Assembly (NCBI GenBank): GCA_016932415.1
Contig: JAFGCX010000007.1
Location: forward strand, 124,001-188,000
Source of the DNA: Candidatus Krumholzibacteriota bacterium
GTDB lineage: Bacteria > Krumholzibacteriota > Krumholzibacteriia > Krumholzibacteriales > Krumholzibacteriaceae
Length of the DNA stretch: 64,000 nt
Direction: 5' to 3'
Positions 1 through 64,000 of the stretch are shown here, in pieces; positions within the stretch are counted from its first letter, which is position 1, and every line of letters begins with the position of its first letter. Made by a program: the position numbers and the translations under genes. The notes under the pieces were generated by a model. It saw only the letters and a program-made list of their open reading frames with translations, made no database searches and had not been told where the DNA came from.

Positions 1-468
1 AAGAAATCCCTCGCCGTACATGATATTCTGCCGGCCGACGGTCATGCTCAAAGGCGACCCGGCTATATCGTTGGCGGAGATATAGAGTTTTTCGAATATC
101 AACTCGTTGATCTCGAAGTCTTCGTCCTGGTACCCCTTCGTCGATTTGAACCAGTGCCTGTGCTCGTTGTTCAGGGCGGCATGGACGGTCCATCTTTCGG
201 CCGGCTTCCACTCGCACCATAACCTCGTCCTGACCCTGAAGAAAGACCAGTCGTCGCTATTGCCGTCATGGAGATCGAACCCGTTCTCGATATATGTCTG
301 CCTTACCCTCTCGTCGAAACCATACCTGAAAGCTGCCGGCTCTCCGGCCGATAAACAGGCGGCGCTGAACCCGCCCGCTGCGGCGACCAGAATAGTGAAG
401 AATATCGCTACTGCGGCGACGTTTTTCGCCGATCGATCGATCCTGAATGGAAGAGTCAAAGATCCCAT
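1..468 (-). CDS. Alginate-export-type outer-membrane porin (N-terminal part)
   Basis: Only the first 156 codons are in the window; the gene runs off the left edge. Translation of the minus strand from the ATG at 468 gives a basic N-terminus, a hydrophobic signal segment (about residues 17-42, rich in Ala/Val/Phe), then a mature part reading FRYGFDERVRQTYIENG and, near the edge, TVGRQNIMYGEGFL. That RQ-N-x-x-GEGF pattern and the alternating aromatic strands are characteristic of alginate-export/porin-like proteins (Alginate_exp family), which form beta barrels in the outer membrane. An AGGAAGG ribosome site lies about 6 bases upstream of the ATG. The gene is divergent from the C25 protease. 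Substrate cannot be told; 'alginate export' is only the family name. Confidence 0.7.
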   Translation of the reverse strand, partial: MGSLTLPFRIDRSAKNVAAVAIFFTILVAAAGGFSAACLSAGEPAAFRYGFDERVRQTYIENGFDLHDGNSDDWSFFRVRTRLWCEWKPAERWTVHAALNNEHRHWFKSTKGYQDEDFEINELIFEKLYISANDIAGSPLSMTVGRQNIMYGEGFL

Positions 469-664
469 CGAATTCCTTCCTGTCATCTCCGGGGCTGGAT
501 TTACGCCGCTTATCAGCCAACTCCACCCCTTATTATCGGTAGTTCCCTTCTCCCGGCAGATGATAACCGAAATCTGCCCGGGCATTCTATCTTTTTTCGC
601 CCCGGCGCGGGACAAACGGCACGCCGCGCAGTAACGATTTGTTTTTCAGCCACTTAAAATCATT

Positions 665-695
665 TTTCACCATAACGGCGGAAATATGTTATAAT
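665..695 (+). promoter_or_regulatory. Extended -10 sigma-70 promoter of the C25 protease
   Basis: A perfect TATAAT at 690-695 is preceded by TG plus one base (687-689), an extended -10 element. A weak -35 (TTCACC around 666-671) sits 18 bases upstream. Transcription would begin near 702, only about 11 bases before the ATG at 713. Confidence 0.5.
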
Positions 696-712
696 TATCT
701 CTCTGGAAGGAT

Positions 713-3127
713 ATGGACAGCCATGCCCGAAAGCGAGTTATGAGACTTATATCGAAACTTATACGTTGTTCTGCCGCCTTGATCATCTTCCTGGCTCTCC
801 AGCCATATACGATTCAGGCCGGCCAGGTATCTATCACTTATCATTTCGATGAACCAGTGATAGAGGTCTCGCCGGACGGCTTTTCACGAATGATCTTCCC
901 CTCTACGATCCAGGCGGGAAAAGCCGGTGGTCCGAGTTTTCCATTCAGAGGTATAAATATCCTTCTCCCGCGAGGAGAGGCGGTCTCGTCGGTATCGCTT
1001 CAGCGCAGAGGATGGAAAGATCTCGATAAGGATGTGATCCTTCGTCCCCGGCAGCACCCTGTCCCCTCACTGGAAAATACCAGGCCGGAAAACGGTTTTC
1101 TCTATAACAGCGCGGCGTATTTATCGACATCCTGGTCGTATCCGCCTGCTTCAGAGTTCAGGACGCGATATTACAGGGGACACGCGATAGCCACCGGATC
1201 GTTTTCTCCGGCAGGATTCCTTCCCTCGGAAAAAAGGGCAGGATATTACAGCGAAATAGAGGTGATCGTCGAAACGGCCCCTTCCGTTAAAAGCGACAGA
1301 GCCCTGTCGATGCTTCGCACCGATTCTTCGACACTCGATTATCTGAAGGAACTGATCGATAACCCGACTGCGGCGGATCTATATGAAAGATCCGTCGATC
1401 GATCGCCATCAGCAGGAGATGAATACGAATACCTGATAATAACCAGGGCGATGCTGGAAAACGAGTTCGAAGCCCTTAAGGATTTCTACAATCGAAGAGG
1501 TGTCCGGACCCGGATCATGACCGTCGAATATATCGAGAGCATCTACCCTGGAACCGACCTGCAGGAACAGATCCGCGCGGCGGTGATCTCGGAGTATATT
1601 GAGAATGGAATAACCGGCCTTCTCCTTGCCGGCGACGGAGATCCGGGCGATCCCGCCACAGTACCGTACAGGGGGCTGTACTGTTCGGTCAATTCATCGA
1701 TCGTATACCAGGACAACTCGATCCCCGCCGATATCTATTACGCCGCGCTCGATGGAAACTGGAACGACGATCTCGACCTCCTGTGGGGCGAACCGGGAGA
1801 GGATGACCTATTCTCGGAAATTTCGGTCGGCCGGGCCCCGGTCGATTCCCCCGCCGAAGCGGCGATATTCATCCACAAGACGACCAGCTACCAGGAATCT
1901 CCCGTCGGCAGCCAGATGAGAGACGTCCTTCTGCTCGGAGAACATCTCTATAGCGACCCCCAGACATATGGCGGGAACGAGATGGATCAACTGGTCGACA
2001 CCTGCAACGCATACGGGTTTTCGACGACAGGGTTCCCACCCGATTTCAACATCACCAGGTATTACGACAGGGATCTCGGTTACTGGCCAAAATCTGTCAT
2101 TTACGACGAGGTCAACGCGGGGACTAACTGGATCTGCCATGCAGGACATTCAAACGCGTCATATGTGATGCGCCTCTCGGTCACCGATATAAACGGAACG
2201 AATTTCACCAATGATGGGGTCACGGCGAATTACCCCGTCGTGTACACTTACGGCTGCATCGCCGGCGCTTTTGACGTCAACGATTGCATAGCCGAGGAAA
2301 TGGTAACTATCGACAATTTCGCCTCTGCTTTTATCGGCAACTCGCGCTACGGCTGGTTCACCGAAGGAACGACAAACGGCCCGTCGCATCATTTCCAGCG
2401 CGAATATTTCGACGCCGTTTTTTCCGAGGGACATACCACCCTCGGGCCGGCGAACCAGAGGTCGAAGGATGAAACGGTCCCCTTCGTCGACCTTCCCGAC
2501 GAATACGAGCCCGGGGCGCACAGATGGGTCTTCTACACGCTGAACCTTCTCGGCGACCCGGCGATGGACTCGTGGACAGATATCCCTTCAGCGATGCAGG
2601 TGGCCCACAGCAGGTATATCCTGCGCGGCGATACTTCATTCCCTCTCGAGACAGGGGTCGATGGCGCCTTGGCCGCCCTCTACTGGAACGGCGACTGCTA
2701 CGGGAGGGGGATAACCGGCCCAGACGGTACAATCTCGCTGCCGCTCCTGATGGCTGTGCCTGGCGATGTAGATTCGATGATCCTTACAGTGACAGCGCAC
2801 GACCGGTATCTTTACAGGGATACCCTTCTCGCGGTCGATGTGGCAGGTTCCGAGAAGACCCCGTCAATGACCCTTCTTTACCAGAACCATCCCAACCCGT
2901 TCAATCCATCCACCGTCATCAGCTTTGCCCTTAAGGAACGATGCAGGGCTGACCTGAGGGTCTATGACGTATCGGGAAGGGAAGTAGACCGCATCCTGAC
3001 CGATATCCTCGACGAAGGCGTTCATTCCATCATATGGAGCCCGCGGAATCTGGCGAGCGGCCTGTACTTCTACAGGCTAAGGGCCAGAGACGCAGTGATG
3101 ACGAGAAAAGCGATACTGCTTCGCTGA
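713..3127 (+). CDS. Gingipain-like C25 family cysteine peptidase with T9SS/FlgD-type C-terminal tail
   Basis: 804 residues: signal peptide (about 15-36), a beta-rich propeptide-like region, then a caspase-fold C25 catalytic domain (about 230-620). Catalytic candidates are His479 in HAGHSNAS and Cys515 in TYGCIAGAFD, matching the GH-S and C-x-x-G-x-F signatures of gingipains. The last 80 residues (NHPNPFNPSTVISF ... ASGLYFYRL ... TRKAILLR) are a FlgD-Ig-like type A sorting domain used by type IX secretion. Predicted to be an exported or surface protease. Start is uncertain: ATG 713 has GGAAGG only 2 bases upstream, while the in-frame ATG at 740 gives a shorter, cleaner signal peptide but has no good ribosome site. 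No T9SS component is in the window. Confidence 0.85.
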   Translation: MDSHARKRVMRLISKLIRCSAALIIFLALQPYTIQAGQVSITYHFDEPVIEVSPDGFSRMIFPSTIQAGKAGGPSFPFRGINILLPRGEAVSSVSLQRRGWKDLDKDVILRPRQHPVPSLENTRPENGFLYNSAAYLSTSWSYPPASEFRTRYYRGHAIATGSFSPAGFLPSEKRAGYYSEIEVIVETAPSVKSDRALSMLRTDSSTLDYLKELIDNPTAADLYERSVDRSPSAGDEYEYLIITRAMLENEFEALKDFYNRRGVRTRIMTVEYIESIYPGTDLQEQIRAAVISEYIENGITGLLLAGDGDPGDPATVPYRGLYCSVNSSIVYQDNSIPADIYYAALDGNWNDDLDLLWGEPGEDDLFSEISVGRAPVDSPAEAAIFIHKTTSYQESPVGSQMRDVLLLGEHLYSDPQTYGGNEMDQLVDTCNAYGFSTTGFPPDFNITRYYDRDLGYWPKSVIYDEVNAGTNWICHAGHSNASYVMRLSVTDINGTNFTNDGVTANYPVVYTYGCIAGAFDVNDCIAEEMVTIDNFASAFIGNSRYGWFTEGTTNGPSHHFQREYFDAVFSEGHTTLGPANQRSKDETVPFVDLPDEYEPGAHRWVFYTLNLLGDPAMDSWTDIPSAMQVAHSRYILRGDTSFPLETGVDGALAALYWNGDCYGRGITGPDGTISLPLLMAVPGDVDSMILTVTAHDRYLYRDTLLAVDVAGSEKTPSMTLLYQNHPNPFNPSTVISFALKERCRADLRVYDVSGREVDRILTDILDEGVHSIIWSPRNLASGLYFYRLRARDAVMTRKAILLR

Positions 3128-3291
3128 CCCGCCAGATGGATAAATATTTTTCTCCCCTGTCAATTTTCAATAGACAGTTAAGAGAAGACTCATTAAAGTG
3201 AGACTTTCAAGCTCAAACCTTGGAAAAAATATTTCAAAAAATTTAAATCTCCCGTCCCCGACCCCGCAACGATCAGTCTGGAGGTAACCAG

Positions 3292-4620
3292 GTGAACGCG
3301 ACGATAGAAAAAGCAAAATCTGACGGAATAGTATTCGTTGAACTGGAGTTCACTGACATATTCGGAGTGCTGAAATCGATAGAGATCCCGATCGAGAACC
3401 TCTCCGTCGCCGCGGAAAAGGGTATCTGGTTCGACGGTTCGTCGATAAGGGGTTTCGCCCGGACGAAGGAAAGCGATATGTACCTCAAACCGGAGATGGA
3501 TACTTACGCTGTCCTTCCGGCAGACGACGAAAGCAGGCGCACGGCAAGGTTCATGTGCGAGGTCTATACCCCTGACGGCGAGCTCTTCAGCGGAGATCCC
3601 CGGACAGTCCTGAAAAGGATAATCGCCGAGGCGAGGGATATGGGGTATCTTTTCAATGTCGGCCCCGAAGTCGAATTCTATCTCTTCAGGAAGTATGAAG
3701 ACGGCAGCTTCTCCACTCCAGAGTTCGACACCGGATCGTATTTCGATTCGTCGGCGAAGGATATCGGCAGCGAGATAAGAAAAGAAATCATGCTGGCGCT
3801 CAAGCAATTCGGTATCAGCTCCGAGAGAGCGCATCATGAGGTCGGCGTCGGACAGCATGAAGTGGGATTCAGGTATGGAGACGCCTTGATCACCGCCGAC
3901 AATGTAGTCATCTTGAAAAAGATCATAAAATCGATCGCCCACAAGAGGGGGCTGATAGCCTCGTTCATGCCGAAACCTGTCTTTGGCAAACCTGGGAACG
4001 GAATGCACGTACACTGCTCCCTTTTCGGCGAGGACGGCACGCCGGCTTTTTATGACGCCAACGACCCTCACAGGCTTTCGGCGCTGGCGAAGAATTTCAT
4101 CGCAGGCCTTCTGGCCCATATCAAAGGGATGTGCGCCCTGACCAACCCGACCGTCAACTCCTATAAACGCCTCGTCTCGGGGTACGAAGCCCCGGTCTAT
4201 ATATGCTGGGGCAGCAAGAACAGGTCTTCCCTGATCAGGATCCCGCATTTCATGAAAGACAGGAAATCCTCGATCAGGGCGGAACTGAGGTGCCCCGATC
4301 CGAGCGCCTCTCCATACCTTCTCTTCGCGGCGATCCTCAAGGCCGGCCTCGACGGGATAAAGAACTCGTTGGAGCTTGCACCGGAGATGGAAGACAGCGT
4401 CTATGAAAAGACCGACCAGGAGCTGAAGGATATGGGGATAGATATCCTGCCCCAGTCCCTCGAGGAAGCGGTCGGTCTCTTCGGGAAGAGCGCCCTGATG
4501 AAAGATCTTCTCGGCGAAGAACTGTCATCCAAATATATCACTGCCAAAGCCCTGGAAGCTGAAGAGTACAAATCGGCTGTGACCGACTGGGAGGTCGAAA
4601 GATATCTCGACAAATGTTGA
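3292..4620 (+). CDS. glnA: Glutamine synthetase, type I (alpha subgroup)
   Basis: Makes glutamine from glutamate, ammonia and ATP in the cytoplasm. All GS signatures are visible: FTDIFGVLKS near the N-terminus, VGPEVEFYLF (about 121-130) and HHEVGVGQHEVGF (about 181-193) for metal and glutamate binding, GNGMHVHCSLF (about 235-245) for ATP, and RAELRCPDPSASPYL (about 328-342). At 442 residues it lacks the roughly 25-residue insert and the adenylylated Tyr motif of the GSI-beta enzymes of enteric bacteria, so it is the short alpha type and is probably controlled by feedback rather than adenylylation. It starts with GTG at 3292, preceded by GGAGGT 6 bases upstream. Stands alone, between the C25 protease and the DUF5916 gene; no GlnR or PII gene is adjacent. 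Confidence 0.95.
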   Translation: MNATIEKAKSDGIVFVELEFTDIFGVLKSIEIPIENLSVAAEKGIWFDGSSIRGFARTKESDMYLKPEMDTYAVLPADDESRRTARFMCEVYTPDGELFSGDPRTVLKRIIAEARDMGYLFNVGPEVEFYLFRKYEDGSFSTPEFDTGSYFDSSAKDIGSEIRKEIMLALKQFGISSERAHHEVGVGQHEVGFRYGDALITADNVVILKKIIKSIAHKRGLIASFMPKPVFGKPGNGMHVHCSLFGEDGTPAFYDANDPHRLSALAKNFIAGLLAHIKGMCALTNPTVNSYKRLVSGYEAPVYICWGSKNRSSLIRIPHFMKDRKSSIRAELRCPDPSASPYLLFAAILKAGLDGIKNSLELAPEMEDSVYEKTDQELKDMGIDILPQSLEEAVGLFGKSALMKDLLGEELSSKYITAKALEAEEYKSAVTDWEVERYLDKC

Positions 4621-4764
4621 AAATATTTTTTGAAACTTTTCTTCTTCTGCTTCGTTTACAAAGATAGAACCAGAGTGAAATAACCCCACTTGCCCCACCC
4701 GCGATACTTCTGGCGGCAAGATCGCGCTCGAATACCTTTAAAGGTGTCCAAGACGATTCTTTTA

Positions 4765-4797
4765 CCCTGATGAGGCCGTAATAATAATCAGGGAGGG
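4765..4797 (+). promoter_or_regulatory. Leader hairpin abutting the Shine-Dalgarno of the DUF5916 gene
   Basis: CCCTGAT (4765-4771) and ATCAGGG (4787-4793) form a 7-bp stem around a 15-base loop; the 3' arm overlaps the first bases of the GGAGGG ribosome site (4792-4797) of the gene at 4804. The stem could limit ribosome access. No further aptamer-like structure was recognised. Confidence 0.35.
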
Positions 4798-4803
4798 TGT
4801 TCC

Positions 4804-7461
4804 ATGGATATTCTGTCGATATTTCAGAGAATCAGCCGATCACTGCTGGTCCTTCTCATCTGCGCATTTATCATCTACATCCAGGTCGGTATCCCTGCGA
4901 AAGCGGGAGAGGCGCTGAAAATCGATCCCGCTTTCTGTAAAAGGATCGACGCGGTAAGGATCACAAACGGCGGAATAAAGGTAGATGGCTTCCTTGACGA
5001 ACACGACTGGAAAAGAGCGCCGGAGGCGGGCGATTTTATCCAGCGGGCTCCCAACGACGGCGAACCTTCGACCGAGAAGACCTCGGTCCGCCTCGTCTAT
5101 GACGATATATGCATATTTGTAGGGGTAAGGGCGTATGACTCGCAGCCGGATGCCATCAGGGGGCTTTTGTCGAGGAGGGATGAGGATTCCCCTTCCGACT
5201 GGATATACCTTGCATTCGACAGTTATAACGATAAAAGGACGGCGTTCGAGTTCTCGGTCAATCCCGCGGGTGTGCAGAGGGACGCATTCTGGTCAAACGG
5301 TGAGGAACGGGACGAAAACTGGGACGCCGTCTGGGATGTAGCAATATCAACAGATGAAAAAGGCTGGATCGCTGAATTCTGTATTCCCTTCAGCCAGCTC
5401 CGTTACGCCAGCAACGGCCACACCAGCTCATGGGGATTCCAGGCGGTCAGAACGATCAGCCGGATCAACGAAGATTCCTACTGGAACCCTGTCCCTCAAG
5501 ATATCAGTCATATAATTTCGAGATTCGGAAGGCTCGAGGGGCTGGTCGATCTTCCAGCTTCGAAAAGACTCGAGATCCTCCCTTACCTTGTGACAGGCGC
5601 CAACATTTACGGAGATTCCGAAGGAGACCCATTCCGCGACGGAGGATGGGGCAGCGGCGAAGGAGAGAATCCCGATTATCGGATCGGACTCGACCTGCAG
5701 TACGGGCTGACGAGCGACCTGACGCTCAACATGTCGATCAACCCCGATTTCGGCCAGGTCGAACAGGATCCATCCGAATTCAACCTCACCGCCTACGAGA
5801 CATATTTCGACGAAAAACGGCCCTTCTTCGTCGAAGGTGCGAATATCTTCAATTACACTATCGGGTTTGGAGATATGGACCGCGAAAGAGTCTTCTACTC
5901 GAGACGCATTGGACGCTCCCCCCACCTTGATACCGAAGATGCCGAAAGGCTCTACGGCGTCGACGACTACTGGGAAAGCAGGCCGAGCTTCACCAAGATC
6001 CTCGGAGCGGCGAAAATGACCGGAAGGACTTCGAACGGATGGTCTGTGGGAATCCTTGAGGCTGTCACCGACAAGGAAGAATCGATAGTGCAGATCCCCG
6101 GCGAAAAACGTTTCGCCGTGACAGTCGAACCCGTGACAAACTATACCGTGGCTAGAGCGAGAAGGGAATTCAACAACGGAAGAAGTTCGATCGGCGGTAT
6201 CCTGACCAATGTATACAGGGATATCGAAAATGACGATCTCGATTACCTGCATTCCACGGCGATAACGTCGGGGATCGATATGGAACACCGGTGGCATGAC
6301 GACGAGTACAGCATCATCGCTAAATTCATCGGGAGCCATATATCCGGAAGCAGGGAATCGATGATAAACGCCCAGGAATCGTCGGTGAGATATTATCAGC
6401 GCCCCGATGCCGATCATCTCGGGGTCGATCCCGATATCACCCATATGGAAGGATTCTCATCGACGTTGTGGGGAGGAAAATTCGCCGGAGAACCGTGGCG
6501 TTTCGGTATAGGATTCAACACCCGGACTCCCGCTTTTGAGCTTAACGATATCGGATACGCCAACGATGCCGATAACACCATGGGCGTCCTGTGGATAGGG
6601 TACCGGGATTTCGAGCCTGGAAGTGTCATCAGAAACTGGAATCTCAACACGAATCTGTGGAAAAATATTGATTACGGCTGGGACGACACCGGCACGGGAG
6701 GAAATGTCAACGGCTATATGCAGTTCATGAACTACTGGGGGGTCTACGGCGGGATCGGCGGGAATTTCGAACGCCAGAACAACCGCCTTCTCTGGGGAGG
6801 CCCTTCGGTTATCACCCCATGGAGCATCAATTCATGGTATGGATTTCATTCAGATAACAGGAAGATGCTCTACTTCAGTTACGACGGATTCACCGCCGCC
6901 AACCCTGAAGGGTATTCCGAATTCGATATCTCGCCCGGACTGACCGTGCGGCCTTCGAGCAGGTTCAATATAAGGATAAATCCGTCGTACAACCTCAGCA
7001 CCTCCGACCTGCAGTATGTCGACGACTACTCCGATGAGACGGGGGACCATTATATCGTCGGCCGGATCGACAGGAAAACGGTCAGGATCACTACGAGGAT
7101 AGACTACACCCTGACCAACAAGATCTGCCTGCAGTTCTACGCGATGCCCTACCTCACCGCGGGGAAATATACCAGGTTCAGGGAAGTGACAGATCCCCAC
7201 GCCGCCAGTTACGACGACAGGTTCACGCCGGTCGATTATAGCGACAACCCCGATTTCAATTTCAAGCAGCTGCGCTCCAACCTCGTATTCAGATGGGAAT
7301 TCAATCCCGGATCGACCCTCTATTTCGTCTGGTCCCAGGGAGCGACTGATCTCGAAGAAGAATATGGCGATTTCGGTTTCAGCAGGGATTTCGGGAGGCT
7401 CTTTTCATCGGCGGGAGATAATACATTTCTCATCAAGATCAACAAGTGGTTCAGCCTCTAG
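4804..7461 (+). CDS. CBM9-like / DUF5916 outer-membrane beta-barrel protein
   Basis: 885 residues with a clear signal peptide (hydrophobic 14-34). Residues about 45-230 form a family 9 carbohydrate-binding-like beta sandwich (IKVDGFLDEHDWKRAP, then VGVRAYDSQPDAI and WDVAISTDEKGWIAEFCIPF). The rest matches DUF5916: RLEILPYLVTG, LTLNMSINPDFGQVEQDP, FFVEGANIFNY and a long run of amphipathic strands ending in a terminal Leu after Phe, as in outer-membrane barrels. Members are common in FCB-group genomes and are usually called 'carbohydrate binding family 9 domain-containing protein'; role unproven, probably surface glycan or peptide binding or uptake. GGAGGG lies 6 bases before the ATG. Single gene, upstream of the polysaccharide locus. 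Confidence 0.85.
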   Translation: MDILSIFQRISRSLLVLLICAFIIYIQVGIPAKAGEALKIDPAFCKRIDAVRITNGGIKVDGFLDEHDWKRAPEAGDFIQRAPNDGEPSTEKTSVRLVYDDICIFVGVRAYDSQPDAIRGLLSRRDEDSPSDWIYLAFDSYNDKRTAFEFSVNPAGVQRDAFWSNGEERDENWDAVWDVAISTDEKGWIAEFCIPFSQLRYASNGHTSSWGFQAVRTISRINEDSYWNPVPQDISHIISRFGRLEGLVDLPASKRLEILPYLVTGANIYGDSEGDPFRDGGWGSGEGENPDYRIGLDLQYGLTSDLTLNMSINPDFGQVEQDPSEFNLTAYETYFDEKRPFFVEGANIFNYTIGFGDMDRERVFYSRRIGRSPHLDTEDAERLYGVDDYWESRPSFTKILGAAKMTGRTSNGWSVGILEAVTDKEESIVQIPGEKRFAVTVEPVTNYTVARARREFNNGRSSIGGILTNVYRDIENDDLDYLHSTAITSGIDMEHRWHDDEYSIIAKFIGSHISGSRESMINAQESSVRYYQRPDADHLGVDPDITHMEGFSSTLWGGKFAGEPWRFGIGFNTRTPAFELNDIGYANDADNTMGVLWIGYRDFEPGSVIRNWNLNTNLWKNIDYGWDDTGTGGNVNGYMQFMNYWGVYGGIGGNFERQNNRLLWGGPSVITPWSINSWYGFHSDNRKMLYFSYDGFTAANPEGYSEFDISPGLTVRPSSRFNIRINPSYNLSTSDLQYVDDYSDETGDHYIVGRIDRKTVRITTRIDYTLTNKICLQFYAMPYLTAGKYTRFREVTDPHAASYDDRFTPVDYSDNPDFNFKQLRSNLVFRWEFNPGSTLYFVWSQGATDLEEEYGDFGFSRDFGRLFSSAGDNTFLIKINKWFSL

Positions 7462-7576
7462 GACATTTGACGATATTCAAACTGTTCACTGGCTTCCGAT
7501 TGTGCTACTTTATCCGCAAGGCACCCGCGCGGGGGCATTTATATTCCAGCGACAGAGATCAAAGCGGAAGAGTCCG

Positions 7577-8665
7577 ATGGATAAGAAACGTGTTCTGTTA
7601 CTTGGCCCTGTTCCACCGCCGACCGGCGGAGATACCGTCTCCACCCTGAATCTGCTTAAAAGCGACTACTGGGAAAGATCAGGAATAATACTCGATCACA
7701 TAAACACATCGGGGGAAAACAGGCTGAGGCTCCCGGAAGAAAACCGGTCTGGCATCGAGATCTTCAGGGCGCTCAGGCTCGGCTTCCAGATGCTCTGGAA
7801 GATCCCTCGTTCAAAGGCCGTTCTCCTCTTGGCGAACAGCAGTTTTATCTGCACCTTCGGCCTGGCGGTACTGGCCCTCTCATGGGTTGTGAGAAGACCT
7901 GTCATCGTAAAACCTTTCGGATCATACCTGCCGGAGATGATAGGCAGGTTCGGCCATACCAGAAAAAAAGCGACGCTGAAGATCCTCTCCACGGCGCGTT
8001 GGATACTTCCACAGACCGCCCGGATGGCCGACGAACTGGCCCGCTACGAAGAATTAGGAAACGAGAAGCTGAGGCAATTTCCCAATTTTATTCCCGATTC
8101 CGATCTCATCCCCGAGAGGATAACAAAACCTTTCTCGGGGAAATGCATATTCATCGGCCATATAAAAAAGGAAAAAGGGGTCTTCGAGATCGTAGAAGCA
8201 TTAAGGGGTAACAGCAGCCTTTCCTGCGATTTCTACGGGATGCTCGTTGAACGCGACACCGGCTCTTTTCTCGAAGAGATCGCGGCAAACGAGAATCTCT
8301 CCTATCATGGGATCATCCCACCGGAGGATATCCTCGCCACGATAAGTGGCCACGACATCCTGCTCCTTCCGACATATCACGCGGGAGAAGGGATGCCCGG
8401 CGTCATCCTGCAGGCATACGCGGCAGGCGTACCTCTAATAACGACCGAATGGAAATCGATCCCGGAAATCGTAAGCGATCGCCACACCGGGCTACTGATA
8501 CCTCCACGCTCGCCGGAAGCGATCGCGGGGGCCATTGCCCTGCTAGCCGGCGACAGCGCTCTATATCAACAGATCGCCGCCAACGCCTTCGAATATGTAA
8601 AAGGCTTTTCAGAAAAAGCGATAGTCGGGGATATCCTTGTGGATCTGGTCCTGAAACTCGTTTGA
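7577..8665 (+). CDS. Glycosyltransferase, GT4-like (group 1)
   Basis: A 362-residue GT-B fold enzyme. The N-terminus KKRVLLLGPVPPPTGGDT is the usual glycine-rich opening of GT4 enzymes; the C-terminal donor domain begins at about 180 with GKCIFIGHIKKEKG and carries EGMPGVILQAYAAGVPLI, the E-x7 region that holds the nucleotide sugar. The ATG at 7577 is chosen because GGAAGAG lies just upstream and the N-terminal strand begins immediately after; the open frame continues further upstream without homology-like sequence. First gene of the polysaccharide locus, 96 bases before the next glycosyltransferase. Donor and acceptor sugars cannot be read from sequence. Confidence 0.88.
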   Translation: MDKKRVLLLGPVPPPTGGDTVSTLNLLKSDYWERSGIILDHINTSGENRLRLPEENRSGIEIFRALRLGFQMLWKIPRSKAVLLLANSSFICTFGLAVLALSWVVRRPVIVKPFGSYLPEMIGRFGHTRKKATLKILSTARWILPQTARMADELARYEELGNEKLRQFPNFIPDSDLIPERITKPFSGKCIFIGHIKKEKGVFEIVEALRGNSSLSCDFYGMLVERDTGSFLEEIAANENLSYHGIIPPEDILATISGHDILLLPTYHAGEGMPGVILQAYAAGVPLITTEWKSIPEIVSDRHTGLLIPPRSPEAIAGAIALLAGDSALYQQIAANAFEYVKGFSEKAIVGDILVDLVLKLV

Positions 8666-8770
8666 TCGCCCCCGGCCGCGGCCGGGCCCCTTGACGAACC
8701 TGCGGCGCGGCAGTATTTTATTTATATCCGCATAGGCGATCATCCGAATCCTTGACCGGGGTTGCGTCAT

Positions 8771-9808
8771 TTGAACGAAAATCTGGAAAAACCAGTCCGA
8801 GTCTCAGTCATCATCCCATGCAGGAACGAATTCTCCTCGATCAGAGAACTTATGCGTTCCCTTCTCGAAATGACCGGCGACGAGACGGAGATAATCGTCG
8901 CCGACGGTAGAAGCGACGACGGAACGAGAGAATATCTCGATTCACTGTCGCTGCGCGAAAAAAGGGTAATCGTAATCGACAATCCCCTGCTCCACGCTTC
9001 AGGCGGGCTTAACGCGGCGATAAAAAAATCGCGCGGAGAATTCATAATCAGGATGGACGCCCACACCCGCTACGCCCCCGATTACATCGAAAAATCGATT
9101 GAGACTCTCGAAAAAACAGGAGCTGACAATGCCGGCGGGCCGCAGGTAGCCGAATCGTCCGGAGGGTACGTAGCCAGGGCCATAGCCGCCGCGTGCCATT
9201 CGAGCATCGCCGTTGGAGGTTCGAGCATTCACGATCCACGATACGAGGGCCCGACCGACTCGGTGATCTATGGCTGCTGGCGAAGATCGTTGTTCGCAAA
9301 CGTAGGTCTCTTCGACGAGGACCTTGTCCGCAATCAGGACGGGGAACATAACAGGCGGATAACTCGCGCCGGCGGACTGATCTGGCAGACTCCCGATATC
9401 CGGTCATGGTACAGGCCAAGGGATAATATAATGGCGGTAGCGAGACAGTACGCGCAGTACGGCTACTGGAAGGCCAGGGAGATCCAGAAATCGAAAAAGG
9501 TCCCCTCGCCAAGGCAGATAGTGCCAGGCCTCTTCCTACTGAGCATTCCGGTGCTCGCGGCGACAAGTTTTTTCTCCTCGGTGACCTTGAAGATATTTTT
9601 ATTGATAATATCGGCTTATATCGTCTTTCTTGCCGGCTCGGCGTTCCACCTCTGCCTCGCGTCGGGTGGATGGCGATATTTTATCCTTTTCCCTCCCGTT
9701 TTTTTCGCGATGCAGGCAGGTTATGGTTATGGATCGATAAGAGGTGTGATAGATTTCTGGATCATGGGAAGAAAAGGAAGGGAAGGCTTCGCCGGGCTGA
9801 CCAGGTGA
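8771..9808 (+). CDS. Glycosyltransferase family 2, ExoA-like
   Basis: About 345 residues. The GT-A domain opens with VRVSVIIPCRNEFSSI, followed by IIVADGRSDDGT and ASGGLNAAIKKSRGEFIIRMDAHTRY; the D-A-H variant of the D-x-D motif is typical of the ExoA/succinoglycan-type branch. NQDGEHNRRITRAGG supplies the ED-type catalytic region. The C-terminal third has two to three membrane spans, so the enzyme is inner-membrane bound and acts on a lipid-linked glycan. Start is a TTG: 8771 has GGGG about 9 bases upstream, whereas the in-frame TTG at 8762 touches that run. Transcribed with its neighbours. Confidence 0.85.
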   Translation: MNENLEKPVRVSVIIPCRNEFSSIRELMRSLLEMTGDETEIIVADGRSDDGTREYLDSLSLREKRVIVIDNPLLHASGGLNAAIKKSRGEFIIRMDAHTRYAPDYIEKSIETLEKTGADNAGGPQVAESSGGYVARAIAAACHSSIAVGGSSIHDPRYEGPTDSVIYGCWRRSLFANVGLFDEDLVRNQDGEHNRRITRAGGLIWQTPDIRSWYRPRDNIMAVARQYAQYGYWKAREIQKSKKVPSPRQIVPGLFLLSIPVLAATSFFSSVTLKIFLLIISAYIVFLAGSAFHLCLASGGWRYFILFPPVFFAMQAGYGYGSIRGVIDFWIMGRKGREGFAGLTR

Positions 9809-9856
9809 TACGGCGGCCGGCGCGGGACTCTACGATCCACCCGGCGAGGATCAGAT

Positions 9857-10642
9857 ATGGATGATAGAAAAACAGCGGTAATAACAGGCGCATCACGCGG
9901 ACTCGGCCGCGAGTTCACCCGCCTGCTGGCAGAGGATGGTTACGACCTTGTCATCACGGCAAGAGATGAGCAGGCCTTGGAAACTCTCTCCGATGAACTG
10001 ATGTCGTCTTTTCCTGTCAGGGTGGAATTCGTCTCCGCCGACCTTTCGACAGACGATGGAGCGTCGAAAGTATCCCGTTATATCTCAGGAAAAAATATCG
10101 GAGTCGATATCCTGATAAACAACGCAGGGTTCGGGATATTTGGAGATTTCAGTAAAAATAAAAGCGAGGATATATCCAATATGATAGGTTGCAACGTATC
10201 ATCCCTCACTCTTCTGACCAGGTCTCTTCTGCCAGGGATGATCGAAAGAGGCGGCGGCAGGATACTCAATGTCGCCTCGACCGCGTCTTTCAGGCCAGGA
10301 CCGATGATGGCGGTCTATTCGGCTACCAGGGCATATATCCTGTCGTTTTCAAGAGCGCTTTCGTCGGAGCTGCAAAATTCCGGCATCACGGTAACCGCCC
10401 TTTGCCCCGGGCCTATCGATACCGGTTTCGCCAGGAGAGCAGGGATAAAAAGATCGAAGATCGCTGAAAAGAGGAAAGCCGCTCCGGTAGGAAAAGTGGC
10501 ATTATACGGATACCGGGCGATGCTCCGCGGAAAACGGATCGCGATCGATGGCGCGGCGAACAGGCTTTTTATCTTCGCGTTGAGATTCCTCCCCTCCCGT
10601 TTTGTCGACGATCTTTCCGGAAAGACCAGGAGAAGAGATTGA
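9857..10642 (+). CDS. Short-chain dehydrogenase/reductase with altered YxxxK
   Basis: A 261-residue SDR of the classical DltE/YqjQ-like type. TGASRGLGREF is the TGxxxGxG cofactor motif, NNAGFG the NNAG motif and VASTASFRPGPMMAVYSATRAY the active-site region. The catalytic pattern Y-x-x-x-K reads Tyr154-S-A-T-Arg158: the lysine codon is AGG (Arg), which is unusual and may lower or change activity. The C-terminal tail (about 215-261) is basic and contains a hydrophobic stretch. Stop overlaps the TTG start of the next gene by 4 bases, so the two are coupled. Position in a glycan locus suggests a sugar- or lipid-modifying reductase. Confidence 0.8.
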   Translation: MDDRKTAVITGASRGLGREFTRLLAEDGYDLVITARDEQALETLSDELMSSFPVRVEFVSADLSTDDGASKVSRYISGKNIGVDILINNAGFGIFGDFSKNKSEDISNMIGCNVSSLTLLTRSLLPGMIERGGGRILNVASTASFRPGPMMAVYSATRAYILSFSRALSSELQNSGITVTALCPGPIDTGFARRAGIKRSKIAEKRKAAPVGKVALYGYRAMLRGKRIAIDGAANRLFIFALRFLPSRFVDDLSGKTRRRD

Positions 10643-11508
10643 AAACGAGTCAAAAAGGATTATCCGGCTCGCTGAAAGAGGTGCAGTTTCTGGGACTTCA
10701 CCTCCTTACCGGCTGGTTCGATGAAGTCGCCGGCTGGATGACAGAGAGAATATTCGATCGTCCGCCGACACCCTGGATCGTGACCCATATCAATATCAAT
10801 AACTACTGCAGGCTCAAGAGGTCTCCATCTGTCGCCGAAAGCCTCCTCGAAGACTGCGTCATGGTGATGGACGGAGTCGGCATGAAAGCGGGGGCTCTGC
10901 TTCTGGGGCTTGGATGGCTTCCCGATCTTAACGGCACGGATCTCTTTCCCCTCGTCATGGACAGAGTGAAAGAGCGATCTATCCGTATCTTTCTGCTAGG
11001 TTCTAAGCCTGGAACAGCGCGTAAAGCTGCCGAAGCGATCTCGCGTAGATACCCGGGGATAGAAATATCGGACTTCCACCATGGATATTTCGAAGACAAA
11101 GATGAAAGCTCGATCGTCTCACGGATCAACAGTAGCCGAAGCGATCTGCTCCTTGCGGGAATGGGTTTTCCGAAACAGGAGTCGTTCGCGATGAGGAACC
11201 GTTACAGGCTTGAAACGCCCCTTGTCTGGAATGTCGGCGGACTTTTCGATTTCATATCAGGGGAAAAGCCGAGAGCGCCGTATCTGTTGAGAAAAATCCG
11301 TACCGAATGGCTTTTCAGGCTCGCTCTCGATCCAAAAACGATGTGGCGCCGGAACGTAGTCGAGGCCCCTCTTTTTTTCATCGATATCCTCAAAGGAATG
11401 GCCGGTCGGCATCCCCGATGGAAGATCGACAGAAGAGCCGATCCCACCATGAAATACGAAAGTAAAAGCAGGCCTGCCGATCAGATCTCCAGCGGGAAGA
11501 GAATGTGA
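10639..11508 (+). CDS. WecG/TagA/CpsF family glycosyltransferase (GT26)
   Basis: 289 residues. Family marks in order: THININNYCRLKRSP (start of the domain), VMDGVGMKAGALLLG, DLNGTDLFPLVMD, IFLLGSKPGTARKAAEAI, LLAGMGFPKQE and WNVGGLFDFISGEKPRAP. GT26 enzymes add UDP-ManNAc(A) or a similar sugar to a polyprenyl-linked acceptor in teichoic acid, enterobacterial common antigen or capsule assembly. Starts with TTG at 10639, preceded by AGGAGAAG and overlapping the SDR stop by 4 bases; its own TGA overlaps the ATG of the deacetylase by 1 base. Confidence 0.88.
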   Translation: MKTSQKGLSGSLKEVQFLGLHLLTGWFDEVAGWMTERIFDRPPTPWIVTHININNYCRLKRSPSVAESLLEDCVMVMDGVGMKAGALLLGLGWLPDLNGTDLFPLVMDRVKERSIRIFLLGSKPGTARKAAEAISRRYPGIEISDFHHGYFEDKDESSIVSRINSSRSDLLLAGMGFPKQESFAMRNRYRLETPLVWNVGGLFDFISGEKPRAPYLLRKIRTEWLFRLALDPKTMWRRNVVEAPLFFIDILKGMAGRHPRWKIDRRADPTMKYESKSRPADQISSGKRM

Positions 11509-12431
11509 TGGGAACAAAGGTAAAGGAGAAGATCGTACCCCTTCTTGTCACTGTCGATATTGAGACCGCTCCGGACCATGATCTCTCCGGCCAGAAAGAT
11601 TTATTGATCTCGCTCGGCAGCGATCTTGCCTCTCTAGGTATCCGGGCCACTCTCTTTCCAACGGCGAAAGCCGCCGAAAGGTCAGCCGAAGAGTTGAGAA
11701 TAATGTCGCGGCAGGGCCACGAGATCGGATGCCACGGCTTCGATCACGGACCGTCGGAAGATTACTCGAAGATGCCGGTGGACGAATCGACTTCGCTTAT
11801 AGGCAGGTCAGCCAGGATCATCGAGGAGACGGTCGGCTGCAGGCCTGTATCTTTCCGGGCGCCACGGATGGCCGCCTCTTCAGCGCTGCACGAAGCTCTT
11901 GAGAAGAACCGGTTTTCAGTCGATTTCTCAATATCTCCAAGACGCGTAGATTTTTTCAATTCCAGGGGAGCGGGCGCCAGATCGTTTTTCGCTCCGCCCT
12001 GTCCGTACCATCCCTGCCGTAATTCTCCATACCGGGAAGGGGAAAGGAAACTTCTCGTCATTCCCCTTAGCGGCTTCGGCATCCCGTTCCTTTCAGGATC
12101 GCTTTTCCTTTTCGGGCTTTCCGCGATGAAAGTCCTCTTCAGGAAACTGCTCTCCGAAGCTGAGAGAAAACGATGTGTCATCGTTTATCTTTTTCATTCA
12201 TACGAGTTCGCCGAGTACACCGGCGGTGTTGAAGATGACGCCCCATTTTCCGATCACCATGCCGTCGCGAAAAGAAAATCGCTTCACCGGTTGTACAGGA
12301 AAGACAGGAAGAAAAGGTACGAGGACTCTTTCGAGCTTTTCCGGTACATGACTTCATTCGACACGATCAGACCTCTGACCGGTTCAGAATATCTCGAAAC
12401 TGTCCTGGGCGGGAGAACGGGTAGCAGATGA
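11508..12431 (+). CDS. Polysaccharide deacetylase-like protein (NodB fold, CE4)
   Basis: 307 residues. Core of the NodB homology domain: LLVTVDIETAP in place of TFDDG (Asp20 region), GHEIGCHGFDHG giving the metal-binding H-x3-H pair, then RPVSFRAPRMA (motif 3) and VIYLFHSYEF near residue 225 as the C-terminal His motif. Similar enzymes occur beside XrtA-type exosortases and remove acetyl groups from secreted glycans. ATG at 11508 overlaps the previous stop (TGATG); an in-frame GTG at 11505 is the alternative. No signal peptide is evident, so it may act on lipid-linked intermediates at the cytoplasmic side. Confidence 0.8.
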   Translation: MGTKVKEKIVPLLVTVDIETAPDHDLSGQKDLLISLGSDLASLGIRATLFPTAKAAERSAEELRIMSRQGHEIGCHGFDHGPSEDYSKMPVDESTSLIGRSARIIEETVGCRPVSFRAPRMAASSALHEALEKNRFSVDFSISPRRVDFFNSRGAGARSFFAPPCPYHPCRNSPYREGERKLLVIPLSGFGIPFLSGSLFLFGLSAMKVLFRKLLSEAERKRCVIVYLFHSYEFAEYTGGVEDDAPFSDHHAVAKRKSLHRLYRKDRKKRYEDSFELFRYMTSFDTIRPLTGSEYLETVLGGRTGSR

Positions 12432-13531
12432 AAGAGCGATCATTGAGGTTATTTTCGCGGCTGATGAAAACGCTTCCCTACCTGATCCTCTTCGTATCAA
12501 GCGATTGCTGGAATCACTGCCGCCACTGCTGGTACAACGAAAAGTGGAAGGAAAGACACCTCAAAGACGCTCCTCTACGATTCGACGAACTGTCGAAGAT
12601 CGCCGACTCGATCCCGAGCCTGAGATTTCTCAGCCTGACCGGAGGTGAAGCGTTTCTAAGGGACGATATCGTCGAGATCACGAACCTGTTCGCGAAAAAA
12701 ACCAAGCTCCACCGATACGAGATCCCTTCTTCCGGATTCGAGCCGGAAAGAATCGCTTCGCTTACCAGCGCGATCCTCGATTCCAACGGGCAGATACCGT
12801 TCAGGGTAGACATCTCGATAGATGGAACGGAAGAGACCCACGACATCATCAGAGGCAGAAAGGGATCGCACGAGAGAGCTCTTCGCACGGTGAACGAGCT
12901 GCTGACCCTCAAAAAAAAATACGCGTGGTTCGACGTCGGGATTATAACCACCCTTTCCCGATCGAATCAGAATGAGATCGGCAGGATCGGCGAACTTGCC
13001 GCCCGGATAAATCCAGGCGGGGAATGGATGGTCAATATCACAAGAGGCGAAGCGCGCGACCGAGATGTCGAAGGAGTCAATTTAGAACGGTATCGCGAAG
13101 CTCATCTCGCGATCGAGGAAAGTACCACCAGCGGCAGACACGCCGGGCATTCCGGTCATCGCTGGGCGAAATGGCTAAGCGCCAAAAATGCCGTCCGGCG
13201 AGAGCTGATACTCGGGATCCTTTCCGGGGAAAAAAGCGTCGGCCTCTGCGCCGCCGGCTCGCTTGCCGGAGTGATCTATAGTGACGGTACTGTTTCGCCA
13301 TGCGAGACGCTGACCGAGCCTATCGGAAATATCAGGGATTACGACCTTGATCTCGCCGCTGCCTGGAACTCTCCCGCCGCCGGCAGGGTGAGACGCTCGA
13401 TCGCTGATTCGAGATGCTCCTGCACCCATGAATGTTTTCTCTCAGTGAGCCTTCTCGTAAATCCACGTTACTGGCCCCGTATCGCGTGGCAGAGAGCAAG
13501 GCTGCTTCGGCATAGGGGGAATGCGAGATGA
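12428..13531 (+). CDS. Radical SAM protein with C-terminal cysteine cluster
   Basis: 367 residues. Cys27, Cys31 and Cys34 in SSDCWNHCRHCW are the CxxxCxxC ligands of the SAM-cleaving 4Fe-4S cluster; LSLTGGEAFLRDD is the GGE motif and FRVDISIDGTEETHD the following strand. Beyond residue 270 more cysteines appear (GLCAAG, SPCETL, SRCSCTHEC), as in SPASM/twitch domains that carry auxiliary clusters. ATGA overlap with the deacetylase and with the next gene fixes the start and indicates coupling. SPASM-type enzymes usually modify peptides, but some modify sugars; in this glycan locus the substrate is unknown. Confidence 0.85.
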   Translation: MKERSLRLFSRLMKTLPYLILFVSSDCWNHCRHCWYNEKWKERHLKDAPLRFDELSKIADSIPSLRFLSLTGGEAFLRDDIVEITNLFAKKTKLHRYEIPSSGFEPERIASLTSAILDSNGQIPFRVDISIDGTEETHDIIRGRKGSHERALRTVNELLTLKKKYAWFDVGIITTLSRSNQNEIGRIGELAARINPGGEWMVNITRGEARDRDVEGVNLERYREAHLAIEESTTSGRHAGHSGHRWAKWLSAKNAVRRELILGILSGEKSVGLCAAGSLAGVIYSDGTVSPCETLTEPIGNIRDYDLDLAAAWNSPAAGRVRRSIADSRCSCTHECFLSVSLLVNPRYWPRIAWQRARLLRHRGNAR

Positions 13532-14733
13532 CGATCTTCCACCTGCCCGTGGAGCTTCTCCTTATCCTGATGGGGTCCATCGCTCTTGTCGAGGCAGCTT
13601 CAGTCCTGGGCCTGTACCTGCTCCACCGGTCCCACGGCATATATTACCTTCCGCGAAACGCACCCCGGCTAAGCAGGAAATGCAGGGATTTTATCTCCCG
13701 TCTTGCCGCTTCAGAAGGGACGGGAGATCTGATGCGGCTCGACGCTGAGCTTGGCTGGTCGCCGGTGACGAGGGTCGCGCCAGGAAATAAATATTCAACA
13801 AACTCGATCGGGGCTCGAGGTTGCAGGGAGTATTCGAGCGAACCTCCCGATGGAAAGACCAGAGTGACCACGTTCGGCGACTGCCTCACTTTCGGCGACG
13901 GTTCAGCCTTTGAAGATACGTGGCAGGCGAAGCTGGAAGCGCTGGACGGCAGGTTTGAAGTGATAAACCTCGGGGTCGAGGGTTACGGCCCTGGCCAGGC
14001 TTTTCTCAGGTACCTGCGCAGCGGGGAGCAGCTTCGCCGGCAGGGCGCCGCCATACTATCGATCGCCACGAGCAACATATTCAAACCTCTGAATATATTC
14101 AGGCCCTTCTATTCGTACGACCACGGGATCATGCTTTCAAAACCGGGATTCTCGATCTCAAACAGCTCTCTCGCGATCATTCCCAACCCTCTTGATTCGC
14201 TCGAACGCTATCAGGAGCTTTTAAACAATCCCCGCGCCGAACTGAACAGGATCGGCGCGTTGGACAGATATTTTCAGCAGACGTACCGGGGAAGCATCTT
14301 CGATCTATTCCCTCATCACAGGCTGCTTAAGATCGCGCAAAGCGAACTCCGGCGCAGGAGGCAGACGATCCTCAGGTCAGGGTCTCTCGCTCCCCGATCG
14401 GAGTCGCTTCAGACATCTCTGGCAATCTTTGATGAATTTCACTACAGGGCGGCCTCGGCAGGCACAAGGCCCATTTTTATACTTTTTCCGCTGAAAAAGG
14501 AGATCGACCGGTTCATCAGGAAAGGCGCGAGGCCGTATGATCCGATCATCTCGCATTTCATCAAAAACGATTATGAATTCATCGACATGCTCGACCCTTT
14601 CAACGCAGCATTGAAAAAAGATGGCAACCAGGGATTTTACATGGGCAGGCATTTATCCCCCAACGCAAACGGGATAATCGCCGAAGCCGTCCTGGCGTTT
14701 CTTCGCGCCGATAATCAAAAAGCCAGGTCATAA
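13528..14733 (+). CDS. SGNH-hydrolase-like membrane-anchored protein with Cys at the nucleophile position
   Basis: 401 residues with an N-terminal membrane anchor (about 8-33). TTFGDCLTFGDGSAFEDTW corresponds to SGNH block I (normally GDS), but the nucleophile codon is TGC, giving Cys119. EVINLGVEGYGPGQAFLRY fits blocks II-III, and MGRHLSPNANGIIAE near the C-terminus fits block V, where the usual Asp three residues before His is missing. Such proteins (AlgJ/AlgX-like) acetylate or deacetylate exported polysaccharides; here activity may be changed or lost. ATGA overlap with the radical SAM gene. The stop codon lies back-to-back with that of the convergent minus-strand gene. Confidence 0.65.
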   Translation: MTIFHLPVELLLILMGSIALVEAASVLGLYLLHRSHGIYYLPRNAPRLSRKCRDFISRLAASEGTGDLMRLDAELGWSPVTRVAPGNKYSTNSIGARGCREYSSEPPDGKTRVTTFGDCLTFGDGSAFEDTWQAKLEALDGRFEVINLGVEGYGPGQAFLRYLRSGEQLRRQGAAILSIATSNIFKPLNIFRPFYSYDHGIMLSKPGFSISNSSLAIIPNPLDSLERYQELLNNPRAELNRIGALDRYFQQTYRGSIFDLFPHHRLLKIAQSELRRRRQTILRSGSLAPRSESLQTSLAIFDEFHYRAASAGTRPIFILFPLKKEIDRFIRKGARPYDPIISHFIKNDYEFIDMLDPFNAALKKDGNQGFYMGRHLSPNANGIIAEAVLAFLRADNQKARS

Positions 14734-16809
14734 GGAAGCAGGCGGCAGGTCATCGATCAGCCGCCGGAGACTGGATAACCTTTTTCCGTATTCATTGAAC
14801 CATCCCCTGCCGGCTCTTGACAGGCTGCTTGCGACCGGAGAGAGAGATTCCCGTTGGACTTCAAGGATGGCGTCAGCGATCCTGAGAAGATGATAAAAGG
14901 GGTCTTCCCAGTCTTTTTCCGGATCGCGGCAGGAGAGCATGAAGAGAGAGGTATCTATAAGATCGCGCATCGACGTCCTTTCGGTAAGAAGGGTCCAGTG
15001 CGAGGCGGAGCCAAAGATGAGCGATTCGCGAAAGAACCAGTGGCCGATAGTCCGATACCTGTTGTAGACGGCCGGTTCGACTTCGAAAATATGCCTGAGC
15101 AGCATCACGCATCTTTCGAGTATCCTATCGCTGTCGATCAGCCTGGATAATTCGGCGACTTTATTTTTCGTTACTTTATCTTCTGCCCACAAATATTGGC
15201 TCCATCTCTCGATCTTACCCGGATCAAGCACCAGTTCCGCGATATTTTGAAATTCCTCGAATCGGCCAGGGTCATTTCCAAATATCCGGTAGACTTCGTG
15301 CATATGCCGGATATCGAACGCCTCTGGAAAACTTCCCCTGTCGCATGGCAAGACCGGGGGTGAAAGCTCGTGAAATCCGCTATATCCGAAAAGAGGGTGC
15401 CTCAGAAGATATATCATATGCCTGTCCCTTCCCTGGGTCCGGGCAAAGATATCGCCATCCAGTATATCGGCGTACCGGTAACGCCCCGCATCATTTGCCA
15501 ATCTGGCCGGCCTTTTGCCGCGGGGTACTGTGATATTGAAATGATCGAAGAATGACTTTTTGAACCCCGCGTACCTGTCCGGGTTCAACGGCAGCACTTT
15601 CAGTTCAGGGGCGTAATTTCCTTCTTCAAGCTCGAAGAGTCTCTCGATCCTCTCGCTTACCTCGTCGAATATCTTCATATGCCCCTTCTCGTCAGGATGG
15701 GTGTAATCGATCATCGAATCTCCTGAAATATACCTTTCCAGGTCTATTTCGATCACACCCTCATTCCTCCCCCCCGTCATACCGCAGATCGCCTGGCGAT
15801 ACGATCTTTTTATCCGGTACGTCCCCATGTCCGATTCCCGCGCCTTGTCGAAAGCTTCATCCGCCGCTTCTTTTTCCCCGATCGCCATGTACGAAAGGGC
15901 GAGGTTGTACAATACGAGCGGATGGAGCGGATTCATCGCCGAGGGTATCTCCCTGAGCAGTGCGATAGCCTGATCCGGCTCTCCACGGTCAAAATATATC
16001 GAGGCAAGATTATTGCGGGCGATAATCGATTCCTCGAAAAAAGAATCCTCCCGCCCTGAGCGCCGGGAGGCCGGGCTGGATCGCGATATTATCTCCGAGT
16101 ATTTCCGCTCGGCCTCGCCCGCTTCCCCTTTCCTGTCGTTATTGGCAGCTTCCACAAGGTCCGCGGCGGGAGATGGAATATCTAAAAGCCTGTCATCGTT
16201 TATATTGAATATTCGGTAGAAGATCGAATTGCCGAGATGGCCGCATGGCGGAAAATCGATCTTTGATATCGGATCGATATGGATCATCCGCATGCCGTGA
16301 TCGGCGCAAAGACCGGCGATCCTGGAAATGAACTTGCGGTAATCACCGGGTGAGACTGAAGGCCTTATCCCTTTCGACGGAAGAAGACCCTTTCGGTACC
16401 TGTAAGGGATGTTTCTCTTCGAGAGGGGATTCCTCTTCCTGTAAAAATAATCCGCTGTCCTGGCAAAAAGCGGCGCGGCCCGCAGACGCCCTGGGGATTT
16501 GATATACCCGAATCCGCATGGATCACAGTTTCCGAGATAAAGGATCAGGGCGTCATACTCTGATCTTGCCGCCAGGTCGCCGAGGTGGGCCGCCGCGTCC
16601 GCCGATGTCATACCTGTCGTCGATCCGTTGAAAAACCTTACCAGGCGGTCGTATCGCCGCAAAAGCGGGAAATGATCGAGAGCGTTGAGAAACCTTCCCC
16701 CCAGGCTGGACAAAGCCGAATCGCCCAGAACGAGAATATCTATCGTATCTTTTTTTACCTGATCCATAATATCGGATGACTCCGGAAGGGGCCTTCTGTT
16801 ATAATCCAT
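14728..16809 (-). CDS. SGNH-hydrolase-like protein with internal TPR segment
   Basis: 693 residues, no clear signal peptide. The N-terminal part has an intact block I, DILVLGDSALSSLGG, then FFNGSTTGMTSADAA and LILYLGNCDPCG (blocks II and III). About 265-345 holds tetratricopeptide-like helices (NNLASIYFDRGEPDQAIALL, YNLALSYMAIGEKEAADEAF). Block V follows only after them, at DYTHPDEKGHMKIF, with Asp and His in the correct D-x-x-H spacing. The last 300 residues are helical and unrecognised. A related architecture occurs in lipid or sugar-modifying proteins of polysaccharide loci. Stop codons of this gene and the plus-strand SGNH gene are adjacent (14728-14733), so the two genes converge with no spacer. 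Confidence 0.6.
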   Translation of the reverse strand: MDYNRRPLPESSDIMDQVKKDTIDILVLGDSALSSLGGRFLNALDHFPLLRRYDRLVRFFNGSTTGMTSADAAAHLGDLAARSEYDALILYLGNCDPCGFGYIKSPGRLRAAPLFARTADYFYRKRNPLSKRNIPYRYRKGLLPSKGIRPSVSPGDYRKFISRIAGLCADHGMRMIHIDPISKIDFPPCGHLGNSIFYRIFNINDDRLLDIPSPAADLVEAANNDRKGEAGEAERKYSEIISRSSPASRRSGREDSFFEESIIARNNLASIYFDRGEPDQAIALLREIPSAMNPLHPLVLYNLALSYMAIGEKEAADEAFDKARESDMGTYRIKRSYRQAICGMTGGRNEGVIEIDLERYISGDSMIDYTHPDEKGHMKIFDEVSERIERLFELEEGNYAPELKVLPLNPDRYAGFKKSFFDHFNITVPRGKRPARLANDAGRYRYADILDGDIFARTQGRDRHMIYLLRHPLFGYSGFHELSPPVLPCDRGSFPEAFDIRHMHEVYRIFGNDPGRFEEFQNIAELVLDPGKIERWSQYLWAEDKVTKNKVAELSRLIDSDRILERCVMLLRHIFEVEPAVYNRYRTIGHWFFRESLIFGSASHWTLLTERTSMRDLIDTSLFMLSCRDPEKDWEDPFYHLLRIADAILEVQRESLSPVASSLSRAGRGWFNEYGKRLSSLRRLIDDLPPASL

Positions 16810-16878
16810 TCAACAGGGGAAAACCGGCCCGGTTTAATAAATCGAAAAACACCGATACTAAAAACAGGAGATGATAAA

Positions 16879-16986
16879 ATGAGATGCCTCTGGATCATCT
16901 TGTTGATAGTGGGGGTCATTATAGCAATCCCCCTTATCAGAAAAGGAAACAGGGGAGATGACGATAATATTTATCCATTCTGGTAA
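16879..16986 (+). CDS. 35-residue single-span membrane peptide
   Basis: ATG at 16879 opens a 35-codon frame: MRCLWIILLIVGVIIAIP, then LIRKGNRGDDDNIYPFW and TAA. It has one hydrophobic helix (about 4-20) followed by a charged tail, with GGAG about 9 bases upstream of the ATG. The organisation (divergent from the SGNH/TPR gene, convergent with the FG-GAP gene) and the ribosome site favour a real small membrane protein. No family recognised; it could also be chance. Confidence 0.4.
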   Translation: MRCLWIILLIVGVIIAIPLIRKGNRGDDDNIYPFW

Positions 16987-17022
16987 TCTTGCTCAAGAGT
17001 ATTGCTTTACATAAGGTGCCAA

Positions 17023-20000
17023 TCATCTCAACAGGATCATCTTTCGAGTCCTTGTCTCATGTCCGGTTTTCAATCGGTAGAAGTATATGCCTGATGTGAC
17101 TTCCACATCCCTGCTGTTTTTACCATCCCAGCCGATCTCATAGATACCGGCGTTTCGATCTCCCTGATAGAGTGTCTTAATCAATGATCCCCTGACATCA
17201 TAAATACTTATAACGACTTTTCCGGCCTCCGCGATCTCGTATCGAATAACCGTTGATGGATTCAATGGATTGGGGTAATTCTGATGGAGGACCGTTTTAA
17301 CCGGTAATTCCGGGACTTTGTCTTCCAGCATATCTATGAATTCTTCGCTACCCACGAGGAGTACGAATCGCGCATCCTCTTCGTCGGAGACAAAGTCCTT
17401 CTTTCCCAGATAAAAGTCATATCTGTTTTCTGTTCGAAGATCAACGTACTTCCCGAGATCCCTGTCGATAAGATAGAGTACTGCTTCCACCGGAACGTTC
17501 TCAAATATTTCAAACTCCAGCAGTACTTCATCCATTGCGCTTTCAACTGTAAAATTTTTCGCGATATCGAACTTCCACATCTGCCCCCAGAGCCCTATGG
17601 CTGATCGCGACAATCCAGGTGGAGTCACTTCCAACTCAGCGTATCCACCCCTGATATCGGAAGAATAATTTCCGGAATGCCTTTCCCATGTCGGATGCGG
17701 AAAGTAGAGAGAGATCGCGTTACCAGGACTCAACGGAGGCTCGGACCGATCTTGCCGGTCCCAATGGTTCTCAGCGCCAGAGTAAACACCGATGAAGTTG
17801 TTCCTGTCCCGCGCGTCAGAGCACGATGCTACGATATTTATCATCCACCCGTCGATTTCCTCTGCAGTCTCTGTCAGGGTCTTTTCGATAATATTCATGG
17901 CGTCAGCATCCAGCGGCGGAACATTGAGAATCACGGGGATATCGCTGAGATTTCTCACCCAGTAACCTTCAAATGGCGCCAGCGTTTCCACGTCGTAGCT
18001 GTACCCTTCCCCAACCTCCCACCCTATCGGCGGCTCGACGATCGTATCCGACTCTGCCATCGTCAGGGTATCGACCAGGATCGAATCCCATGCCACGGGA
18101 AAATTGAACGGATTGCCTATCATGTTCCAGCCGGGAGCCAAAGCTACCGAATACGGGTTTCCGGTTGGGGTTGAATAGCCGGTGATCGGAGATGTTGTGA
18201 TCCTGCTTGTCTTCCTCGAGACGAGCCAGAACGCTCTTCCCGGTTCGGGTCTGAAATGTCCGGCCACCCCCTCTTGTGATAGTTCCATATATCCAGGCTG
18301 GTCGGGAGTGTATCTGAAAGATCGCCAGTTTATCGGGTCATATGGCCCGAATTCCGCCTGATCAGCCAGAAGTGCCTCGATTGTTCCATAGAAATCTTCG
18401 TCGAACAGAAGAGGGATCGAGATCATCCGGTATTGCGAGCCATGGCAGGATTCCTCCTCCCGCAGATCCTGTACCATTATCTGGATGGCGTATGGATTCC
18501 GATCGGGGGTCAACGGAGGATCTGTCAGCGCCCGCGTGAGAGTATTCACCTCCACCCAATATTCCAGACCTCGAGGACTGGCAAGGGTATCGGCGATCGT
18601 TGCGACCGGCAGCGGGTCCTCATACTCCAGGCTTAAAGTATCGAAAAGTGTCCTCCCTCCGATACGGTAGTGAAGAAGACCACCGGAAAAAACGGCACCA
18701 TCAGGAAGGGACACTTCGATTCGCACAGGCCGGCCTTCAAGAAATCCGGCACCTGAATTCGGTTTCGGATAGGAGAAAATCGCTCCCGGTGGATCGACCG
18801 CCTGGGTGAAAAACGAATCAGGAGCTCCCGGAGGATCTGTCGCGTAAACACCACTGTTTTCGATCTTAATATAGTACTCCAGTCCACCTTCAGTGACTGC
18901 CGTACCCGGAACCACGGCAATAAAATCATCACCGTATTTCGAGAGAGGAATACTGTCATTGAATGTCCCGCCGTTTCCGCCCGGCCTGTGATGGAGATAC
19001 CCCTGCTCGATCCGGACATCCGGAAAGGGGCTTACAACTACCGTTACCGCCTCGCCAAGAGGCACCCGCGGTGTCGGAGTCAGTAGATTGCTCTCGACCC
19101 GCAGGGCTCTGATATCCGTTTCGACCTGTATCGCAGTAACGGGAGTCAAAGGATCGTTACTCTCTATCATGAGGGGGCCGGAAATTTCGGTATCAATCCT
19201 CGGCTCAAGAAAGACCTCAATACCGGCGCGGCCTCCCGGATCGATATTGACGGGGATCTCGAGGCCCAGTCGTATCTCGGTTGACGGAAAACTGACGCCG
19301 GTGATTGAAAGCAGTTCATTCCCAGTATTCAATACTGTCATATCAAACAAGGTCGTATCACCGACTGTGATCGTAGGAAAAGAAATAAGATGCTCCGGCA
19401 CGGTAAGTTCCGGGCGGGACGGTTCAATCGGCCCCACGTTTTTCATGTACGAAGGGATTTGCTGTATCAAAGAGACACGTTTCGGATCAGAGATCGTCTT
19501 AAGCCGGAGAATAATATCCCTGTCGTCAAAAGGCAGGGAGGATACATCCCAATCGAACTGATGTTCAATTCCCTCAGGCGACGCTGTCAACGGCCCGATC
19601 TTCCCTGAAGACCCGACGACATCCACGGAATACCATTCAGGCATACCTTCGAACTGATACTCCGGCACTATCCAAACCTGATCAGATTCGACATCAATCG
19701 CCTTCAATGTCACAAGATATCTGTTCCTGGCGATTTCCCGGACATCGACAGAGCGCAGGAAAGCACTGTTATTCGGGAGGTGATTGGTCGGGGACAAAGG
19801 AGAACCCTTGAAAGCAGGCGCCTGCTTCCCGAGAAAAAGTTCTCCGCTGGGAGAATTTCCAAATATTACATCAATATCTCCATCCAGATCTACATCTCCC
19901 GGAAATACACAGGTGGTCATATCCGCTCGTTCCCATGTCCAGTCAGGTACTGACGAGAAAGTGCCTCCATTGTTCAAATATATGGTATTGTTTTCACCGT

Positions 20001-22122
20001 CTGGATAATAACCGCTGTTGCCGCAGATCAGATCAAGATCGCCGTCACGGTCGAGATCTTCCAGCGCGATAGCGAACGTCTTGTCCGCGATTCCTGATAC
20101 CCATTCAGGGGTAGACGCTAAAACCCCTCCTTCATTCAAATAAAGGGTGTTCGCCTGTCCCGACCTTTCAAACCCGCAATTACCGCAGACCAGATCGAGG
20201 TCGCCGTCGGAGTCTATGTCTCCCAGGGCTATGCTGACAGTGGTATATGCCGCGCTGGAGTACCATACTGGATCATCAGTGAAGATGCCTCCATCATTCA
20301 AATACATCGTGTTCTTCTCACCCAGAAAATCCGTACCGAAATTTCCACATACAAGATCGGGGTATCCGTCTTTGTTGATGTCTCCGAGTGCGATACTGCC
20401 CGTGGAACTTCTGCCTGCCGAAAACCATGCCGGTGTAAAGGAAGGAATGACGCCCCCGTCGTTCAAAAAGAGTGCGTTGCCTGTGTCAGTATCTTCAGCG
20501 TCAGTTCCCGATATCAGATCAAGATCCCCATCAAGATCGACATCTTCCAGCGCGATACTGATCGTTTCCAGACTTAATCCATCGTTCCAGTCCGGACTCT
20601 TCGAAAATGTACCACCTTGATTAAGATAAAGTGTGTTATTCTGTCTGACATTGCCGCAGACCAGATCCAGATCACCGTCACCGTCTACATCCCCCAGATC
20701 TATATTTGCCGTGCTGTTATCCTGGCTCGAATACCAGCCTGCCAAAGTATCAAATACGCATTCGTTATTTAAAAATAACAGGTTTACATAAAGCCCCCCC
20801 GCGACAAGATCGGGATACCCGTTACCATCGATATCTCCCATATCGATATCATAGATACCGGGAAAGTAGGGCCATATAAAATCAGGCGCCGCGGCGAAAG
20901 GATGACTGTTATTGGAATAAATCGCGTTGTTGCCGGCATTACCGCAGATCATGTCCAGGCTTCCATCGGAATCGATGTCCCCAAGAGCTATCGCTATAGT
21001 CCAGATATTGGATTCAGCCGTCCAATCCGGCACCAGTGGAAAAGTGCCTTCAGTATTGAGATAAACAACGTTACCTTCAGATCCTTCCTGGATGTTCGCG
21101 CATACGAGATCGAGATCGCCGTCCCCATCTATATCACCCAGCGCGATATCGAAGGAGACCTTATCTGTCTCGCATGACCAGGAAGGTGTTGTTGAAAAGA
21201 GACCTCCTTCGTTCAGGTAAAGCGATATATTTTTACCGGAAAATTCATGTATTATGTTCGCGCAGACAAGATCGAGATAACCATCTCCATTGATGTCACC
21301 GAGCTCCACGGAAGTCGTGTTGAATGTCGAATCGGATAACCAGGCGGGACTGGTCGAAAACATGCCCCCTTCATTTAGATAAAGCGTATTGGGAGTTTTA
21401 TCGTTCCCACATACGAGATCAAGGTAACCATCACCATTTACGTCACCGATAGCGATATCATTGGTAACGAACATCGAATCAGATTGCCAGACCGGAGCAG
21501 GTGCAACAATACCATCTTCATTCATATAGAGCGTGTTCCGCTGGGGATTTTTGTAACCTCCATTTCCGCATACCAGATCGAGATACCCATCATTGTCGAT
21601 ATCCCCAAGGGTCACACAGGATGTCAAATTCAATGAATCCGAATACCATGAGGGGGTTGTGGTAAACATGCCGCTTGAATTCAAATAGATAGTGTTTCTT
21701 TGACCATAATTCCCGCATACGAGATCAAGAGCACCATCGCCGTCTATATCTCCCAATGCCACTGCTAATGTCATATTCGCGGGGGCTGAAGACCAGGCAA
21801 ATGATGACGAGAGAATGCCACCGTCATTTAAATACAGCGTATTGAATTGACCCGAAGATTCCCCTGAATTCCCGCATACCAGATCAAGATAACCGTCACC
21901 GTTTACGTCTCCCGTGGCAACAGACCAGGTCCAGTCGGATTGCGCGGAAAACCATGCGGGCTCCCCCGAAAATAGCGGTGTTTGCGCATTACCTGATCGT
22001 GCGGGGATTATCGCCGCAATAAAACAGGCACAAAACATTGTACAAGCATATCGCTTCCATCTACTGTAATTGTAATGCGCCATTGGAAGAAACTCATCCG
22101 GACGACGCGTGCGAATAAACAT
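17023..22122 (-). CDS. Very large secreted FG-GAP/VCBS repeat protein with T9SS-type tail
   Basis: 1699 residues. Signal peptide at about 22-47 (ending SGNAQ). Residues about 50-790 contain 14 repeats of roughly 52-57 residues, each built around a calcium-binding-like core such as DVNGDGYLDLVCGN followed by TLYLNEGG; these FG-GAP/VCBS repeats would fold as two seven-bladed propellers. Next comes an ASH/choice-of-anchor D-like beta sandwich (NTGNELLSITGV ... IESNDPLTPV, about 910-985), then Ig-like modules, and a final sorting domain (NYPNPLNPSTVIRYEI ... SGIYFYRL ... TRKMILLR). Likely a surface adhesin. ATG at 22122 has AGGGGGC upstream; an internal ATG at 22083 lacks one. Gene stands alone. 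Confidence 0.85.
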   Translation of the reverse strand: MFIRTRRPDEFLPMAHYNYSRWKRYACTMFCACFIAAIIPARSGNAQTPLFSGEPAWFSAQSDWTWSVATGDVNGDGYLDLVCGNSGESSGQFNTLYLNDGGILSSSFAWSSAPANMTLAVALGDIDGDGALDLVCGNYGQRNTIYLNSSGMFTTTPSWYSDSLNLTSCVTLGDIDNDGYLDLVCGNGGYKNPQRNTLYMNEDGIVAPAPVWQSDSMFVTNDIAIGDVNGDGYLDLVCGNDKTPNTLYLNEGGMFSTSPAWLSDSTFNTTSVELGDINGDGYLDLVCANIIHEFSGKNISLYLNEGGLFSTTPSWSCETDKVSFDIALGDIDGDGDLDLVCANIQEGSEGNVVYLNTEGTFPLVPDWTAESNIWTIAIALGDIDSDGSLDMICGNAGNNAIYSNNSHPFAAAPDFIWPYFPGIYDIDMGDIDGNGYPDLVAGGLYVNLLFLNNECVFDTLAGWYSSQDNSTANIDLGDVDGDGDLDLVCGNVRQNNTLYLNQGGTFSKSPDWNDGLSLETISIALEDVDLDGDLDLISGTDAEDTDTGNALFLNDGGVIPSFTPAWFSAGRSSTGSIALGDINKDGYPDLVCGNFGTDFLGEKNTMYLNDGGIFTDDPVWYSSAAYTTVSIALGDIDSDGDLDLVCGNCGFERSGQANTLYLNEGGVLASTPEWVSGIADKTFAIALEDLDRDGDLDLICGNSGYYPDGENNTIYLNNGGTFSSVPDWTWERADMTTCVFPGDVDLDGDIDVIFGNSPSGELFLGKQAPAFKGSPLSPTNHLPNNSAFLRSVDVREIARNRYLVTLKAIDVESDQVWIVPEYQFEGMPEWYSVDVVGSSGKIGPLTASPEGIEHQFDWDVSSLPFDDRDIILRLKTISDPKRVSLIQQIPSYMKNVGPIEPSRPELTVPEHLISFPTITVGDTTLFDMTVLNTGNELLSITGVSFPSTEIRLGLEIPVNIDPGGRAGIEVFLEPRIDTEISGPLMIESNDPLTPVTAIQVETDIRALRVESNLLTPTPRVPLGEAVTVVVSPFPDVRIEQGYLHHRPGGNGGTFNDSIPLSKYGDDFIAVVPGTAVTEGGLEYYIKIENSGVYATDPPGAPDSFFTQAVDPPGAIFSYPKPNSGAGFLEGRPVRIEVSLPDGAVFSGGLLHYRIGGRTLFDTLSLEYEDPLPVATIADTLASPRGLEYWVEVNTLTRALTDPPLTPDRNPYAIQIMVQDLREEESCHGSQYRMISIPLLFDEDFYGTIEALLADQAEFGPYDPINWRSFRYTPDQPGYMELSQEGVAGHFRPEPGRAFWLVSRKTSRITTSPITGYSTPTGNPYSVALAPGWNMIGNPFNFPVAWDSILVDTLTMAESDTIVEPPIGWEVGEGYSYDVETLAPFEGYWVRNLSDIPVILNVPPLDADAMNIIEKTLTETAEEIDGWMINIVASCSDARDRNNFIGVYSGAENHWDRQDRSEPPLSPGNAISLYFPHPTWERHSGNYSSDIRGGYAELEVTPPGLSRSAIGLWGQMWKFDIAKNFTVESAMDEVLLEFEIFENVPVEAVLYLIDRDLGKYVDLRTENRYDFYLGKKDFVSDEEDARFVLLVGSEEFIDMLEDKVPELPVKTVLHQNYPNPLNPSTVIRYEIAEAGKVVISIYDVRGSLIKTLYQGDRNAGIYEIGWDGKNSRDVEVTSGIYFYRLKTGHETRTRKMILLR

Positions 22123-22531
22123 CGATGCCCCCTGACTGTTTATCTATATAAATAATGCCGTACCTGTTCTTCCGCGTGTCACTCTATCTGTCGTTATTTC
22201 TTTCCTGGTGATTCCAATTGATGATCTCTGCAGCCCCGCCAGGGAGATTACCATATAATTACTGGAAAATCGATCAAAATCCGAACCTTTGAACAGATTT
22301 GACACCTCTATATCTGCAGGTTCTGTTTGACAGGTCCTCAACCGGTTGTTACTCTCGGCAAGGCAAAGCGGTGGATTACTCTTGGAATGACATTTATCCT
22401 GATGTCAGCGGACACAGGCGAAGAAGATTTGACAACCGATCATATAAAAGCATCTTCAGCCGCTTTTCATGCATACGGTGGTCTGCGACTCAAACTTAAG
22501 TTTTTATTTTTTTATGGAAGAAGGGATCGAT
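22123..22531. other. Intergenic region between two divergent envelope genes
   Basis: About 410 bases between the FG-GAP gene (minus) and the SH3/barrel gene (plus). Short open frames exist but lack ribosome sites and protein-like composition. A TTGACA at 22429 has no -10 partner at the right distance. No clear hairpin, repeat or RNA gene was seen. Confidence 0.5.
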
Positions 22532-23809
22532 TTGAAAAGATTAATTCTATTCTCGACGATCATTGTTTTCTTATTTATTTCCCATTTGACAGTAAAAGCT
22601 GATCCTGTCATCGCTGAAGGCAGGACAGCTGTCGCCGATACCGCGAAAACGAAGAAGGAAAGAGTCAGAAAGACCGCTTCAAAAAAGAAAAGGGACGCTT
22701 CAAACAAAACGACATACGCAAGCGATTCAGATGAAAAAACAAGTTTTTTCGGTTCATGCCTCGGTTCGATCCTCGAATCGGTATGCAGCAGCATCTTTTC
22801 GGATGATAAAGGGAAGGGGTCTGGCCTCGTCGGAGATGGTGATCATTTGCTCGATGATTCGGCCGGTAAGGTCCAATACCGGGGTAATATCGAGCCTGGA
22901 GACCCATCGATCAACAGCGTAAAGCTATGGGATAAACCTGGAGGATACAAGGCTGACGGATTTATACAGGGTGATCTTGAAAAAGGCGTTGAGGTAGATG
23001 TCATTGAGTCTGATTACTTTGAAAACACGCTATGGGTCCTCGTCACGACCAGAACACTCATCCCGGCTGAAGGTTGGGTGATGGAGAGTGACGTGGCCCG
23101 GCCACCCGGACAGGAGATAAATTTCCAGAACCAGGCAAACAACAACGACGGGATTGAATCGATAGTGACCCCGAACGCTCTCCTTGCCTCGGCGATGTCG
23201 TCGGATTATGTGATGGGTCTGTCCAAGTTCGGTATGGCTGAGTTGTCATATCCCCTGTTCGCCAACGAATCGATCAGCGAGGAATATATAAAAAATACTT
23301 ACAGGATCGGAGGGGAATTCGGCCTGTTCATTTCGGAGACGATGCACATCGACTTCACCTTTGGTTACCTGAGCGCGAAAGGAAAGCCGTTATATATATA
23401 CGGGGATTCGGAATTTGAGGACTCTCCACAGGACAGCGAGCTCCAGATACTGAGTTATGGCCTTAATTTCGGCCAATTATTGTTCTTTAACAATAATATG
23501 GTCTTTATCGGTTATGGTATCGGACCGGCCCTGTTCGATGTAAGGGAGAGTGCCAGGATCAAGGAATATGAAAATGACATCCTTACCGGGGGGAGGACGG
23601 ACGAACTCGCAAAATATAAACTTGGAGGAGAAATAAAGGCTACAGCGGGATTTGTCATCGCGAGAAGTTTCCCTGTCGGTCTGACAGCGCGGTATTCATT
23701 GATTCCATGGAAAAGCGATATGGAAAAATCCCTGACGCTCGATTATCTCGATTCCAGCAGCATTTCAACATTCAGCTTCGGAATAAGTGTGGGATTATAT
23801 TTATTTTGA
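22532..23809 (+). CDS. Secreted protein with SH3-like domain and C-terminal outer-membrane beta barrel
   Basis: About 425 residues. I choose the TTG at 22532 because GGAAGAAGGG lies 6 bases upstream and the product then begins with a textbook signal peptide (KRLILFSTIIVFLFISHL, cut near VKA-DP); the in-frame ATGs at 22469 and 22514 lack ribosome sites. After a Lys/Ser-rich linker, INSVKLWDKPGGYKADGF ... IPAEGWVMESDV resembles a bacterial SH3 fold. From about 215 on, alternating strands (RIGGEFGLFISETMHIDF, FIGYGIGPALFD) and a C-terminal Phe (SFGISVGLYLF) indicate an outer-membrane barrel of about eight strands. No named family recognised. Confidence 0.7.
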   Translation: MKRLILFSTIIVFLFISHLTVKADPVIAEGRTAVADTAKTKKERVRKTASKKKRDASNKTTYASDSDEKTSFFGSCLGSILESVCSSIFSDDKGKGSGLVGDGDHLLDDSAGKVQYRGNIEPGDPSINSVKLWDKPGGYKADGFIQGDLEKGVEVDVIESDYFENTLWVLVTTRTLIPAEGWVMESDVARPPGQEINFQNQANNNDGIESIVTPNALLASAMSSDYVMGLSKFGMAELSYPLFANESISEEYIKNTYRIGGEFGLFISETMHIDFTFGYLSAKGKPLYIYGDSEFEDSPQDSELQILSYGLNFGQLLFFNNNMVFIGYGIGPALFDVRESARIKEYENDILTGGRTDELAKYKLGGEIKATAGFVIARSFPVGLTARYSLIPWKSDMEKSLTLDYLDSSSISTFSFGISVGLYLF

Positions 23810-23921
23810 GGATGCGCGGCAAGAACGGTTATCGCGCTGTCAAGTATCGATTCAGAATCAGTCAGGAAACCAATCTTGCCCGGGAGTCGAGTCCTGTTCA
23901 TTTTACTTTTAGTTGACCGCC

Positions 23922-25151
23922 ATGACATCGAATATAAAAACATTTATTATAAGCAGTTTGATTCTTGCCACTTCTTTCGTGGATCTATCCGCCGAAATCA
24001 TCGATTCAAAAAAGAAGTCTTCTCCTCCCTGCCGACTGATCGATTTTTATCAAAAATATATATCGGACCTGCGTTACGGGAACTGCCGTTTTAACCCGAG
24101 CTGTTCTCAATACGCGAAAGAAGCGATCGGCGCCCGTGGGTTTATCAAAGGATCGGTTATTGCCGCCGACAGGCTCGTGCGATGCCATAGCGGTGCTTAT
24201 CGATATTACGCGAGGGACGCAGAAGGGCATCTGGCAGATCCGGTGGCGGGGCGTCCCGGCGCGACCGACCAGCCGATAATCCCATCATGGCTCCTTCCCG
24301 ACCGTGATCGATTAATAATAACGATGAGTTATATTTTTTCGGACCGCCAGATCGAGTACGCAGCTTTCGCCGATGAACTTGCCGAAGAGGGAGATTGCTG
24401 GAGAGCGGCGACCGAGTATAGGCGCGTCGCTTTCCTTTGCGACAGCGGCGAACTGGATTACTGGTCGCGCATGATGACCGGTACCTGTCATTTTCGCTGG
24501 GATGACTGGGAAGAAGCCAGGCTTGAATATCTCGACGCGGCGGCGGTGTCACAATATATATCCCGTAAAAACGCGGCATATTTCATGGCAGCCGCGTCAG
24601 ATTTTAACCTTGGACTCTACGGCAGATGCGCGGACACTTTAAGAAAGTGTGATTTCGATGTAATAACGGACACCGATAATATAATCGATATCGATCAAGC
24701 TCAATTCCTGCGTGGATTATGCGCAATGGCCCTCGGGAAATGGAATGAGGGTTCTCAGCGATTCGAAGCGATAGCGAGGGTCTACCCCGACTCCCCATAC
24801 CGTGACAAGGCTCTCTTCCTCTCGAAATATGTGGGACTGGGCGTTGATATAAGGCGTAAAAACGCGAAAATGGCCGTGGTGTTTTCCACACTCCTGCCCG
24901 GATCGGGACAGATGTATGCCGGAAGGGCTTATGACGGATTCCGGCACTTTCTTTTCGACGGTCTCCTGGTCTACAGCGTATACAGTTTGATAAAAGAAGA
25001 AAATTACGCGCCTGGTTATCTGCTCGGCGGATTCACGCTTCCTTTTTATTTTGGGAATATTATCGGGGCAAAAAACAGCGCGGAAAAATATAATGTCACC
25101 AGGCGCCATAAATTCATCTCGACATTGATGCAAGAGACAAGCGCTCAATAG
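23922..25151 (+). CDS. YidD domain fused to TPR-like helices and DUF5683-like membrane domain
   Basis: About 409 residues. An N-terminal signal or anchor (NIKTFIISSLILATSF) is followed by a complete YidD domain at about 39-90: LIDFYQKYISDLRYGNCRFN, PSCSQYAKEAI, GSVIAADRLVRCH. YidD normally is a 70-85 residue protein that helps YidC insert membrane proteins and sits next to rnpA. Here it carries about 300 extra residues: helical TPR-like pairs (EYAAFADELAEEGDCWRAAT; QFLRGLCAMALGKWNEGSQR) and a C-terminal piece with TLLPGSGQMYAGRAYDGFRH and two or three membrane spans, like DUF5683. ATG 23922 is chosen over the TTG at 23913; neither has a strong ribosome site. A biogenesis role for envelope proteins is inferred. 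Confidence 0.75.
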   Translation: MTSNIKTFIISSLILATSFVDLSAEIIDSKKKSSPPCRLIDFYQKYISDLRYGNCRFNPSCSQYAKEAIGARGFIKGSVIAADRLVRCHSGAYRYYARDAEGHLADPVAGRPGATDQPIIPSWLLPDRDRLIITMSYIFSDRQIEYAAFADELAEEGDCWRAATEYRRVAFLCDSGELDYWSRMMTGTCHFRWDDWEEARLEYLDAAAVSQYISRKNAAYFMAAASDFNLGLYGRCADTLRKCDFDVITDTDNIIDIDQAQFLRGLCAMALGKWNEGSQRFEAIARVYPDSPYRDKALFLSKYVGLGVDIRRKNAKMAVVFSTLLPGSGQMYAGRAYDGFRHFLFDGLLVYSVYSLIKEENYAPGYLLGGFTLPFYFGNIIGAKNSAEKYNVTRRHKFISTLMQETSAQ

Positions 25152-25170
25152 TGAACATATAGATGTTCAC
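25151..25170 (+). repeat. Perfect 8-bp inverted repeat at the end of the YidD-fusion gene
   Basis: GTGAACAT (25151-25158) and ATGTTCAC (25163-25170) flank a 4-base loop and begin at the last base of the stop codon. There is no T-run, so it is either a poor terminator, an mRNA 3'-end stabiliser or a protein-binding palindrome. Confidence 0.4.
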
Positions 25171-25726
25171 TCACTTCCACGCTGCCATCCATTCGATTGC
25201 CGTTGACATCCAATGTTCAGATTATTATCATTAATCAGAGCTTTCCATCACTAATGCCAGCCCTTCCGTACCGTTCAATCGATACCATTGATATTATTCC
25301 CGGCCAGCCGGGAACGCGCCAGGCAGACAATAAACGACCTGATTCGAGTATCCCTCCAGCGTGTGATAGATTGATCTGCATGGATGCAGATCGCCACTGC
25401 CAGATTCGCCGACCGATCCCCGATAAATCCATTGTACAACTCTTTCGTCCATAACGGATCTTCCAGCAATCTGACCTTTCGACCGGCCGGGGCGTAACCT
25501 GGGTTCGGACGGGAGGCGCCGCCAGATGTCAAGCTGGACAGGTATCCCCGGCCTTTAACGACAGCCCCTCGGGCCGGACGGGTTGACAGATCCGTGCCGA
25601 TATGTTAGAATTTTGATTGTAAACGAATAGAAGATTCTCTCCTCTTCTAAACTCTGCGTACAGATAGTAGTTTCTAAATCAGCTTTCTATTGTATTTCCG
25701 TATCAGATAGATAAAGGGAAGTAGTC
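25152..25726. other. Long intergenic region with a possible degraded amidase fragment
   Basis: 575 bases without a convincing intact gene. On the minus strand about 25275-25560 a short open stretch reads TKELYNGFIGDRSANL and AVAICIHADQS, reminiscent of the SIHAD motif of N-acetylmuramoyl-L-alanine amidases, but the frame breaks shortly after and no start or glycine-rich opening is present. The right end carries the promoter of the next gene. Confidence 0.3.
25583..25611 (+). promoter_or_regulatory. Sigma-70 promoter of the Ser/Arg-rich protein gene
   Basis: TTGACA at 25583-25588, a 17-base spacer and TAGAAT at 25606-25611 make a near-consensus promoter. Predicted start of transcription is near 25618, giving a leader of about 109 bases that contains a 7-bp hairpin (25628-25634 with 25643-25649). 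Confidence 0.7.
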
Positions 25727-26302
25727 ATGCGTTACCTGACCGCAACTTTATTGTTGCTTCTCATTGTGATCAATCCGTTGCTGTCCGCCTCTGGTGAGGC
25801 GCGCGCCAGTGAACCGGGAGAATTCTCGGAGTGGGCGATGTCCCAGAGCGCCGCCATCGACCGGGACTGGCAAAAAGCTATGGGCCGAAGTTCCGCTTCG
25901 GTCACTGCTGGCCAGTATGTTCGGACAGGGATCTCATCATCAAGCTATAGCATCTCTGGAAAAAGGATAAGATATCAGAAGAGAAACGGTTGGAACGGAC
26001 AGATAAACGCGTCCGGGTACATCCACCCGTCGATCTCAGGCACCTTTCTTCCCCAGACGAGCAGACTTAGAAACGGGGCTTCGCGGGGAACAGGGATGAT
26101 CACCTCACCCTCGAAAGTACTTCGTGGCGGTAACCGCCGGATGCCGTTCAATTCGATGAATTTCAGCAGAAATACCGGCATCAGTCGGGGAACTGAAAGG
26201 ATGCACCCCGACTTCGGGTCAAGGATCAGTTCAAGTTCAAGGAAGAGCAGGAGTTACTCCACCGGTTCCCTCGGATCGTCAAGATCGAGGAAAAGGCGGT
26301 AA
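25727..26302 (+). CDS. Basic Ser/Arg/Gly-rich secreted protein of unknown family
   Basis: 191 residues. A strong signal peptide (RYLTATLLLLLIVINPLL, cleavage near SASGEARA) and GGGAAG about 5 bases before the ATG support the call. The mature chain is low in acidic residues and becomes increasingly Ser/Arg/Gly-rich; the last 30 residues (SSSSRKSRSYSTGSLGSS then RSRKRR) are strongly basic. A repeated S-I-S-G element occurs (SISGKRI, SISGTFL). No known domain recognised. Extreme basic charge suggests binding to acidic surface polymers or nucleic acid, which is only an inference. It has its own sigma-70 promoter and lies just before the PEP-CTERM island. Confidence 0.65.
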   Translation: MRYLTATLLLLLIVINPLLSASGEARASEPGEFSEWAMSQSAAIDRDWQKAMGRSSASVTAGQYVRTGISSSSYSISGKRIRYQKRNGWNGQINASGYIHPSISGTFLPQTSRLRNGASRGTGMITSPSKVLRGGNRRMPFNSMNFSRNTGISRGTERMHPDFGSRISSSSRKSRSYSTGSLGSSRSRKRR

Positions 26303-26459
26303 GATACGACCTCCGCTCACCTGGGGGAATATGCCCCGGCCGGAGGACAGAGCAACGACGATATGTCGAGATTCTTTACAGGTTTAAAGCTGGGGAATAT
26401 GACCCAACATTTGGAGTGCGCAATTTGTTATTTTAATGGATGTTACAAAAAGAGATCGA

Positions 26460-26474
26460 TGGCACGCACCTTGC
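26460..26474 (+). promoter_or_regulatory. Sigma-54 promoter of the first PEP-CTERM gene
   Basis: TGGCAC at 26460-26465, a 5-base spacer and TTGC at 26471-26474: exact match to the -24/-12 consensus with GG-N10-GC spacing. It lies 67 bases before the ATG at 26542. No sigma-70 signal is seen nearby. The expected activator is PrsR, encoded at 35198. Confidence 0.85.
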
Positions 26475-26541
26475 GGTCACTAATATGAAAAGTCAGAGTA
26501 TTTTCGTTGTTTATAATGGAATTCGACACAAAGGAGCGGAT

Positions 26542-27234
26542 ATGAAAAGGATCAATATTTTTCTGGCGGCCCTGCTGGCTTCGGCTCTGGTCGCCGGACC
26601 AGCCAGCGCGGTTCCAAAACTACAGACCTACATAGTCGGTTCAGATTTTCAATACAACTACGCTCCGATTGAAAGCGATACCTGGGTCACGACATCGGGC
26701 AGCTTCGATCTGAAGGTGGTCGGATACTGGCATCCGATTCCGGAGGACCCGCCTCTGGATATGGTCCTCGCTCCACCGACGTACGATTATCTCGATGTCT
26801 GCCTGATGATCAGCGCTCCGACAGATCAGTCCGGAACAGTATGGATCAATGGAATCGAGATCAACTCTTTCTGCAATAATTATAACAGACAGGAAACAGG
26901 CCTCGACTGGAATACGAAGGGGTTGTTCCGCAAAGACATGAACCTCGCCTTTTACAAGGTAGGCAGGATAGACAACAAACAGGCTAACGCGTGGAACTAC
27001 GACCATGGCCTGATCCATGAACGGGGATGGGGCGATGAAGCTCTCCTCGATGTCGTCGTCAGAGGTTTTTCCTGGACTCACTTTGATGCCATAGGCATAG
27101 ATTCGCACGGCAAAAGGTACAGGAATCCCCATTCGCACGACTCAAGCTATTTCGCTACCCCTGAACCGGGAACGCTAAGCCTGCTCGGGCTCGGTCTTCT
27201 TGGACTGGTTCCTATTCTGAGAAGAAACAGGTAG
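26542..27234 (+). CDS. PEP-CTERM 'choice-of-anchor N' protein, copy 1
   Basis: 230 residues: signal peptide (KRINIFLAALLASALVAG, ending SASA/AVP), a roughly 175-residue beta-rich domain starting VPKLQTYIVGSDF, and a C-terminal PEP-CTERM signal: PEPGTLSLLGLGLLGLVPIL then RRNR. This tail is recognised and cut by exosortase, leading to secretion or glycan-linked anchoring. The mature domain matches the choice-of-anchor N type by its opening and by WVTTSGSFDLKVVGYW, GTVWINGIEI and GWGDEALLDVVVRGF. ATG 26542 follows AAAGGAGCGGAT; the open frame extends further upstream but would run through the promoter. First of three paralogues. Confidence 0.88.
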   Translation: MKRINIFLAALLASALVAGPASAVPKLQTYIVGSDFQYNYAPIESDTWVTTSGSFDLKVVGYWHPIPEDPPLDMVLAPPTYDYLDVCLMISAPTDQSGTVWINGIEINSFCNNYNRQETGLDWNTKGLFRKDMNLAFYKVGRIDNKQANAWNYDHGLIHERGWGDEALLDVVVRGFSWTHFDAIGIDSHGKRYRNPHSHDSSYFATPEPGTLSLLGLGLLGLVPILRRNR

Positions 27235-27260
27235 CAACCCATAACGATATTGATCTTTTA

Positions 27261-27294
27261 CGGCTCCTCTGCTTCGATCGAGGTAGAGGAGCCG
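27261..27294 (+). terminator. Strong hairpin between PEP-CTERM copies 1 and 2
   Basis: CGGCTCCTCT (27261-27270) pairs perfectly with AGAGGAGCCG (27285-27294); the loop contains a further TCGATCGA palindrome. It begins 26 bases after the stop. Only a short pyrimidine-rich stretch follows rather than a T-run, so it is a terminator or attenuator of moderate certainty. Confidence 0.5.
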
Positions 27295-27451
27295 GATCCC
27301 CTTCCTGACCCGCGCTGCGACTCCTTAAAAAATCGATCCGAAAGGGCTCAAAACGTCGGCATTCCTTACGCTTTTTAGATTGTTTGGCAAACGCCTGGAT
27401 AGAGCAAATGTAACATCTTGAATTTATTAGTGATACACACGCTTAAAAAAG

Positions 27452-27466
27452 TGGCATGCAGATTGC
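27452..27466 (+). promoter_or_regulatory. Sigma-54 promoter of PEP-CTERM copies 2 and 3
   Basis: TGGCAT at 27452-27457, 5-base spacer, TTGC at 27463-27466, again GG-N10-GC. It lies 70 bases before the ATG at 27537, nearly the same distance as in copy 1. Copy 3 has no promoter of its own in the 37-base gap and is presumably co-transcribed. Confidence 0.82.
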
Positions 27467-27536
27467 GATAATATGGGTGTTTGCAGCTATATTATGTAAA
27501 TTATAATCGATTCCGACACCAGAAAAGGGAAAAAAG

Positions 27537-28250
27537 ATGAAAAGGTTCCATGTTTTTACAGCCGCGATGCTCGCCGCAGTCCTGTTCGCGGGCTCCGCTG
27601 TCGCCGTCCCAAGGATCCAGACCTATATCACCGATTCACGGTATGAGAATTTCCACAGTATTCTCGACCAGAGATCCTGGATCACCAACTCCCAGGAATT
27701 CGATCTGCATGTAGTAGGATACTGGGGAGAGGTCAATAGGGATGCAATCAACAGCGGAATAGATTACTGTTATCCCACGCGTGATTATATGGAATGTTAC
27801 GTGGCGATAAGCGTCCCTATCTGCCAGTCTGGAACGATATGGATCAACGGAGAGGAAATCAGCACTTTCTACAATTTTGGCGATGCTGTTCCTCCGGGCG
27901 CCGATCCCGCCTGGTACCTTCGCTGGGCTCCTCCCGCTACCTTCGGAAAATTCAACTTCTATAAGGCTGGAGTGATCGATAACAGCCAGCCAAACGCGTG
28001 GCACTACGACCATGGGTTGATCCATTCACCAGGGTGGGGCGACGAGAAGATTCTCGATGTGGTAGTAAAGGGTTTTTCCTGGACGCATTTTGACGCGATC
28101 GGGATCGATGCGAGGGGAGTCACCTATACCAACCCATGGGATTACGACGCGACATATTTCTACTCGACTCCCGAACCGGGCACTCTCAGCCTTCTCGGCC
28201 TCGGACTTCTCGGTATTGCTCCTCTGCTGAGAAGGAAGAATAAATCATAG
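27537..28250 (+). CDS. PEP-CTERM 'choice-of-anchor N' protein, copy 2
   Basis: 237 residues. Signal peptide KRFHVFTAAMLAAVLFAG, mature domain opening VPRIQTYITDSRYENF, and the same core motifs as its neighbours (FDLHVVGYW, GTIWINGEEI, GWGDEKILDVVVKGFSWTHF). The tail is PEPGTLSLLGLGLLGIAPLL followed by RRKNKS. It shares with copy 1 the NAW-x-YDHGLIH and WTHFDAIGID blocks, so those two are related over their whole length. The last 68 coding bases before the final codons are identical to copy 3. AAAAGGG lies upstream of the ATG. Substrate of the exosortase encoded 0.9 kb downstream. Confidence 0.88.
   Translation: MKRFHVFTAAMLAAVLFAGSAVAVPRIQTYITDSRYENFHSILDQRSWITNSQEFDLHVVGYWGEVNRDAINSGIDYCYPTRDYMECYVAISVPICQSGTIWINGEEISTFYNFGDAVPPGADPAWYLRWAPPATFGKFNFYKAGVIDNSQPNAWHYDHGLIHSPGWGDEKILDVVVKGFSWTHFDAIGIDARGVTYTNPWDYDATYFYSTPEPGTLSLLGLGLLGIAPLLRRKNKS
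28167..28234 (+). repeat. 68-bp perfect direct repeat, first copy (PEP-CTERM tail)
   Basis: Bases 28167-28234 of copy 2 are identical to 28918-28985 of copy 3, while sequence on both sides differs. The repeat covers the PEP motif, hydrophobic segment and first Arg codon of the sorting tail. See the matching entry at 28918. Confidence 0.9.
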
Positions 28251-28287
28251 GACAACAGCTTACTTTTTGAACGGAAGGTTTTTTGAA

Positions 28288-29001
28288 ATGGGCAAATGTT
28301 CGATTCTGGCGACTCTGCTCCTCTCTCTCTCTCTGATCGGTTCATCAGCGATGGCTGTCCCGAAACTGCAGACATATATTACCGGTTCGGATTATTATTA
28401 CAATTACTCCGGTGATGAGGATTCGTGGGTAACGACATCCGGCAATTTTGACCTGAAGGTAGTCGGATACTGGGATCCGATGGTACCAACAACTACATCA
28501 GGTCTGGATTCCGAGATGCTGGCATTCAGACCAGATTACGATTACATGGAAGTCTATGTCGTCGTAAATGTCCCTACAGGTCAGAGTGGCACTGTCTGGA
28601 TTAACGGCGTAGAGATAAACACATTCTATAACTACGGCGACGCCGGACTCGCTTCCGCTGCTCCATCCTGGTATAACAAGACCATGTTGCCCAGCATCCA
28701 TAATTTCAACTTCTACCGTGTTGGAGAAATGGACAACCTCCGTGCGAACGCATGGCATTATGATGAAGGCATTATACACGAGCAGGGGTGGGGAGACGAA
28801 GCTCTTCTCGATGTAGTGGTGAGGGGATTCGAATTTGCGAACTTTGACGCTATCGGAATCGACTCCTACGGCAAGAGGTATGTAAGTCCCAACTCCCATG
28901 ACGCAAGTTATTTTGCCACTCCCGAACCGGGCACTCTCAGCCTTCTCGGCCTCGGACTTCTCGGTATTGCTCCTCTGCTGAGAAGAAAAAAGAACTCCTG
29001 A
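28288..29001 (+). CDS. PEP-CTERM 'choice-of-anchor N' protein, copy 3
   Basis: 237 residues from the ATG at 28288 (GGAAGG 9 bases upstream; the in-frame TTG at 28267 is less likely). Signal peptide GKCSILATLLLSLSLIGS ending AMA; mature domain VPKLQTYITGSDYYYNYS, closest to copy 1 at this point (WVTTSGNFDLKVVGYW, GTVWINGVEINTFYNYG, GWGDEALLDVVVRGFEF). Tail identical to copy 2 (PEPGTLSLLGLGLLGIAPLL) then RRKKNS. It starts 37 bases after copy 2 without an intervening terminator or promoter, so the two share a transcript. Confidence 0.88.
   Translation: MGKCSILATLLLSLSLIGSSAMAVPKLQTYITGSDYYYNYSGDEDSWVTTSGNFDLKVVGYWDPMVPTTTSGLDSEMLAFRPDYDYMEVYVVVNVPTGQSGTVWINGVEINTFYNYGDAGLASAAPSWYNKTMLPSIHNFNFYRVGEMDNLRANAWHYDEGIIHEQGWGDEALLDVVVRGFEFANFDAIGIDSYGKRYVSPNSHDASYFATPEPGTLSLLGLGLLGIAPLLRRKKNS
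28918..28985 (+). repeat. 68-bp perfect direct repeat, second copy (PEP-CTERM tail)
   Basis: Identical to 28167-28234. Copy 1 (26542-27234) encodes nearly the same tail with several synonymous differences, so protein-level selection alone does not require base identity; gene conversion or recent duplication of the tail is indicated. Confidence 0.9.
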
Positions 29002-29030
29002 TCCTGACTCTCGTCAGGGTGGAATAGAAA

Positions 29031-29061
29031 AGGGCGCGGCAAAAGACCGCGTCCTTTTTTT
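29031..29061 (+). terminator. Rho-independent terminator after PEP-CTERM copy 3
   Basis: GGGCGCGG (29032-29039) pairs with CCGCGTCC (29047-29054) around a 7-base loop and is followed by seven T. A smaller hairpin, CCTGAC/GTCAGG at 29003-29018, directly follows the stop codon. The terminator ends just before the next sigma-54 promoter. Confidence 0.85.
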
Positions 29062-29062
29062 A

Positions 29063-29077
29063 TGGTACCTCTTTTGC
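29063..29077 (+). promoter_or_regulatory. Sigma-54 promoter of the exosortase-prsK-prsR operon
   Basis: TGGTAC at 29063-29068, 5-base spacer, TTGC at 29074-29077; one mismatch to TGGCAC, but the invariant GG and GC with N10 spacing are present. It follows a terminator and precedes the exosortase start by 82 bases, so it is placed as the operon promoter. This would let PrsR activate its own gene. Confidence 0.7.
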
Positions 29078-29159
29078 TGCTCATTCTTCTTGCCAATACA
29101 GGCGGATAACTTATAAGATTCCACTACAATGCCGCATCGACCGTATCAGAGGAGGCTTC

Positions 29160-30014
29160 TTGTCCAGTATCGCGGATCATGATAGAACAGGATCAAAAGC
29201 GCCGGGGCTGATCCTGATCGCGTCATCTGCCGTTCTGATATCTATCCTCTACTTCCCTGTGCTCTTGAGCCTGGTGAGACAATGGATAAATGATCCTAAC
29301 TACCAGCATGGGCTCATCATACCGTTCGTCTCGGCATTTATACTCTGGAAGCGTCGAGAAAAGCTGAAGAACGCTCCCGATGGCAGGCATAGATTCGCGG
29401 GATTACTGGTCATTCTCTTCGCTTCTCTCCTGCTTATCGCCGGCACAGCCGCTTCGGAACTTTTTACCACTCGCTTCTCATTTCCAATCCTGATCTTCGG
29501 TACAATACTCTTTATATTTGGCGACAGGATAGCGAGAGTCACAGCCTTTCCCGTCCTTTTTCTGATCCTTGCCATACCCCTGCCGTATATAATCTATTAC
29601 AAGATCACATTCCCGATGCAGATCTTCAGCGCGAGGCTGAGCACATCGATCCTGAAGATGGCAGGCGTCAGCATAATCAGAAAAGGAAATATACTGCAAT
29701 TGCCTGAATATACTCTCGAAGTTGTCGCTGCCTGCAGCGGGCTTCGCTCGTTGATGACGATGGTCACGATCGCGATGATATTCACTGTTTTCTCAGGTTT
29801 CTCAAGGACCAAGAATTTGATTCTCGTCGCCGCTTCGATTCCGGTAGCGATAGCGGCCAACGCGATACGCCTTACCATTACGGCGCTCGGAGCCTATACG
29901 ATAGGACCCGAGTTCGCGGACGGACCGATACATGAGATATCAGGCCTGATAGTATTCGTGGCGGGAATGCTTCTGCTTCTTCTCTGCGCGAGGATATTGA
30001 AATGGGTAAAATAA
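29160..30014 (+). CDS. xrt: Exosortase (PEP-CTERM sorting enzyme)
   Basis: 284 residues, about eight membrane spans, inner membrane. Exosortase is a cysteine transpeptidase-like enzyme that recognises PEP-CTERM tails. The catalytic triad is visible: Cys192 in VVAACSGLRS, Arg237 in ANAIRLT and His258 in GPIHEISG. Conserved lipid-facing segment NDPNYQHGLIIPFVSAFILW is also present near the N-terminus. Starts with TTG at 29160 just after GGAGG (4-base gap). Overlaps epsI by 13 bases. First gene of a six-gene operon that also encodes the regulators, and directly downstream of three likely substrates. Subtype (XrtA versus others) is not decided. Confidence 0.93.
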   Translation: MSSIADHDRTGSKAPGLILIASSAVLISILYFPVLLSLVRQWINDPNYQHGLIIPFVSAFILWKRREKLKNAPDGRHRFAGLLVILFASLLLIAGTAASELFTTRFSFPILIFGTILFIFGDRIARVTAFPVLFLILAIPLPYIIYYKITFPMQIFSARLSTSILKMAGVSIIRKGNILQLPEYTLEVVAACSGLRSLMTMVTIAMIFTVFSGFSRTKNLILVAASIPVAIAANAIRLTITALGAYTIGPEFADGPIHEISGLIVFVAGMLLLLLCARILKWVK

Positions 30015-30664
30015 ACCGTCTTATCGTCGTCATTCTGATACTCTCGCTACTTATGGTCTATACGATGAAATTGCGCGAAAAAAAGGCCGGTGAGATCTCT
30101 CTTCCAGATTTCTCACTCATTCCGTCCGAATCGGGGCATTATAGTTCTGACGACTATTATATAGGGATCGAATCGCTGAAAGTGCTCGGCGCCGACACGA
30201 CGCTTGTCAGGTCGTATACTTCGCCGGGAGGAATGGAGATAGAGTTTTTCCTCGGGTATTTTTCAAGCCAGCAGGAGAATTCCCAGATTCACTCGCCAAA
30301 ACACTGTTACCCCGGTTCAGGGTGGGATATTATCAGCGAGGAGAAACTGAGGATCGATTTTGAAAACGGCCCCGGATCGGTCAAGCGGTTGATGATCTCG
30401 AATGGCAGGGAAGAAAGGCTGGTCATATACTGGTTCAGCATGAACGGAGATGCCATCCCTGACGAGTTCTCGCTGAAATACCACCAGATGAAAAACACCC
30501 TCCTGTCGCGACCCCAGGCTGCCGCGTTTATCCGATTCTCAACCGTCGTCAGGCCTGGAGGAGACAAAAATATCGAGGAAGAGATGTTTAGATTCATAAG
30601 TGGAATAAATCCCGATATAATGGCAGCGCTTAAACCGGGGCGACCTTTGAAGAATCGAGGGTAG
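30002..30664 (+). CDS. epsI: EpsI domain protein, exosortase-associated
   Basis: 220 residues: one N-terminal membrane anchor (NRLIVVILILSLLMVYTM), then a periplasmic domain with HSPKHCYPGSGW, the hallmark of the EpsI family that is often fused to or encoded beside exosortases. In other genomes EpsI is needed for polysaccharide and exosortase-dependent export; its exact role is unknown. The start overlaps the exosortase coding end by 13 bases, and the stop is immediately followed by the next ATG, so the three genes are coupled. Confidence 0.88.
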   Translation: MGKINRLIVVILILSLLMVYTMKLREKKAGEISLPDFSLIPSESGHYSSDDYYIGIESLKVLGADTTLVRSYTSPGGMEIEFFLGYFSSQQENSQIHSPKHCYPGSGWDIISEEKLRIDFENGPGSVKRLMISNGREERLVIYWFSMNGDAIPDEFSLKYHQMKNTLLSRPQAAAFIRFSTVVRPGGDKNIEEEMFRFISGINPDIMAALKPGRPLKNRG

Positions 30665-31546
30665 ATGACGAAGACATTCATCAGTGAAAAAAACAGCACG
30701 GGAAAAAGGTTCGATATTTCCGCAAGCCTGAAGGAAACATTCAGTTCCTTCCATTCCGCTATATCGATCCTGCGTGATTTCAGGATCGCGATTCCATCGA
30801 TCATCTTCCTGACTATTCACCTGGGCATATTGATATTATACCTTTCAAGCCTTGAGCCTCCCCTTACATCGTTCTGGGCCCTTTTCATAAGGGGGCTTTC
30901 CGGTTCCGATATAGGGCATTTCCCCGGCCACATCATCCTCATGCAACCGATCCTTGACCGGCTGGATATCCTGATAGACATATTCATCAATATAATATTC
31001 CAGGGAGTGACGGTGATCCTTGTCTTCAGTTTCGCTTTTGACAGGTCTCTCTCCCTCCGGGATGGATTCCGTGGAACGCTGGGTAAGTATCTCCAGCTGC
31101 TCCTGGTCTCTGTTGTCGCCTCCACGCTCATATACGCGGTATTCCTTCTCGTTGGAAATATCAGGGCGGGGGCTGGGGTCTTGGAGGGATACATCATATA
31201 TTCGGCAGGCATCGTGATCGCGCTCGCGATACAGGGATTGTTCTTATATACGACTCCCGCGATCCTTCTCTACGACGCCGATTTTTTCAGATCGGTCAGA
31301 AAAAGCTTCTCAATTGCCGCTGATTCGGCGGCGACAACTTTTTTCGTGGTGCTTTTTCCATTCATATTGACTCTGCCTACAACGTTCATAGGGATAAAAG
31401 CCGGACTGATCGCCACGAGGCTTTCTCCCGATTTCATAATATATAATTACGTCGTCTCATCGATCATCGAGATGATATCCACCTATCTGATCATTGCAGG
31501 TGGGACCATCATCTTCATGGGAAGGATGAAAAACAGCCTTGGCTGA
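30665..31546 (+). CDS. Polytopic membrane protein of unknown function in the exosortase operon
   Basis: 293 residues with about six hydrophobic segments (near 42-64, 95-130, 140-165, 172-200, 220-245, 258-285). The second half (EGYIIYSAGIVIALAIQGLF, SVRKSFSIAADSAATTFFVV) resembles the loosely conserved membrane domain of GlpQ-linked or DUF975/YciC-type proteins, but no firm family is recognised. ATG follows the epsI stop directly. Its position between epsI and prsK makes an auxiliary role in sorting, or in transport to the sorting site, plausible. Confidence 0.7.
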   Translation: MTKTFISEKNSTGKRFDISASLKETFSSFHSAISILRDFRIAIPSIIFLTIHLGILILYLSSLEPPLTSFWALFIRGLSGSDIGHFPGHIILMQPILDRLDILIDIFINIIFQGVTVILVFSFAFDRSLSLRDGFRGTLGKYLQLLLVSVVASTLIYAVFLLVGNIRAGAGVLEGYIIYSAGIVIALAIQGLFLYTTPAILLYDADFFRSVRKSFSIAADSAATTFFVVLFPFILTLPTTFIGIKAGLIATRLSPDFIIYNYVVSSIIEMISTYLIIAGGTIIFMGRMKNSLG

Positions 31547-31588
31547 GGACCGGATCACCTTTTCGAGGTCGCCGACTCTGGAGGAAAA

Positions 31589-33079
31589 ATGAACGGAAAG
31601 ATCAATATCTGCATCGTCATCCTGATGGTATTCCTTGCCATTTCGGCCTGTTCAAGCGGAGAAAAATCGACCCTCTACAGGGCGGAAAAAGAACTCTTCG
31701 AGGCGAGAAAGCTCAACCGCGAACTTAAGCCTGGATCGACGAGCAACGAATTCATCGAAAAGGCTGTCGGCAGCTACCGGTCGATCGTCGATCGGTATTC
31801 ATCAGGCGCCGGAAGCGTCGAAGGGATGGAAATGATCGTCGTTTCAGCTCAGATCGAACTCGCCGAACTTGAATTCCGCGCCGGTGACCTGGAAAACTCG
31901 ATCGCTGATTTTCAGAAAGCGTACCTGCTCGCCGACAACATCCCCGAGGCAAAAGCGAACGCCCTATGGTCGGCCGCTTTCATATCAGAGCAGAACGGAG
32001 ATGCCTCTGAAGCGATTAGGCTCTTTGAAAAATTCTCCGAAGAATATCTGGGCCGGAACACGATAGAAAAGACATCTAGGATGAACACCCGGTACCTTCT
32101 TGTTCCGGTGAGGCTTTCAAATCTTTACAACTTCCTGGGGCGTCAGGAAGAGGGATCGGCCGCTCTGGGCAAAGGTGAACAGTCATATAGGGCTATACTC
32201 TCGAAGGCTAAGGACCCCGTCCTGGTGAGAGAAACGCAGTACAACCTTGTGACAGTCCTGCTTGAGCAGAAAAAATGGGGCGACGCTCTCGCGCTGGTGA
32301 GGGAGATGGAAAACCTCTACCGTAACGAAAAAGACAGGCCGGCTCTTATGTTTCTTGAAGCCAAGATCGAGATGGAAGGGTTTGACCGGCAGGAAAAGGC
32401 TTCAGCGATCTTTACATCGATCGTCGATGAGTTCCCGGACGCTCAGGAAACAGTCCCCGCCCTTCTGATGATCGCCGGCATACATCAGGGATCGGGCAGA
32501 TATAAAGAAGCGGAAGAGGTCTACAACAGGATCATCAGGGACCACAAATCCTCAGGCAGCGGAGTAGTCGAAGCCACATGGCAGCTCGCCAATATCTCCG
32601 AGATCCAGGGCAGGTGGATCGACGCGTCCCTGCATTTCAAATCTATCTACACAAGCTTTCCGACGACTCTGCAGGGAATGGAATCGCCGCTCAGGATCGC
32701 GGCGCACTTCGAAGACAACGGCGAAAAGGACGCGGCCGATAACGCTTACGAAAGGGCCCTGGAACATTACGAGACCCTCCTCTCAAGAGAAAATCCCCTG
32801 GGTATAAGAATTATGGCCGAAGAATACGCGGTAAGGATACTGTCGTTGCAGAAAAAGTGGAAGGAAGCGGCGGAGCGCCTCACAACTCTCCCTGACAAAT
32901 ATCCCGAATACGGAAGATTCGCGCAGAATTACCTCACAGCCGCTTCGATTTATGAAAAGGAGCTCGGGGACAGGGAAAAAGCGATCGAGACTCTCCAGGC
33001 ATGCGTCGAACGATATGAAGGTTCCGATCTGGCAGTCGAGGCCCAAAGACATCTGGAAAGAATAAGAGAAGAACAATGA
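31589..33079 (+). CDS. TPR-repeat lipoprotein in the exosortase operon
   Basis: 496 residues. The signal peptide ends in the lipobox AISAC, with Cys21 as the lipidated residue. The mature protein is almost wholly helical with tetratricopeptide-type pairs, e.g. ENSIADFQKAYLLADNIPEA, GDASEAIRLFEKFSEEYLGR, GRYKEAEEVYNRIIRDHKSS and GDREKAIETLQACVERYEGS. GGAGG precedes the ATG closely. It is likely a periplasmic or outer-membrane-attached scaffold; TPR proteins of the PrsT/PEP-CTERM type accompany XrtA loci elsewhere, and this may be the counterpart. ATGA overlap with prsK. Confidence 0.78.
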   Translation: MNGKINICIVILMVFLAISACSSGEKSTLYRAEKELFEARKLNRELKPGSTSNEFIEKAVGSYRSIVDRYSSGAGSVEGMEMIVVSAQIELAELEFRAGDLENSIADFQKAYLLADNIPEAKANALWSAAFISEQNGDASEAIRLFEKFSEEYLGRNTIEKTSRMNTRYLLVPVRLSNLYNFLGRQEEGSAALGKGEQSYRAILSKAKDPVLVRETQYNLVTVLLEQKKWGDALALVREMENLYRNEKDRPALMFLEAKIEMEGFDRQEKASAIFTSIVDEFPDAQETVPALLMIAGIHQGSGRYKEAEEVYNRIIRDHKSSGSGVVEATWQLANISEIQGRWIDASLHFKSIYTSFPTTLQGMESPLRIAAHFEDNGEKDAADNAYERALEHYETLLSRENPLGIRIMAEEYAVRILSLQKKWKEAAERLTTLPDKYPEYGRFAQNYLTAASIYEKELGDREKAIETLQACVERYEGSDLAVEAQRHLERIREEQ

Positions 33080-35181
33080 ACCTATTTGCTCCAATCCTCT
33101 CCTATACCGCGTCGGGGCTTCTTGTTCTCCTGGCATTGACAGCCATCGCCCGGCGACGTTTCAATTACCAGAAACGCTTCTTTATTCCTCTGGTCTTTGT
33201 CTTCGCCTTCATCATGATTCTGGTCTCCCTGATCGTTCGATCCGGCTCGCCGGATCAGACTCAGACCCTTTTGAGAATACTCATTGCCACGACGATCTCT
33301 TCACCGGCTTTTGGGATCCCGTTCTTTCGTTTCTTCGCGCGCGAGAGTGGCTCCGTCTCACCATGGAAGAGCTTGCCGGCAATGATGATCCTTTTTATGA
33401 TCCTGTTTGCAGGCAGCTTTCTCATTCCGATCCATCACCTTGTCCGGGCAATTTCCATGGAGGAAAAAGGGTTTCTCTATCAACTGTCATTCACCTGGGC
33501 AGGGAAGGGATTGGGTGTCTTTATCCTTCTGGTCAATGTCTGCTATTTATATTTCATGGAAAACACGTACAGGGCAGCTAACATACAGGGAAAAGTCACC
33601 CTTAAATACCCGATGCTAGGAATGTTGACAGCCTCACTGCTTAATTTTGTAGTCATGAGCAGGCTTCTCTCCCTTTCATCCGTCGATCGCAGATTCCTGA
33701 TCGTTGAGACATGCGGTATTATAATTGTCGCCGTTACTTTTCTCTACGCAAATATCCGTTATAACTTCTTCGAGATAGGGATTCCGGCGAAAAAGGAAAA
33801 TAATTCAACGATAACTGTCATGATCGCGGGGCTGTATTTTATTTCGATCGGACTTATCTCCTGGATATCGGCTCTGGCCGGACTGCCGTACGACCGGTTT
33901 CACCTCTATGTAATAGGTATATTTATAGCCTTCCTGCTTCTTTCGATAGGCATTTCGGGCAGAGTGAGAAGAAGACTCCGTATATTCCTCAACGACAATT
34001 TTTATCTCGAGAACTACAACTACCGCAGGGAATGGCGCCATTTCTCCAGGCTGATGGCCACCAGCCTGAGAATAGAGGATTTTCTCTCCAACACGATAGG
34101 ATCGCTCTGCGAGACTGTGATGGTCCAGAGAGGGATAATATGGGTCGATATCAGGAACGGGAAAGAGGCGTCGTATGGAGCGACTGGAGAAGACTGGACT
34201 CCTGAAACTCCTGGCTGGCTGCTTTCACTATGCAGAGATGGCAGGTTCGAGGGGCTGAACAGGAGATTCAACAGGAAAATCCCTTCCCTTGCCGAGAGGA
34301 GCGGCGAAGAAGAATCAGATCATATACCCTGCTGGATCCGGTTCATCGCTCCGCTGGGACATGGTGAAGAAACCAAGGGTTTCATCGCACTCGGAGTCAA
34401 AGATACCGGCGCGCCGTTCGGGCAGGAGGATGAGACCTTTCTCGAGACGATCGCCGATCAGGCTTTAATAACGATCGATAACCTTCTGATGGAAGAAAGA
34501 TTTCTCGAATCAAAGCAGATCGAATCGTTCAACCGCTTTGCTTCATTTGTAATACACGACCTTAAAAATACCGTCGGGATGCTTTCACTGACAGCGGAAA
34601 ACGCCAGGGAAAACATGGATGACAAGGAATTCCAGAAAGATACGATTCAAACGATAAAAAGATCGGTCGAAAAGATGCAGGATCTGATCAACTCCCTCAA
34701 TGCCCATAAATATCCCGGGAATATAAGCAGGACTAGAACGGAGATCGTTTCTCTCGTCAGGGACAAGGCCGCCCATCTAATGCCCGCGGCGCAAAACCGG
34801 AAGATATCGCTGGATTTCTCACCGCCGGGCGAATTGTACGCGCATGTCGATCGATCGGCAATCGAAAGGATCATCGAGAACCTGATCCTCAATTCTGTCG
34901 ACGCGACGGGAGAAAACGGGAAGATAACGATCACTATCTCGGTTGATGACCGGGAAGGGATAACTCTTACCGTCGCCGATACCGGAAAAGGATTCGATGC
35001 CGAATATCTGAAGAACGATCTTTTCAAACCGTTCAGCAGCACAAAGAAAAACGGCCTCGGGATAGGACTCGCCCTGTGCAAATCAATGATCGAGGCTCAT
35101 GGAGGATCGATATCGATCAATAATCTTGGTGGAAACGGCGCGGTCGTATCGATTAAAATACCCGGTATCGATTCAAATTGA
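33076..35181 (+). CDS. prsK: PEP-CTERM system sensor histidine kinase PrsK
   Basis: 701 residues. Eight or so N-terminal membrane spans (about 5-295), a cytoplasmic GAF-like domain (about 315-470), a dimerisation/phosphoacceptor helix with His494 in FVIHDLKNTVG, and an HATPase_c domain with NLILNSVDATGENG (N box), VADTGKGFD (G1) and GLGIGLALCKSMIEAHGG (G2). This architecture and the FVIHDLKN motif are those of PrsK, the kinase paired with PrsR at exosortase loci. The sensed signal is unknown. Starts within the stop of the lipoprotein gene (ATGA); 16 bases separate it from prsR. Confidence 0.9.
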   Translation: MNLFAPILSYTASGLLVLLALTAIARRRFNYQKRFFIPLVFVFAFIMILVSLIVRSGSPDQTQTLLRILIATTISSPAFGIPFFRFFARESGSVSPWKSLPAMMILFMILFAGSFLIPIHHLVRAISMEEKGFLYQLSFTWAGKGLGVFILLVNVCYLYFMENTYRAANIQGKVTLKYPMLGMLTASLLNFVVMSRLLSLSSVDRRFLIVETCGIIIVAVTFLYANIRYNFFEIGIPAKKENNSTITVMIAGLYFISIGLISWISALAGLPYDRFHLYVIGIFIAFLLLSIGISGRVRRRLRIFLNDNFYLENYNYRREWRHFSRLMATSLRIEDFLSNTIGSLCETVMVQRGIIWVDIRNGKEASYGATGEDWTPETPGWLLSLCRDGRFEGLNRRFNRKIPSLAERSGEEESDHIPCWIRFIAPLGHGEETKGFIALGVKDTGAPFGQEDETFLETIADQALITIDNLLMEERFLESKQIESFNRFASFVIHDLKNTVGMLSLTAENARENMDDKEFQKDTIQTIKRSVEKMQDLINSLNAHKYPGNISRTRTEIVSLVRDKAAHLMPAAQNRKISLDFSPPGELYAHVDRSAIERIIENLILNSVDATGENGKITITISVDDREGITLTVADTGKGFDAEYLKNDLFKPFSSTKKNGLGIGLALCKSMIEAHGGSISINNLGGNGAVVSIKIPGIDSN

Positions 35182-35197
35182 CGGAAAGGTGCTTTAA

Positions 35198-36628
35198 TTG
35201 GCGTCAACAAAACTGTTAATAGTCGACGACGAAGAAGCCATTCTGAAACAACTTGAATGGGCTTTTAAAAAAGATTACAGGATCATTAAGGCATCAACCA
35301 TCGAAGATGCCCTCACTGCTGTAAAAAACGAATCACCCCAGTTGATGATCCTCGACCTCTCCCTGACAAGCGAGTCCGAGGGATTTGAAGGATTCGAAAT
35401 ACTGGAGAAGGCCCTTCAGATAGAGCCCGGGATCAAAATCATCGTGATTACCGGACATGATTACAAGGAGAATGCTTTCAGGGCTCTTGAATCCGGAGCG
35501 ATCGACTTCTATTCCAAACCGGTCGATATCGACGAATTGAGAGTGATACTCGGAAGAGCTTCATACATCCATTCCCTCGAGTCGATGATCAAAGACCTCA
35601 AATCAGCCCCCGGAAAAGGGCATGAGTTCGAAAGCATCATATCGATGTCCGGGACAATGCTCGATATTTTCGAGACCATACGAAGGATCGCGCCGACAGA
35701 TGTCGCCGTCCTCATTACCGGTGAGAGCGGGACGGGGAAGGAACTGATCGCCAGGGCGATTCATTCGAGAAGTACGCGAAAGAACAAGCCATTCATTCCG
35801 ATAAACTGCGGAGCAATACCGGAGAACCTTCTTGAAAGCGAGCTCTTCGGCCATGAAAAAGGCAGTTTTACAGGTGCTGTCTCCTCAAAACCGGGAAAAT
35901 TCGAGATCGCCGAGGGAGGGACGATCTTTCTCGATGAGATAGGCGAACTCCCCCTTTCCCTGCAGGTCAAAATACTGAGATTCCTCCAGGATCACGTCAT
36001 CGAAAGAGTGGGGGGACAGAAACCCCTCCAGCTCGATCTGAGGGTGATAGCCGCGACCAACAGGGACCTTACAACGATGATCGAAGAGAGGACGTTCAGA
36101 GAGGACCTTTACTACAGGATAAACACCATAAAGATCGCTCTCCCCCCCCTTCGCGACCGTGGCCAGGATATCCTTCTGCTGGCGATGTATTTTCTCCATC
36201 ACTACAATTCCGAATTCTCAAAGAACGTCAAGACCTTCAGTCAGTCAGCCCGTAATATCCTTTACACTCATTCATGGCCCGGAAATGTCCGTGAACTGGA
36301 AAACAGGGTGAAGAGGGCAGTGATCATGACATCCGGAAGGATCATTCAGCCCGAAGACATGGACCTGGCCCCTGACCAGGCCGGCGCTGCCGCGGAATCT
36401 CGCCAGGGCGGCTCCGGCGCGTCTATTACACCACTGTCGATCCCATCCCTTAAAGAAGCAAGAGACGACCTTGAACAGAGGATGATAACCGACGCGCTCC
36501 TCAGGTTCTCGGGAAACGTCTCGGCGGCGGCGCAGGAACTCGGCATCAGCAGGCCTACTCTTCATGATCTTATGAAAAAACATGATGTCGCTCCGGAAGA
36601 CTTCAGAACTTCGAAACGAAAAAAATAG
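35198..36628 (+). CDS. prsR: PEP-CTERM-box response regulator PrsR (sigma-54 activator)
   Basis: 476 residues. Receiver domain (1-125) with Asp53 in MILDLSL and Lys near 106; AAA+ central domain with Walker A GESGTGKELIARAIH, the sigma-54-contacting loop GSFTGA (normal GAFTGA with Ala to Ser), Walker B GGTIFLDEIGEL; and a C-terminal Fis-type helix-turn-helix NVSAAAQELGISRPTLHDLM. It activates transcription by sigma-54 polymerase. TTG start at 35198, preceded by AAAGGTG. Three sigma-54 promoters in the same island (26460, 27452, 29063) are the obvious targets, including that of its own operon. Confidence 0.93.
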   Translation: MASTKLLIVDDEEAILKQLEWAFKKDYRIIKASTIEDALTAVKNESPQLMILDLSLTSESEGFEGFEILEKALQIEPGIKIIVITGHDYKENAFRALESGAIDFYSKPVDIDELRVILGRASYIHSLESMIKDLKSAPGKGHEFESIISMSGTMLDIFETIRRIAPTDVAVLITGESGTGKELIARAIHSRSTRKNKPFIPINCGAIPENLLESELFGHEKGSFTGAVSSKPGKFEIAEGGTIFLDEIGELPLSLQVKILRFLQDHVIERVGGQKPLQLDLRVIAATNRDLTTMIEERTFREDLYYRINTIKIALPPLRDRGQDILLLAMYFLHHYNSEFSKNVKTFSQSARNILYTHSWPGNVRELENRVKRAVIMTSGRIIQPEDMDLAPDQAGAAAESRQGGSGASITPLSIPSLKEARDDLEQRMITDALLRFSGNVSAAAQELGISRPTLHDLMKKHDVAPEDFRTSKRKK

Positions 36629-37009
36629 GATCCCCATGCCTGCGGGAAGACCGTAACGCATTATCCATCGTCAGGGGCGCCGCCGCTATGGTAATGCCGA
36701 TTAGCAATCTGTCGCGGCGGAGACGCAATTTATTCAACAGCGCAAAATGATCTCGCGGCCAGAGCTTCTGCCGGGATCGGGCGAAAATGGAGACCCTCCG
36801 GGCATTTTCTTCCCCGTTTCCTTCCGTTGCGCGTTGCTCCCCATGATTGATAATCAGGCAGGCTTTTACCTCGAATATTCCCCTTTCTACAGATGCTGAC
36901 AGTCAGGGAAAGATCCGCGCGGCATCGTGTGGTACAGATTTTGCCAGAAACGGGGCGACACCTTGATGACAATAGAGCGGCTGGACTTCAATTGGCGAAA
37001 GGTGATGAC
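36629..37009. other. Intergenic region between prsR and the FHA gene
   Basis: About 380 bases. A 7-bp GC stem, CCGCCGC (36680-36686) with GCGGCGG (36714-36720), encloses a 27-base loop containing TGC-N6-GCA; no T-run follows. It could end the prsR transcript or belong to a small RNA; evidence is weak. No gene or clear promoter seen. Confidence 0.35.
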
Positions 37010-37378
37010 GTGTCTGCAAGAAACAGTACGAGGAATCCCGTTTCCGGAAACAGGAAAAGCAGCAAAAGGAAAAAGAGCAGTGAAGGGAAAAAAGCTGCCG
37101 TTGAAATTGTAAATGGCTGTTTTTCGGGACTGGTAATCGATATAACCGGAAAAACGACAACGTTCGGCAGCGATATCGATTGCGATATCTGTCTTGACCA
37201 TTCGTTCGTATCTTCGGAACACGCTGTCATTACCGGAGAAAGCGGATCCTATTACCTTGAGGATCTCAACAGCCGGCATGGCACGAGCATCGGTGGCCGG
37301 GAGATACACAAGGTCAAGCTTAACAGCGGCGATCTTATAGGAATCGGGAATTTTCAGTTGAAATTCAAATATATGTGA
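37010..37378 (+). CDS. Small FHA-domain protein
   Basis: About 122 residues from GTG at 37010 (AAAGGTG upstream); the open frame continues further left but with no domain-like sequence. A Lys/Ser/Arg-rich N-terminal tail (about 1-30) precedes a forkhead-associated domain: GKTTTFGSDIDCDICLDHSF, VSSEHAVITGE, YYLEDLNSRHGTSIGG. GSDxxxDI, SSEHA and LNSRHGT are the phosphothreonine-binding loops. Likely reads Ser/Thr phosphorylation in the cytoplasm; no kinase gene is in the window. Monocistronic, ending in a strong terminator. Confidence 0.82.
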   Translation: MSARNSTRNPVSGNRKSSKRKKSSEGKKAAVEIVNGCFSGLVIDITGKTTTFGSDIDCDICLDHSFVSSEHAVITGESGSYYLEDLNSRHGTSIGGREIHKVKLNSGDLIGIGNFQLKFKYM

Positions 37379-37410
37379 TCACTATCGATCCTGCCTGACA
37401 GGCTATCCAG

Positions 37411-37440
37411 GCCCGGCACGATGCTGCCGGGCTATTTTTA
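37411..37440 (+). terminator. Rho-independent terminator after the FHA gene
   Basis: GCCCGGCA (37411-37418) pairs with TGCCGGGC (37425-37432) around a 6-base loop, followed by TATTTTTA. A smaller GCCTG/CAGGC hairpin precedes it at about 37393-37402. Confidence 0.88.
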
Positions 37441-37601
37441 TATACCATAATCGACACATTTTTGATAGATTCTATGACTGGTGGCGTCCGGGTTGAAGCC
37501 TGCTTCATGACAGGCCGCTTGTCCGGGCGCTTCTTCGGAAAAGATGTCAATCTCCTCTGGCAGAGTGAAATGGTCCTTCGCCAGGAAAGGAAGTCAGCGA
37601 A

Positions 37602-39140
37602 GTGGAAAAAAGTACTGAGATGCAGACCGGGATAGGATCGTTCCCGCGTTCGTTCTGGGTAGCCAATATCATGGAGCTCTTTGAACGCGGCGCCTATTAT
37701 GGCTTGAACGCTCTTCTTGCCATATACCTCTCCGAAAAAGTCGTCAACGGAGGTCTTGGATTCACAGAGGATATGGTGGGACTTCTTCAGAGTTTTGTTT
37801 ACGCCATGACATATGTGATCCCCATCCTCGGAGGCGCGCTCGCCGACAGATATGGATACAGAAAGATGCTTCTCGTCGCTTTCAGCCTTCTCGGCGCGGG
37901 ATATTTTGTCGCCGGCCAGGTCACCACGTACGGCGTCATCTTCATATCCCTGCTCGTAATGGCGACCGGTTCGGGGCTTTTCAAGCCTATTATCTCGGGA
38001 ACGATAGCCAGGACGACGAATGAAAAGAATTCAGGATTCGGATTCGGAGTCTATTACTGGATGATAAACCTCGGCGCCCTGGTCGCCCCGCTCGTGGCCG
38101 GTTATATCAGGGACAGCCTCAGCTGGAGCTGGGTCTTCACCATCAGCGCGATCTATTGCGCCCTGATGCTTCTGCCCGCGGCGTTTCTCTATAAAGATCC
38201 CCCGAAACCTGAAAGCAGCAAGAACCTCAAAGAAGTATTGTCGGGAGCGGTCACCGTTCTTTCAGACGCGCGGTTCATGCTTCTGATATTCGTATATTCA
38301 TGTTTCTGGATCCTCTATTTTCAGAATTTCGGTTCGGTCCTCTGGTATCTTCGCGATTTCATCGATCCCGCGCCGATCACCAGATTCTTCGCCAGGATGG
38401 GGATGGATTATACCCTGCGGCCCGAGCATGTCACTGTCGTCAACGCGGGAACGATAGTGGTGCTCCAGATATTCGTCAACCTGATCGTAAAAAACATCAA
38501 ACCACTCCCGACGATGGTCGGTGGAATTCTGATCGGTTCTGCCGGATTTTTTGTCCTCGCATCGTCTCAACACGCCTGGATATTCATTCTTGGAATAGCA
38601 GTCTTCTCGATCGGTGAAATGACATGCCACCCGAAATACTACAGCTATATAGGCATTGTGGCTCCGCAGGAGAAAAAGGCGACATACATGGGATACGCCT
38701 TCCTCTATGGAGTGATCGGTTCTCTTGTCGGATCAAATGTCGGCGGAGAGATGTACAGGGCTATCCTTTCCCCGATAAAGGAAAAGGCGAATCTCGCCGG
38801 CCTTTCTCCACTTGAACTGGCAGGCACCGGGACTACTCTCAGGAACTTCTGGCTTGTGTTCGCCGCTCTTGGCATAGTAACGACATTCGGCCTGGTGATC
38901 TATAACAAGTTATTCGGAGAAGATAACGTCACCACGAGGAACCGGGCGCGAAGAGTGATGTTCTTTATCTATGGCCTGCTTACCGTGTTGTCGGTCGGAA
39001 TGGTATTCTTCGTCAACAACACGAAGGGTGCGATCCCTCCCAAAACCTGGATCCAGTCTACGATCATGATCCTCATAGGCATCGGAGGGTTCTATACCCT
39101 GCTTAATAACAATGAGGACGCGGAAGCAGGGAAGGATTGA
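37602..39140 (+). CDS. POT-family (MFS) oligopeptide transporter
   Basis: 512 residues, about 12-14 membrane spans. NIMELFERGAYYGLNALLAI is a variant of the ExxERFxYYG motif of proton-dependent oligopeptide transporters, GGALADRYGYRKM the first MFS loop motif, and GLFKPIISGTIA resembles the GxGxxKP signature following helix 4. It would import di- or tripeptides with protons across the inner membrane. GTG start at 37602 lies downstream of AGGAAAGGAAG. The next lipoprotein gene begins 4 bases after its stop, so the two form an operon. Confidence 0.85.
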   Translation: MEKSTEMQTGIGSFPRSFWVANIMELFERGAYYGLNALLAIYLSEKVVNGGLGFTEDMVGLLQSFVYAMTYVIPILGGALADRYGYRKMLLVAFSLLGAGYFVAGQVTTYGVIFISLLVMATGSGLFKPIISGTIARTTNEKNSGFGFGVYYWMINLGALVAPLVAGYIRDSLSWSWVFTISAIYCALMLLPAAFLYKDPPKPESSKNLKEVLSGAVTVLSDARFMLLIFVYSCFWILYFQNFGSVLWYLRDFIDPAPITRFFARMGMDYTLRPEHVTVVNAGTIVVLQIFVNLIVKNIKPLPTMVGGILIGSAGFFVLASSQHAWIFILGIAVFSIGEMTCHPKYYSYIGIVAPQEKKATYMGYAFLYGVIGSLVGSNVGGEMYRAILSPIKEKANLAGLSPLELAGTGTTLRNFWLVFAALGIVTTFGLVIYNKLFGEDNVTTRNRARRVMFFIYGLLTVLSVGMVFFVNNTKGAIPPKTWIQSTIMILIGIGGFYTLLNNNEDAEAGKD

Positions 39141-39144
39141 TGTC

Positions 39145-39753
39145 ATGACGGGTAATAAAAAGACCGGCGCCTGGGAAAAAGGTCGAAAGTGGCCTGCAGG
39201 CGATGCGCATCTACTGATCCTTCTTATCCCGGCACTGCTGCTCGTACAGGCCTGTTCGGGAGAAAATGATGGTGGAAAAACAGAAGTCCTGAAGGAAAAT
39301 ATTCACGGCTTCCATCTCGGAGAATCCAGGGACGGCCTGTTCGAACGTGTCCGCCACCAGGTCTCATGGAAAAAGCTCGAAGACCCGGCGACCGGTTCAA
39401 GAGGCGAGATGTATGAATTTTCTCGAGTCCTTTCGCAACCGAGAGACGTCGATCACGCCCGGCTGACTTTTTTTGACGGAAGATTGATGGAAATCATCGT
39501 TTACTACAGGCAGAACAATGTCTCGAAGCTGAACTTCCTCAGGGATACGCTCGAAGAGAGATACGGAGTGGAAAGCACTTCCCCCGACGGTACGATCGAG
39601 ATGGCATACAAGACGTACTGGCTGAAAGGCCCCGGAATGTCGATCACCATCCGCCGGATCACTAAAAAACCGGAGGATGAATTGTACGTCCAGTATCTCC
39701 ATGACGGCCTTCACGAAAGACTCAGAAAGATCAGGAAACTTCCCGGGCGGTAA
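39145..39753 (+). CDS. Lipoprotein of unknown function
   Basis: About 202 residues. A positively charged N-terminus is followed by LLILLIPALLLVQACSGEN with a lipobox (LVQAC). The mature part is a mixed alpha/beta domain of about 150 residues with no family I can name (FHLGESRDGLFERV, HARLTFFDGRLMEIIVYY, NFLRDTLEERYG); the pattern resembles small periplasmic proteins that calculate as 'DUF'-type lipoproteins. ATG at 39145 is preceded by GGAAGG; an upstream in-frame start at 39112 would lie inside the transporter gene. Co-transcribed with the POT transporter. Confidence 0.65.
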   Translation: MTGNKKTGAWEKGRKWPAGDAHLLILLIPALLLVQACSGENDGGKTEVLKENIHGFHLGESRDGLFERVRHQVSWKKLEDPATGSRGEMYEFSRVLSQPRDVDHARLTFFDGRLMEIIVYYRQNNVSKLNFLRDTLEERYGVESTSPDGTIEMAYKTYWLKGPGMSITIRRITKKPEDELYVQYLHDGLHERLRKIRKLPGR

Positions 39754-39827
39754 TATCCGTCCGGGGACACCCGAGACGGCGCGGGCAGACCGGGGAGATG
39801 ATCAGTGGATTTTCCGGTTTTCCCGTA

Positions 39828-40199
39828 TCAATGCTTTCCAAGGTAATCTTCGATAGCCTGGCGCAGAGCTTCTTCTCCAAGCAGTGAGCAGTGCCTCTTT
39901 TCATCGGACAACCCGCCCACTTCGTCCTCGATCATCTTCGCCGATATCTTCATCGCCTCTTCTATCGTCTTTCCCTTTGCCATCTCTGTCATCGCGCTTG
40001 AGGTGACTATTGCCGCCGAACAGCCCCTGCATTGAAACTTTATATCGGTTATAACTTCATCTTTCACCTTTATCATCACTATAAGCCAGTCTCCGCAACT
40101 GCCATCCCCTCCCATCCCCGTCCCGTCGGGATCTTTGATCGTGCCGACATTTTTCGGATCGATAAAATGATCGAAAAATCTCGAATCCATAAATTCCAT
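39828..40199 (-). CDS. nifU: NifU/IscU-like iron-sulfur cluster scaffold
   Basis: 123 residues, the size of an IscU/NifU N-terminal domain. Ligands are Cys35 (GDGSCGD), Cys60 with a second cysteine at 57 (CRGCSAAIVTSSAMTEMAKG) and Cys104 (KRHCSLLGEEAL). The protein assembles 2Fe-2S or 4Fe-4S clusters before passing them to apoproteins. The Asp after Cys35 and the C-x2-C around position 60 are as in NifU-type scaffolds. Not beside a cysteine desulfurase here; instead it lies 23 bases downstream of gamma-glutamyltransferase in a three-gene minus-strand run. Confidence 0.9.
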   Translation of the reverse strand: MEFMDSRFFDHFIDPKNVGTIKDPDGTGMGGDGSCGDWLIVMIKVKDEVITDIKFQCRGCSAAIVTSSAMTEMAKGKTIEEAMKISAKMIEDEVGGLSDEKRHCSLLGEEALRQAIEDYLGKH

Positions 40200-40222
40200 T
40201 TATCTCTCCCCGGACCGGTCTT

Positions 40223-41953
40223 TCAATAGCCGGCCGCGCAGCCGTCTTTTCTTGATTCAGAACCGCCGATCAGCAGATCCCTGGCGCGGTCCCACCATAT
40301 TCCCTGGTACCCGCCGAATCCTCCGCTCTCGCGGACCACGGAATGTCCCTTATCGATCAATGCCCTGATGACTGCCTCTTCGATCCCCGATTCGATGGCC
40401 AGCTTCCCCCCGTCCGACATCACTTCTCCGGTCGGTTGGGAAGAACCGTAATGCCTGATCCTTGGAGCATCGCCAGCCTCCTGTATCCCCATCCCGAAAT
40501 CGATGATATTGCAGATGATCTGGGCATGCCCCTGAGGCTGCATCGAACCTCCCATTACGCCGAAGGCGAAAACCGGGTCACCGTCTTTCGTCACCATAGC
40601 GGGAATTATCGTGTGAAAAGGCCTTTTGTGAGGTTGAAGCGAATTGGGGTGATCCGGATCGAGATTGAAAAGGGCGCCCCTGTCCTGCAGGCAGAATCCA
40701 AGCCGGTCCGGGACTGGCCCGGAACCGAACCCGGCATAGTTGCTCTGTATCAAAGAGACGAAATTCCTGTCACTGTCGGCGACTACAAGATAAGTAGTCT
40801 CGCCATTGTCCAGGACCGGATCCCCATCGGGGATCTCTCTCAAGACGGCATCGATATCTATCAGTTCCCTTCTCCTGGCCGCGTACTGCTTCGATATCAG
40901 TCCATCCACCGGAATATCGGCGTAATCGGGATCGGCATAAAATCTTGCCCTGTCCTCAAACGCTATTTTTTTCGCCTCAGTCAACAGATGGATGTACTCC
41001 GCTGAACCGAACCCCGCAGAGGAGAGATCGAATCCTTCGAGAATATTGAGGATCTGAAGCGCCGCGATCCCCTGTCCGTTTGGTGGAAGCTCCCAGAGGT
41101 CATATCCGCGGTAACCCGCGCTGACAGGTTCTACCCAGGTCGATCTGTGATCCTGAAAATCTTTCAGCCTGAGGTATCCGCCATTTTCCCGGCAGAACCT
41201 GTCGATCGTCCTTGCGATCTCGCCTCGATAGAACGCCTCGCGCCCCTTTTCGGCAAGGATCCTGTATGTGGAGGCAAGATCCGGGTTCCGGAATATCTCC
41301 CCCTTTTCAGGAGCTCTGCCGCCCGGCATGTAAGTATCGGCAAAATTCGGTTCGCCGGCAAGCCTTTCAGCGCCAAGTCCCCAGTAATGGGCTATCACTT
41401 CGGTAACGGGAAAACCTTCCTCGGCATACCGGATAGCCGGAGAGAGGATTTCCTTCATCGAAAGTGACCCGAATCTTTCATGAAGTTCAAACCAGCCGTC
41501 GACGCATCCGGGAACAGTCTGTGGAAGCATCCCCGTATAGGGGATCTTTGAAAATCCCTTTTTCCTGACTTCATCTATATTGAGAAGATAGGGGCTTCTT
41601 CCGCTCGCGTTCAGACCGTAAAGTCTTTTTGTCTTCGAATCCCAGACTATGGCGAAAAGGTCTCCGCCTATTCCGCTTGAGACCGGTTCCATAAGTCCGA
41701 GAGCTGCGTTGACCGCTATAGCCGCGTCGAAAGCGTTTCCACCCTTTTTCAGTATATCGATGCCAATCTGGACTGCCAGGGGCTGGGCTGCGCAGACCAT
41801 GCCGTTTTTACAGATCACTTCAGACCTTGAAGCGTCGCACCTTCCACTGACCCTGTCGAATGCCGATGAATCATCGGGAAGGATGGCGGCAAAAAGGAAT
41901 GCCGCCGCGGGTATTACCGTCAGGATATTAAGCAGCCCTGAGCCATTGTTCAT
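40223..41953 (-). CDS. ggt: Gamma-glutamyltransferase
   Basis: About 576 residues, Ntn-hydrolase fold, exported. Cleaves gamma-glutamyl bonds of glutathione and similar peptides. Autoprocessing and catalysis use the Thr in NGETTYLVVADSD (Thr386 from the chosen start), at the usual two-thirds position dividing large and small subunits. Other family marks: NAFDAAIAVNAALGLMEP and SSGIGGDLFAIV, plus the C-terminal HKRPFHTIIPAMVTKDG, GVMGGSMQPQGH. Signal peptide follows ATG 41953, which is preceded by GGGGAGG and overlaps the S9 peptidase stop as ATGA; an in-frame upstream start at 42010 lies in the peptidase gene. Confidence 0.92.
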   Translation of the reverse strand: MNNGSGLLNILTVIPAAAFLFAAILPDDSSAFDRVSGRCDASRSEVICKNGMVCAAQPLAVQIGIDILKKGGNAFDAAIAVNAALGLMEPVSSGIGGDLFAIVWDSKTKRLYGLNASGRSPYLLNIDEVRKKGFSKIPYTGMLPQTVPGCVDGWFELHERFGSLSMKEILSPAIRYAEEGFPVTEVIAHYWGLGAERLAGEPNFADTYMPGGRAPEKGEIFRNPDLASTYRILAEKGREAFYRGEIARTIDRFCRENGGYLRLKDFQDHRSTWVEPVSAGYRGYDLWELPPNGQGIAALQILNILEGFDLSSAGFGSAEYIHLLTEAKKIAFEDRARFYADPDYADIPVDGLISKQYAARRRELIDIDAVLREIPDGDPVLDNGETTYLVVADSDRNFVSLIQSNYAGFGSGPVPDRLGFCLQDRGALFNLDPDHPNSLQPHKRPFHTIIPAMVTKDGDPVFAFGVMGGSMQPQGHAQIICNIIDFGMGIQEAGDAPRIRHYGSSQPTGEVMSDGGKLAIESGIEEAVIRALIDKGHSVVRESGGFGGYQGIWWDRARDLLIGGSESRKDGCAAGY

Positions 41954-44043
41954 GATGACCTCCCCGGTTTTCTTGACTGCATGCCAGCTTTCGGTCCGGC
42001 CGATATCCAACGATCCAGCCAGGCGTGAAACTCACCATACCAGAATATCGAGTTCTGAGGAGTCAGAACCCAATGGTTTTCATCAGGAAAATATACAAAT
42101 CTCGACGGTACCCCTTTCGCTTTAAGGATACCGTAAGCTTCCAATCCGTTTCCGACCGGGACCCTGTAATCCTTTTCTCCATGTATTATAAGAGTCGGTG
42201 TCGAATAGTCCTTCATATTGTGGGCGGGAGACCACTTTATGACATCCTCGATATCATCCCAGACCGTGCCTCCATACGCCCTCGATCTGCCAGATGTAAT
42301 ATCAGACCCGAACTGCGCGCAAAGGTCGAAAACCCCGGCATGATTTATAAGACAGGCGAATCTGTCGGTCTGGGTCCCGACCCAGCTTGCGAGGTATCCC
42401 CCATAACTTCCCCCGGCAAGAGCCATCCTCTCCTCATCGATAAATCCGCGTCCGATTATCAGATCGACCGCGTTCATAACATCGATAAACGGTTTCCTTC
42501 CATGCTCTCCGGTGATAGCATCGGTAAACTCCTGCCCGAACCCGGATGACCCATGGAAATTCACCATCGCGGTGACGTATCCAGGCGCGGCGAATACCTG
42601 AGTGTTCCATCTCGGATGAAAGACATCACCGAAAGTCCCGTGCGGGCCGCCGTGCACGAGCATAAGAAGCGGCCATTTCCTTCCTGAATCGAATCCGGGA
42701 GGATATAGTATAAACATCTGCACATCCTCATCATCCGCCCCCTTGAACCATACATCCTCGAAACGTCCCATTTCGATCGAATCCAGAAGTGCGTCGTTGA
42801 AGGAAGTGAGCTTTTTGAAATTTCCGCCGTTTTTATCCACGATGCAGAGGCATGCCGGCTGGCTGTTGCTTTGATGAATAAATATCAATGATCCATCGGG
42901 AAGAAGATCGATCGAACGGTTGCTTCCCCCGCGGTAGATCTCACTGATTTTTCCGCCATCAATACCAACGGAAAACAGCGATACCATCGCCCTGTCTTCA
43001 GCGTGAAAAAATATCTTCTTTCCTTTTTTATCGACTACCCAGTCCGATGGCGATCTATCGAATGATTCTGTAAGAAGCCTTTTTTCCTCCGTCATTCGGT
43101 TGTATCTCACCAGTCTCACCCGGTCTCCGTAAAACCCGATGATCTTCTGGCGTCCGTAGAGGATATATTTACCATCGGGAGTATAATATGGCGAAAAATC
43201 ATCGGCGGGATTATCCGCCGTGAGATTCCTGCAGATCCCGGGATCGGCGATATCAAGAAGATAGATATCGCTTTCAAGACTGTCGTACGGCGGTCCGCTT
43301 CTGAGAGAGGTAAACGCTATTTCCTTTCCGTCAGGAGAGATATCATATTCGATGCCTCCCCGCGATCCAGTCAGCCGGTCCCAGCCAGGCATGAGATCGG
43401 TCACCTTTTTAGTCTCAAGATCGATCATAAACAAATGGTTGATATACCCATCGGTCAGCCAGTGATCCCAATATCGATAGAACCTGTCTTCAGTTACTTT
43501 CGCGCTGACCTTGCTCTTCTCGCGGCGGGTGAGTTCAGCCCTGATAGAATCGGGATCGCCACCGAATCCCGGAATGACCGGTGAGACGAATATCATTTTT
43601 CTACCGCAGGGAAGCCATCTCGGATCTGATACCCCCAGCGGCATATCGGTGACCTCCGTCGCCTCTCCGCCTTCCGTGGATATTATCTGCAACTGCGGCT
43701 TGCCGGAGTTCCTGCTCGCGGTAAAGGCGATCTTATTTCCGCGCTGGCTCCATACCGGATCACTCTCGGTCGTCTCTCCCGTCGTAAATCGCCTGCTCCC
43801 GGAACCATCCGTATTTACAAGCCAGATGTCACCCTGTCCCTTGTTCTCTTCTATATCATATTCAGTTACGACGACGGCGGCCTTATGACCGGAGGGAGAC
43901 AAGCGGTACGATCCTATTCTTTTCAGATTCCACAGGTCATTTGCCGTGATCGGTCTTTTTATGGCAGCGGCGGGCATGTGAAAGATCAGCAGATATATCA
44001 CAGCCAGCGAGAGGCTCTTTTTGATAAAAGCTCGCCTGATCAC
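41950..44043 (-). CDS. S9-family prolyl oligopeptidase (acylaminoacyl-peptidase-like), exported
   Basis: About 697 residues. GTG at 44043 is preferred (AAGGAGG 5 bases upstream) and gives the signal peptide RRAFIKKSLSLAVIYLLIF ending AAA; an in-frame ATG at 44124 is longer. Residues about 30-400 form a WD40-like propeller of the TolB/PD40 type (RLSPSGHKAAVVV, SDPVWSQRGNKIAFTAS). The alpha/beta hydrolase domain carries the nucleophile Ser546 in GGSYGG, Asp in IIHGEKDYRVP and His in PDENHWV. Likely a periplasmic peptidase for oligopeptides; coupled to gamma-glutamyltransferase and fits with the POT transporter nearby. Confidence 0.92.
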   Translation of the reverse strand: MIRRAFIKKSLSLAVIYLLIFHMPAAAIKRPITANDLWNLKRIGSYRLSPSGHKAAVVVTEYDIEENKGQGDIWLVNTDGSGSRRFTTGETTESDPVWSQRGNKIAFTASRNSGKPQLQIISTEGGEATEVTDMPLGVSDPRWLPCGRKMIFVSPVIPGFGGDPDSIRAELTRREKSKVSAKVTEDRFYRYWDHWLTDGYINHLFMIDLETKKVTDLMPGWDRLTGSRGGIEYDISPDGKEIAFTSLRSGPPYDSLESDIYLLDIADPGICRNLTADNPADDFSPYYTPDGKYILYGRQKIIGFYGDRVRLVRYNRMTEEKRLLTESFDRSPSDWVVDKKGKKIFFHAEDRAMVSLFSVGIDGGKISEIYRGGSNRSIDLLPDGSLIFIHQSNSQPACLCIVDKNGGNFKKLTSFNDALLDSIEMGRFEDVWFKGADDEDVQMFILYPPGFDSGRKWPLLMLVHGGPHGTFGDVFHPRWNTQVFAAPGYVTAMVNFHGSSGFGQEFTDAITGEHGRKPFIDVMNAVDLIIGRGFIDEERMALAGGSYGGYLASWVGTQTDRFACLINHAGVFDLCAQFGSDITSGRSRAYGGTVWDDIEDVIKWSPAHNMKDYSTPTLIIHGEKDYRVPVGNGLEAYGILKAKGVPSRFVYFPDENHWVLTPQNSIFWYGEFHAWLDRWISAGPKAGMQSRKPGRSS

Positions 44044-44184
44044 ATCTTCCTCCTTATATGGATACTTATCGACTGACACAGCGAGATTAACCCGCCTGTC
44101 GACGCGTGTCAATAATATCGACATATAAGGGGAATATCAATGCCGGGCAGGGATCGAAAATCGATCGAAACGTCCAGCCTGGCT

Positions 44185-44583
44185 CTATCCCGTAAGGCCG
44201 GAAGGCTCGACCCCGCTGCTGTCCTGGGTCTTTCCCAGCAGTTCCAAAAGATCCTGGAAAGCCCTTTCGATCCTTATTAAAAGCTCGCCAGTCCCGGACA
44301 GATCGGAGTCCTTTGACCGTTTCTCGATCTCGGCGGCGAGCTGAGAGATCAACGCAGCCCCGATCGTTCCCGAAGCTCCCTTTAATGTGTGCGATTCCCT
44401 CTGCGTTTTTTCAATATCGTTTTTTTCTATTGATTCCCTGATCAGCCTTATATGATCCCCGGCATCCTCGACAAATATATTTATTAGAGTGTCAAACAAC
44501 TCCTTATCATTGTCAATCTGATCAAGCAGAAAATCGGGAGAGAATCCTATATCTTCATTATTCAGCATCAAACGGCACTCCAT
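44185..44583 (-). CDS. Histidine phosphotransfer (HPt) domain protein
   Basis: 132 residues, all helical. ESHTLKGASGTIGA holds the phosphorylatable His65 in the H-x-L-K-G-x-x motif of HPt domains (as in ArcB, Ypd1). It would pass phosphate between a hybrid kinase and a response regulator; no hybrid kinase is in the window. A second ATG at 44568 has GGAG 9 bases upstream and may be the real start; 44583 is the longer option with only GGA before it. Lies downstream of sppA, separated by the sppA terminator. Confidence 0.8.
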   Translation of the reverse strand: MECRLMLNNEDIGFSPDFLLDQIDNDKELFDTLINIFVEDAGDHIRLIRESIEKNDIEKTQRESHTLKGASGTIGAALISQLAAEIEKRSKDSDLSGTGELLIRIERAFQDLLELLGKTQDSSGVEPSGLTG

Positions 44584-44707
44584 TTTTTCCAGTATAAATA
44601 ATAATATCTCACTCCCTTATGTCGCCGCGGTTTTTCCCGGCATGCATTCCACTGAATCGAAGCATTCCCGACAACATATACATCGTCATCTATTACCGGA
44701 CCTTAAC

Positions 44708-44740
44708 AAAAAAAGGCGGCGCTTTTCGCATCGCGCCGCC
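44708..44740 (-). terminator. Rho-independent terminator of sppA
   Basis: Read on the minus strand, GGCGGCGC pairs with GCGCCGCC (44733-44740 with 44715-44722) around a 10-base loop, followed by seven T. It begins 29 bases after the sppA stop. Confidence 0.88.
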
Positions 44741-44769
44741 TCTGGCAGACCATCATGCCTTGATCGGTA

Positions 44770-46500
44770 CTAGTTTACCATCGATTCTTCCATCATCAGT
44801 TTGTTCTGCGAGGTAAGAAAATTCCACCTGTCAGCCAGGTCATCCCTTATATACCTGTAGATGACATATTCGGCGACAGTCGTGAAACTGCCTCCTGACA
44901 TCAGTTCTTCCACAAAACCTTTTTTCTCGGGAAGGTGGACGACTGTCACCTTTTCCTTTTCACCGAGCCCCGCTTCGGCGGCAGCAATCCCGATCGCTTT
45001 CTTCAGATCTCCGACTTCATCGATCAGTCGATTATCGACCGCCTGCCTTCCGCTCCATATGCGGCCGTGAGCAAGCTTCTCAGCCTCTTCGAAGGTCATA
45101 CCCCTGGTATCGGCGACCGCCTGCAGCCAGCTGTTAAAATCAGCCCAGTGGTTTTTCCTGAATATCTCCCATTCTTCATCGGAAAAATCCTTGTATGGTG
45201 AATAGAAAAGACCCCTTGGACCTTTCGTGACAAAATCATGCGTTATTCCGAGTTTCTCATGAAGACCGTTGATATTCATCTTGCCGCTTATGGAACCTAT
45301 CGAACCGGTGACTGTCATCCTGTCGGCGACGATCCTTGTCGCCTTGAAGGCGATCATATATCCGCCTGAAGCGGCTACATCGACCATCGATACGATCACC
45401 GGTTTGACCTTCGAAGTCACCTCTACCTGATGACTGATCATATCGCTCGCCAGACTCTCCCCACCGCCGCTGTCGACGCGGAATACGATCGCGGCGACGT
45501 CATCATCCTTCTCGGCTTTTTTAAGTTCCGCCACGATCGATTCATGCCCCATCATTATTCCGAGCATCGGATCTACCCGGTTCTTCCGGCCACCAATCGA
45601 TCCCTGGGCGTGTATAACCGCGATCTTCCTGTCTCCCTTAAGACCCAGTTTTCCCGGATCCTCGTCGGCATACCTTGATTGCGATACTTTCCGCAGCTTC
45701 TCGTCCCCTTCTCTAAGGAGTAGCGCTTCCAACTCGTCCCAATACTTCAATCCGTCGATCAGGCCGAATTCAACCGCTTCGACAGGCTGAAAAAGAGCGT
45801 GCTCCATTGCTTCTGTTATCTTTTCCTCTGACAGTCCCCGATCCGATTCGACCGCATCGCAGAAGATCTGCCAGAATTCTTCCAGCATCCATTCCCTGTT
45901 CTCTCTCACCGCGGGCGACATCTTCCTGTCCATCAACATCTCGGCAGCGCTCTTGTAATCCTTTATCTTATGAAGATTCTGCCTGATCCCGAGTTTTTCA
46001 AGAGTGCCCAGAAGATACTGCGTAGTAACGGAATACCCGGTAAAGGACATATATCCACCGGGAGGCATGAATATCGAGTCGCAGGCGCTCGCGAGATAAT
46101 AAAGGCTTCTGTCCATCGAATCAGAGAATCCATATACTTTCTTGCCGCTTGCCTGGACATTCTTGACAGCACCTCTTATCTCTTCTTTCATCGCCCGTCC
46201 TGTCCCGTTTACTTCAGACATCTTCAAGATGACTCCCTCTATCCTGTCATCGACGCATACCTTTTCAAGGTTCGACAGGATCCTCTGAAGTGTCTCGGGT
46301 TTTCCTCCGACGATCTCTGACATCACTCCCCCTGGAGGGGAATATTCTGAAACGCTTCCATAAAGATCTATTACCAGCCAGGAATGATCCTCGATCTTTG
46401 ATTTCTCACTCGATTTGGACGCGACCACCGCTACGATCAGGAGAACGGTTACCACTATCGCCAGCAAGCTGGCAAAAAAAGACCTGAAAAACGATTTCAC
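44770..46500 (-). CDS. sppA: Signal peptide peptidase SppA, long form
   Basis: 576 residues, one N-terminal membrane anchor, periplasmic. The tandem-domain (67K-type) SppA degrades leftover signal peptides. Catalytic Lys183 in KIKDYKSAAEML (first domain) and Ser378 in VDVAASGGYMIA (second domain) are spaced as in E. coli SppA. IVFRVDSGGGESLASDMI and GSIGSISGKMNINGL are also conserved. Upstream there are 247 bases before the divergent arfB gene; downstream comes a strong terminator, so it is monocistronic. Confidence 0.93.
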   Translation of the reverse strand: MKSFFRSFFASLLAIVVTVLLIVAVVASKSSEKSKIEDHSWLVIDLYGSVSEYSPPGGVMSEIVGGKPETLQRILSNLEKVCVDDRIEGVILKMSEVNGTGRAMKEEIRGAVKNVQASGKKVYGFSDSMDRSLYYLASACDSIFMPPGGYMSFTGYSVTTQYLLGTLEKLGIRQNLHKIKDYKSAAEMLMDRKMSPAVRENREWMLEEFWQIFCDAVESDRGLSEEKITEAMEHALFQPVEAVEFGLIDGLKYWDELEALLLREGDEKLRKVSQSRYADEDPGKLGLKGDRKIAVIHAQGSIGGRKNRVDPMLGIMMGHESIVAELKKAEKDDDVAAIVFRVDSGGGESLASDMISHQVEVTSKVKPVIVSMVDVAASGGYMIAFKATRIVADRMTVTGSIGSISGKMNINGLHEKLGITHDFVTKGPRGLFYSPYKDFSDEEWEIFRKNHWADFNSWLQAVADTRGMTFEEAEKLAHGRIWSGRQAVDNRLIDEVGDLKKAIGIAAAEAGLGEKEKVTVVHLPEKKGFVEELMSGGSFTTVAEYVIYRYIRDDLADRWNFLTSQNKLMMEESMVN

Positions 46501-46747
46501 TGCGGTACCTCCATCAACTGGAAAAACAGATGACCAGCTATCATCCCGAAATCCGCTAACAGCTCTTCGGCAGCCGGTTTCCTACCATAATACGGCCAGA
46601 GAGAAGATATTGTTGCTTCGCAGCGAGTATATCAACCTGACTGTCCCGTTCACAGACAGTACCATATCATTAAAAAGACCTCAACAATTCACTTGGCCGC
46701 TGGTACAATAAGTGTGATCGTTCTGGGGTGAATGAAAGGAGCGCAGA
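46501..46747. other. Intergenic region between sppA and arfB
   Basis: About 247 bases between divergent genes. It must hold both promoters, but no near-consensus pair stands out. AAAGGAG just before 46748 is the ribosome site of arfB. Confidence 0.4.
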
Positions 46748-47176
46748 GTGGTCTGGATAAACGACAAACTGGAAATACCGGACGATGAGATCCATTTCAG
46801 TTTCGCGCGAAGCAGCAAACCGGGCGGACAAAACGTCAACAAGGTCAATACAAAAGTGTTGCTTACATTCGATATCCTCTCTTCGAGCGCTCTTGACCCC
46901 GACCAGATCTCACTGATCCGCCAAAGACTCTCCGGCAGGATAAATAAAGCGGGAGTCCTCAGGGTTTCCTCACAAAAGCACAGGACCCAGATGGCAAACC
47001 GCCAGGCCGCCCTTGAAAGGTTCATCGAACTGGTAAGAGAAGCACTTATTCCCGAATTGGAGCGCAAAAGGCCCGGGCTCCCCCGGTCGATAAAAGAGTA
47101 CCGGCTGCGTGAGAAGAAAAAACGCGGTGAATTGAAAAAAAACAGAACGAGGCCCCAGCCCGTCGATTTCGATTAG
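46748..47176 (+). CDS. arfB: Alternative ribosome-rescue factor ArfB (peptidyl-tRNA hydrolase)
   Basis: 142 residues. RSSKPGGQNVNKVNTKV holds the GGQ motif that hydrolyses peptidyl-tRNA; the sequence opens the domain as in release factors but lacks the codon-recognition domain. The C-terminal tail (RLREKKKRGELKKNRTR) is Lys/Arg-rich, which ArfB uses to enter the empty mRNA channel of stalled ribosomes. GTG start at 46748 after AAAGGAG. Convergent with the oxygen-defence operon. Confidence 0.92.
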   Translation: MVWINDKLEIPDDEIHFSFARSSKPGGQNVNKVNTKVLLTFDILSSSALDPDQISLIRQRLSGRINKAGVLRVSSQKHRTQMANRQAALERFIELVREALIPELERKRPGLPRSIKEYRLREKKKRGELKKNRTRPQPVDFD

Positions 47177-47203
47177 CACTGGAAACGAGCGCCACCCGCC
47201 CCG

Positions 47204-48055
47204 CTAGCTGATCTCTTCCCCCTTGATGCCTATCATCTGTTTTTCGAAAGGAATATCCTTTCCGGACGCGGCCAGGGCGCGTTCAACGAGCCTTACCATC
47301 CCCGAGCAGCAGGGGACTTCCATGTACGCCACGATTATCGATCGGATCTCATTATCCGAGAAGATCTCCGTAAGCTTTTCAAGATAGTACCCGGAATCAT
47401 CGAGTTTCGGGCATCCCACAAGGCATACTCTTCCTCTCAGGAACCTGTCATGGAATCCGGCGAAGGCGAAGGGGACACAGTCGGCAGCGATGACAAGATC
47501 GGCTCCCTTGAGAAATGAAGCGTGAGAGGGAACGAGCTTTATCTGTACCGGCCAGTGTCCCAGCATAGAGGGAGAATGTCGTATCCCGTCTCTCTTTTCT
47601 GAATCATCATCCCTTATAATCTCTACCGTCGACGAGCCGGGGCAGACTGACCGGGACACCGCCTTGCCCGCCGCCGGACATAGCGAAGCGATGATCTCCC
47701 CGGGGACATCGATATCCCTTTCTTTCAGGTACTCGATCCCCTGAACGAGCAGGCCGGTCTCTCCGTGATCGAGAAGGTGCCGCAGGTGAGCTTTGATGAC
47801 GTTCTCTCCCTGACGGACGATATTTTCCATGACTTTTTCCTCGTCATAGACCTGCGCCTCCCGAAACTCGGTCGATATGGCTCCTTCGGGGCACTCTCCG
47901 ATACACGCCCCCAGGCCGTCGCAGAAAAGGTCGCTTATCAGCCTTGCCTTTCCATCGATTATCTGAAGCGCTCCTTCGGGGCAGTTCGGGATACAGAGCC
48001 CGCAACCGTTACACTTCTCCTCATCTATACGAATGATCTGTCTCTTGACCGTCAC
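47204..48055 (-). CDS. Ferredoxin-type 4Fe-4S protein ending the oxygen-defence operon
   Basis: 283 residues. Two 4Fe-4S motifs at the N-terminus: CNGCGLCIPNCPEGAL and a second, CDGLGACIGECPEGAI. The remaining 200 residues have further cysteines (SLCPAAG, AADCVPFAF, VGCPKLDD, EVPCCSGM) and resemble the C-terminal part of 4Fe-4S proteins annotated as iron-sulfur binding proteins next to FprA. Probably supplies electrons to the flavodiiron protein or rubrerythrin. Its ATG overlaps the fprA stop by 4 bases, so it is the last gene of the operon. Confidence 0.82.
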   Translation of the reverse strand: MTVKRQIIRIDEEKCNGCGLCIPNCPEGALQIIDGKARLISDLFCDGLGACIGECPEGAISTEFREAQVYDEEKVMENIVRQGENVIKAHLRHLLDHGETGLLVQGIEYLKERDIDVPGEIIASLCPAAGKAVSRSVCPGSSTVEIIRDDDSEKRDGIRHSPSMLGHWPVQIKLVPSHASFLKGADLVIAADCVPFAFAGFHDRFLRGRVCLVGCPKLDDSGYYLEKLTEIFSDNEIRSIIVAYMEVPCCSGMVRLVERALAASGKDIPFEKQMIGIKGEEIS

Positions 48056-49284
48056 CGGGCCTCCATCTTTCCAGGAAATTCAAGAGGAAGCGATTCAAGT
48101 CTTTTCCCTATCGCGCGGCCCAGTTCCCCGCAACGTTGAAGAGTATCGCCGCCTGGGACATATTTCGCCCTGATCTTTTCGCCGATCAGTTCGATCTTCA
48201 TCTGTTCAAGCAATTCGGTGATCTGCCCGACTGCTTCCCCGCTCCATCCGTAAGAACCGAAAGCGGCGCCGACTATTCCGGTGGGCTTCAATCCGCGTAT
48301 ATAATACAGGGCGTCAGCTACCGTCGGGAAAAGATTTCCATTTATCGTCGGCGAACCTACCACGAGCGCTCCGGCATCGATAAGTTCGGTGGCGAGATCC
48401 GATCTGTCTGAGGAACCAAGATTCAGGTATGATATATCGACTCCGCTCTCAAGAAGGCCCTGCCCGATCGCTCTCGACATTATAGTAGTCGAACCCCACA
48501 TCGAATCACATGTGATTACCGCTTTTCTTCTCAGCTCCCTGTCCGACCACCGCCTGTAGAGCAAAAGGATCTTCTCCTTGCGGGACCGCCAGACAGGTCC
48601 GTGATCGGGAGCTATCATATCGATATCGAGTCCCGACTCGTCGATCTTCTTCAGCGTTCTCTTCACGATCGGCGAGAATGGCAGGAGGATATTGGCGTAA
48701 TACTTTGCCGCTTCCTGCTCAAGGATGTAATCCTCGAGCCTGTCGTCGAACCGGTCGGTAGATGCCAGGTGCATCCCGAACCCGTCCTGCGAAAAAAGGA
48801 TCTTTCCCTCCGACAGGTATGTCACCATGCTATCGGGCCAGTGAAGCATCCTCGTTTCGATACAGGTCAACGAGTTATTTCCAAGATCGATTCTTTCTCC
48901 GTCATCCACGGCGAGAAGTTTTTCGCCAATGCCGAAATGGGCATCGAGAGCTTCCACGCCTTTTTTTGAGGCGAACACCTTTTCAGGTTGAAACCTTTCG
49001 ATAAATCCTGGAAGACAGCCGGAATGATCCATTTCCGAGTGGTTGGAAACGACATAGTCGATCCTTCCCGGATCAATGACCGACGAAATCCTCGAGAGAA
49101 ACTCGTTTTTAAAGGGTCCTTTCACCGTATCTATAAGGGTCACCTTCTCAGCCATGACAAGATAGGCGTTATAAGTGCTGCCCCTGTGCGTGGCATAGCC
49201 GTGAAAATTCCTTATATCCCAGTCAATCGCGCCGACCCAGTAGACGTTATCAGTCACCTGGACCGCCTTGAACGTCTCAGCCAT
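48052..49284 (-). CDS. fprA: Flavodiiron protein (FprA, A-type)
   Basis: 410 residues: metallo-beta-lactamase-like diiron domain (1-250) and flavodoxin domain (255-400). The iron ligands are visible in SNHSEMDHSGC (H-x-E-x-D-H), MLHWPDSM, SQDGFG and APDHGPVW. ITCDSMWGSTTIMSRAI and SPTINGNLFPTVADAL bind FMN. The enzyme reduces oxygen to water (or NO to N2O) with electrons from ferredoxin or rubredoxin, in the cytoplasm. Coupled by ATGA to the ferredoxin gene; 38 bases follow the ferritin stop. Confidence 0.95.
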   Translation of the reverse strand: MAETFKAVQVTDNVYWVGAIDWDIRNFHGYATHRGSTYNAYLVMAEKVTLIDTVKGPFKNEFLSRISSVIDPGRIDYVVSNHSEMDHSGCLPGFIERFQPEKVFASKKGVEALDAHFGIGEKLLAVDDGERIDLGNNSLTCIETRMLHWPDSMVTYLSEGKILFSQDGFGMHLASTDRFDDRLEDYILEQEAAKYYANILLPFSPIVKRTLKKIDESGLDIDMIAPDHGPVWRSRKEKILLLYRRWSDRELRRKAVITCDSMWGSTTIMSRAIGQGLLESGVDISYLNLGSSDRSDLATELIDAGALVVGSPTINGNLFPTVADALYYIRGLKPTGIVGAAFGSYGWSGEAVGQITELLEQMKIELIGEKIRAKYVPGGDTLQRCGELGRAIGKRLESLPLEFPGKMEAR

Positions 49285-49322
49285 CTTTATCCTTCCTGCC
49301 TCAAGCCAGCTTCATCGCCCGT

Positions 49323-49838
49323 TCAGGGTGCTACTACTGGAACCAGTGGCATTGTCCTTGTCCCAAGATCCCTGTCGATCATGAACAGGCCCTGCCCCGA
49401 TTCGCCTGCCATTTCGAGCATCCTCACGTTTTTCTCCGCGTTTGCTTCTTCCTCGATCTGTTCGTCAATGAACCACTGGAGCATCGTCCTCGACGCGTAG
49501 TCGTCCTCCTCGGTGGCAAGCTTGTAAAGGTCATTGATCATTCCAGTAATAAGCCTCTCATGGTCGAGCGCCCCTTTAAAAGCTTCAAGGGGGGATTTCC
49601 AGCTCGAGGGAGGTTTCTCGATCGCCCCGAGTTCGGTCTTTCCTCCGCGTTCAACGATATGGTCAAAAAACTTCATTGCGTGTATCGTCTCTTCCATCGC
49701 CTGCGCCCGCATCCATACGCCCATTCCGTCCAGTCCCATATCGTGGAGATACCCGGCCATCGAAAGATAGAGGTAAGCGGAGTAATATTCCGCCTTGATC
49801 TGTTCATTCATTGCTTTACGGATCTTATCGTTTATCAT
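49323..49838 (-). CDS. ftnA: Bacterial ferritin (non-haem)
   Basis: 171 residues, one ferritin four-helix bundle. NEQIKAEYYSAYLYLSMA provides Glu and Tyr of the ferroxidase centre, MEETIHAMKFFDHI the E-x-x-H, and WFIDEQIEEEANAEKN the third set. Stores iron and removes Fe(II) that would drive Fenton chemistry. Final residues LGTRTMPLVPVVAP are a tail. Five bases separate it from desulfoferrodoxin upstream. Confidence 0.93.
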   Translation of the reverse strand: MINDKIRKAMNEQIKAEYYSAYLYLSMAGYLHDMGLDGMGVWMRAQAMEETIHAMKFFDHIVERGGKTELGAIEKPPSSWKSPLEAFKGALDHERLITGMINDLYKLATEEDDYASRTMLQWFIDEQIEEEANAEKNVRMLEMAGESGQGLFMIDRDLGTRTMPLVPVVAP

Positions 49839-49843
49839 CGGTC

Positions 49844-50221
49844 CTACTCCTTCTTCCAGAGCCCGTGCACATTACAGTATTCCCTTGCCGAGACCTCATC
49901 GGCGTCGGTCAGAAAGACAGCTTCAGGCGCGTCGCCCGGATTGAGAAAAGTCCTGTAGGCGTTGTCCCCATCTATAAGCTCTATCCATTCGATCCAGTGA
50001 CTGTCTTCCATCGGGTGCGCTGTGCTGCCAACGACTACCTTGTAGCCGCCGTCGATCTTCTCGATCACGGGAACGTGTTTTTCCTTGGAGGCATCAGCGG
50101 TCTTTTCGTCGAATTTCTTCATCTCCGCGCCGCAGCAGACAAGCCGCCCGGCTCCGCCATGGAGTACCTCTACGATGTTTCCACACATATCACATTTATA
50201 GATCTCGAGTTTCTTTGCCAT
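49844..50221 (-). CDS. dfx: Desulfoferrodoxin (2Fe superoxide reductase)
   Basis: 125 residues. The N-terminal desulforedoxin centre has four Cys: C10 and C13 in YKCDMCG and C29, C30 in RLVCCGAEM. The C-terminal neelaredoxin-type centre uses the His of [26 protein letters not shown] and the Cys/His of EYCNVHGLW. It reduces superoxide to peroxide without making oxygen, a defence typical of anaerobes; rubrerythrin, encoded next to it, then removes the peroxide. 38 bases from rbr. Confidence 0.95.
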
Positions 50222-50259
50222 TTTCTACTCCTCCTGATCAGTTATAATGGTTCTTTTTG

Positions 50260-50832
50260 CTACCAGTTTTCACCGAGGATCTCGAAATGAGCCGTGGGAT
50301 GCGCGCAGGCGGCGCATACCTTCGGTGCTTCCTTCCCCTCGTGAAGATAACCGCAATTGCGGCAGCGCCAGACGACAGCTTCGCCGCGCTTGAAGACACG
50401 CCCGGAATTGACATTATCGAGCAGGTCCCTGTAACGTTTTTCGTGTTGTTTTTCCGCGACCGCGATCGCCTCGAAAATAGCGGCGATCTCCGCGAAACCC
50501 TCATCCCTAGCCACTTTAGCGAAATCGGGATACATCGTTGTCCATTCGTGATTTTCTCCTCCAGCCGCCTCAGCGAGATTCTCCTCGGTCTTTCCGATCA
50601 CTCCAGCAGGAAATCCCGCCGTTATTTCAACTTCGCCTCCTTCCAGTAATTTAAAAAGACGCTTCGCGTGTTCTTTTTCCTGGTTAGCAGTCTCTTCGAA
50701 GATCGACGAGATCTGGACGTATCCTTCCTTTTTTGCCTTGGAAGCAAAATAGCTGTAGCGATTTCTCGCCTGTGATTCACCCGCGAACGCCTTCAGGATG
50801 TTTTTTTCCGTTTCTGAACCCTTGATCGACAC
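50260..50832 (-). CDS. rbr: Rubrerythrin
   Basis: 190 residues. A diiron ferritin-like domain ([52 protein letters not shown]) is followed by a rubredoxin-like domain ([12 protein letters not shown] ... KVCAACAHP, two CxxC). Reduces hydrogen peroxide to water using electrons from rubredoxin or ferredoxin. 23 bases follow the permease stop. Confidence 0.95.
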
Positions 50833-50855
50833 TTATAGACCTCCTTTTTTCAGAG

Positions 50856-52136
50856 TCACTTTTCTCTATCCTCATCCCCTCCGGAAAGAGGGTATATTTT
50901 CTGCTCCGTCACTGAATATCCTACTGATCGGACCGATTCAGCGATCCGGGTTTGATCGATATGGTCTCCTGTTATTACGGCCTCACCTCTTTTCAGATCG
51001 ACCACGGCTTCCTTTACGCCGGGGATCTCCAGTAATGCTCTTTTTACGTTAAATACGCAATGTTCACATGTCATACCTTTTATACGAATGACCGCCTTTT
51101 CAGTCCCCACCGGCGCGGTCAACTCCGCCACCCGGCGCCCGGGAAGGAATGAAACAGCGATTATCACCGACAACGCGACCGCGCTGGCGACACCGATCCA
51201 TCCAGGGAGCATAAAAGGCATGGCGCCGGGGCTGCCGATGAATGGAGACCTGTACACGAAGTCGAGAAGTAATCCCGCCCCTATGGCCGAGAGCGCGACT
51301 GTAGCGAGATATATCCCCGCCGATCTCCTGCCGAGTATCTTGCCGACAGTGAGGATAGTAGCGGCGTTTGTGGCCGGGCCGGTCATAAGAAAGACCAGAG
51401 CCGCGCCGGGTGAAACGCCTTTTGCCACGAGGGCTGCCGCGATCGGGACCGAAGCTGTCGCGCAGACATAGACCGGTATTCCAAGAGCGATCATCACCAG
51501 CATCGCTATTATCCCGCCTCCGAGGATGCCGGAAAGAAAATCGTCCGGTACCAAAGCTCCTATCACAGCTGCTATGAGGATTCCGATGACGAGGGCCTTG
51601 TTTATATCAGAGGGAAGCGTCCTGAAGGCGTACCTGAAGATCTGCGAGAATCTTCTCGGTCCGCTCTCGATCCCGCAAGTATCGGGACCGCAGACATGCT
51701 TCGTCGACACTTCGTTCTCCCCGTCCTTATCGAAAATATTTATCGCCGAACCGCCAATTATCCCGCTTATGAAGGCTATTACAGGTCGAAATATCGCGTA
51801 GACGGGGCCGAGCAGGCTGAGGGTCACGAATATACTGTCTATCCCCGTCTGGGGGGTGGAGATAAGAAACGAAGTCATCGCGCCTTTGCTCGCGCCATGT
51901 TTTCTGAGAGAGACTGACACCGGTATGACTCCGCATGAGCATAGCGGAAGCGGGACTCCGAAAAGGGAAGCTTTGACCACTTGGAGGAATCCGCCTCCCC
52001 CAAGGTGCCTTTCGACCGTCTCCGGTTTTATGTAGACCGACAGAAGGCCCGCGACGAAAAAACCGAATAAAAGGTACGGGGACATCTCTTTCAGAGTATC
52101 GAAGACCTCTATTATGAATTTCTGTAAAACTTCCAT
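50856..52136 (-). CDS. SO_0444-type Cu/Zn efflux permease with C-terminal heavy-metal domain
   Basis: 426 residues. About eight to ten membrane spans of the UPF0718/permease family: GVPLPLCSCGVIPVSVSLRK with the conserved Cys-Ser-Cys, FLISTPQTGIDSIFVTLSLL and MTGPATNAATILTV. The last 80 residues form a heavy-metal-associated domain, IKGMTCEHCVFNVKRALLEI, with C-x-x-C for Cu or Zn. Probably moves metal ions out of the cytoplasm. Start overlaps the stop of the preceding gene (TGATG). Metal control and oxidative stress are linked by Fenton chemistry, which fits its place in this operon. Confidence 0.88.
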   Translation of the reverse strand: MEVLQKFIIEVFDTLKEMSPYLLFGFFVAGLLSVYIKPETVERHLGGGGFLQVVKASLFGVPLPLCSCGVIPVSVSLRKHGASKGAMTSFLISTPQTGIDSIFVTLSLLGPVYAIFRPVIAFISGIIGGSAINIFDKDGENEVSTKHVCGPDTCGIESGPRRFSQIFRYAFRTLPSDINKALVIGILIAAVIGALVPDDFLSGILGGGIIAMLVMIALGIPVYVCATASVPIAAALVAKGVSPGAALVFLMTGPATNAATILTVGKILGRRSAGIYLATVALSAIGAGLLLDFVYRSPFIGSPGAMPFMLPGWIGVASAVALSVIIAVSFLPGRRVAELTAPVGTEKAVIRIKGMTCEHCVFNVKRALLEIPGVKEAVVDLKRGEAVITGDHIDQTRIAESVRSVGYSVTEQKIYPLSGGDEDREK

Positions 52137-52981
52137 CAGTTCACTCCTACCCGCCTCGCGCCCGCCGACCGCGCTCCGCCGATCTTACCGTAATCATCTA
52201 TGGTTATTCCGAACCTGCGAAGCAGGCCTTCCCTGTCGTCGTCGCGCCTGATCCCAAGCCTTGTAAGGGCAAAATCATATTTTACAGGGTCATCAGGGGC
52301 GAATTTTTTCATCTCTCCGGTTATCTCTCTGGCTGTCTTGAGATCAGCCTGCCTGCGGCTGGTCATTCCGAGCAGGATAGCGAACCTGTGCATATGTACA
52401 TCAAGAGGCACTATCAGTTTCGAAGCAGAAATCATCTCCCATCCCCCGGGATCAACTCCGTCTGAACGGACCATCCATCTGAGGTAGAGATTCAACCTCT
52501 TGCAGGCGCTCCCGCGAGACGGCGATGGCAACAGCCTGTTGACCTTGCCTTTTCCGATGATCTCATCGACAAAGGCCGTCAGTGCTGGAACAACATCACT
52601 GTCCCGGTCGGAATATCCTGACGCAAAACATTTCTCGAGGGACCCGAATTTTCTCATGGCCGACGCCATCCCGTCAAGGAGATTAATCATCGCGTCCTGA
52701 TCGGCCCAACGGTGCCTGAATATCCCTATATCTTTTTCTATCCGGGGCCTGTCAGCCTGCTCCAGGTATCGGGAAGGCGATTTTCCAGTAAGATCAAGTA
52801 TCCTGGCCACGCTTCCCATTATCTGCCTGACATTCCCAAAAGCAAGGGATGACGATATCAGTCCCGCTATCTCCCGATCCCGAATATCATCATAGTCGAA
52901 GAGAAAATGAAGGGGGTCAGGTTCGACAAACTCCCTGCTGTCATATCTTTTATAAAGTTCTTCAAGGGCTGAGGCCATCAT
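52136..52981 (-). CDS. TIGR02757 (DUF2400) family protein
   Basis: 281 residues. LEELYKRYDSREFVEPDPLHFL, DREIAGLISSSLAFGNVRQI and GKSPSRYLEQ, then RLNLYLRWMVRSDGVDPGGW and VPLDVHMHRFAILLGMTSRR are hallmarks of this family, common in Bacteroidetes and anaerobes. It resembles HhH-GPD DNA glycosylases in overall fold but lacks a proven role. Second gene of the operon, 9 bases after the regulator; its inclusion suggests a link to oxidative DNA damage, which is inference. Confidence 0.88.
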   Translation of the reverse strand: MMASALEELYKRYDSREFVEPDPLHFLFDYDDIRDREIAGLISSSLAFGNVRQIMGSVARILDLTGKSPSRYLEQADRPRIEKDIGIFRHRWADQDAMINLLDGMASAMRKFGSLEKCFASGYSDRDSDVVPALTAFVDEIIGKGKVNRLLPSPSRGSACKRLNLYLRWMVRSDGVDPGGWEMISASKLIVPLDVHMHRFAILLGMTSRRQADLKTAREITGEMKKFAPDDPVKYDFALTRLGIRRDDDREGLLRRFGITIDDYGKIGGARSAGARRVGVN

Positions 52982-52990
52982 CTTCGATCA

Positions 52991-53407
52991 CTATCCCTCC
53001 GCTGAATGATCTTCCGCCGGTCCCTGGCAATCGGGACAGAGACCTGCCAGTTCGACCTTTATCCCGATCAACCTGAACCCTGTCTCCATGACCTTTTCTT
53101 CGACTAACCCTGCCTGACAGGCATTATCAGCGATATCAGCCACGCGGCCGCATTTAACGCAGAAGATGTGACTGTGAGCATTGAGATCACCGTCATACCT
53201 CATCGGAGAGCCGGCCTTTTCTATCCTCCGTATCTCTCCCCTTCTCGACAATAGATCGAGGTTCCTGTAAACAGTCCCGAGACTTAAGCCGGGAATCCTT
53301 TTTTTTGCCGCCTCATAGAGCTGGTCCGCCGTGGGGTGCAAATTCATTCCCCTGAGTTCCTCAAGTATCACTTTTCGCTGCCTTGTCATCCTGATATCAG
53401 TAGTCAC
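52991..53407 (-). CDS. perR: Fur-family regulator, PerR-like
   Basis: 138 residues. Winged-helix DNA-binding domain (TRQRKVILEELR, HPTADQLYEAAKKRIPGLSL, GTVYRNLDLLSRRGEI) and a dimerisation domain with the regulatory metal site. YDGDLNAHSH reproduces the D-x5-H-x-H pattern of PerR, and CVKCG plus CPDC form the structural zinc site. PerR senses peroxide by oxidation of metal-bound His; a repressor of the following genes is expected. The gene heads the eight-gene operon, and a perfect palindrome lies at its start site. Fur (iron) or Zur (zinc) function cannot be excluded. Confidence 0.85.
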   Translation of the reverse strand: MTTDIRMTRQRKVILEELRGMNLHPTADQLYEAAKKRIPGLSLGTVYRNLDLLSRRGEIRRIEKAGSPMRYDGDLNAHSHIFCVKCGRVADIADNACQAGLVEEKVMETGFRLIGIKVELAGLCPDCQGPAEDHSAEG

Positions 53408-53424
53408 AATAATTCCTTTACTAT

Positions 53425-53439
53425 TAGTAACTGTTACTA
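53425..53439 (-). promoter_or_regulatory. Perfect 7-1-7 palindrome (PerR/Fur-type operator)
   Basis: TAGTAAC-T-GTTACTA, a 15-base palindrome with the 7-1-7 geometry of Fur-family boxes. It lies 17 bases upstream of the perR start and directly downstream of the -10 element, a position suited to repression of the whole operon. Confidence 0.75.
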
Positions 53440-53467
53440 TTATTATCTAATTTGACCTGTTTGTCAA
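53439..53467 (-). promoter_or_regulatory. Sigma-70 promoter of the perR operon
   Basis: On the minus strand TTGACA (53462-53467), a 17-base spacer and AATAAT (53439-53444). Transcription would start inside the palindrome at 53425-53439. Confidence 0.75.
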
Positions 53468-53471
53468 ATTA
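53448..53471. promoter_or_regulatory. Second inverted repeat at the -35 of the perR promoter
   Basis: TAATTTGAC (53448-53456) and GTCAAATTA (53463-53471) are a perfect 9-bp inverted repeat with a 6-base centre overlapping the -35. It may be a second regulator site for the divergent perR/glgP intergenic region. No T-run is attached, so a terminator is unlikely. Confidence 0.55.
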
Positions 53472-53558
53472 AAACATTGTTTTTTTTAATAATTCCTGCC
53501 TATCCTGATTCCGTGTTTGTCGCATATAATGATTCGCTAACCGATTTGGGGGCGTTCG

Positions 53559-56108
53559 ATGGATAAGCGTGCTCTTTTTGAAAAATACGGGATATTCCAT
53601 AAGGGAATGGACGCGAATGATATCAAGGAATGTTTCGCAAATCACCTGGAATATTCGCTGTCAAAAGACCAGTATACAGCTACGGTCAGAGATCTCTATT
53701 ATTCTCTCGCCCTTACCGTCCGGGACAGGATTATCGAACAGTGGATCACCACGCAGCAGCTGTACCACAGACGTGACGCGAGGCGGGTATATTACCTCTC
53801 CGCTGAATTTCTCATGGGAAGAGCCCTTGTCAACAACCTGATAAACCTCGACCTTTACGATGAAGCAAGGAAAGCGATGGCCGGACTCGGCCTCAACTTC
53901 GATGATCTCGTCGAACAGGAACCTGACGCCGGTCTTGGAAATGGCGGACTTGGAAGGCTGGCCGCCTGTTTTCTCGATTCCATGGCCGCTCTTGAGATCC
54001 CCGCGTACGGTTATGGGATAAGGTACGAATTCGGAATATTCGAACAGGTCATAAGAGACCTCGGCCAGGTCGAACTGCCCGATTCCTGGCTCAAGTTCGG
54101 CAACCCATGGGAAATAGAAAGACCTGAGTACAATTTCACCGTCAAGTTCTACGGCAAGATAAAAAACTCTGAGTGGCCTAATGGACGCCCGAAAAAGGAA
54201 TGGGTCGAGACAAGCAACGTGATCGGCATCGCCCATGACACTCCAGTATGTGGATATGATAATCATACGGTAAATACGCTGCGGCTCTGGTCTTCGAAAG
54301 CGTCCAACGAGTTCGATCTTGATTATTTCCAGCATGGGGATTATCTCAAGGCTGTCGAGGAGAAAAACCTCTCGGAAAATATCTCCAAGGTCCTCTATCC
54401 GAATGACAGCGCCATAGCGGGACGTGAACTCAGGCTCAAACAGCAGTATTTCTTCGTGTCATGTTCGATTCAGGATATTATACGCCGCTATCTCACCAAT
54501 CATCTCAACTTCGACGATTTCCCCAAAAAGGTCGCGATACAGATGAACGACACTCACCCCTCCCTTTCGATTCTCGAGCTTATGAGGATCCTGGTAGACG
54601 AACAGCACCTCGAATGGGACCAGGCATGGGAAATAACTACAAAGACCTGCGCTTACACGAATCATACGATCCTTTCGGAAGCACTGGAACAGTGGCGCGT
54701 CGAGATGTTCGGCAATCTTCTGCCGAGGCATCTTGAGATCATCTATGAGATAAACAGCCGTTTCATGAGAGACGTATCGATCCGTTATCTCGGAGATGAC
54801 GACAGGATGCGTAAGCTGTCGATCATCAACGAAGAGGGCAGCAAAAGGATCAGGATGGCCCACCTGGCGATAGTCGGCTCACATTCGGTAAACGGCGTCG
54901 CCGCCCTTCACACGGAACTCCTGAAAGAAGGGATCTTCAAGGAATTCGACGAACTCTTCCCCGGCAGGATAAATAACAAGACGAACGGTATCACTCCGAG
55001 AAGGTGGCTGCTTTCGGCCAATCCCGGTCTTGCCGGCCTGATAACAAAACATATCGGAAAGGGATGGATAAAGGATCTTTCGGAAATACGCAAGATCGAA
55101 CCACTTGCCAGGGACGATCAGTTCCAGAAAGAGTACGACCAGGTTAAAAAGGCGAACAAGGAAGAACTTGTGGGAATCACCGACGACCTGACCGGTTATT
55201 CGATAGACGCCGATTCGATATTCGACGTCCAGATCAAAAGGATACATGAATACAAGAGACAGATGCTCAATATTCTTCACGTCATATATTGCTGGCTCAG
55301 GTTGAAGAACGAACCGGGGTTCGATATGCATCCGCGGACTTTCCTCTTCGCCGGCAAAACAGCTCCAGCCTATTATATCTCGAAGATGGTCATAAAGCTT
55401 ATCTGCCACGCCGCCGAAATGATAAACCGCGATCCGAAGACCTCCGATCTCATCAAGATCGCGTTTCTTCCCAATTACCGGGTCTCTCTGGCCGAAAGAA
55501 TAATCCCGGCCGCCGATCTCTCCGAACAGATATCGACGGCGGGTTATGAAGCATCGGGCACTGGAAATATGAAACTGTCGCTGAACGGAGCGTTGACTAT
55601 AGGCACTCTTGACGGAGCCAATATAGAGATACTCGAAGAGGTAGGCAGGGAGAATATATTTATCTTCGGTCACACGGCGGACGAGATCAGGACTATCTCG
55701 CAATCATACGACGCGGGGAAATACTACGCCGCGGATCCGGTGCTCAAGGAAACGATCGACCTGATAACCGGTGGATTTTTCTCCGCCGGGGAGAGGGAGA
55801 TGTTCAAACCTCTTATCGACAACCTTCTTCATTCCGATCATTTCCTTACTCTCGCCGATTTCGAAGCGTACCGGGATTGTCAGCTGAAAGTCGGGGAGGT
55901 CTATCGCGATCGGGCCGGATGGATCGAGAAAGCTGTACTGAATGTCGCGAGAATGGGAAAATTCTCATCCGACCGGACGATACTTGAATATAACAGGGAT
56001 ATATGGAAGGCCGATACATACAATATCCCTTACGAAAAACCTGAATATGAAGAAGATTGCGACTGCGATAAAAAGAGGGGACGGGAGAAAACGGCGACGA
56101 GGAAGTAA
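53559..56108 (+). CDS. glgP: Glycogen/starch phosphorylase
   Basis: 849 residues, full family length. Releases glucose-1-phosphate from glycogen, cytoplasmic. QEPDAGLGNGGLGRLAACFLD is the N-terminal signature, MNDTHPSLSILELMR and KTNGITPRRWL the middle motifs, KRIHEYKRQMLNILHVIYC the glycogen-binding helix, and EASGTGNMKLSLNGALTIGT the PLP-binding region. The last 15 residues (EEDCDCDKKRGREK) are an acidic/basic tail absent from most family members. GGGGG lies 6 bases before the ATG. Divergent from perR, single gene. Confidence 0.95.
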   Translation: MDKRALFEKYGIFHKGMDANDIKECFANHLEYSLSKDQYTATVRDLYYSLALTVRDRIIEQWITTQQLYHRRDARRVYYLSAEFLMGRALVNNLINLDLYDEARKAMAGLGLNFDDLVEQEPDAGLGNGGLGRLAACFLDSMAALEIPAYGYGIRYEFGIFEQVIRDLGQVELPDSWLKFGNPWEIERPEYNFTVKFYGKIKNSEWPNGRPKKEWVETSNVIGIAHDTPVCGYDNHTVNTLRLWSSKASNEFDLDYFQHGDYLKAVEEKNLSENISKVLYPNDSAIAGRELRLKQQYFFVSCSIQDIIRRYLTNHLNFDDFPKKVAIQMNDTHPSLSILELMRILVDEQHLEWDQAWEITTKTCAYTNHTILSEALEQWRVEMFGNLLPRHLEIIYEINSRFMRDVSIRYLGDDDRMRKLSIINEEGSKRIRMAHLAIVGSHSVNGVAALHTELLKEGIFKEFDELFPGRINNKTNGITPRRWLLSANPGLAGLITKHIGKGWIKDLSEIRKIEPLARDDQFQKEYDQVKKANKEELVGITDDLTGYSIDADSIFDVQIKRIHEYKRQMLNILHVIYCWLRLKNEPGFDMHPRTFLFAGKTAPAYYISKMVIKLICHAAEMINRDPKTSDLIKIAFLPNYRVSLAERIIPAADLSEQISTAGYEASGTGNMKLSLNGALTIGTLDGANIEILEEVGRENIFIFGHTADEIRTISQSYDAGKYYAADPVLKETIDLITGGFFSAGEREMFKPLIDNLLHSDHFLTLADFEAYRDCQLKVGEVYRDRAGWIEKAVLNVARMGKFSSDRTILEYNRDIWKADTYNIPYEKPEYEEDCDCDKKRGREKTATRK

Positions 56109-56198
56109 CCTGACCAGTCCGGCCGGAGCGCGTTATTTCTTTTCAGTGACAGGATCGCGGTTCAGACCGGCCCGTATCTCCATAAGCGCGAGATCCCT

Positions 56199-58352
56199 TT
56201 ACCTGCCTGCCAGTGATCTTTTCATCGAGAGGGATATCCTCTTTCTCTCGAGATCGACTTCAAGCACCGTCACTTCTACTTTCTTTCCCGCCTGGACGAC
56301 TTCGAGCGGGTCTTTTACGAACCTGTCCGAAAGCTGGCTGATGTGGACAAGTCCGTCCTGATGCACACCTATATCGACAAAGGCTCCAAACGCCGTCACG
56401 TTGGTGACGATCCCGGGAAGTATCATTCCTTTTTCGACATCCTCGATCTTTTCCACTTCACTGGAAAAATTGAACCCCTCGAACTTCTCCCTGGGATCTC
56501 TGCCAGGTCTGGCAAGCTCGGCGATGATATCTTTCAGCGTCGGGATCCCCGCCTGATCAGTGACATAATCTTCAAGGACTATCCCCGCTCTTTTTTCACC
56601 GTCCGCCATAAGATCTTCAACAGTGCAGCCAACACCCCTGGCCATCGAATAGACTATATCGTAACTTTCAGGATGAACTGCGCTTGAATCGAGCAGATTA
56701 ATTCCCCCGTTGATCCTGAGGAATCCTCCCGCCTGGAGAAAAGCGCTGGAACCGAATCTGGGCACTGCCATCAGATCATCCCTCGATCTGAACGGACCAT
56801 TCAAGTCCCTGTACTTTACTATATTATCGGCCAGAACCGGGCCAAGCCCCGATACATAGGAGAGCAGCTGACGGCTCGCCGTATTTACATCTACTCCCAC
56901 GTTGTTCACACAGCTTATGACGACGTCATCGAGCCCTTTCTTCAGGTCTGCCTGGTTTACGTCATGCTGGTACTGCCCGACTCCGATTGATTTCGGATCT
57001 ATTTTTACCAGCTCAGCCAGTGGATCCATCAGTCTCCTGCCGATCGATACCGCTCCCCTCACGGTGAGATCATGATCTGGAAACTCCTCGCGCGCCGCGC
57101 TCGAAGCGGAATAGATCGAAGCTCCCGATTCATTGACCGCGACTATGACAGTCTTTTCTCCAAGTCCAAGCCCGCGGAAAAACGACTCCGTCTCCCGGCT
57201 CGCTGTTCCGTTACCAATGGCGACAGCTTCCACCTTGAATTTTTCACAAAGATCGATCGTCCTGGTCTTCGCTTCTTCCCTTTTTCCTTCTCCCGTATGT
57301 GGATAGATCGTATCGTAATGAAGAAGTTCTCCCTGCTTTCCGAGGCAGGCGAGCTTGCACCCCGTCCTGAACCCTGGATCTACACCGAGGACTCTCTTTC
57401 TTCCAAGCGGAGGGGCGAGAAGAAGTTCCCTGAGATTTTCAGAAAAGACCCTGATCGCTTCCCTGTCGGCCCGTTCCTTAAGTTCTTTCCTGATCCCGGT
57501 CGCTATCGAGACGGAGAGAAGCCTTTTCAAACCATCCTCAACAGCGATGGCGACCTGCCTTGAGGCGGGCGATCCGGAAGTGACGAAATGCCGGATCAGA
57601 AAATCGAGCGCTTCAGTCCCGGGAGGAGCAATCGAGACTTTCAGATGCTTTTCCTTTTCCCCCCGAAATATCGCCAGAACCCTGTGAGAAGGCACGTTCT
57701 TAACAGGTTCGCTCCAGTCGAAATAATCCCTGTATTTTTCCTTTTCCACACCTTCCGACTTCGCCTGCGATGAGCTTATCACCCCTCTTGAAAAATATAT
57801 GTTGCGCAATCCGGCTCGCGCGTCGGCATCTTCACTGATCATTTCAGCGATTATATCCCTCGCCCCTTCGAGCGCTTCAGCGGCAGAACCGATCCCCTTT
57901 TCAGAATCTACGAAGGTCTCCGCTTCTTTCTCCGGATCTACCGGATCAGAGGCATCCTGTCTGAAAAGAAGCATGGCTAAAGGTTCGAGCCCCTTTTCTT
58001 TCGCGACAGTCGCCCGGGTCCGCCTCTTAGGCCTGAAGGGAAGGTAAATGTCCTCAAGGATCGTCATGCTCGATGCGGATTTGATCTTTTCATGGATCTC
58101 CTCGCCAAGCAGCCCCCTCTCTTCGAGAGATCTGACTATCGAAGCCTTTCGGTCATCGAGCGCTTTGAATTCCGCTTCCAGGTCACGAATCGCGGCGATC
58201 GCCACTTCATCGAGGGAACCGGTAGCTTCCTTTCTGTATCTTGCTATAAAAGGCACAGTGCCACCTTCGTCGAGCAATCTGCTCGCGGCCGACACCTGGC
58301 CGGTATCGATCTCGAGTTCCGAAGCTATTTTTTTCAGGTAAAGTTCGTTCAT
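56199..58352 (-). CDS. tex: Tex-family RNA-binding protein
   Basis: 717 residues. Domains in order: N-terminal helical region (VPFIARYRKEATGSLDE), RuvC/YqgF-like fold (RVLGVDPGFRTGCKLACLGK, EAVAIGNGTASRETE), helix-hairpin-helix (ADNIVKYRDLNGPFRSRDDL), and a C-terminal S1 domain (MILPGIVTNVTAFGAFVDIG, HQDGLVHISQLSDRFVKDP). Tex binds nucleic acid and affects transcription or RNA turnover; exact role open. ATG overlaps the previous gene's stop by 4 bases. Last gene of a three-gene operon. Confidence 0.95.
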   Translation of the reverse strand: MNELYLKKIASELEIDTGQVSAASRLLDEGGTVPFIARYRKEATGSLDEVAIAAIRDLEAEFKALDDRKASIVRSLEERGLLGEEIHEKIKSASSMTILEDIYLPFRPKRRTRATVAKEKGLEPLAMLLFRQDASDPVDPEKEAETFVDSEKGIGSAAEALEGARDIIAEMISEDADARAGLRNIYFSRGVISSSQAKSEGVEKEKYRDYFDWSEPVKNVPSHRVLAIFRGEKEKHLKVSIAPPGTEALDFLIRHFVTSGSPASRQVAIAVEDGLKRLLSVSIATGIRKELKERADREAIRVFSENLRELLLAPPLGRKRVLGVDPGFRTGCKLACLGKQGELLHYDTIYPHTGEGKREEAKTRTIDLCEKFKVEAVAIGNGTASRETESFFRGLGLGEKTVIVAVNESGASIYSASSAAREEFPDHDLTVRGAVSIGRRLMDPLAELVKIDPKSIGVGQYQHDVNQADLKKGLDDVVISCVNNVGVDVNTASRQLLSYVSGLGPVLADNIVKYRDLNGPFRSRDDLMAVPRFGSSAFLQAGGFLRINGGINLLDSSAVHPESYDIVYSMARGVGCTVEDLMADGEKRAGIVLEDYVTDQAGIPTLKDIIAELARPGRDPREKFEGFNFSSEVEKIEDVEKGMILPGIVTNVTAFGAFVDIGVHQDGLVHISQLSDRFVKDPLEVVQAGKKVEVTVLEVDLERKRISLSMKRSLAGR

Positions 58353-59542
58353 CTATTTTTCCCGCCTGTCGCTGTCCGGTATATGTCCGGATCGGTTATT
58401 CCCTCGGTCGATATCAAAAGGATGTTGCTCTTCGGTCCGATTCCCGTCATCTTCCCGATCCCGCCTTCGCTGCTTCCCTCTGAAAGATAAATGAGCCCCG
58501 CAAGGCCCGCGGCCCCCGATTCTCCCGAGACGATACCGTCGGAAGCAAGGATCCTCATCGCTTCGAAAGTCCATCTGTCTTCGATCGCCACGAAATACCC
58601 GATTCCCCGTCTTATCACGGGTAAGGCGCTTCTCGATACTTTTCCGCAGTTAAGTCCAGCCATAATCGTATCACCGCGCTCCCTGACCTTGACGACCCTG
58701 TTTTCTTTTACCGCCGCAAGAGCGCAAGCGGCGCTGGCCGGTTCGACTCCCAGAAGAACCGGCGTGGAAGTCTCGGACCGGTTGCTTAAATATCTCACAG
58801 CCGCTTCAGCGAGTGAACCGACCCCTATCTGCACGGCGGCAAGATCGATCGCCGGGTGTCCCGGCATGATATCGCCCTGCCGCGGCGATTCCTCCCCGGG
58901 CGGCAACAAATCAAGCTGGCATTGTATTTCGCTGAAGATCGTCGAATATCCCTCGACTATCGCTCGGGGTATATCCTCGTACCCTTCCCATGCCATATCC
59001 TGAATCAACCATTCCCTCTTCCCGGCGATCGCCGCTGCCTCTGAAACGGCATGATCATAATCTCCCTCAACTACGGTAACATCGGCTCCTTCCGATCGAA
59101 TCGCTTCGATCCTGTGTCTTGATGAACCTTGCGGCATGAAGATACGCGCCTCGATTCCAAGCCACGAAGCGACTCTCGCGACGGCTCTCCCGTGGTTTCC
59201 ATCGGTCGCCGTGATCAACCTGCCTGGAAGATGGCCTCTGGCAATGATCCTCAATCTGTCCAGATCGCTCCAGGCGGTATCGAGCCCGGTGATCTTTTGT
59301 TTCAGGATGCGATATACAGCCCAGGAGGCTCCGAGGATCTTGAACGAAGGAAGAGAAAGCCTGTTTGATTCATCCTTGACGAAGACCCGTGCCACTCCAA
59401 GTCTTTCCGCGGCGCGTGGAGATTCCACCAGTGGAGTGGGGATGTATCCAGGCATCTTCCTGTGAAAGGAGAGGGAGACGGATCGGCATGACCCACCTCC
59501 GGCAGATATCGAAGCTGCCTCATTGATATAGAATTCTTCCAT
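58349..59542 (-). CDS. Diaminopropionate ammonia-lyase-like PLP enzyme
   Basis: 397 residues, fold type II PLP family (threonine synthase/dehydratase relatives). FHRKMPGYIPTPLVESPRAA and RVFVKDESNRLSLPSFKILGA are the diaminopropionate ammonia-lyase opening; the Lys in PSFKILG binds PLP. TATDGNHGRAVARVA is the S/T-x-G-N-H-x-x loop for the phosphate. IGVGSLAEAAVRYL and SGESGAAGLAGLIYL follow. These enzymes split 2,3-diaminopropionate to pyruvate and ammonia; a related deaminase on serine or threonine is possible. 27 bases after the PPIase gene; overlaps tex by 4 bases. Confidence 0.82.
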   Translation of the reverse strand: MEEFYINEAASISAGGGSCRSVSLSFHRKMPGYIPTPLVESPRAAERLGVARVFVKDESNRLSLPSFKILGASWAVYRILKQKITGLDTAWSDLDRLRIIARGHLPGRLITATDGNHGRAVARVASWLGIEARIFMPQGSSRHRIEAIRSEGADVTVVEGDYDHAVSEAAAIAGKREWLIQDMAWEGYEDIPRAIVEGYSTIFSEIQCQLDLLPPGEESPRQGDIMPGHPAIDLAAVQIGVGSLAEAAVRYLSNRSETSTPVLLGVEPASAACALAAVKENRVVKVRERGDTIMAGLNCGKVSRSALPVIRRGIGYFVAIEDRWTFEAMRILASDGIVSGESGAAGLAGLIYLSEGSSEGGIGKMTGIGPKSNILLISTEGITDPDIYRTATGGKNR

Positions 59543-59569
59543 TCCTGTCTTTAAAGATCCCCTGGCCGA

Positions 59570-60613
59570 TCAAGGGGTCATCAGCGTCGAATCGGAATAT
59601 TCTATCGCGGCAAGATCAAGAAGCGCTTCCAGGTATTTTTCAACTTCCATCTGTTTCTTCATACTATAGAGGTACTCTACCACTTCGTTACCTACATCTT
59701 CAAAAGGAGTCGTCCCGGCAGGATCCTTTTCCATCAGCTTTATGATGTGATATCCGAATCTCGTTTCGATGACATCGCTGATCTTCCCTTTTTCAAGAGC
59801 GAAGGCAGTGTCTTCAAACGGCTGGACCATCTGACCCCTGCTGAAGTATCCCAGATCCCCGCCATTCTTGCTGCTGGGACAGTCAGAATTCTCAGAAGCG
59901 ACATCGGCAAAATCCTGTCCGCCTTTGACTCTGACGAGAAGATCGTCTATTTTCTTCTTCTTTTCAGCTTTTATCTCTTCCGTATCAGTTCCTTCGACCT
60001 TGACCAGAATATGGCTTGCCTTGACTCTCTCGGGCGTCTTGAACTGGTCTATATTGGAATCGTAAAAAGATCTTGCTTCTTTCAGGGTAGTCTTTTCGAC
60101 ATTCGCCGTCATCTTATCGATCAGTTTCTCGATTTTTATCGTATATTCTATCTCTTTCTCGAACAGCTCGGTCGTCAGACCGCTTATTTTCATCTGGTTC
60201 TGGAAGGCTTCCTCTGAAGGGAAATTGCCCTTGACCGATTCGATCTTCGCCGTTTTTTCGGCTTCCGTGAATCCTATCGCTTCCTTATCAGCAGCCTCCC
60301 TGAGAAGGACCCTCTTTACTATGTTATCAAAGGCCTGTTTTTTCATCCCGGCAGCAAGCATCTGCATCTGCGAGGGATCTACTCTGCCTGCCATCTGCTG
60401 CATAAGCATATTCTGTTCTGTCGCGACTTCGCTCTCGTTGATCTCCCTGCCATTGACGACAGCGACGACCTCACCGGTATTTAACGACGCGCTGCCCTCG
60501 GCAGCCTGATTCTCAAGGACCTGGGACTCGTCGCTCTTCCCTTTATTACCACAACCGCCGAAAAGCATCACAGTGATCAGGGCAGCAGACAATATTGTCG
60601 TAAACCTCTTCAT
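59570..60613 (-). CDS. SurA/PrsA-type peptidyl-prolyl isomerase lipoprotein
   Basis: 347 residues. Signal peptide with lipobox MLFGGC (Cys21), so anchored in a membrane in the periplasm. NGREINESEVATEQNMLMQQ opens the SurA-like N-terminal helical domain, which continues to about 195. The parvulin domain follows at about 195-300: VKASHILVKVEG, DFADVASENSDCPSSKNGGD, LGYFSRGQMVQPFEDTAF and ETRFGYHIIKL. Helps outer-membrane or secreted proteins fold. Heads a minus-strand operon with the lyase and tex. A gdhA terminator lies upstream. Confidence 0.9.
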   Translation of the reverse strand: MKRFTTILSAALITVMLFGGCGNKGKSDESQVLENQAAEGSASLNTGEVVAVVNGREINESEVATEQNMLMQQMAGRVDPSQMQMLAAGMKKQAFDNIVKRVLLREAADKEAIGFTEAEKTAKIESVKGNFPSEEAFQNQMKISGLTTELFEKEIEYTIKIEKLIDKMTANVEKTTLKEARSFYDSNIDQFKTPERVKASHILVKVEGTDTEEIKAEKKKKIDDLLVRVKGGQDFADVASENSDCPSSKNGGDLGYFSRGQMVQPFEDTAFALEKGKISDVIETRFGYHIIKLMEKDPAGTTPFEDVGNEVVEYLYSMKKQMEVEKYLEALLDLAAIEYSDSTLMTP

Positions 60614-60805
60614 TATTTCATCCTTTCAAAAAATTTCCCGGAGTGGACCGTTTTAACCTGATGATACACTGGCAAGGGATTCTGGAGGATCGGCCCGCAG
60701 TATATTTGTCCCGTAAATGTAACACTCCCCACGTCAATTGTCCAGTAAACAGAGACCTGTCATCTCCGGTCGGCATAAAAGACCGGCACGCCGGCTACAT
60801 GAAAA

Positions 60806-60831
60806 AGCCGGGCGCTTTTTGGCGCCCGGCT
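60806..60831 (-). terminator. Rho-independent terminator of gdhA
   Basis: AGCCGGGCGC and GCGCCCGGCT (60806-60815 with 60822-60831) form a perfect 10-bp stem with a 6-base loop, followed on the minus strand by five T. It lies about 70 bases past the gdhA stop and before the PPIase gene. Confidence 0.9.
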
Positions 60832-60901
60832 TTTCTCTGATCCGGATCAGAGGAGGTCCGGCCTGGCCTTTCCCTCCTGCTGGCCCTGATTCGACTATCA
60901 G

Positions 60902-62366
<1,465 letters not shown>

Positions 62367-62473
62367 GACTAAATTTCCCCCTTAACGGAGGCACCGCTAT
62401 AGGTGTTTATCTCGCTTGTTATCAACGAGTTACTGAAAGATCGAATCGTCTCTTCAATTAGTCAAAATAAGTA

Positions 62474-62501
62474 TTGAAAAATACGATATTACAGATATAT
62501 T
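62474..62501 (+). promoter_or_regulatory. Candidate sigma-70 promoter of ald
   Basis: TTGAAA at 62474-62479, 16-base spacer, TATATT at 62496-62501, about 60 bases before the ATG at 62562. Confidence 0.5.
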
Positions 62502-62561
62502 ACTGTATATCAATTCTGTCGATCGATCGATAAAACATGATAACCAGTCAGAGGTGGCAAA

Positions 62562-63674
62562 ATGATTATTGGCGTTCCAAAGGAAATAAAAAAAGACGAG
62601 TACCGCGTTGCCCTGCGCCCGGTAGGGGCTGAATCCCTTAAAAAAATGGGACACAAGGTGCTTATAGAAAAAGGGGCCGGAATCGGCAGTGGTTTTTCTG
62701 ATGCCGAGTACCGCGCTGCCGGAGCGCAGATCATTCCCACAGCCAAAGCTGTCTTCGCCAAGGCTGAAATGATAATCAAGGTCAAGGAACCGCAGCCGGT
62801 AGAGATAAAGATGATCCGCAAGGGCCAGATCATTTTCACCTATTTCCATTTCGCCGCCGATCGCAGCCTCACCGAGGGGATGGCTCGCACCGGAGCGATA
62901 TCGATTGCTTACGAGACGATGGAAGATTATGACGGTACTCTTCCGCTCCTCACCCCGATGAGCGAAGTCGCCGGAAGAATGGCTACCCAGGAAGGGGCCA
63001 AGTACCTTGAGCGCCCGATGGGTGGAATGGGCGTCCTCCTCGGCGGCGTCCCCGGCACATCCCCTGCCCATGTCACAGTCATCGGCGGAGGCGTAGTGGG
63101 AACGCACGCTGCGAAGATGGCAGCAGGCCTCGGCGCCAGCGTCACGATCCTCGAACTCGATCTCGAGAGGATCCGTTACCTCAATGATATTCTTCCTCCT
63201 AATATCACATGCCTTATCTCGGATCCGGAAAATATACGTAACGAAGTGATGAAAGCCGACCTCTTGATAGGCGCAGTGCTGATCAAGGGCGCGAAAGCAC
63301 CGAAACTCGTTACGAAAAAGATGATAAAGACCATGAAACCAGGTTCGGTTGTAGTCGACGTGGCGGTCGACCAGGGCGGATGCATAGAGACGATCAAACC
63401 CACGACTCATACAAACCCGACTTACCTCGTCGATGGCGTCGTTCATTACGCGGTCGCCAACATGCCGGGCGCGGTCGCCAGGACATCGACGATCGCCCTT
63501 ACCAACGCGACCTTCCCCTACGCGGTTGAAATCGCCAACAAGGGATACGAAAGGGCCGCGGTAGAGAACGAGACGATCTGGACGGGAATCAACATCATCG
63601 AGGGCAAGATCACTGATCCAGCCGTCGCGCAGGCTTTCAGAATGAAATATACTCCTCTTGAGGATATCATCTGA
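62562..63674 (+). CDS. ald: Alanine dehydrogenase
   Basis: 370 residues, the usual length. Converts L-alanine and NAD to pyruvate, ammonia and NADH. IIGVPKEIKKDEYRVAL opens the family; IKVKEPQPVE holds the substrate-binding Lys near 75 and FTYFHFAADRSLTE the catalytic His near 95. VTVIGGGVVGTHAAKMAAGL is the Rossmann motif, and DVAVDQGGCIET, NMPGAVARTSTIAL complete the signature. AGGTGG precedes the ATG. Divergent from gdhA; both handle ammonia and amino-acid carbon. Ends in a hairpin terminator. Confidence 0.96.
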   Translation: MIIGVPKEIKKDEYRVALRPVGAESLKKMGHKVLIEKGAGIGSGFSDAEYRAAGAQIIPTAKAVFAKAEMIIKVKEPQPVEIKMIRKGQIIFTYFHFAADRSLTEGMARTGAISIAYETMEDYDGTLPLLTPMSEVAGRMATQEGAKYLERPMGGMGVLLGGVPGTSPAHVTVIGGGVVGTHAAKMAAGLGASVTILELDLERIRYLNDILPPNITCLISDPENIRNEVMKADLLIGAVLIKGAKAPKLVTKKMIKTMKPGSVVVDVAVDQGGCIETIKPTTHTNPTYLVDGVVHYAVANMPGAVARTSTIALTNATFPYAVEIANKGYERAAVENETIWTGINIIEGKITDPAVAQAFRMKYTPLEDII

Positions 63675-63727
63675 GCCTTTTTGACACAACAGATAGCATT
63701 TCAGTATCCTGGGCAGCAGGATCGGCA

Positions 63728-63761
63728 AGAGGGGACTCATCGAGAGTTCCCTCTTTCTCTT
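63728..63761 (+). terminator. Terminator hairpin after ald
   Basis: AGAGGGGACT (63728-63737) pairs with AGTTCCCTCT (63745-63754), one G-T pair, 7-base loop, followed by TTCTCTT. It lies 54 bases after the ald stop. Confidence 0.65.
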
Positions 63762-63777
63762 AAACCGGGAAACGGAG

Positions 63778-64000
63778 ATGTCTGAAAAGGAAGAATATTT
63801 CGAATATCCGATCGACGGCACGCTCGACCTTCATACCTTCGCCGCTTCAGAGGTAAAAGGCCTTATTGATGAATATCTTCTCCAATGCCGCAAAACTGGC
63901 ATCAACGAAGTCCGGATAATACACGGAAAGGGGACGGGGGCGCTAAGAGAGACTGTTCATGCTCTTCTTCGCCGCCTTGAATATGTCAGTTCGTTCCGGC
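63778..64000 (+). CDS. Smr (MutS2-like) domain protein, 5' part
   Basis: The first 74 codons are in the window; the gene leaves by the right edge. Translation from ATG 63778 gives DGTLDLHTFAASEVKGLIDE, then NEVRIIHGKGTGALRETVHA and LLRRLEYVSSFR. LDLH and IHGKGTGALR are the LDxH and HGxGxGxLR signatures of Smr nuclease-like domains. Proteins with a free Smr domain may cut branched DNA or RNA. Whether more domains follow cannot be seen. The GGGA-AAC-GGAG stretch just upstream serves as ribosome site. Confidence 0.85.
   Translation, partial: MSEKEEYFEYPIDGTLDLHTFAASEVKGLIDEYLLQCRKTGINEVRIIHGKGTGALRETVHALLRRLEYVSSFR

Follow-up and report, generated by a model that had tools for sequence, protein, structure and literature searches.

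Putative facing PrsR operators and sigma-54 promoters at a PEP-CTERM/exosortase locus of Candidatus Krumholzibacteriota

We analyzed a 64,000-nucleotide stretch of a contig from a Candidatus Krumholzibacteriota bacterium (hereafter, the window) and the PEP-CTERM locus that it carries. As the initial annotation had read from the letters alone, the locus encodes three PEP-CTERM substrates, an exosortase, PrsK and PrsR:

26542-27234, + strand: PEP-CTERM substrate 1, choice-of-anchor N (NF038141, PF07589)
27537-28250, + strand: PEP-CTERM substrate 2, choice-of-anchor N (family profile matches)
28288-29001, + strand: PEP-CTERM substrate 3, choice-of-anchor N, 37 nt after gene 2
29160-30014, + strand: exosortase (xrt), EpsH family, TTG start (PF09721, TIGR02602)
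30002-30664, + strand: EpsI (TIGR02914)
30665-31546, + strand: conserved membrane protein without a family match, syntenic in relatives
31589-33079, + strand: TPR lipoprotein at the PrsT position, syntenic in relatives
33076-35181, + strand: PrsK-type histidine kinase (TIGR02916), adjoining prsR
35198-36628, + strand: PrsR, sigma-54 activator response regulator, TTG start (TIGR02915, PF00158, PF02954)

The only PEP-CTERM genes in the genome are these three, all at this locus. The exosortase scores below every subtype cut-off (195.9 vs. 208 bits for XrtA), and the best genome match to EpsB2 (TIGR03013) reached 190 bits vs. a cut-off of 393. An XrtA/EpsB2 exopolysaccharide cluster was considered and rejected, as the genome gave no match above cut-off. 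The TPR lipoprotein gave no match to PrsT (TIGR02917). PrsK aligns over its full length to TIGR02916, its best family by far, at 295.2 bits vs. a cut-off of 300, while PrsR scores 561.1 bits, above the TIGR02915 cut-off of 502.6, and contains the sigma-54 activator domain previously ascribed to it, with both GESGTGKE and GSFTGA present. PrsR is found above the TIGR02915 cut-off in 17 of 75 genomes of the phylum, and the order PEP-xrt-epsI-orf-TPR-prsK-prsR recurs in every family locus of sufficient length, as well as in families f2 and f8. Upstream of the PEP-CTERM genes lies a gene (25727-26302) for a 191-aa, secreted-looking protein without an assigned family, which recurs there in most relatives.

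Three -24/-12 promoters had been proposed at this locus, 67, 70 and 82 nt from start codons at 26542, 27537 and 29160. Both the sites, with their GG-N10-GC geometry, and these distances are correct, and a fourth site lies beyond prsR:

26460-26474, + strand: sigma-54 -24/-12 promoter of PEP-CTERM gene 1, TGGCACGCACCTTGC, GG-N10-GC
27452-27466, + strand: sigma-54 promoter of PEP-CTERM genes 2 and 3, TGGCATGCAGATTGC, GG-N10-GC
29063-29077, + strand: sigma-54 promoter of the xrt-prsKR operon, TGGTACCTCTTTTGC, GG-N10-GC
36930-36944, + strand: fourth sigma-54 promoter, before the FHA gene, TGGTACAGATTTTGC, exact match
37010-37378, + strand: FHA-domain protein, GTG start after AAAGGTG, 65 nt from the -12 GC

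A promoter of its own was looked for at PEP-CTERM gene 3, and none was found. In the 64-kb window alone, the three matches (≤1 mismatch) are not significant, with 1.8 expected. The 3.11-Mb genome contains 41 exact matches to TGGYAYN5TTGC vs. 17 to the reversed pattern; all genome counts use the exact pattern, since our sigma-54 weights are approximations that served for ranking only. A simple hexamer-based gene caller places 39 of these 41 matches in intergenic DNA, with a co-oriented gene downstream of 35, vs. none of the 17 reversed matches, all of which fall within genes (Fisher p ~ 9e-13). A genome-wide scan, which the initial annotation had named as a check, thus returns sites that are not randomly placed, and almost every exact match appears to act like a real sigma-54 promoter. 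Reading the three sites of the locus as sigma-54 promoters is further supported by the recurrence of each in relatives. The PEP-CTERM site is kept wherever the region is readable, at about 58-78 nt from the start codon (67 and 70 nt here), and the FHA site is conserved in all seven family loci that have an FHA gene downstream of prsR.

The suggestion that RpoN sites cluster at PEP-CTERM genes holds in so far as each PEP-CTERM transcription unit has one, but most of the 41 sites lie elsewhere, indicating that sigma-54 is a global factor in this organism. The genome has one copy of rpoN and about 21 full sigma-54 activator domains, i.e., about 20 besides PrsR. Exact sites also precede pilin-like, PilM-like, PilB-like, MglA-like GTPase, polysaccharide-export-like and lipoprotein genes (G000; named by eye from their first residues), and surface and motility functions in Krumholzibacteriota appear to be under sigma-54 control. 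Sigma-54 control is not exclusive to the PEP-CTERM/prsKR locus. Given some 21 activators and sites at other genes, it is the PrsR element, and not the -24/-12 box, that would define the regulon.

Such an element was sought by aligning, on the -24 box, the 24 readable PEP-CTERM promoters of the phylum, which come from 19 genomes of families f1, f2 and f8. All 24 carry a 17-bp element, TGTCGRNATNTTTTACA, located 78-83 nt upstream of the -24 box, in which the positions GTCG and TTAC are invariant. We designate this copy motif 1a, and an inverted second copy in the 5′ leader motif 1b. At the present locus, the elements are as follows:

26364-26380, + strand: motif 1a, putative PrsR operator of PEP-CTERM gene 1, TGTCGAGATTCTTTACA, 79 nt before the -24 box
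26391-26406, no strand assigned: GGGG/CCC dyad, TGGGGAATATGACCCA, columns +28 to +42, at a fixed distance from motif 1a
26512-26528, - strand: motif 1b, inverted second copy in the gene 1 5′ leader, centre 148 bp from the 1a centre
27354-27370, + strand: motif 1a of PEP-CTERM gene 2, CGTCGGCATTCCTTACG, degenerate, 81 nt before the -24 box
27502-27518, - strand: motif 1b in the gene 2 5′ leader, centre 148 bp from the 1a centre

The gene 2 copy of motif 1a has four mismatches and ends in CTTACG. When a matrix built from relatives alone was run over the whole window, the gene 1 copy ranked first and the gene 2 copy second. These PrsR-type operators, like the fourth exact sigma-54 site, were overlooked in the earlier reading, which had suggested searching 80-200 bases upstream of the three promoters for a shared inverted repeat; one is present at the two substrate promoters and absent from the xrt promoter. 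Motif 1 was also searched for at the FHA promoter and was not found there.

In Proteobacteria, the only group from which it was reported, motif 1 is a 17-nt element that ends in TTTACA and was predicted to be the PrsR site; it precedes the sigma-54 motif by 32-92 nt (mean 62.8), with a further ~71 nt to the PEP-CTERM start (Haft 2006, PMC1569441). Our match to this motif is based on its text description and on the shared target genes rather than on its logo. Because the Krumholzibacteriota element fits the predicted PrsR site and marks PEP-CTERM genes, at a fixed and conserved spacing, we infer with good support that PrsR controls the substrates, as had been proposed. The exact composite of motif 1 and a sigma-54 site occurs in nine genomes of the phylum, and PrsR was detected in seven of them; in one of the other two, a contig end truncates PrsR, and the last is incompletely assembled, with its prsK extending to the edge of a contig. 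The organism's own genome contains 50 motif 1 matches with ≤2 mismatches, a threshold outside which the 1a copy of PEP gene 2 falls, and only the PEP gene 1 match is followed by a sigma-54 site at the usual distance. A small lipoprotein gene (G000 C20:117985-118182) has a motif-1-like site with one mismatch 166 nt before an exact sigma-54 promoter and is a possible unlinked PrsR target. Further targets were rejected, as no match other than those of PEP gene 1 and this lipoprotein gene, with its odd gap, has a downstream sigma-54 site. A GGGG-N6-CCCC dyad follows 1a at a fixed distance in many Krumholzibacteriota PEP-CTERM promoters, although it is not obvious at gene 2; it is possibly the site of another protein.

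The pattern derived from Krumholzibacteriota matches a PEP-CTERM gene on a Vibrio prsKR plasmid with 0 mismatches and a gap of 72. Scanning 84,980 genomes for the composite of motif 1 and a sigma-54 site returned at least 119 stretches, nearly all from Proteobacteria or Desulfobacterota. Among the matches listed, 55 of 81 are followed by an open frame that satisfies an automatic test for a PEP-CTERM tail, and several of the others resemble variants on visual inspection. Proteobacterial gaps between motif 1 and the -24 box, again among the matches listed, fall at 62-65, 73-76 and 83-87 nt, i.e., in steps of one helical turn, and between these classes lie only two records, both from Krumholzibacteriia (79 and 80). 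The phasing of the gaps gives R 0.83 at 10.5 bp, and R 0.83 also for the 27 gaps above 70, in a sample that is phylogenetically non-independent and, owing to the scan pattern, contains no gap below 62 nt. In contrast, the ~80-nt gap of Krumholzibacteriota deviates from the proteobacterial phase by about 0.4 turn, which implies that the complex must be built differently from the proteobacterial one.

The second feature that sets these promoters apart is motif 1b, present in 21 of the 24 phylum promoters (matrix score ≥8) vs. 2 of 79 proteobacterial or desulfobacterial ones. Its centre is mostly exactly 148 bp from that of 1a (range 146-151); it is missing from both promoters of G002 and weak in G015. 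Motif 1b departs further from the consensus than does 1a. The best copies (G007, G008 and G077) are near-perfect motif 1 on the opposite strand, suggesting that 1b is most likely the same operator as 1a, and an inverted copy in the leader together with 1a upstream means that the promoter is bracketed. We found no published description of such a facing-operator geometry.

Two other roles for motif 1b were weighed. It might be a leader element affecting mRNA stability or translation, or the -10-like TATAAT of a second start, rather than a PrsR site, since it lies directly before the ribosome binding site and reads TTATAAT on the coding strand in many copies; at gene 2, moreover, a sigma-70-like match (27480-27507) overlaps it. 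We regard this as unlikely, because the best copies lose the TATAAT while nearly reproducing 1a on the opposite strand, and because the spacing to 1a is constant. Inverted repeats that flank a promoter at 100-150 bp also resemble those of known invertible promoters, and 1a and 1b could in principle be the arms of a phase-variable segment. That reading is highly improbable: the arms within a locus are no more alike (4.6 mean differences of 17) than arms of different loci (4.9; permutation p 0.19), a comparison on which we rejected it, every promoter found faces its gene, and a single copy of 1a is the proteobacterial operator. We also rejected a role for 1b as the upstream element of a promoter that reads the opposite way, because the other strand has no conserved sigma-54 site at the matching place and the upstream gene is co-oriented. 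On a deltaproteobacterial contig (L243), an inverted motif 1 copy lies 144 positions upstream of a composite site, perhaps as part of a divergent promoter pair.

Sigma-54 activators with sites downstream of the start include FlrC and FlbD. Their sites lie in the transcribed leader, as motif 1b does, but they are not known to form a fixed facing pair that brackets the promoter, and they serve other regulons. It is quite possible, though short of probable, that the substrate promoters represent a novel sigma-54 architecture, in which the promoter is enclosed by two facing operators of one activator at a rigid distance of 148 bp (14 helical turns). In this reading, the downstream operator would replace the tandem upstream copy of some Proteobacteria, would permit a helical phase that Proteobacteria avoid, and may both activate and limit initiation.

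The promoter of the xrt-prsKR operon is of a different kind. The conserved GG-N10-GC core of its sigma-54 site, TGGCAYCCCTYTTGCT, is retained in families f1, f2 and f8, at 11 of 14 loci; the site is lost in G014, a relative of the same genus, and in G015, and is degenerate in G011. In most loci, it begins immediately downstream of the terminator-like hairpin and T run of a PEP gene, which here is substrate 3. Motif 1 is absent within 300 bp of the promoter in 10 of the 11 loci that have the site, and the best match within that distance at the present locus, at 29063, has five mismatches. The exception is G004, in which motif 1 lies 15 nt before the xrt -24 box (L105, 7808-7824) and may allow prsKR to be directly activated or repressed in that genome. 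At the present locus, we noted one further element downstream of the sigma-54 site:

29090-29117, + strand: sigma-70-like element, TTGCCA-N16-TATAAG

This element is weak on its own, since the single-locus p is about 0.02-0.4, and sigma-70-like matches in the window scan as a whole are not above chance. A TTGNNN-N16/18-TATA-like element is nevertheless found at the same place, ~20 nt downstream of the xrt sigma-54 site, in most loci, including those without a sigma-54 site, and it may be a basal start.

The initial annotation had taken the layout to imply positive autoregulation by PrsR. With no motif 1 at this promoter in all but one locus and a sigma-70-like element at a conserved position, that claim lacks support in this form, and the switch-like circuit built on it is speculation. 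The lack of motif 1 also leaves a single activator for all three promoters unproven, and with no local operator, any effect of PrsR on xrt would have to come from the substrate-gene operators, 0.9-2.7 kb away, or else another activator would be involved.

Sigma-54 enhancers are able to work at distances of a kilobase and beyond, and xrt may be activated at long range from the upstream substrate operators. It is conceivable, and we give it sizeable though minority weight, that PrsR directly drives all three promoters, its own operon included, reaching xrt from the substrate operators by DNA looping or from solution. Retention of the xrt sigma-54 core across three families, the presence of an operator-bearing PEP-CTERM gene directly upstream of xrt in every locus with a readable stretch, and the G004 operator argue for this. 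Against it stand the ten xrt promoters without a nearby motif 1, the loss of the sigma-54 site in G014 with retention of prsKR, and the roughly 20 other full-length activators in the genome. The situation in Aquincola tertiaricarbonis points the same way, since pepA is RpoN-dependent (RpoN1), with a mapped start, but the adjoining prsT is RpoN-independent (PMC9850573). Conversely, the xrt-prsKR operon and the FHA gene might be under sigma-54 with a different activator, PrsR being limited to the substrates. Both promoters have conserved sigma-54 cores and spacer sequences of their own without motif 1, and other activators are available to serve them; however, no alternative shared operator was found at the two promoters, and the stretch from the terminator to the xrt -24 box leaves little space for one. 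We consider this possible, though less likely than not.

Taken together, the locus probably represents a PrsK/PrsR-RpoN PEP-CTERM system in Ca. Krumholzibacteriota, in which PrsR on the facing sites 1a and 1b would open the substrate sigma-54 promoters, and the xrt operon would have its own sigma-54 promoter and a probable basal start. Under this model, PrsR, phosphorylated by PrsK, would bind the 17-bp operator 1a, ~80 nt upstream of the substrate -24 box, and also the inverted 1b in the leader, with 148 bp between the two centres. Once on both facing sites, the protein would enclose the promoter, aid assembly of the ATPase oligomer and open the sigma-54 polymerase, such that an active kinase would lead to production of the substrates. 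The xrt-epsI-orf-TPR-prsK-prsR operon, with a sigma-54 promoter that has no PrsR operator and a probable basal sigma-70-like start, would either be stimulated from afar by the operators upstream of the neighbouring substrate gene or depend on a different activator. For PrsR binding, the pairing of 1a with 1b and the role of phosphorylation, the model draws on knowledge of the family and on work with DVUA0057 and pepA (PMC3333781; PMC9850573).

Comparison with known systems shows what is shared and what is not. The PrsK/PrsR/PrsT system described by Haft has in common with ours the 17-nt, TTTACA-ending motif, the sigma-54 site, ~70 nt to the PEP-CTERM start, the PrsR and PrsK families, the exosortase and EpsI; PrsT belonged to the phylogenetic profile of that study and not to the promoter mechanism (PMC1569441). 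In contrast, Krumholzibacteriota adds an inverted operator downstream of the start, has a gap of ~80 nt that is out of helical phase, lacks a TIGR02917 PrsT at the locus, and gathers PEP, xrt and prsKR compactly at a single locus that has no XrtA exopolysaccharide cluster. Aquincola pepA is likewise a PEP-CTERM gene with a -24/-12 promoter and an upstream predicted enhancer, but with a single reported operator, large exopolysaccharide clusters and an RpoN-independent prsT. In Desulfovibrio vulgaris, DVUA0057, a response regulator that was likewise predicted to act on PEP-CTERM genes, enriched its five predicted PEP-CTERM targets in vitro (PMC3333781); unlike PrsR here, it belongs to a megaplasmid exopolysaccharide operon, and it has no validated binding motif. 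PrsR of the present locus shares 46% identity with the N. vulgaris plasmid homologue.

The circuit is thus a known one with real promoters; what is new is the phylum and the operator geometry, and autoregulation is unproven. A PEP-CTERM promoter code that had been reported as restricted to Proteobacteria is traced to a second phylum with its operator sequence conserved. Motif 1, the spacer and the -24/-12 site together provide a usable signature of PrsR regulons in uncultured bacteria. Finally, the fixed facing pair, considered with the helical phasing seen in Proteobacteria, offers a concrete model for how an NtrC-type activator may be placed relative to the sigma-54 polymerase.

Follow-up and report, generated by a model that had tools for sequence, protein, structure and literature searches.

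A predicted dedicated PEP-CTERM sorting cassette with its own PrsK/PrsR regulator in a Krumholzibacteriota bacterium

Among the closest described counterparts of the locus reported here is the proteobacterial XrtA/PEP-CTERM system. Haft (2006) reported for it a 17-nt motif with TTTACA at its end, spaced 63 ± 11 nt from the sigma-54 site that follows; the motif occurs together with PrsK, PrsR and PrsT and was found only in Proteobacteria (PMC1569441). Systems of this kind usually serve many substrates, on average more than 10 per genome, and their exosortase gene is embedded among many EPS genes, as in L155. Our locus has in common with them the PEP-CTERM tail, an EpsH exosortase, EpsI, a probable PrsK, PrsR and a sigma-54 promoter preceded by a 17-nt box ending in TTTACA. 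It differs in that its substrates form one family in one cassette, the exosortase is not embedded in an EPS locus, the TPR protein is not PrsT, and the host is not a proteobacterium; moreover, the box stands at a fixed distance of about 80 bp before the promoter and is accompanied by an inverted copy in the leader. Rhombosortase/GlyGly-CTERM systems (Haft and Varghese 2011; PMC3237569) likewise place a sorting enzyme beside one or a few targets, but enzyme and signal are unrelated to those found here, where an EpsH exosortase comes with its own regulator and the arrangement is conserved family-wide. A further parallel is PepA/PrsT floc formation in Aquincola, where pepA transcription needs RpoN (PMC9850573). 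Both systems have an RpoN-type PEP-CTERM gene with a -24/-12 promoter containing TGGCAC and a TPR neighbor, whereas the Aquincola substrate has a different ectodomain and the system a true PrsT. We know of no dedicated cassette in the Aquincola system.

The locus lies in a draft genome of Candidatus Krumholzibacteriota bacterium (3.11 Mb, 38 contigs, 95.5% complete), and all genome-wide counts given below come from searches of these draft contigs. Within the window, i.e., the whole 64,000-nucleotide stretch of contig JAFGCX010000007.1 that was analyzed, a cassette of about 10 kb holds substrates, enzyme and regulator on the forward strand, in the order three choice-of-anchor N (choice-N) genes, exosortase, EpsI, membrane protein, TPR lipoprotein, PrsK and PrsR. 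A sequence-only reading had placed three tandem paralogues beside an exosortase and epsI at 26542-30664; profile matches above cutoffs bear out both the coordinates and the arrangement, and the cassette runs on past that span through 30665-36628, up to PrsK/PrsR. We consider it highly probable that this is a dedicated PEP-CTERM sorting system under PrsK/PrsR control, with tails matched to one enzyme.

The three substrates occupy 26542-29001 in tandem (gene 1, 26542-27234; gene 2, 27537-28250; gene 3, 28288-29001) and match the choice_anch_N model NF038141 at 63.9, 50.0 and 64.7 bits, all above its cutoff of 40 bits. The tails of all three proteins score above the PF07589 and TIGR02595 cutoffs (24.9 bits with PF07589 for gene 1), and N-terminal signal peptides were read by eye. 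The paralogues are 53 to 61% identical overall and, as the earlier reading had noted, retain common core blocks, namely W-x-T-x-S (W-V-T-x-S in that reading), WING-x-EI and GWGDE. A structure model of moderate confidence (pLDDT 76.6) shows a secreted β-rich domain preceded by a signal helix and followed by a C-terminal helix. Searches of the PDB with this model gave no significant match; the weak ones (E > 1e-3), all nonsignificant, include β-sandwich adhesin and biofilm-matrix domains. Published work ties PEP-CTERM proteins to the retention of exopolysaccharide on the surface of the cell (PMC9850573, PMC12188702). The choice-N proteins are most likely regulated surface or matrix proteins. Just upstream, at 25727-26302, lies a gene for a secreted Arg/Ser-rich basic protein of no family, which is kept upstream of choice-N genes in ten other loci (27 to 58% identity) and is possibly an extra part of the system.

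An intrinsic terminator at 29030-29061 (forward strand; RNA fold of -21 kcal/mol, z = -5.2, followed by a run of seven U) marks the boundary between the substrates and the exosortase operon. The exosortase gene (29160-30014) encodes an eight-transmembrane protein of the EpsH family (PF09721, 240 bits, E = 2.6e-71; TIGR02602, 194 bits against a cutoff of 105.6), whose residues C192, R237 and H258 are invariant in an alignment of the clade, and it overlaps by 13 bases the gene for EpsI (DUF3485; 30002-30664; TIGR02914, 106 bits, E = 1.6e-30, cutoff 42.8; PF11984, E = 1.2e-40). It is the single PF09721 exosortase of the host genome. Its scores with the exosortase A model (TIGR03109, 195.9 bits) and the exosortase W model (NF038142, 207.9 bits) lie under the respective cutoffs of 208 and 425 and, as judged from sequence, it stands near XrtA, XrtW and XrtD in no assigned subfamily. 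The scanned neighbors of the cassette include no canonical XrtA locus with EPS genes, the XrtA-associated kinase, the ATPase and the deacetylase; the only glycosyltransferase-type genes of these surroundings lie at 7364-11508, 15 to 19 kb upstream. They belong to a glycan-type run at 7364-14733, with genes for glycosyltransferases, a WecG/TagA-type transferase, a polysaccharide deacetylase-like protein and radical SAM proteins, possibly a glycan locus. The window also encodes a gingipain-type peptidase C25 (713-3127) and a 1,699-aa FG-GAP-like protein (17023-22122) with a C terminus that by eye resembles a T9SS-type sorting domain, which would be a different C-terminal sorting route. A second, distant exosortase-family protein is encoded on another contig of the genome (L009:245-2312, contig C11); it has 203 aa and is XrtH-like though under cutoff. 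Immediately upstream of it is the gene of a secreted, Cys-rich protein whose tail, VPVPLFSTPVVTILVLAMILAAAVIMKR, is not of the PEP type, and downstream that of a membrane protein of 164 aa. The two loci have in common that an exosortase-family gene adjoins a tailed protein, but L009 has a different tail and a small type of exosortase; the adjacency of this exosortase to a differently tailed protein suggests a separate dedicated pair.

The next gene (30665-31546), between those for EpsI and the TPR protein, encodes a conserved multihelix membrane protein of no Pfam family; CysZ is among the weak matches to its structure model (pLDDT 83; TM 0.57/0.71, E = 0.34), which hints at a CysZ-like fold. 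The lipoprotein that follows (31589-33079) gives matches to TPR models only and is PrsT-like in position, not in family: TIGR02917 was absent among its matches up to an E value of 1, while a true PrsT used as a positive control scored 576 bits, and we rejected that assignment. Together with the basic protein, these two proteins are candidates for the missing parts of the system. The cassette ends with a histidine kinase that is probably PrsK (33076-35181), which matches TIGR02916 over its full length at 295.2 bits, slightly under the cutoff of 300, and with the sigma-54-dependent response regulator PrsR (35198-36628; TIGR02915, 561 bits, cutoff 502.6), which possesses receiver, AAA+ and Fis HTH domains by Pfam and a GSFTGA loop by eye.

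Genes 1 and 2 are each preceded by a predicted, near-consensus -24/-12 promoter of the strict sigma-54 pattern, TGGCACGCACCTTGCG at 26460-26475 and TGGCATGCAGATTGCG at 27452-27467 (both forward strand). These are the only two strict sites in the 3.1-Mb genome, with none in the reversed control; for a looser pattern with one mismatch, two matches in the window alone are not unusual. Upstream of the gene 1 promoter, 96 bp before the -24 element, lies a PrsR-type box, TGTCGAGATTCTTTACA (26364-26380, forward strand), that with 23.8 bits ranks first among the window's 127,960 positions and recurs at this place before the choice-N genes of relatives. The corresponding box of gene 2, CGTCGGCATTCCTTACG (27354-27370, forward strand), is degenerate (12.5 bits) and lies 98 bp before the -24 element. 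The 17-bp consensus is TGTCGR-N6-TTACA, and in both genes a spacer of 79 to 81 nt separates box from sigma-54 site. Each leader carries an inverted box on the reverse strand, at 26512-26528 in gene 1 (13.7 bits, 52 bp after the -24 element) and at 27502-27518 in gene 2 (13.2 bits, 50 bp after it); the former has only two other equally good sites in the window and the same offset in relatives. We found neither a sigma-54 site nor a box upstream of gene 3, which, as it follows gene 2 after 37 bases, is probably cotranscribed from the gene 2 promoter. Between box and promoter of gene 1, a dyad of the type TGGGG...CCCC, TGGGGAATATGACCCA, was read from the sequence at 26391-26406, with a second copy at 26322-26337; most relatives have a similar dyad shortly after the box, and these dyads are possibly the site of a second regulator.

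The same geometry recurs before most choice-N genes of the clade. Twenty-five choice-N promoters had a sigma-54 site that could be read and sufficient sequence ahead of it; in 24 of them the box lies 96 to 100 bp before the -24 element (the exception, in G025, is at 69), and in 20 the best inverted match falls at +49 to +52; shuffled regions gave box scores above 12 bits in 1% of cases. A composite pattern of box and sigma-54 site had 18 matches in 118 genomes, each about 150 to 200 bp upstream of a choice-N gene, with none elsewhere and none in the reversed control. Since this pattern was built from many of these same sites, their recovery is expected, and the absence of matches elsewhere is the informative part. 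Plasmid PrsR systems served as a working positive control for the clade box matrix: in a 36-kb stretch of a Vibrio alfacsensis plasmid, its highest-scoring site precedes a PEP-CTERM gene and is followed after 73 nt by a sigma-54 site, and in a 43-kb stretch of a Nitratidesulfovibrio plasmid the highest-scoring site precedes a THxN PEP-CTERM gene; strong sites were missing at some PEP-CTERM genes of the same plasmids. A gapped version of the box had no match in five other exosortase genomes (two Desulfobacterota, two Acidobacteria and one distant Krumholzibacteriota), which may or may not carry PrsR. The promoters agree with motifs 1 and 2 of Haft (a box, a spacer of 32 to 92 nt and a sigma-54 site upstream of PEP-CTERM genes), the box being likened by its published description. 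As the matrix also finds sites before proteobacterial PEP-CTERM genes, the box is very probably the predicted site of the same regulator, PrsR. No inverted leader box was seen at the Vibrio and Nitratidesulfovibrio plasmid sites, and in this small comparison the leader copy looks specific to the present clade.

Three models agree on the number of tails in the host genome. With E values up to 10, PF07589 retrieved exactly three matches and TIGR02595 three above cutoff plus one by chance; a tail model specific to the clade retrieved the same three at E values of 1e-14 to 1e-16 and nothing else up to 1. The fourth TIGR02595 match (G000:C8:75346, 13.2 bits) belongs to a multispanning membrane protein that looks glycosyltransferase-like by eye and was set aside. 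The proposal of the sequence-only reading that the three proteins are the prime dedicated substrates is thus supported by exactly three tails and by a pairing kept in relatives; the dozens of other genes with the same tail that would speak against it are absent from the 95.5%-complete draft. The neighborhood comparison that this reading had suggested, in Krumholzibacteriota and "Latescibacterota" drafts, found the full cassette order from choice-N to PrsR, followed as far as the contigs reach, in all 19 close named loci (L119 to L137). In exosortase genomes of the same family and order, the choice-N tails number one to three and are the only strong ones; nearly every exosortase-bearing genome of the family has such tails, normally beside the exosortase. 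Additional choice-N genes lie on contigs without exosortase in G009 and G015, so adjacency is the rule and not absolute. G012, G016 and G018 are without exosortase, and none was found in G006, where the choice-N genes are on a short contig. More distant exosortases (L138 to L152) have at most EpsI adjacent, the rest of the cassette being absent there.

The tails have a history separate from that of the ectodomains. A 68-nt tail segment of gene 2 (28167-28234) is identical to 28918-28985 of gene 3; these two genes have 94% nucleotide identity in the tail and 55% in the ectodomain, and the same pair in a sister genome has 97% and 52%. A recent tandem duplication could account for the like tails of two adjacent, paralogous genes without any gene conversion. 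We regard this as highly improbable, as it is already contradicted by the comparison of orthologs: genes 2 and 3 have one ortholog each in the sister genome (63 to 70% identity, well-supported nodes; gene 1 has no resolved position in the tree), their ectodomains are closer to the sister ortholog (67 to 70% amino acid identity) than to the paralogue (52%), their synonymous sites are saturated (pS 0.86), and tails with 94 to 97% nucleotide identity within each genome have only about 80% between orthologs. By their sister orthologs and saturated synonymous sites, the paralogues are not recent. Like tails on saturated ectodomains in two genomes of the genus are most readily explained by a gene conversion confined to the tails of these two genes; neither the unlinked copies of G009 and G015 nor the G006 pair shows such homogenization. 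The suggestion that the paralogues are diversifying is not supported, since low ectodomain pN (0.18 to 0.34) beside saturated pS (0.72 to 0.86) points to a dominance of purifying selection.

The exclusivity of the tails invites another objection, namely that the exosortase has other, undetected substrates whose C-terminal signal diverges, the choice-N proteins being merely the recognizable ones. Divergent signals can escape models of short tails, 4.5% of the genome could be absent from the draft, and a different tail (PVPLFSTPVV...) does exist in it. Against this, that second tail adjoins its own exosortase-family protein, the clade model matches nothing beyond the three, and the same exclusivity is seen in about 20 relatives; we consider additional substrates improbable and retain the reading of a dedicated system. 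The inverted leader box, for its part, might act in the RNA, or as a -10 region of sigma-70 type, and not as a PrsR site. Its position about 27 to 43 nt past the expected start falls within the predicted transcript, and the leaders of genes 1 and 2 contain TATAAT strings. Nevertheless, its TGTCGR...TTA core is common with the upstream box, whose copy is untranscribed, several relatives have TGTAAA in place of TATAAT, and the single-strand fold of the promoter region is unremarkable (z = 0.29, DNA parameters), which makes this alternative somewhat unlikely in our view.

We propose that PrsK senses a signal and phosphorylates PrsR. To go by the anatomy of the sigma-54 promoters of gene 1 and of genes 2/3, each with a box some 97 bp ahead of it, PrsR would bind these boxes and thereby activate the choice-N genes. 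By analogy with their families, the products would be exported by Sec and anchored in the inner membrane through their PEP-CTERM helix until the neighboring exosortase and EpsI cut the tail and pass the protein on, and the mature β-rich domain would reach the cell surface or matrix. More speculatively, the inverted leader box could let PrsR limit or tune its own target promoter. The tail would be kept matched to the single enzyme, and in this genus conversion between the second and third genes would homogenize its DNA. We tentatively go one step further, with slightly less than even confidence, and suggest a new sigma-54 control unit, in which opposed PrsR sites at a fixed spacing of about 148 bp flank the promoter and have activating and limiting or looping roles. 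It would work within a closed circuit where a single kinase and regulator go with a single enzyme and a single substrate family, whose tail would be kept uniform by tail-limited conversion.

The type of system is known; what is new is that it is closed around a single substrate family and carries its own regulator in a host that is not a proteobacterium. Literature searches found no paper linking Krumholzibacteria with exosortase and none linking PEP-CTERM with gene conversion. In this poorly known bacterial group, a sorting enzyme, its only detectable clients and a two-component regulator are thus found in one cassette, which very probably extends the PrsR box beyond Proteobacteria and offers what reads as a clear example of tail-limited concerted evolution. 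Because PEP-CTERM clients are usually many and scattered, it is hard to show the effect of an exosortase on one substrate; with one client family, one enzyme and a regulator in about 10 kb, the pathway becomes testable as a unit.
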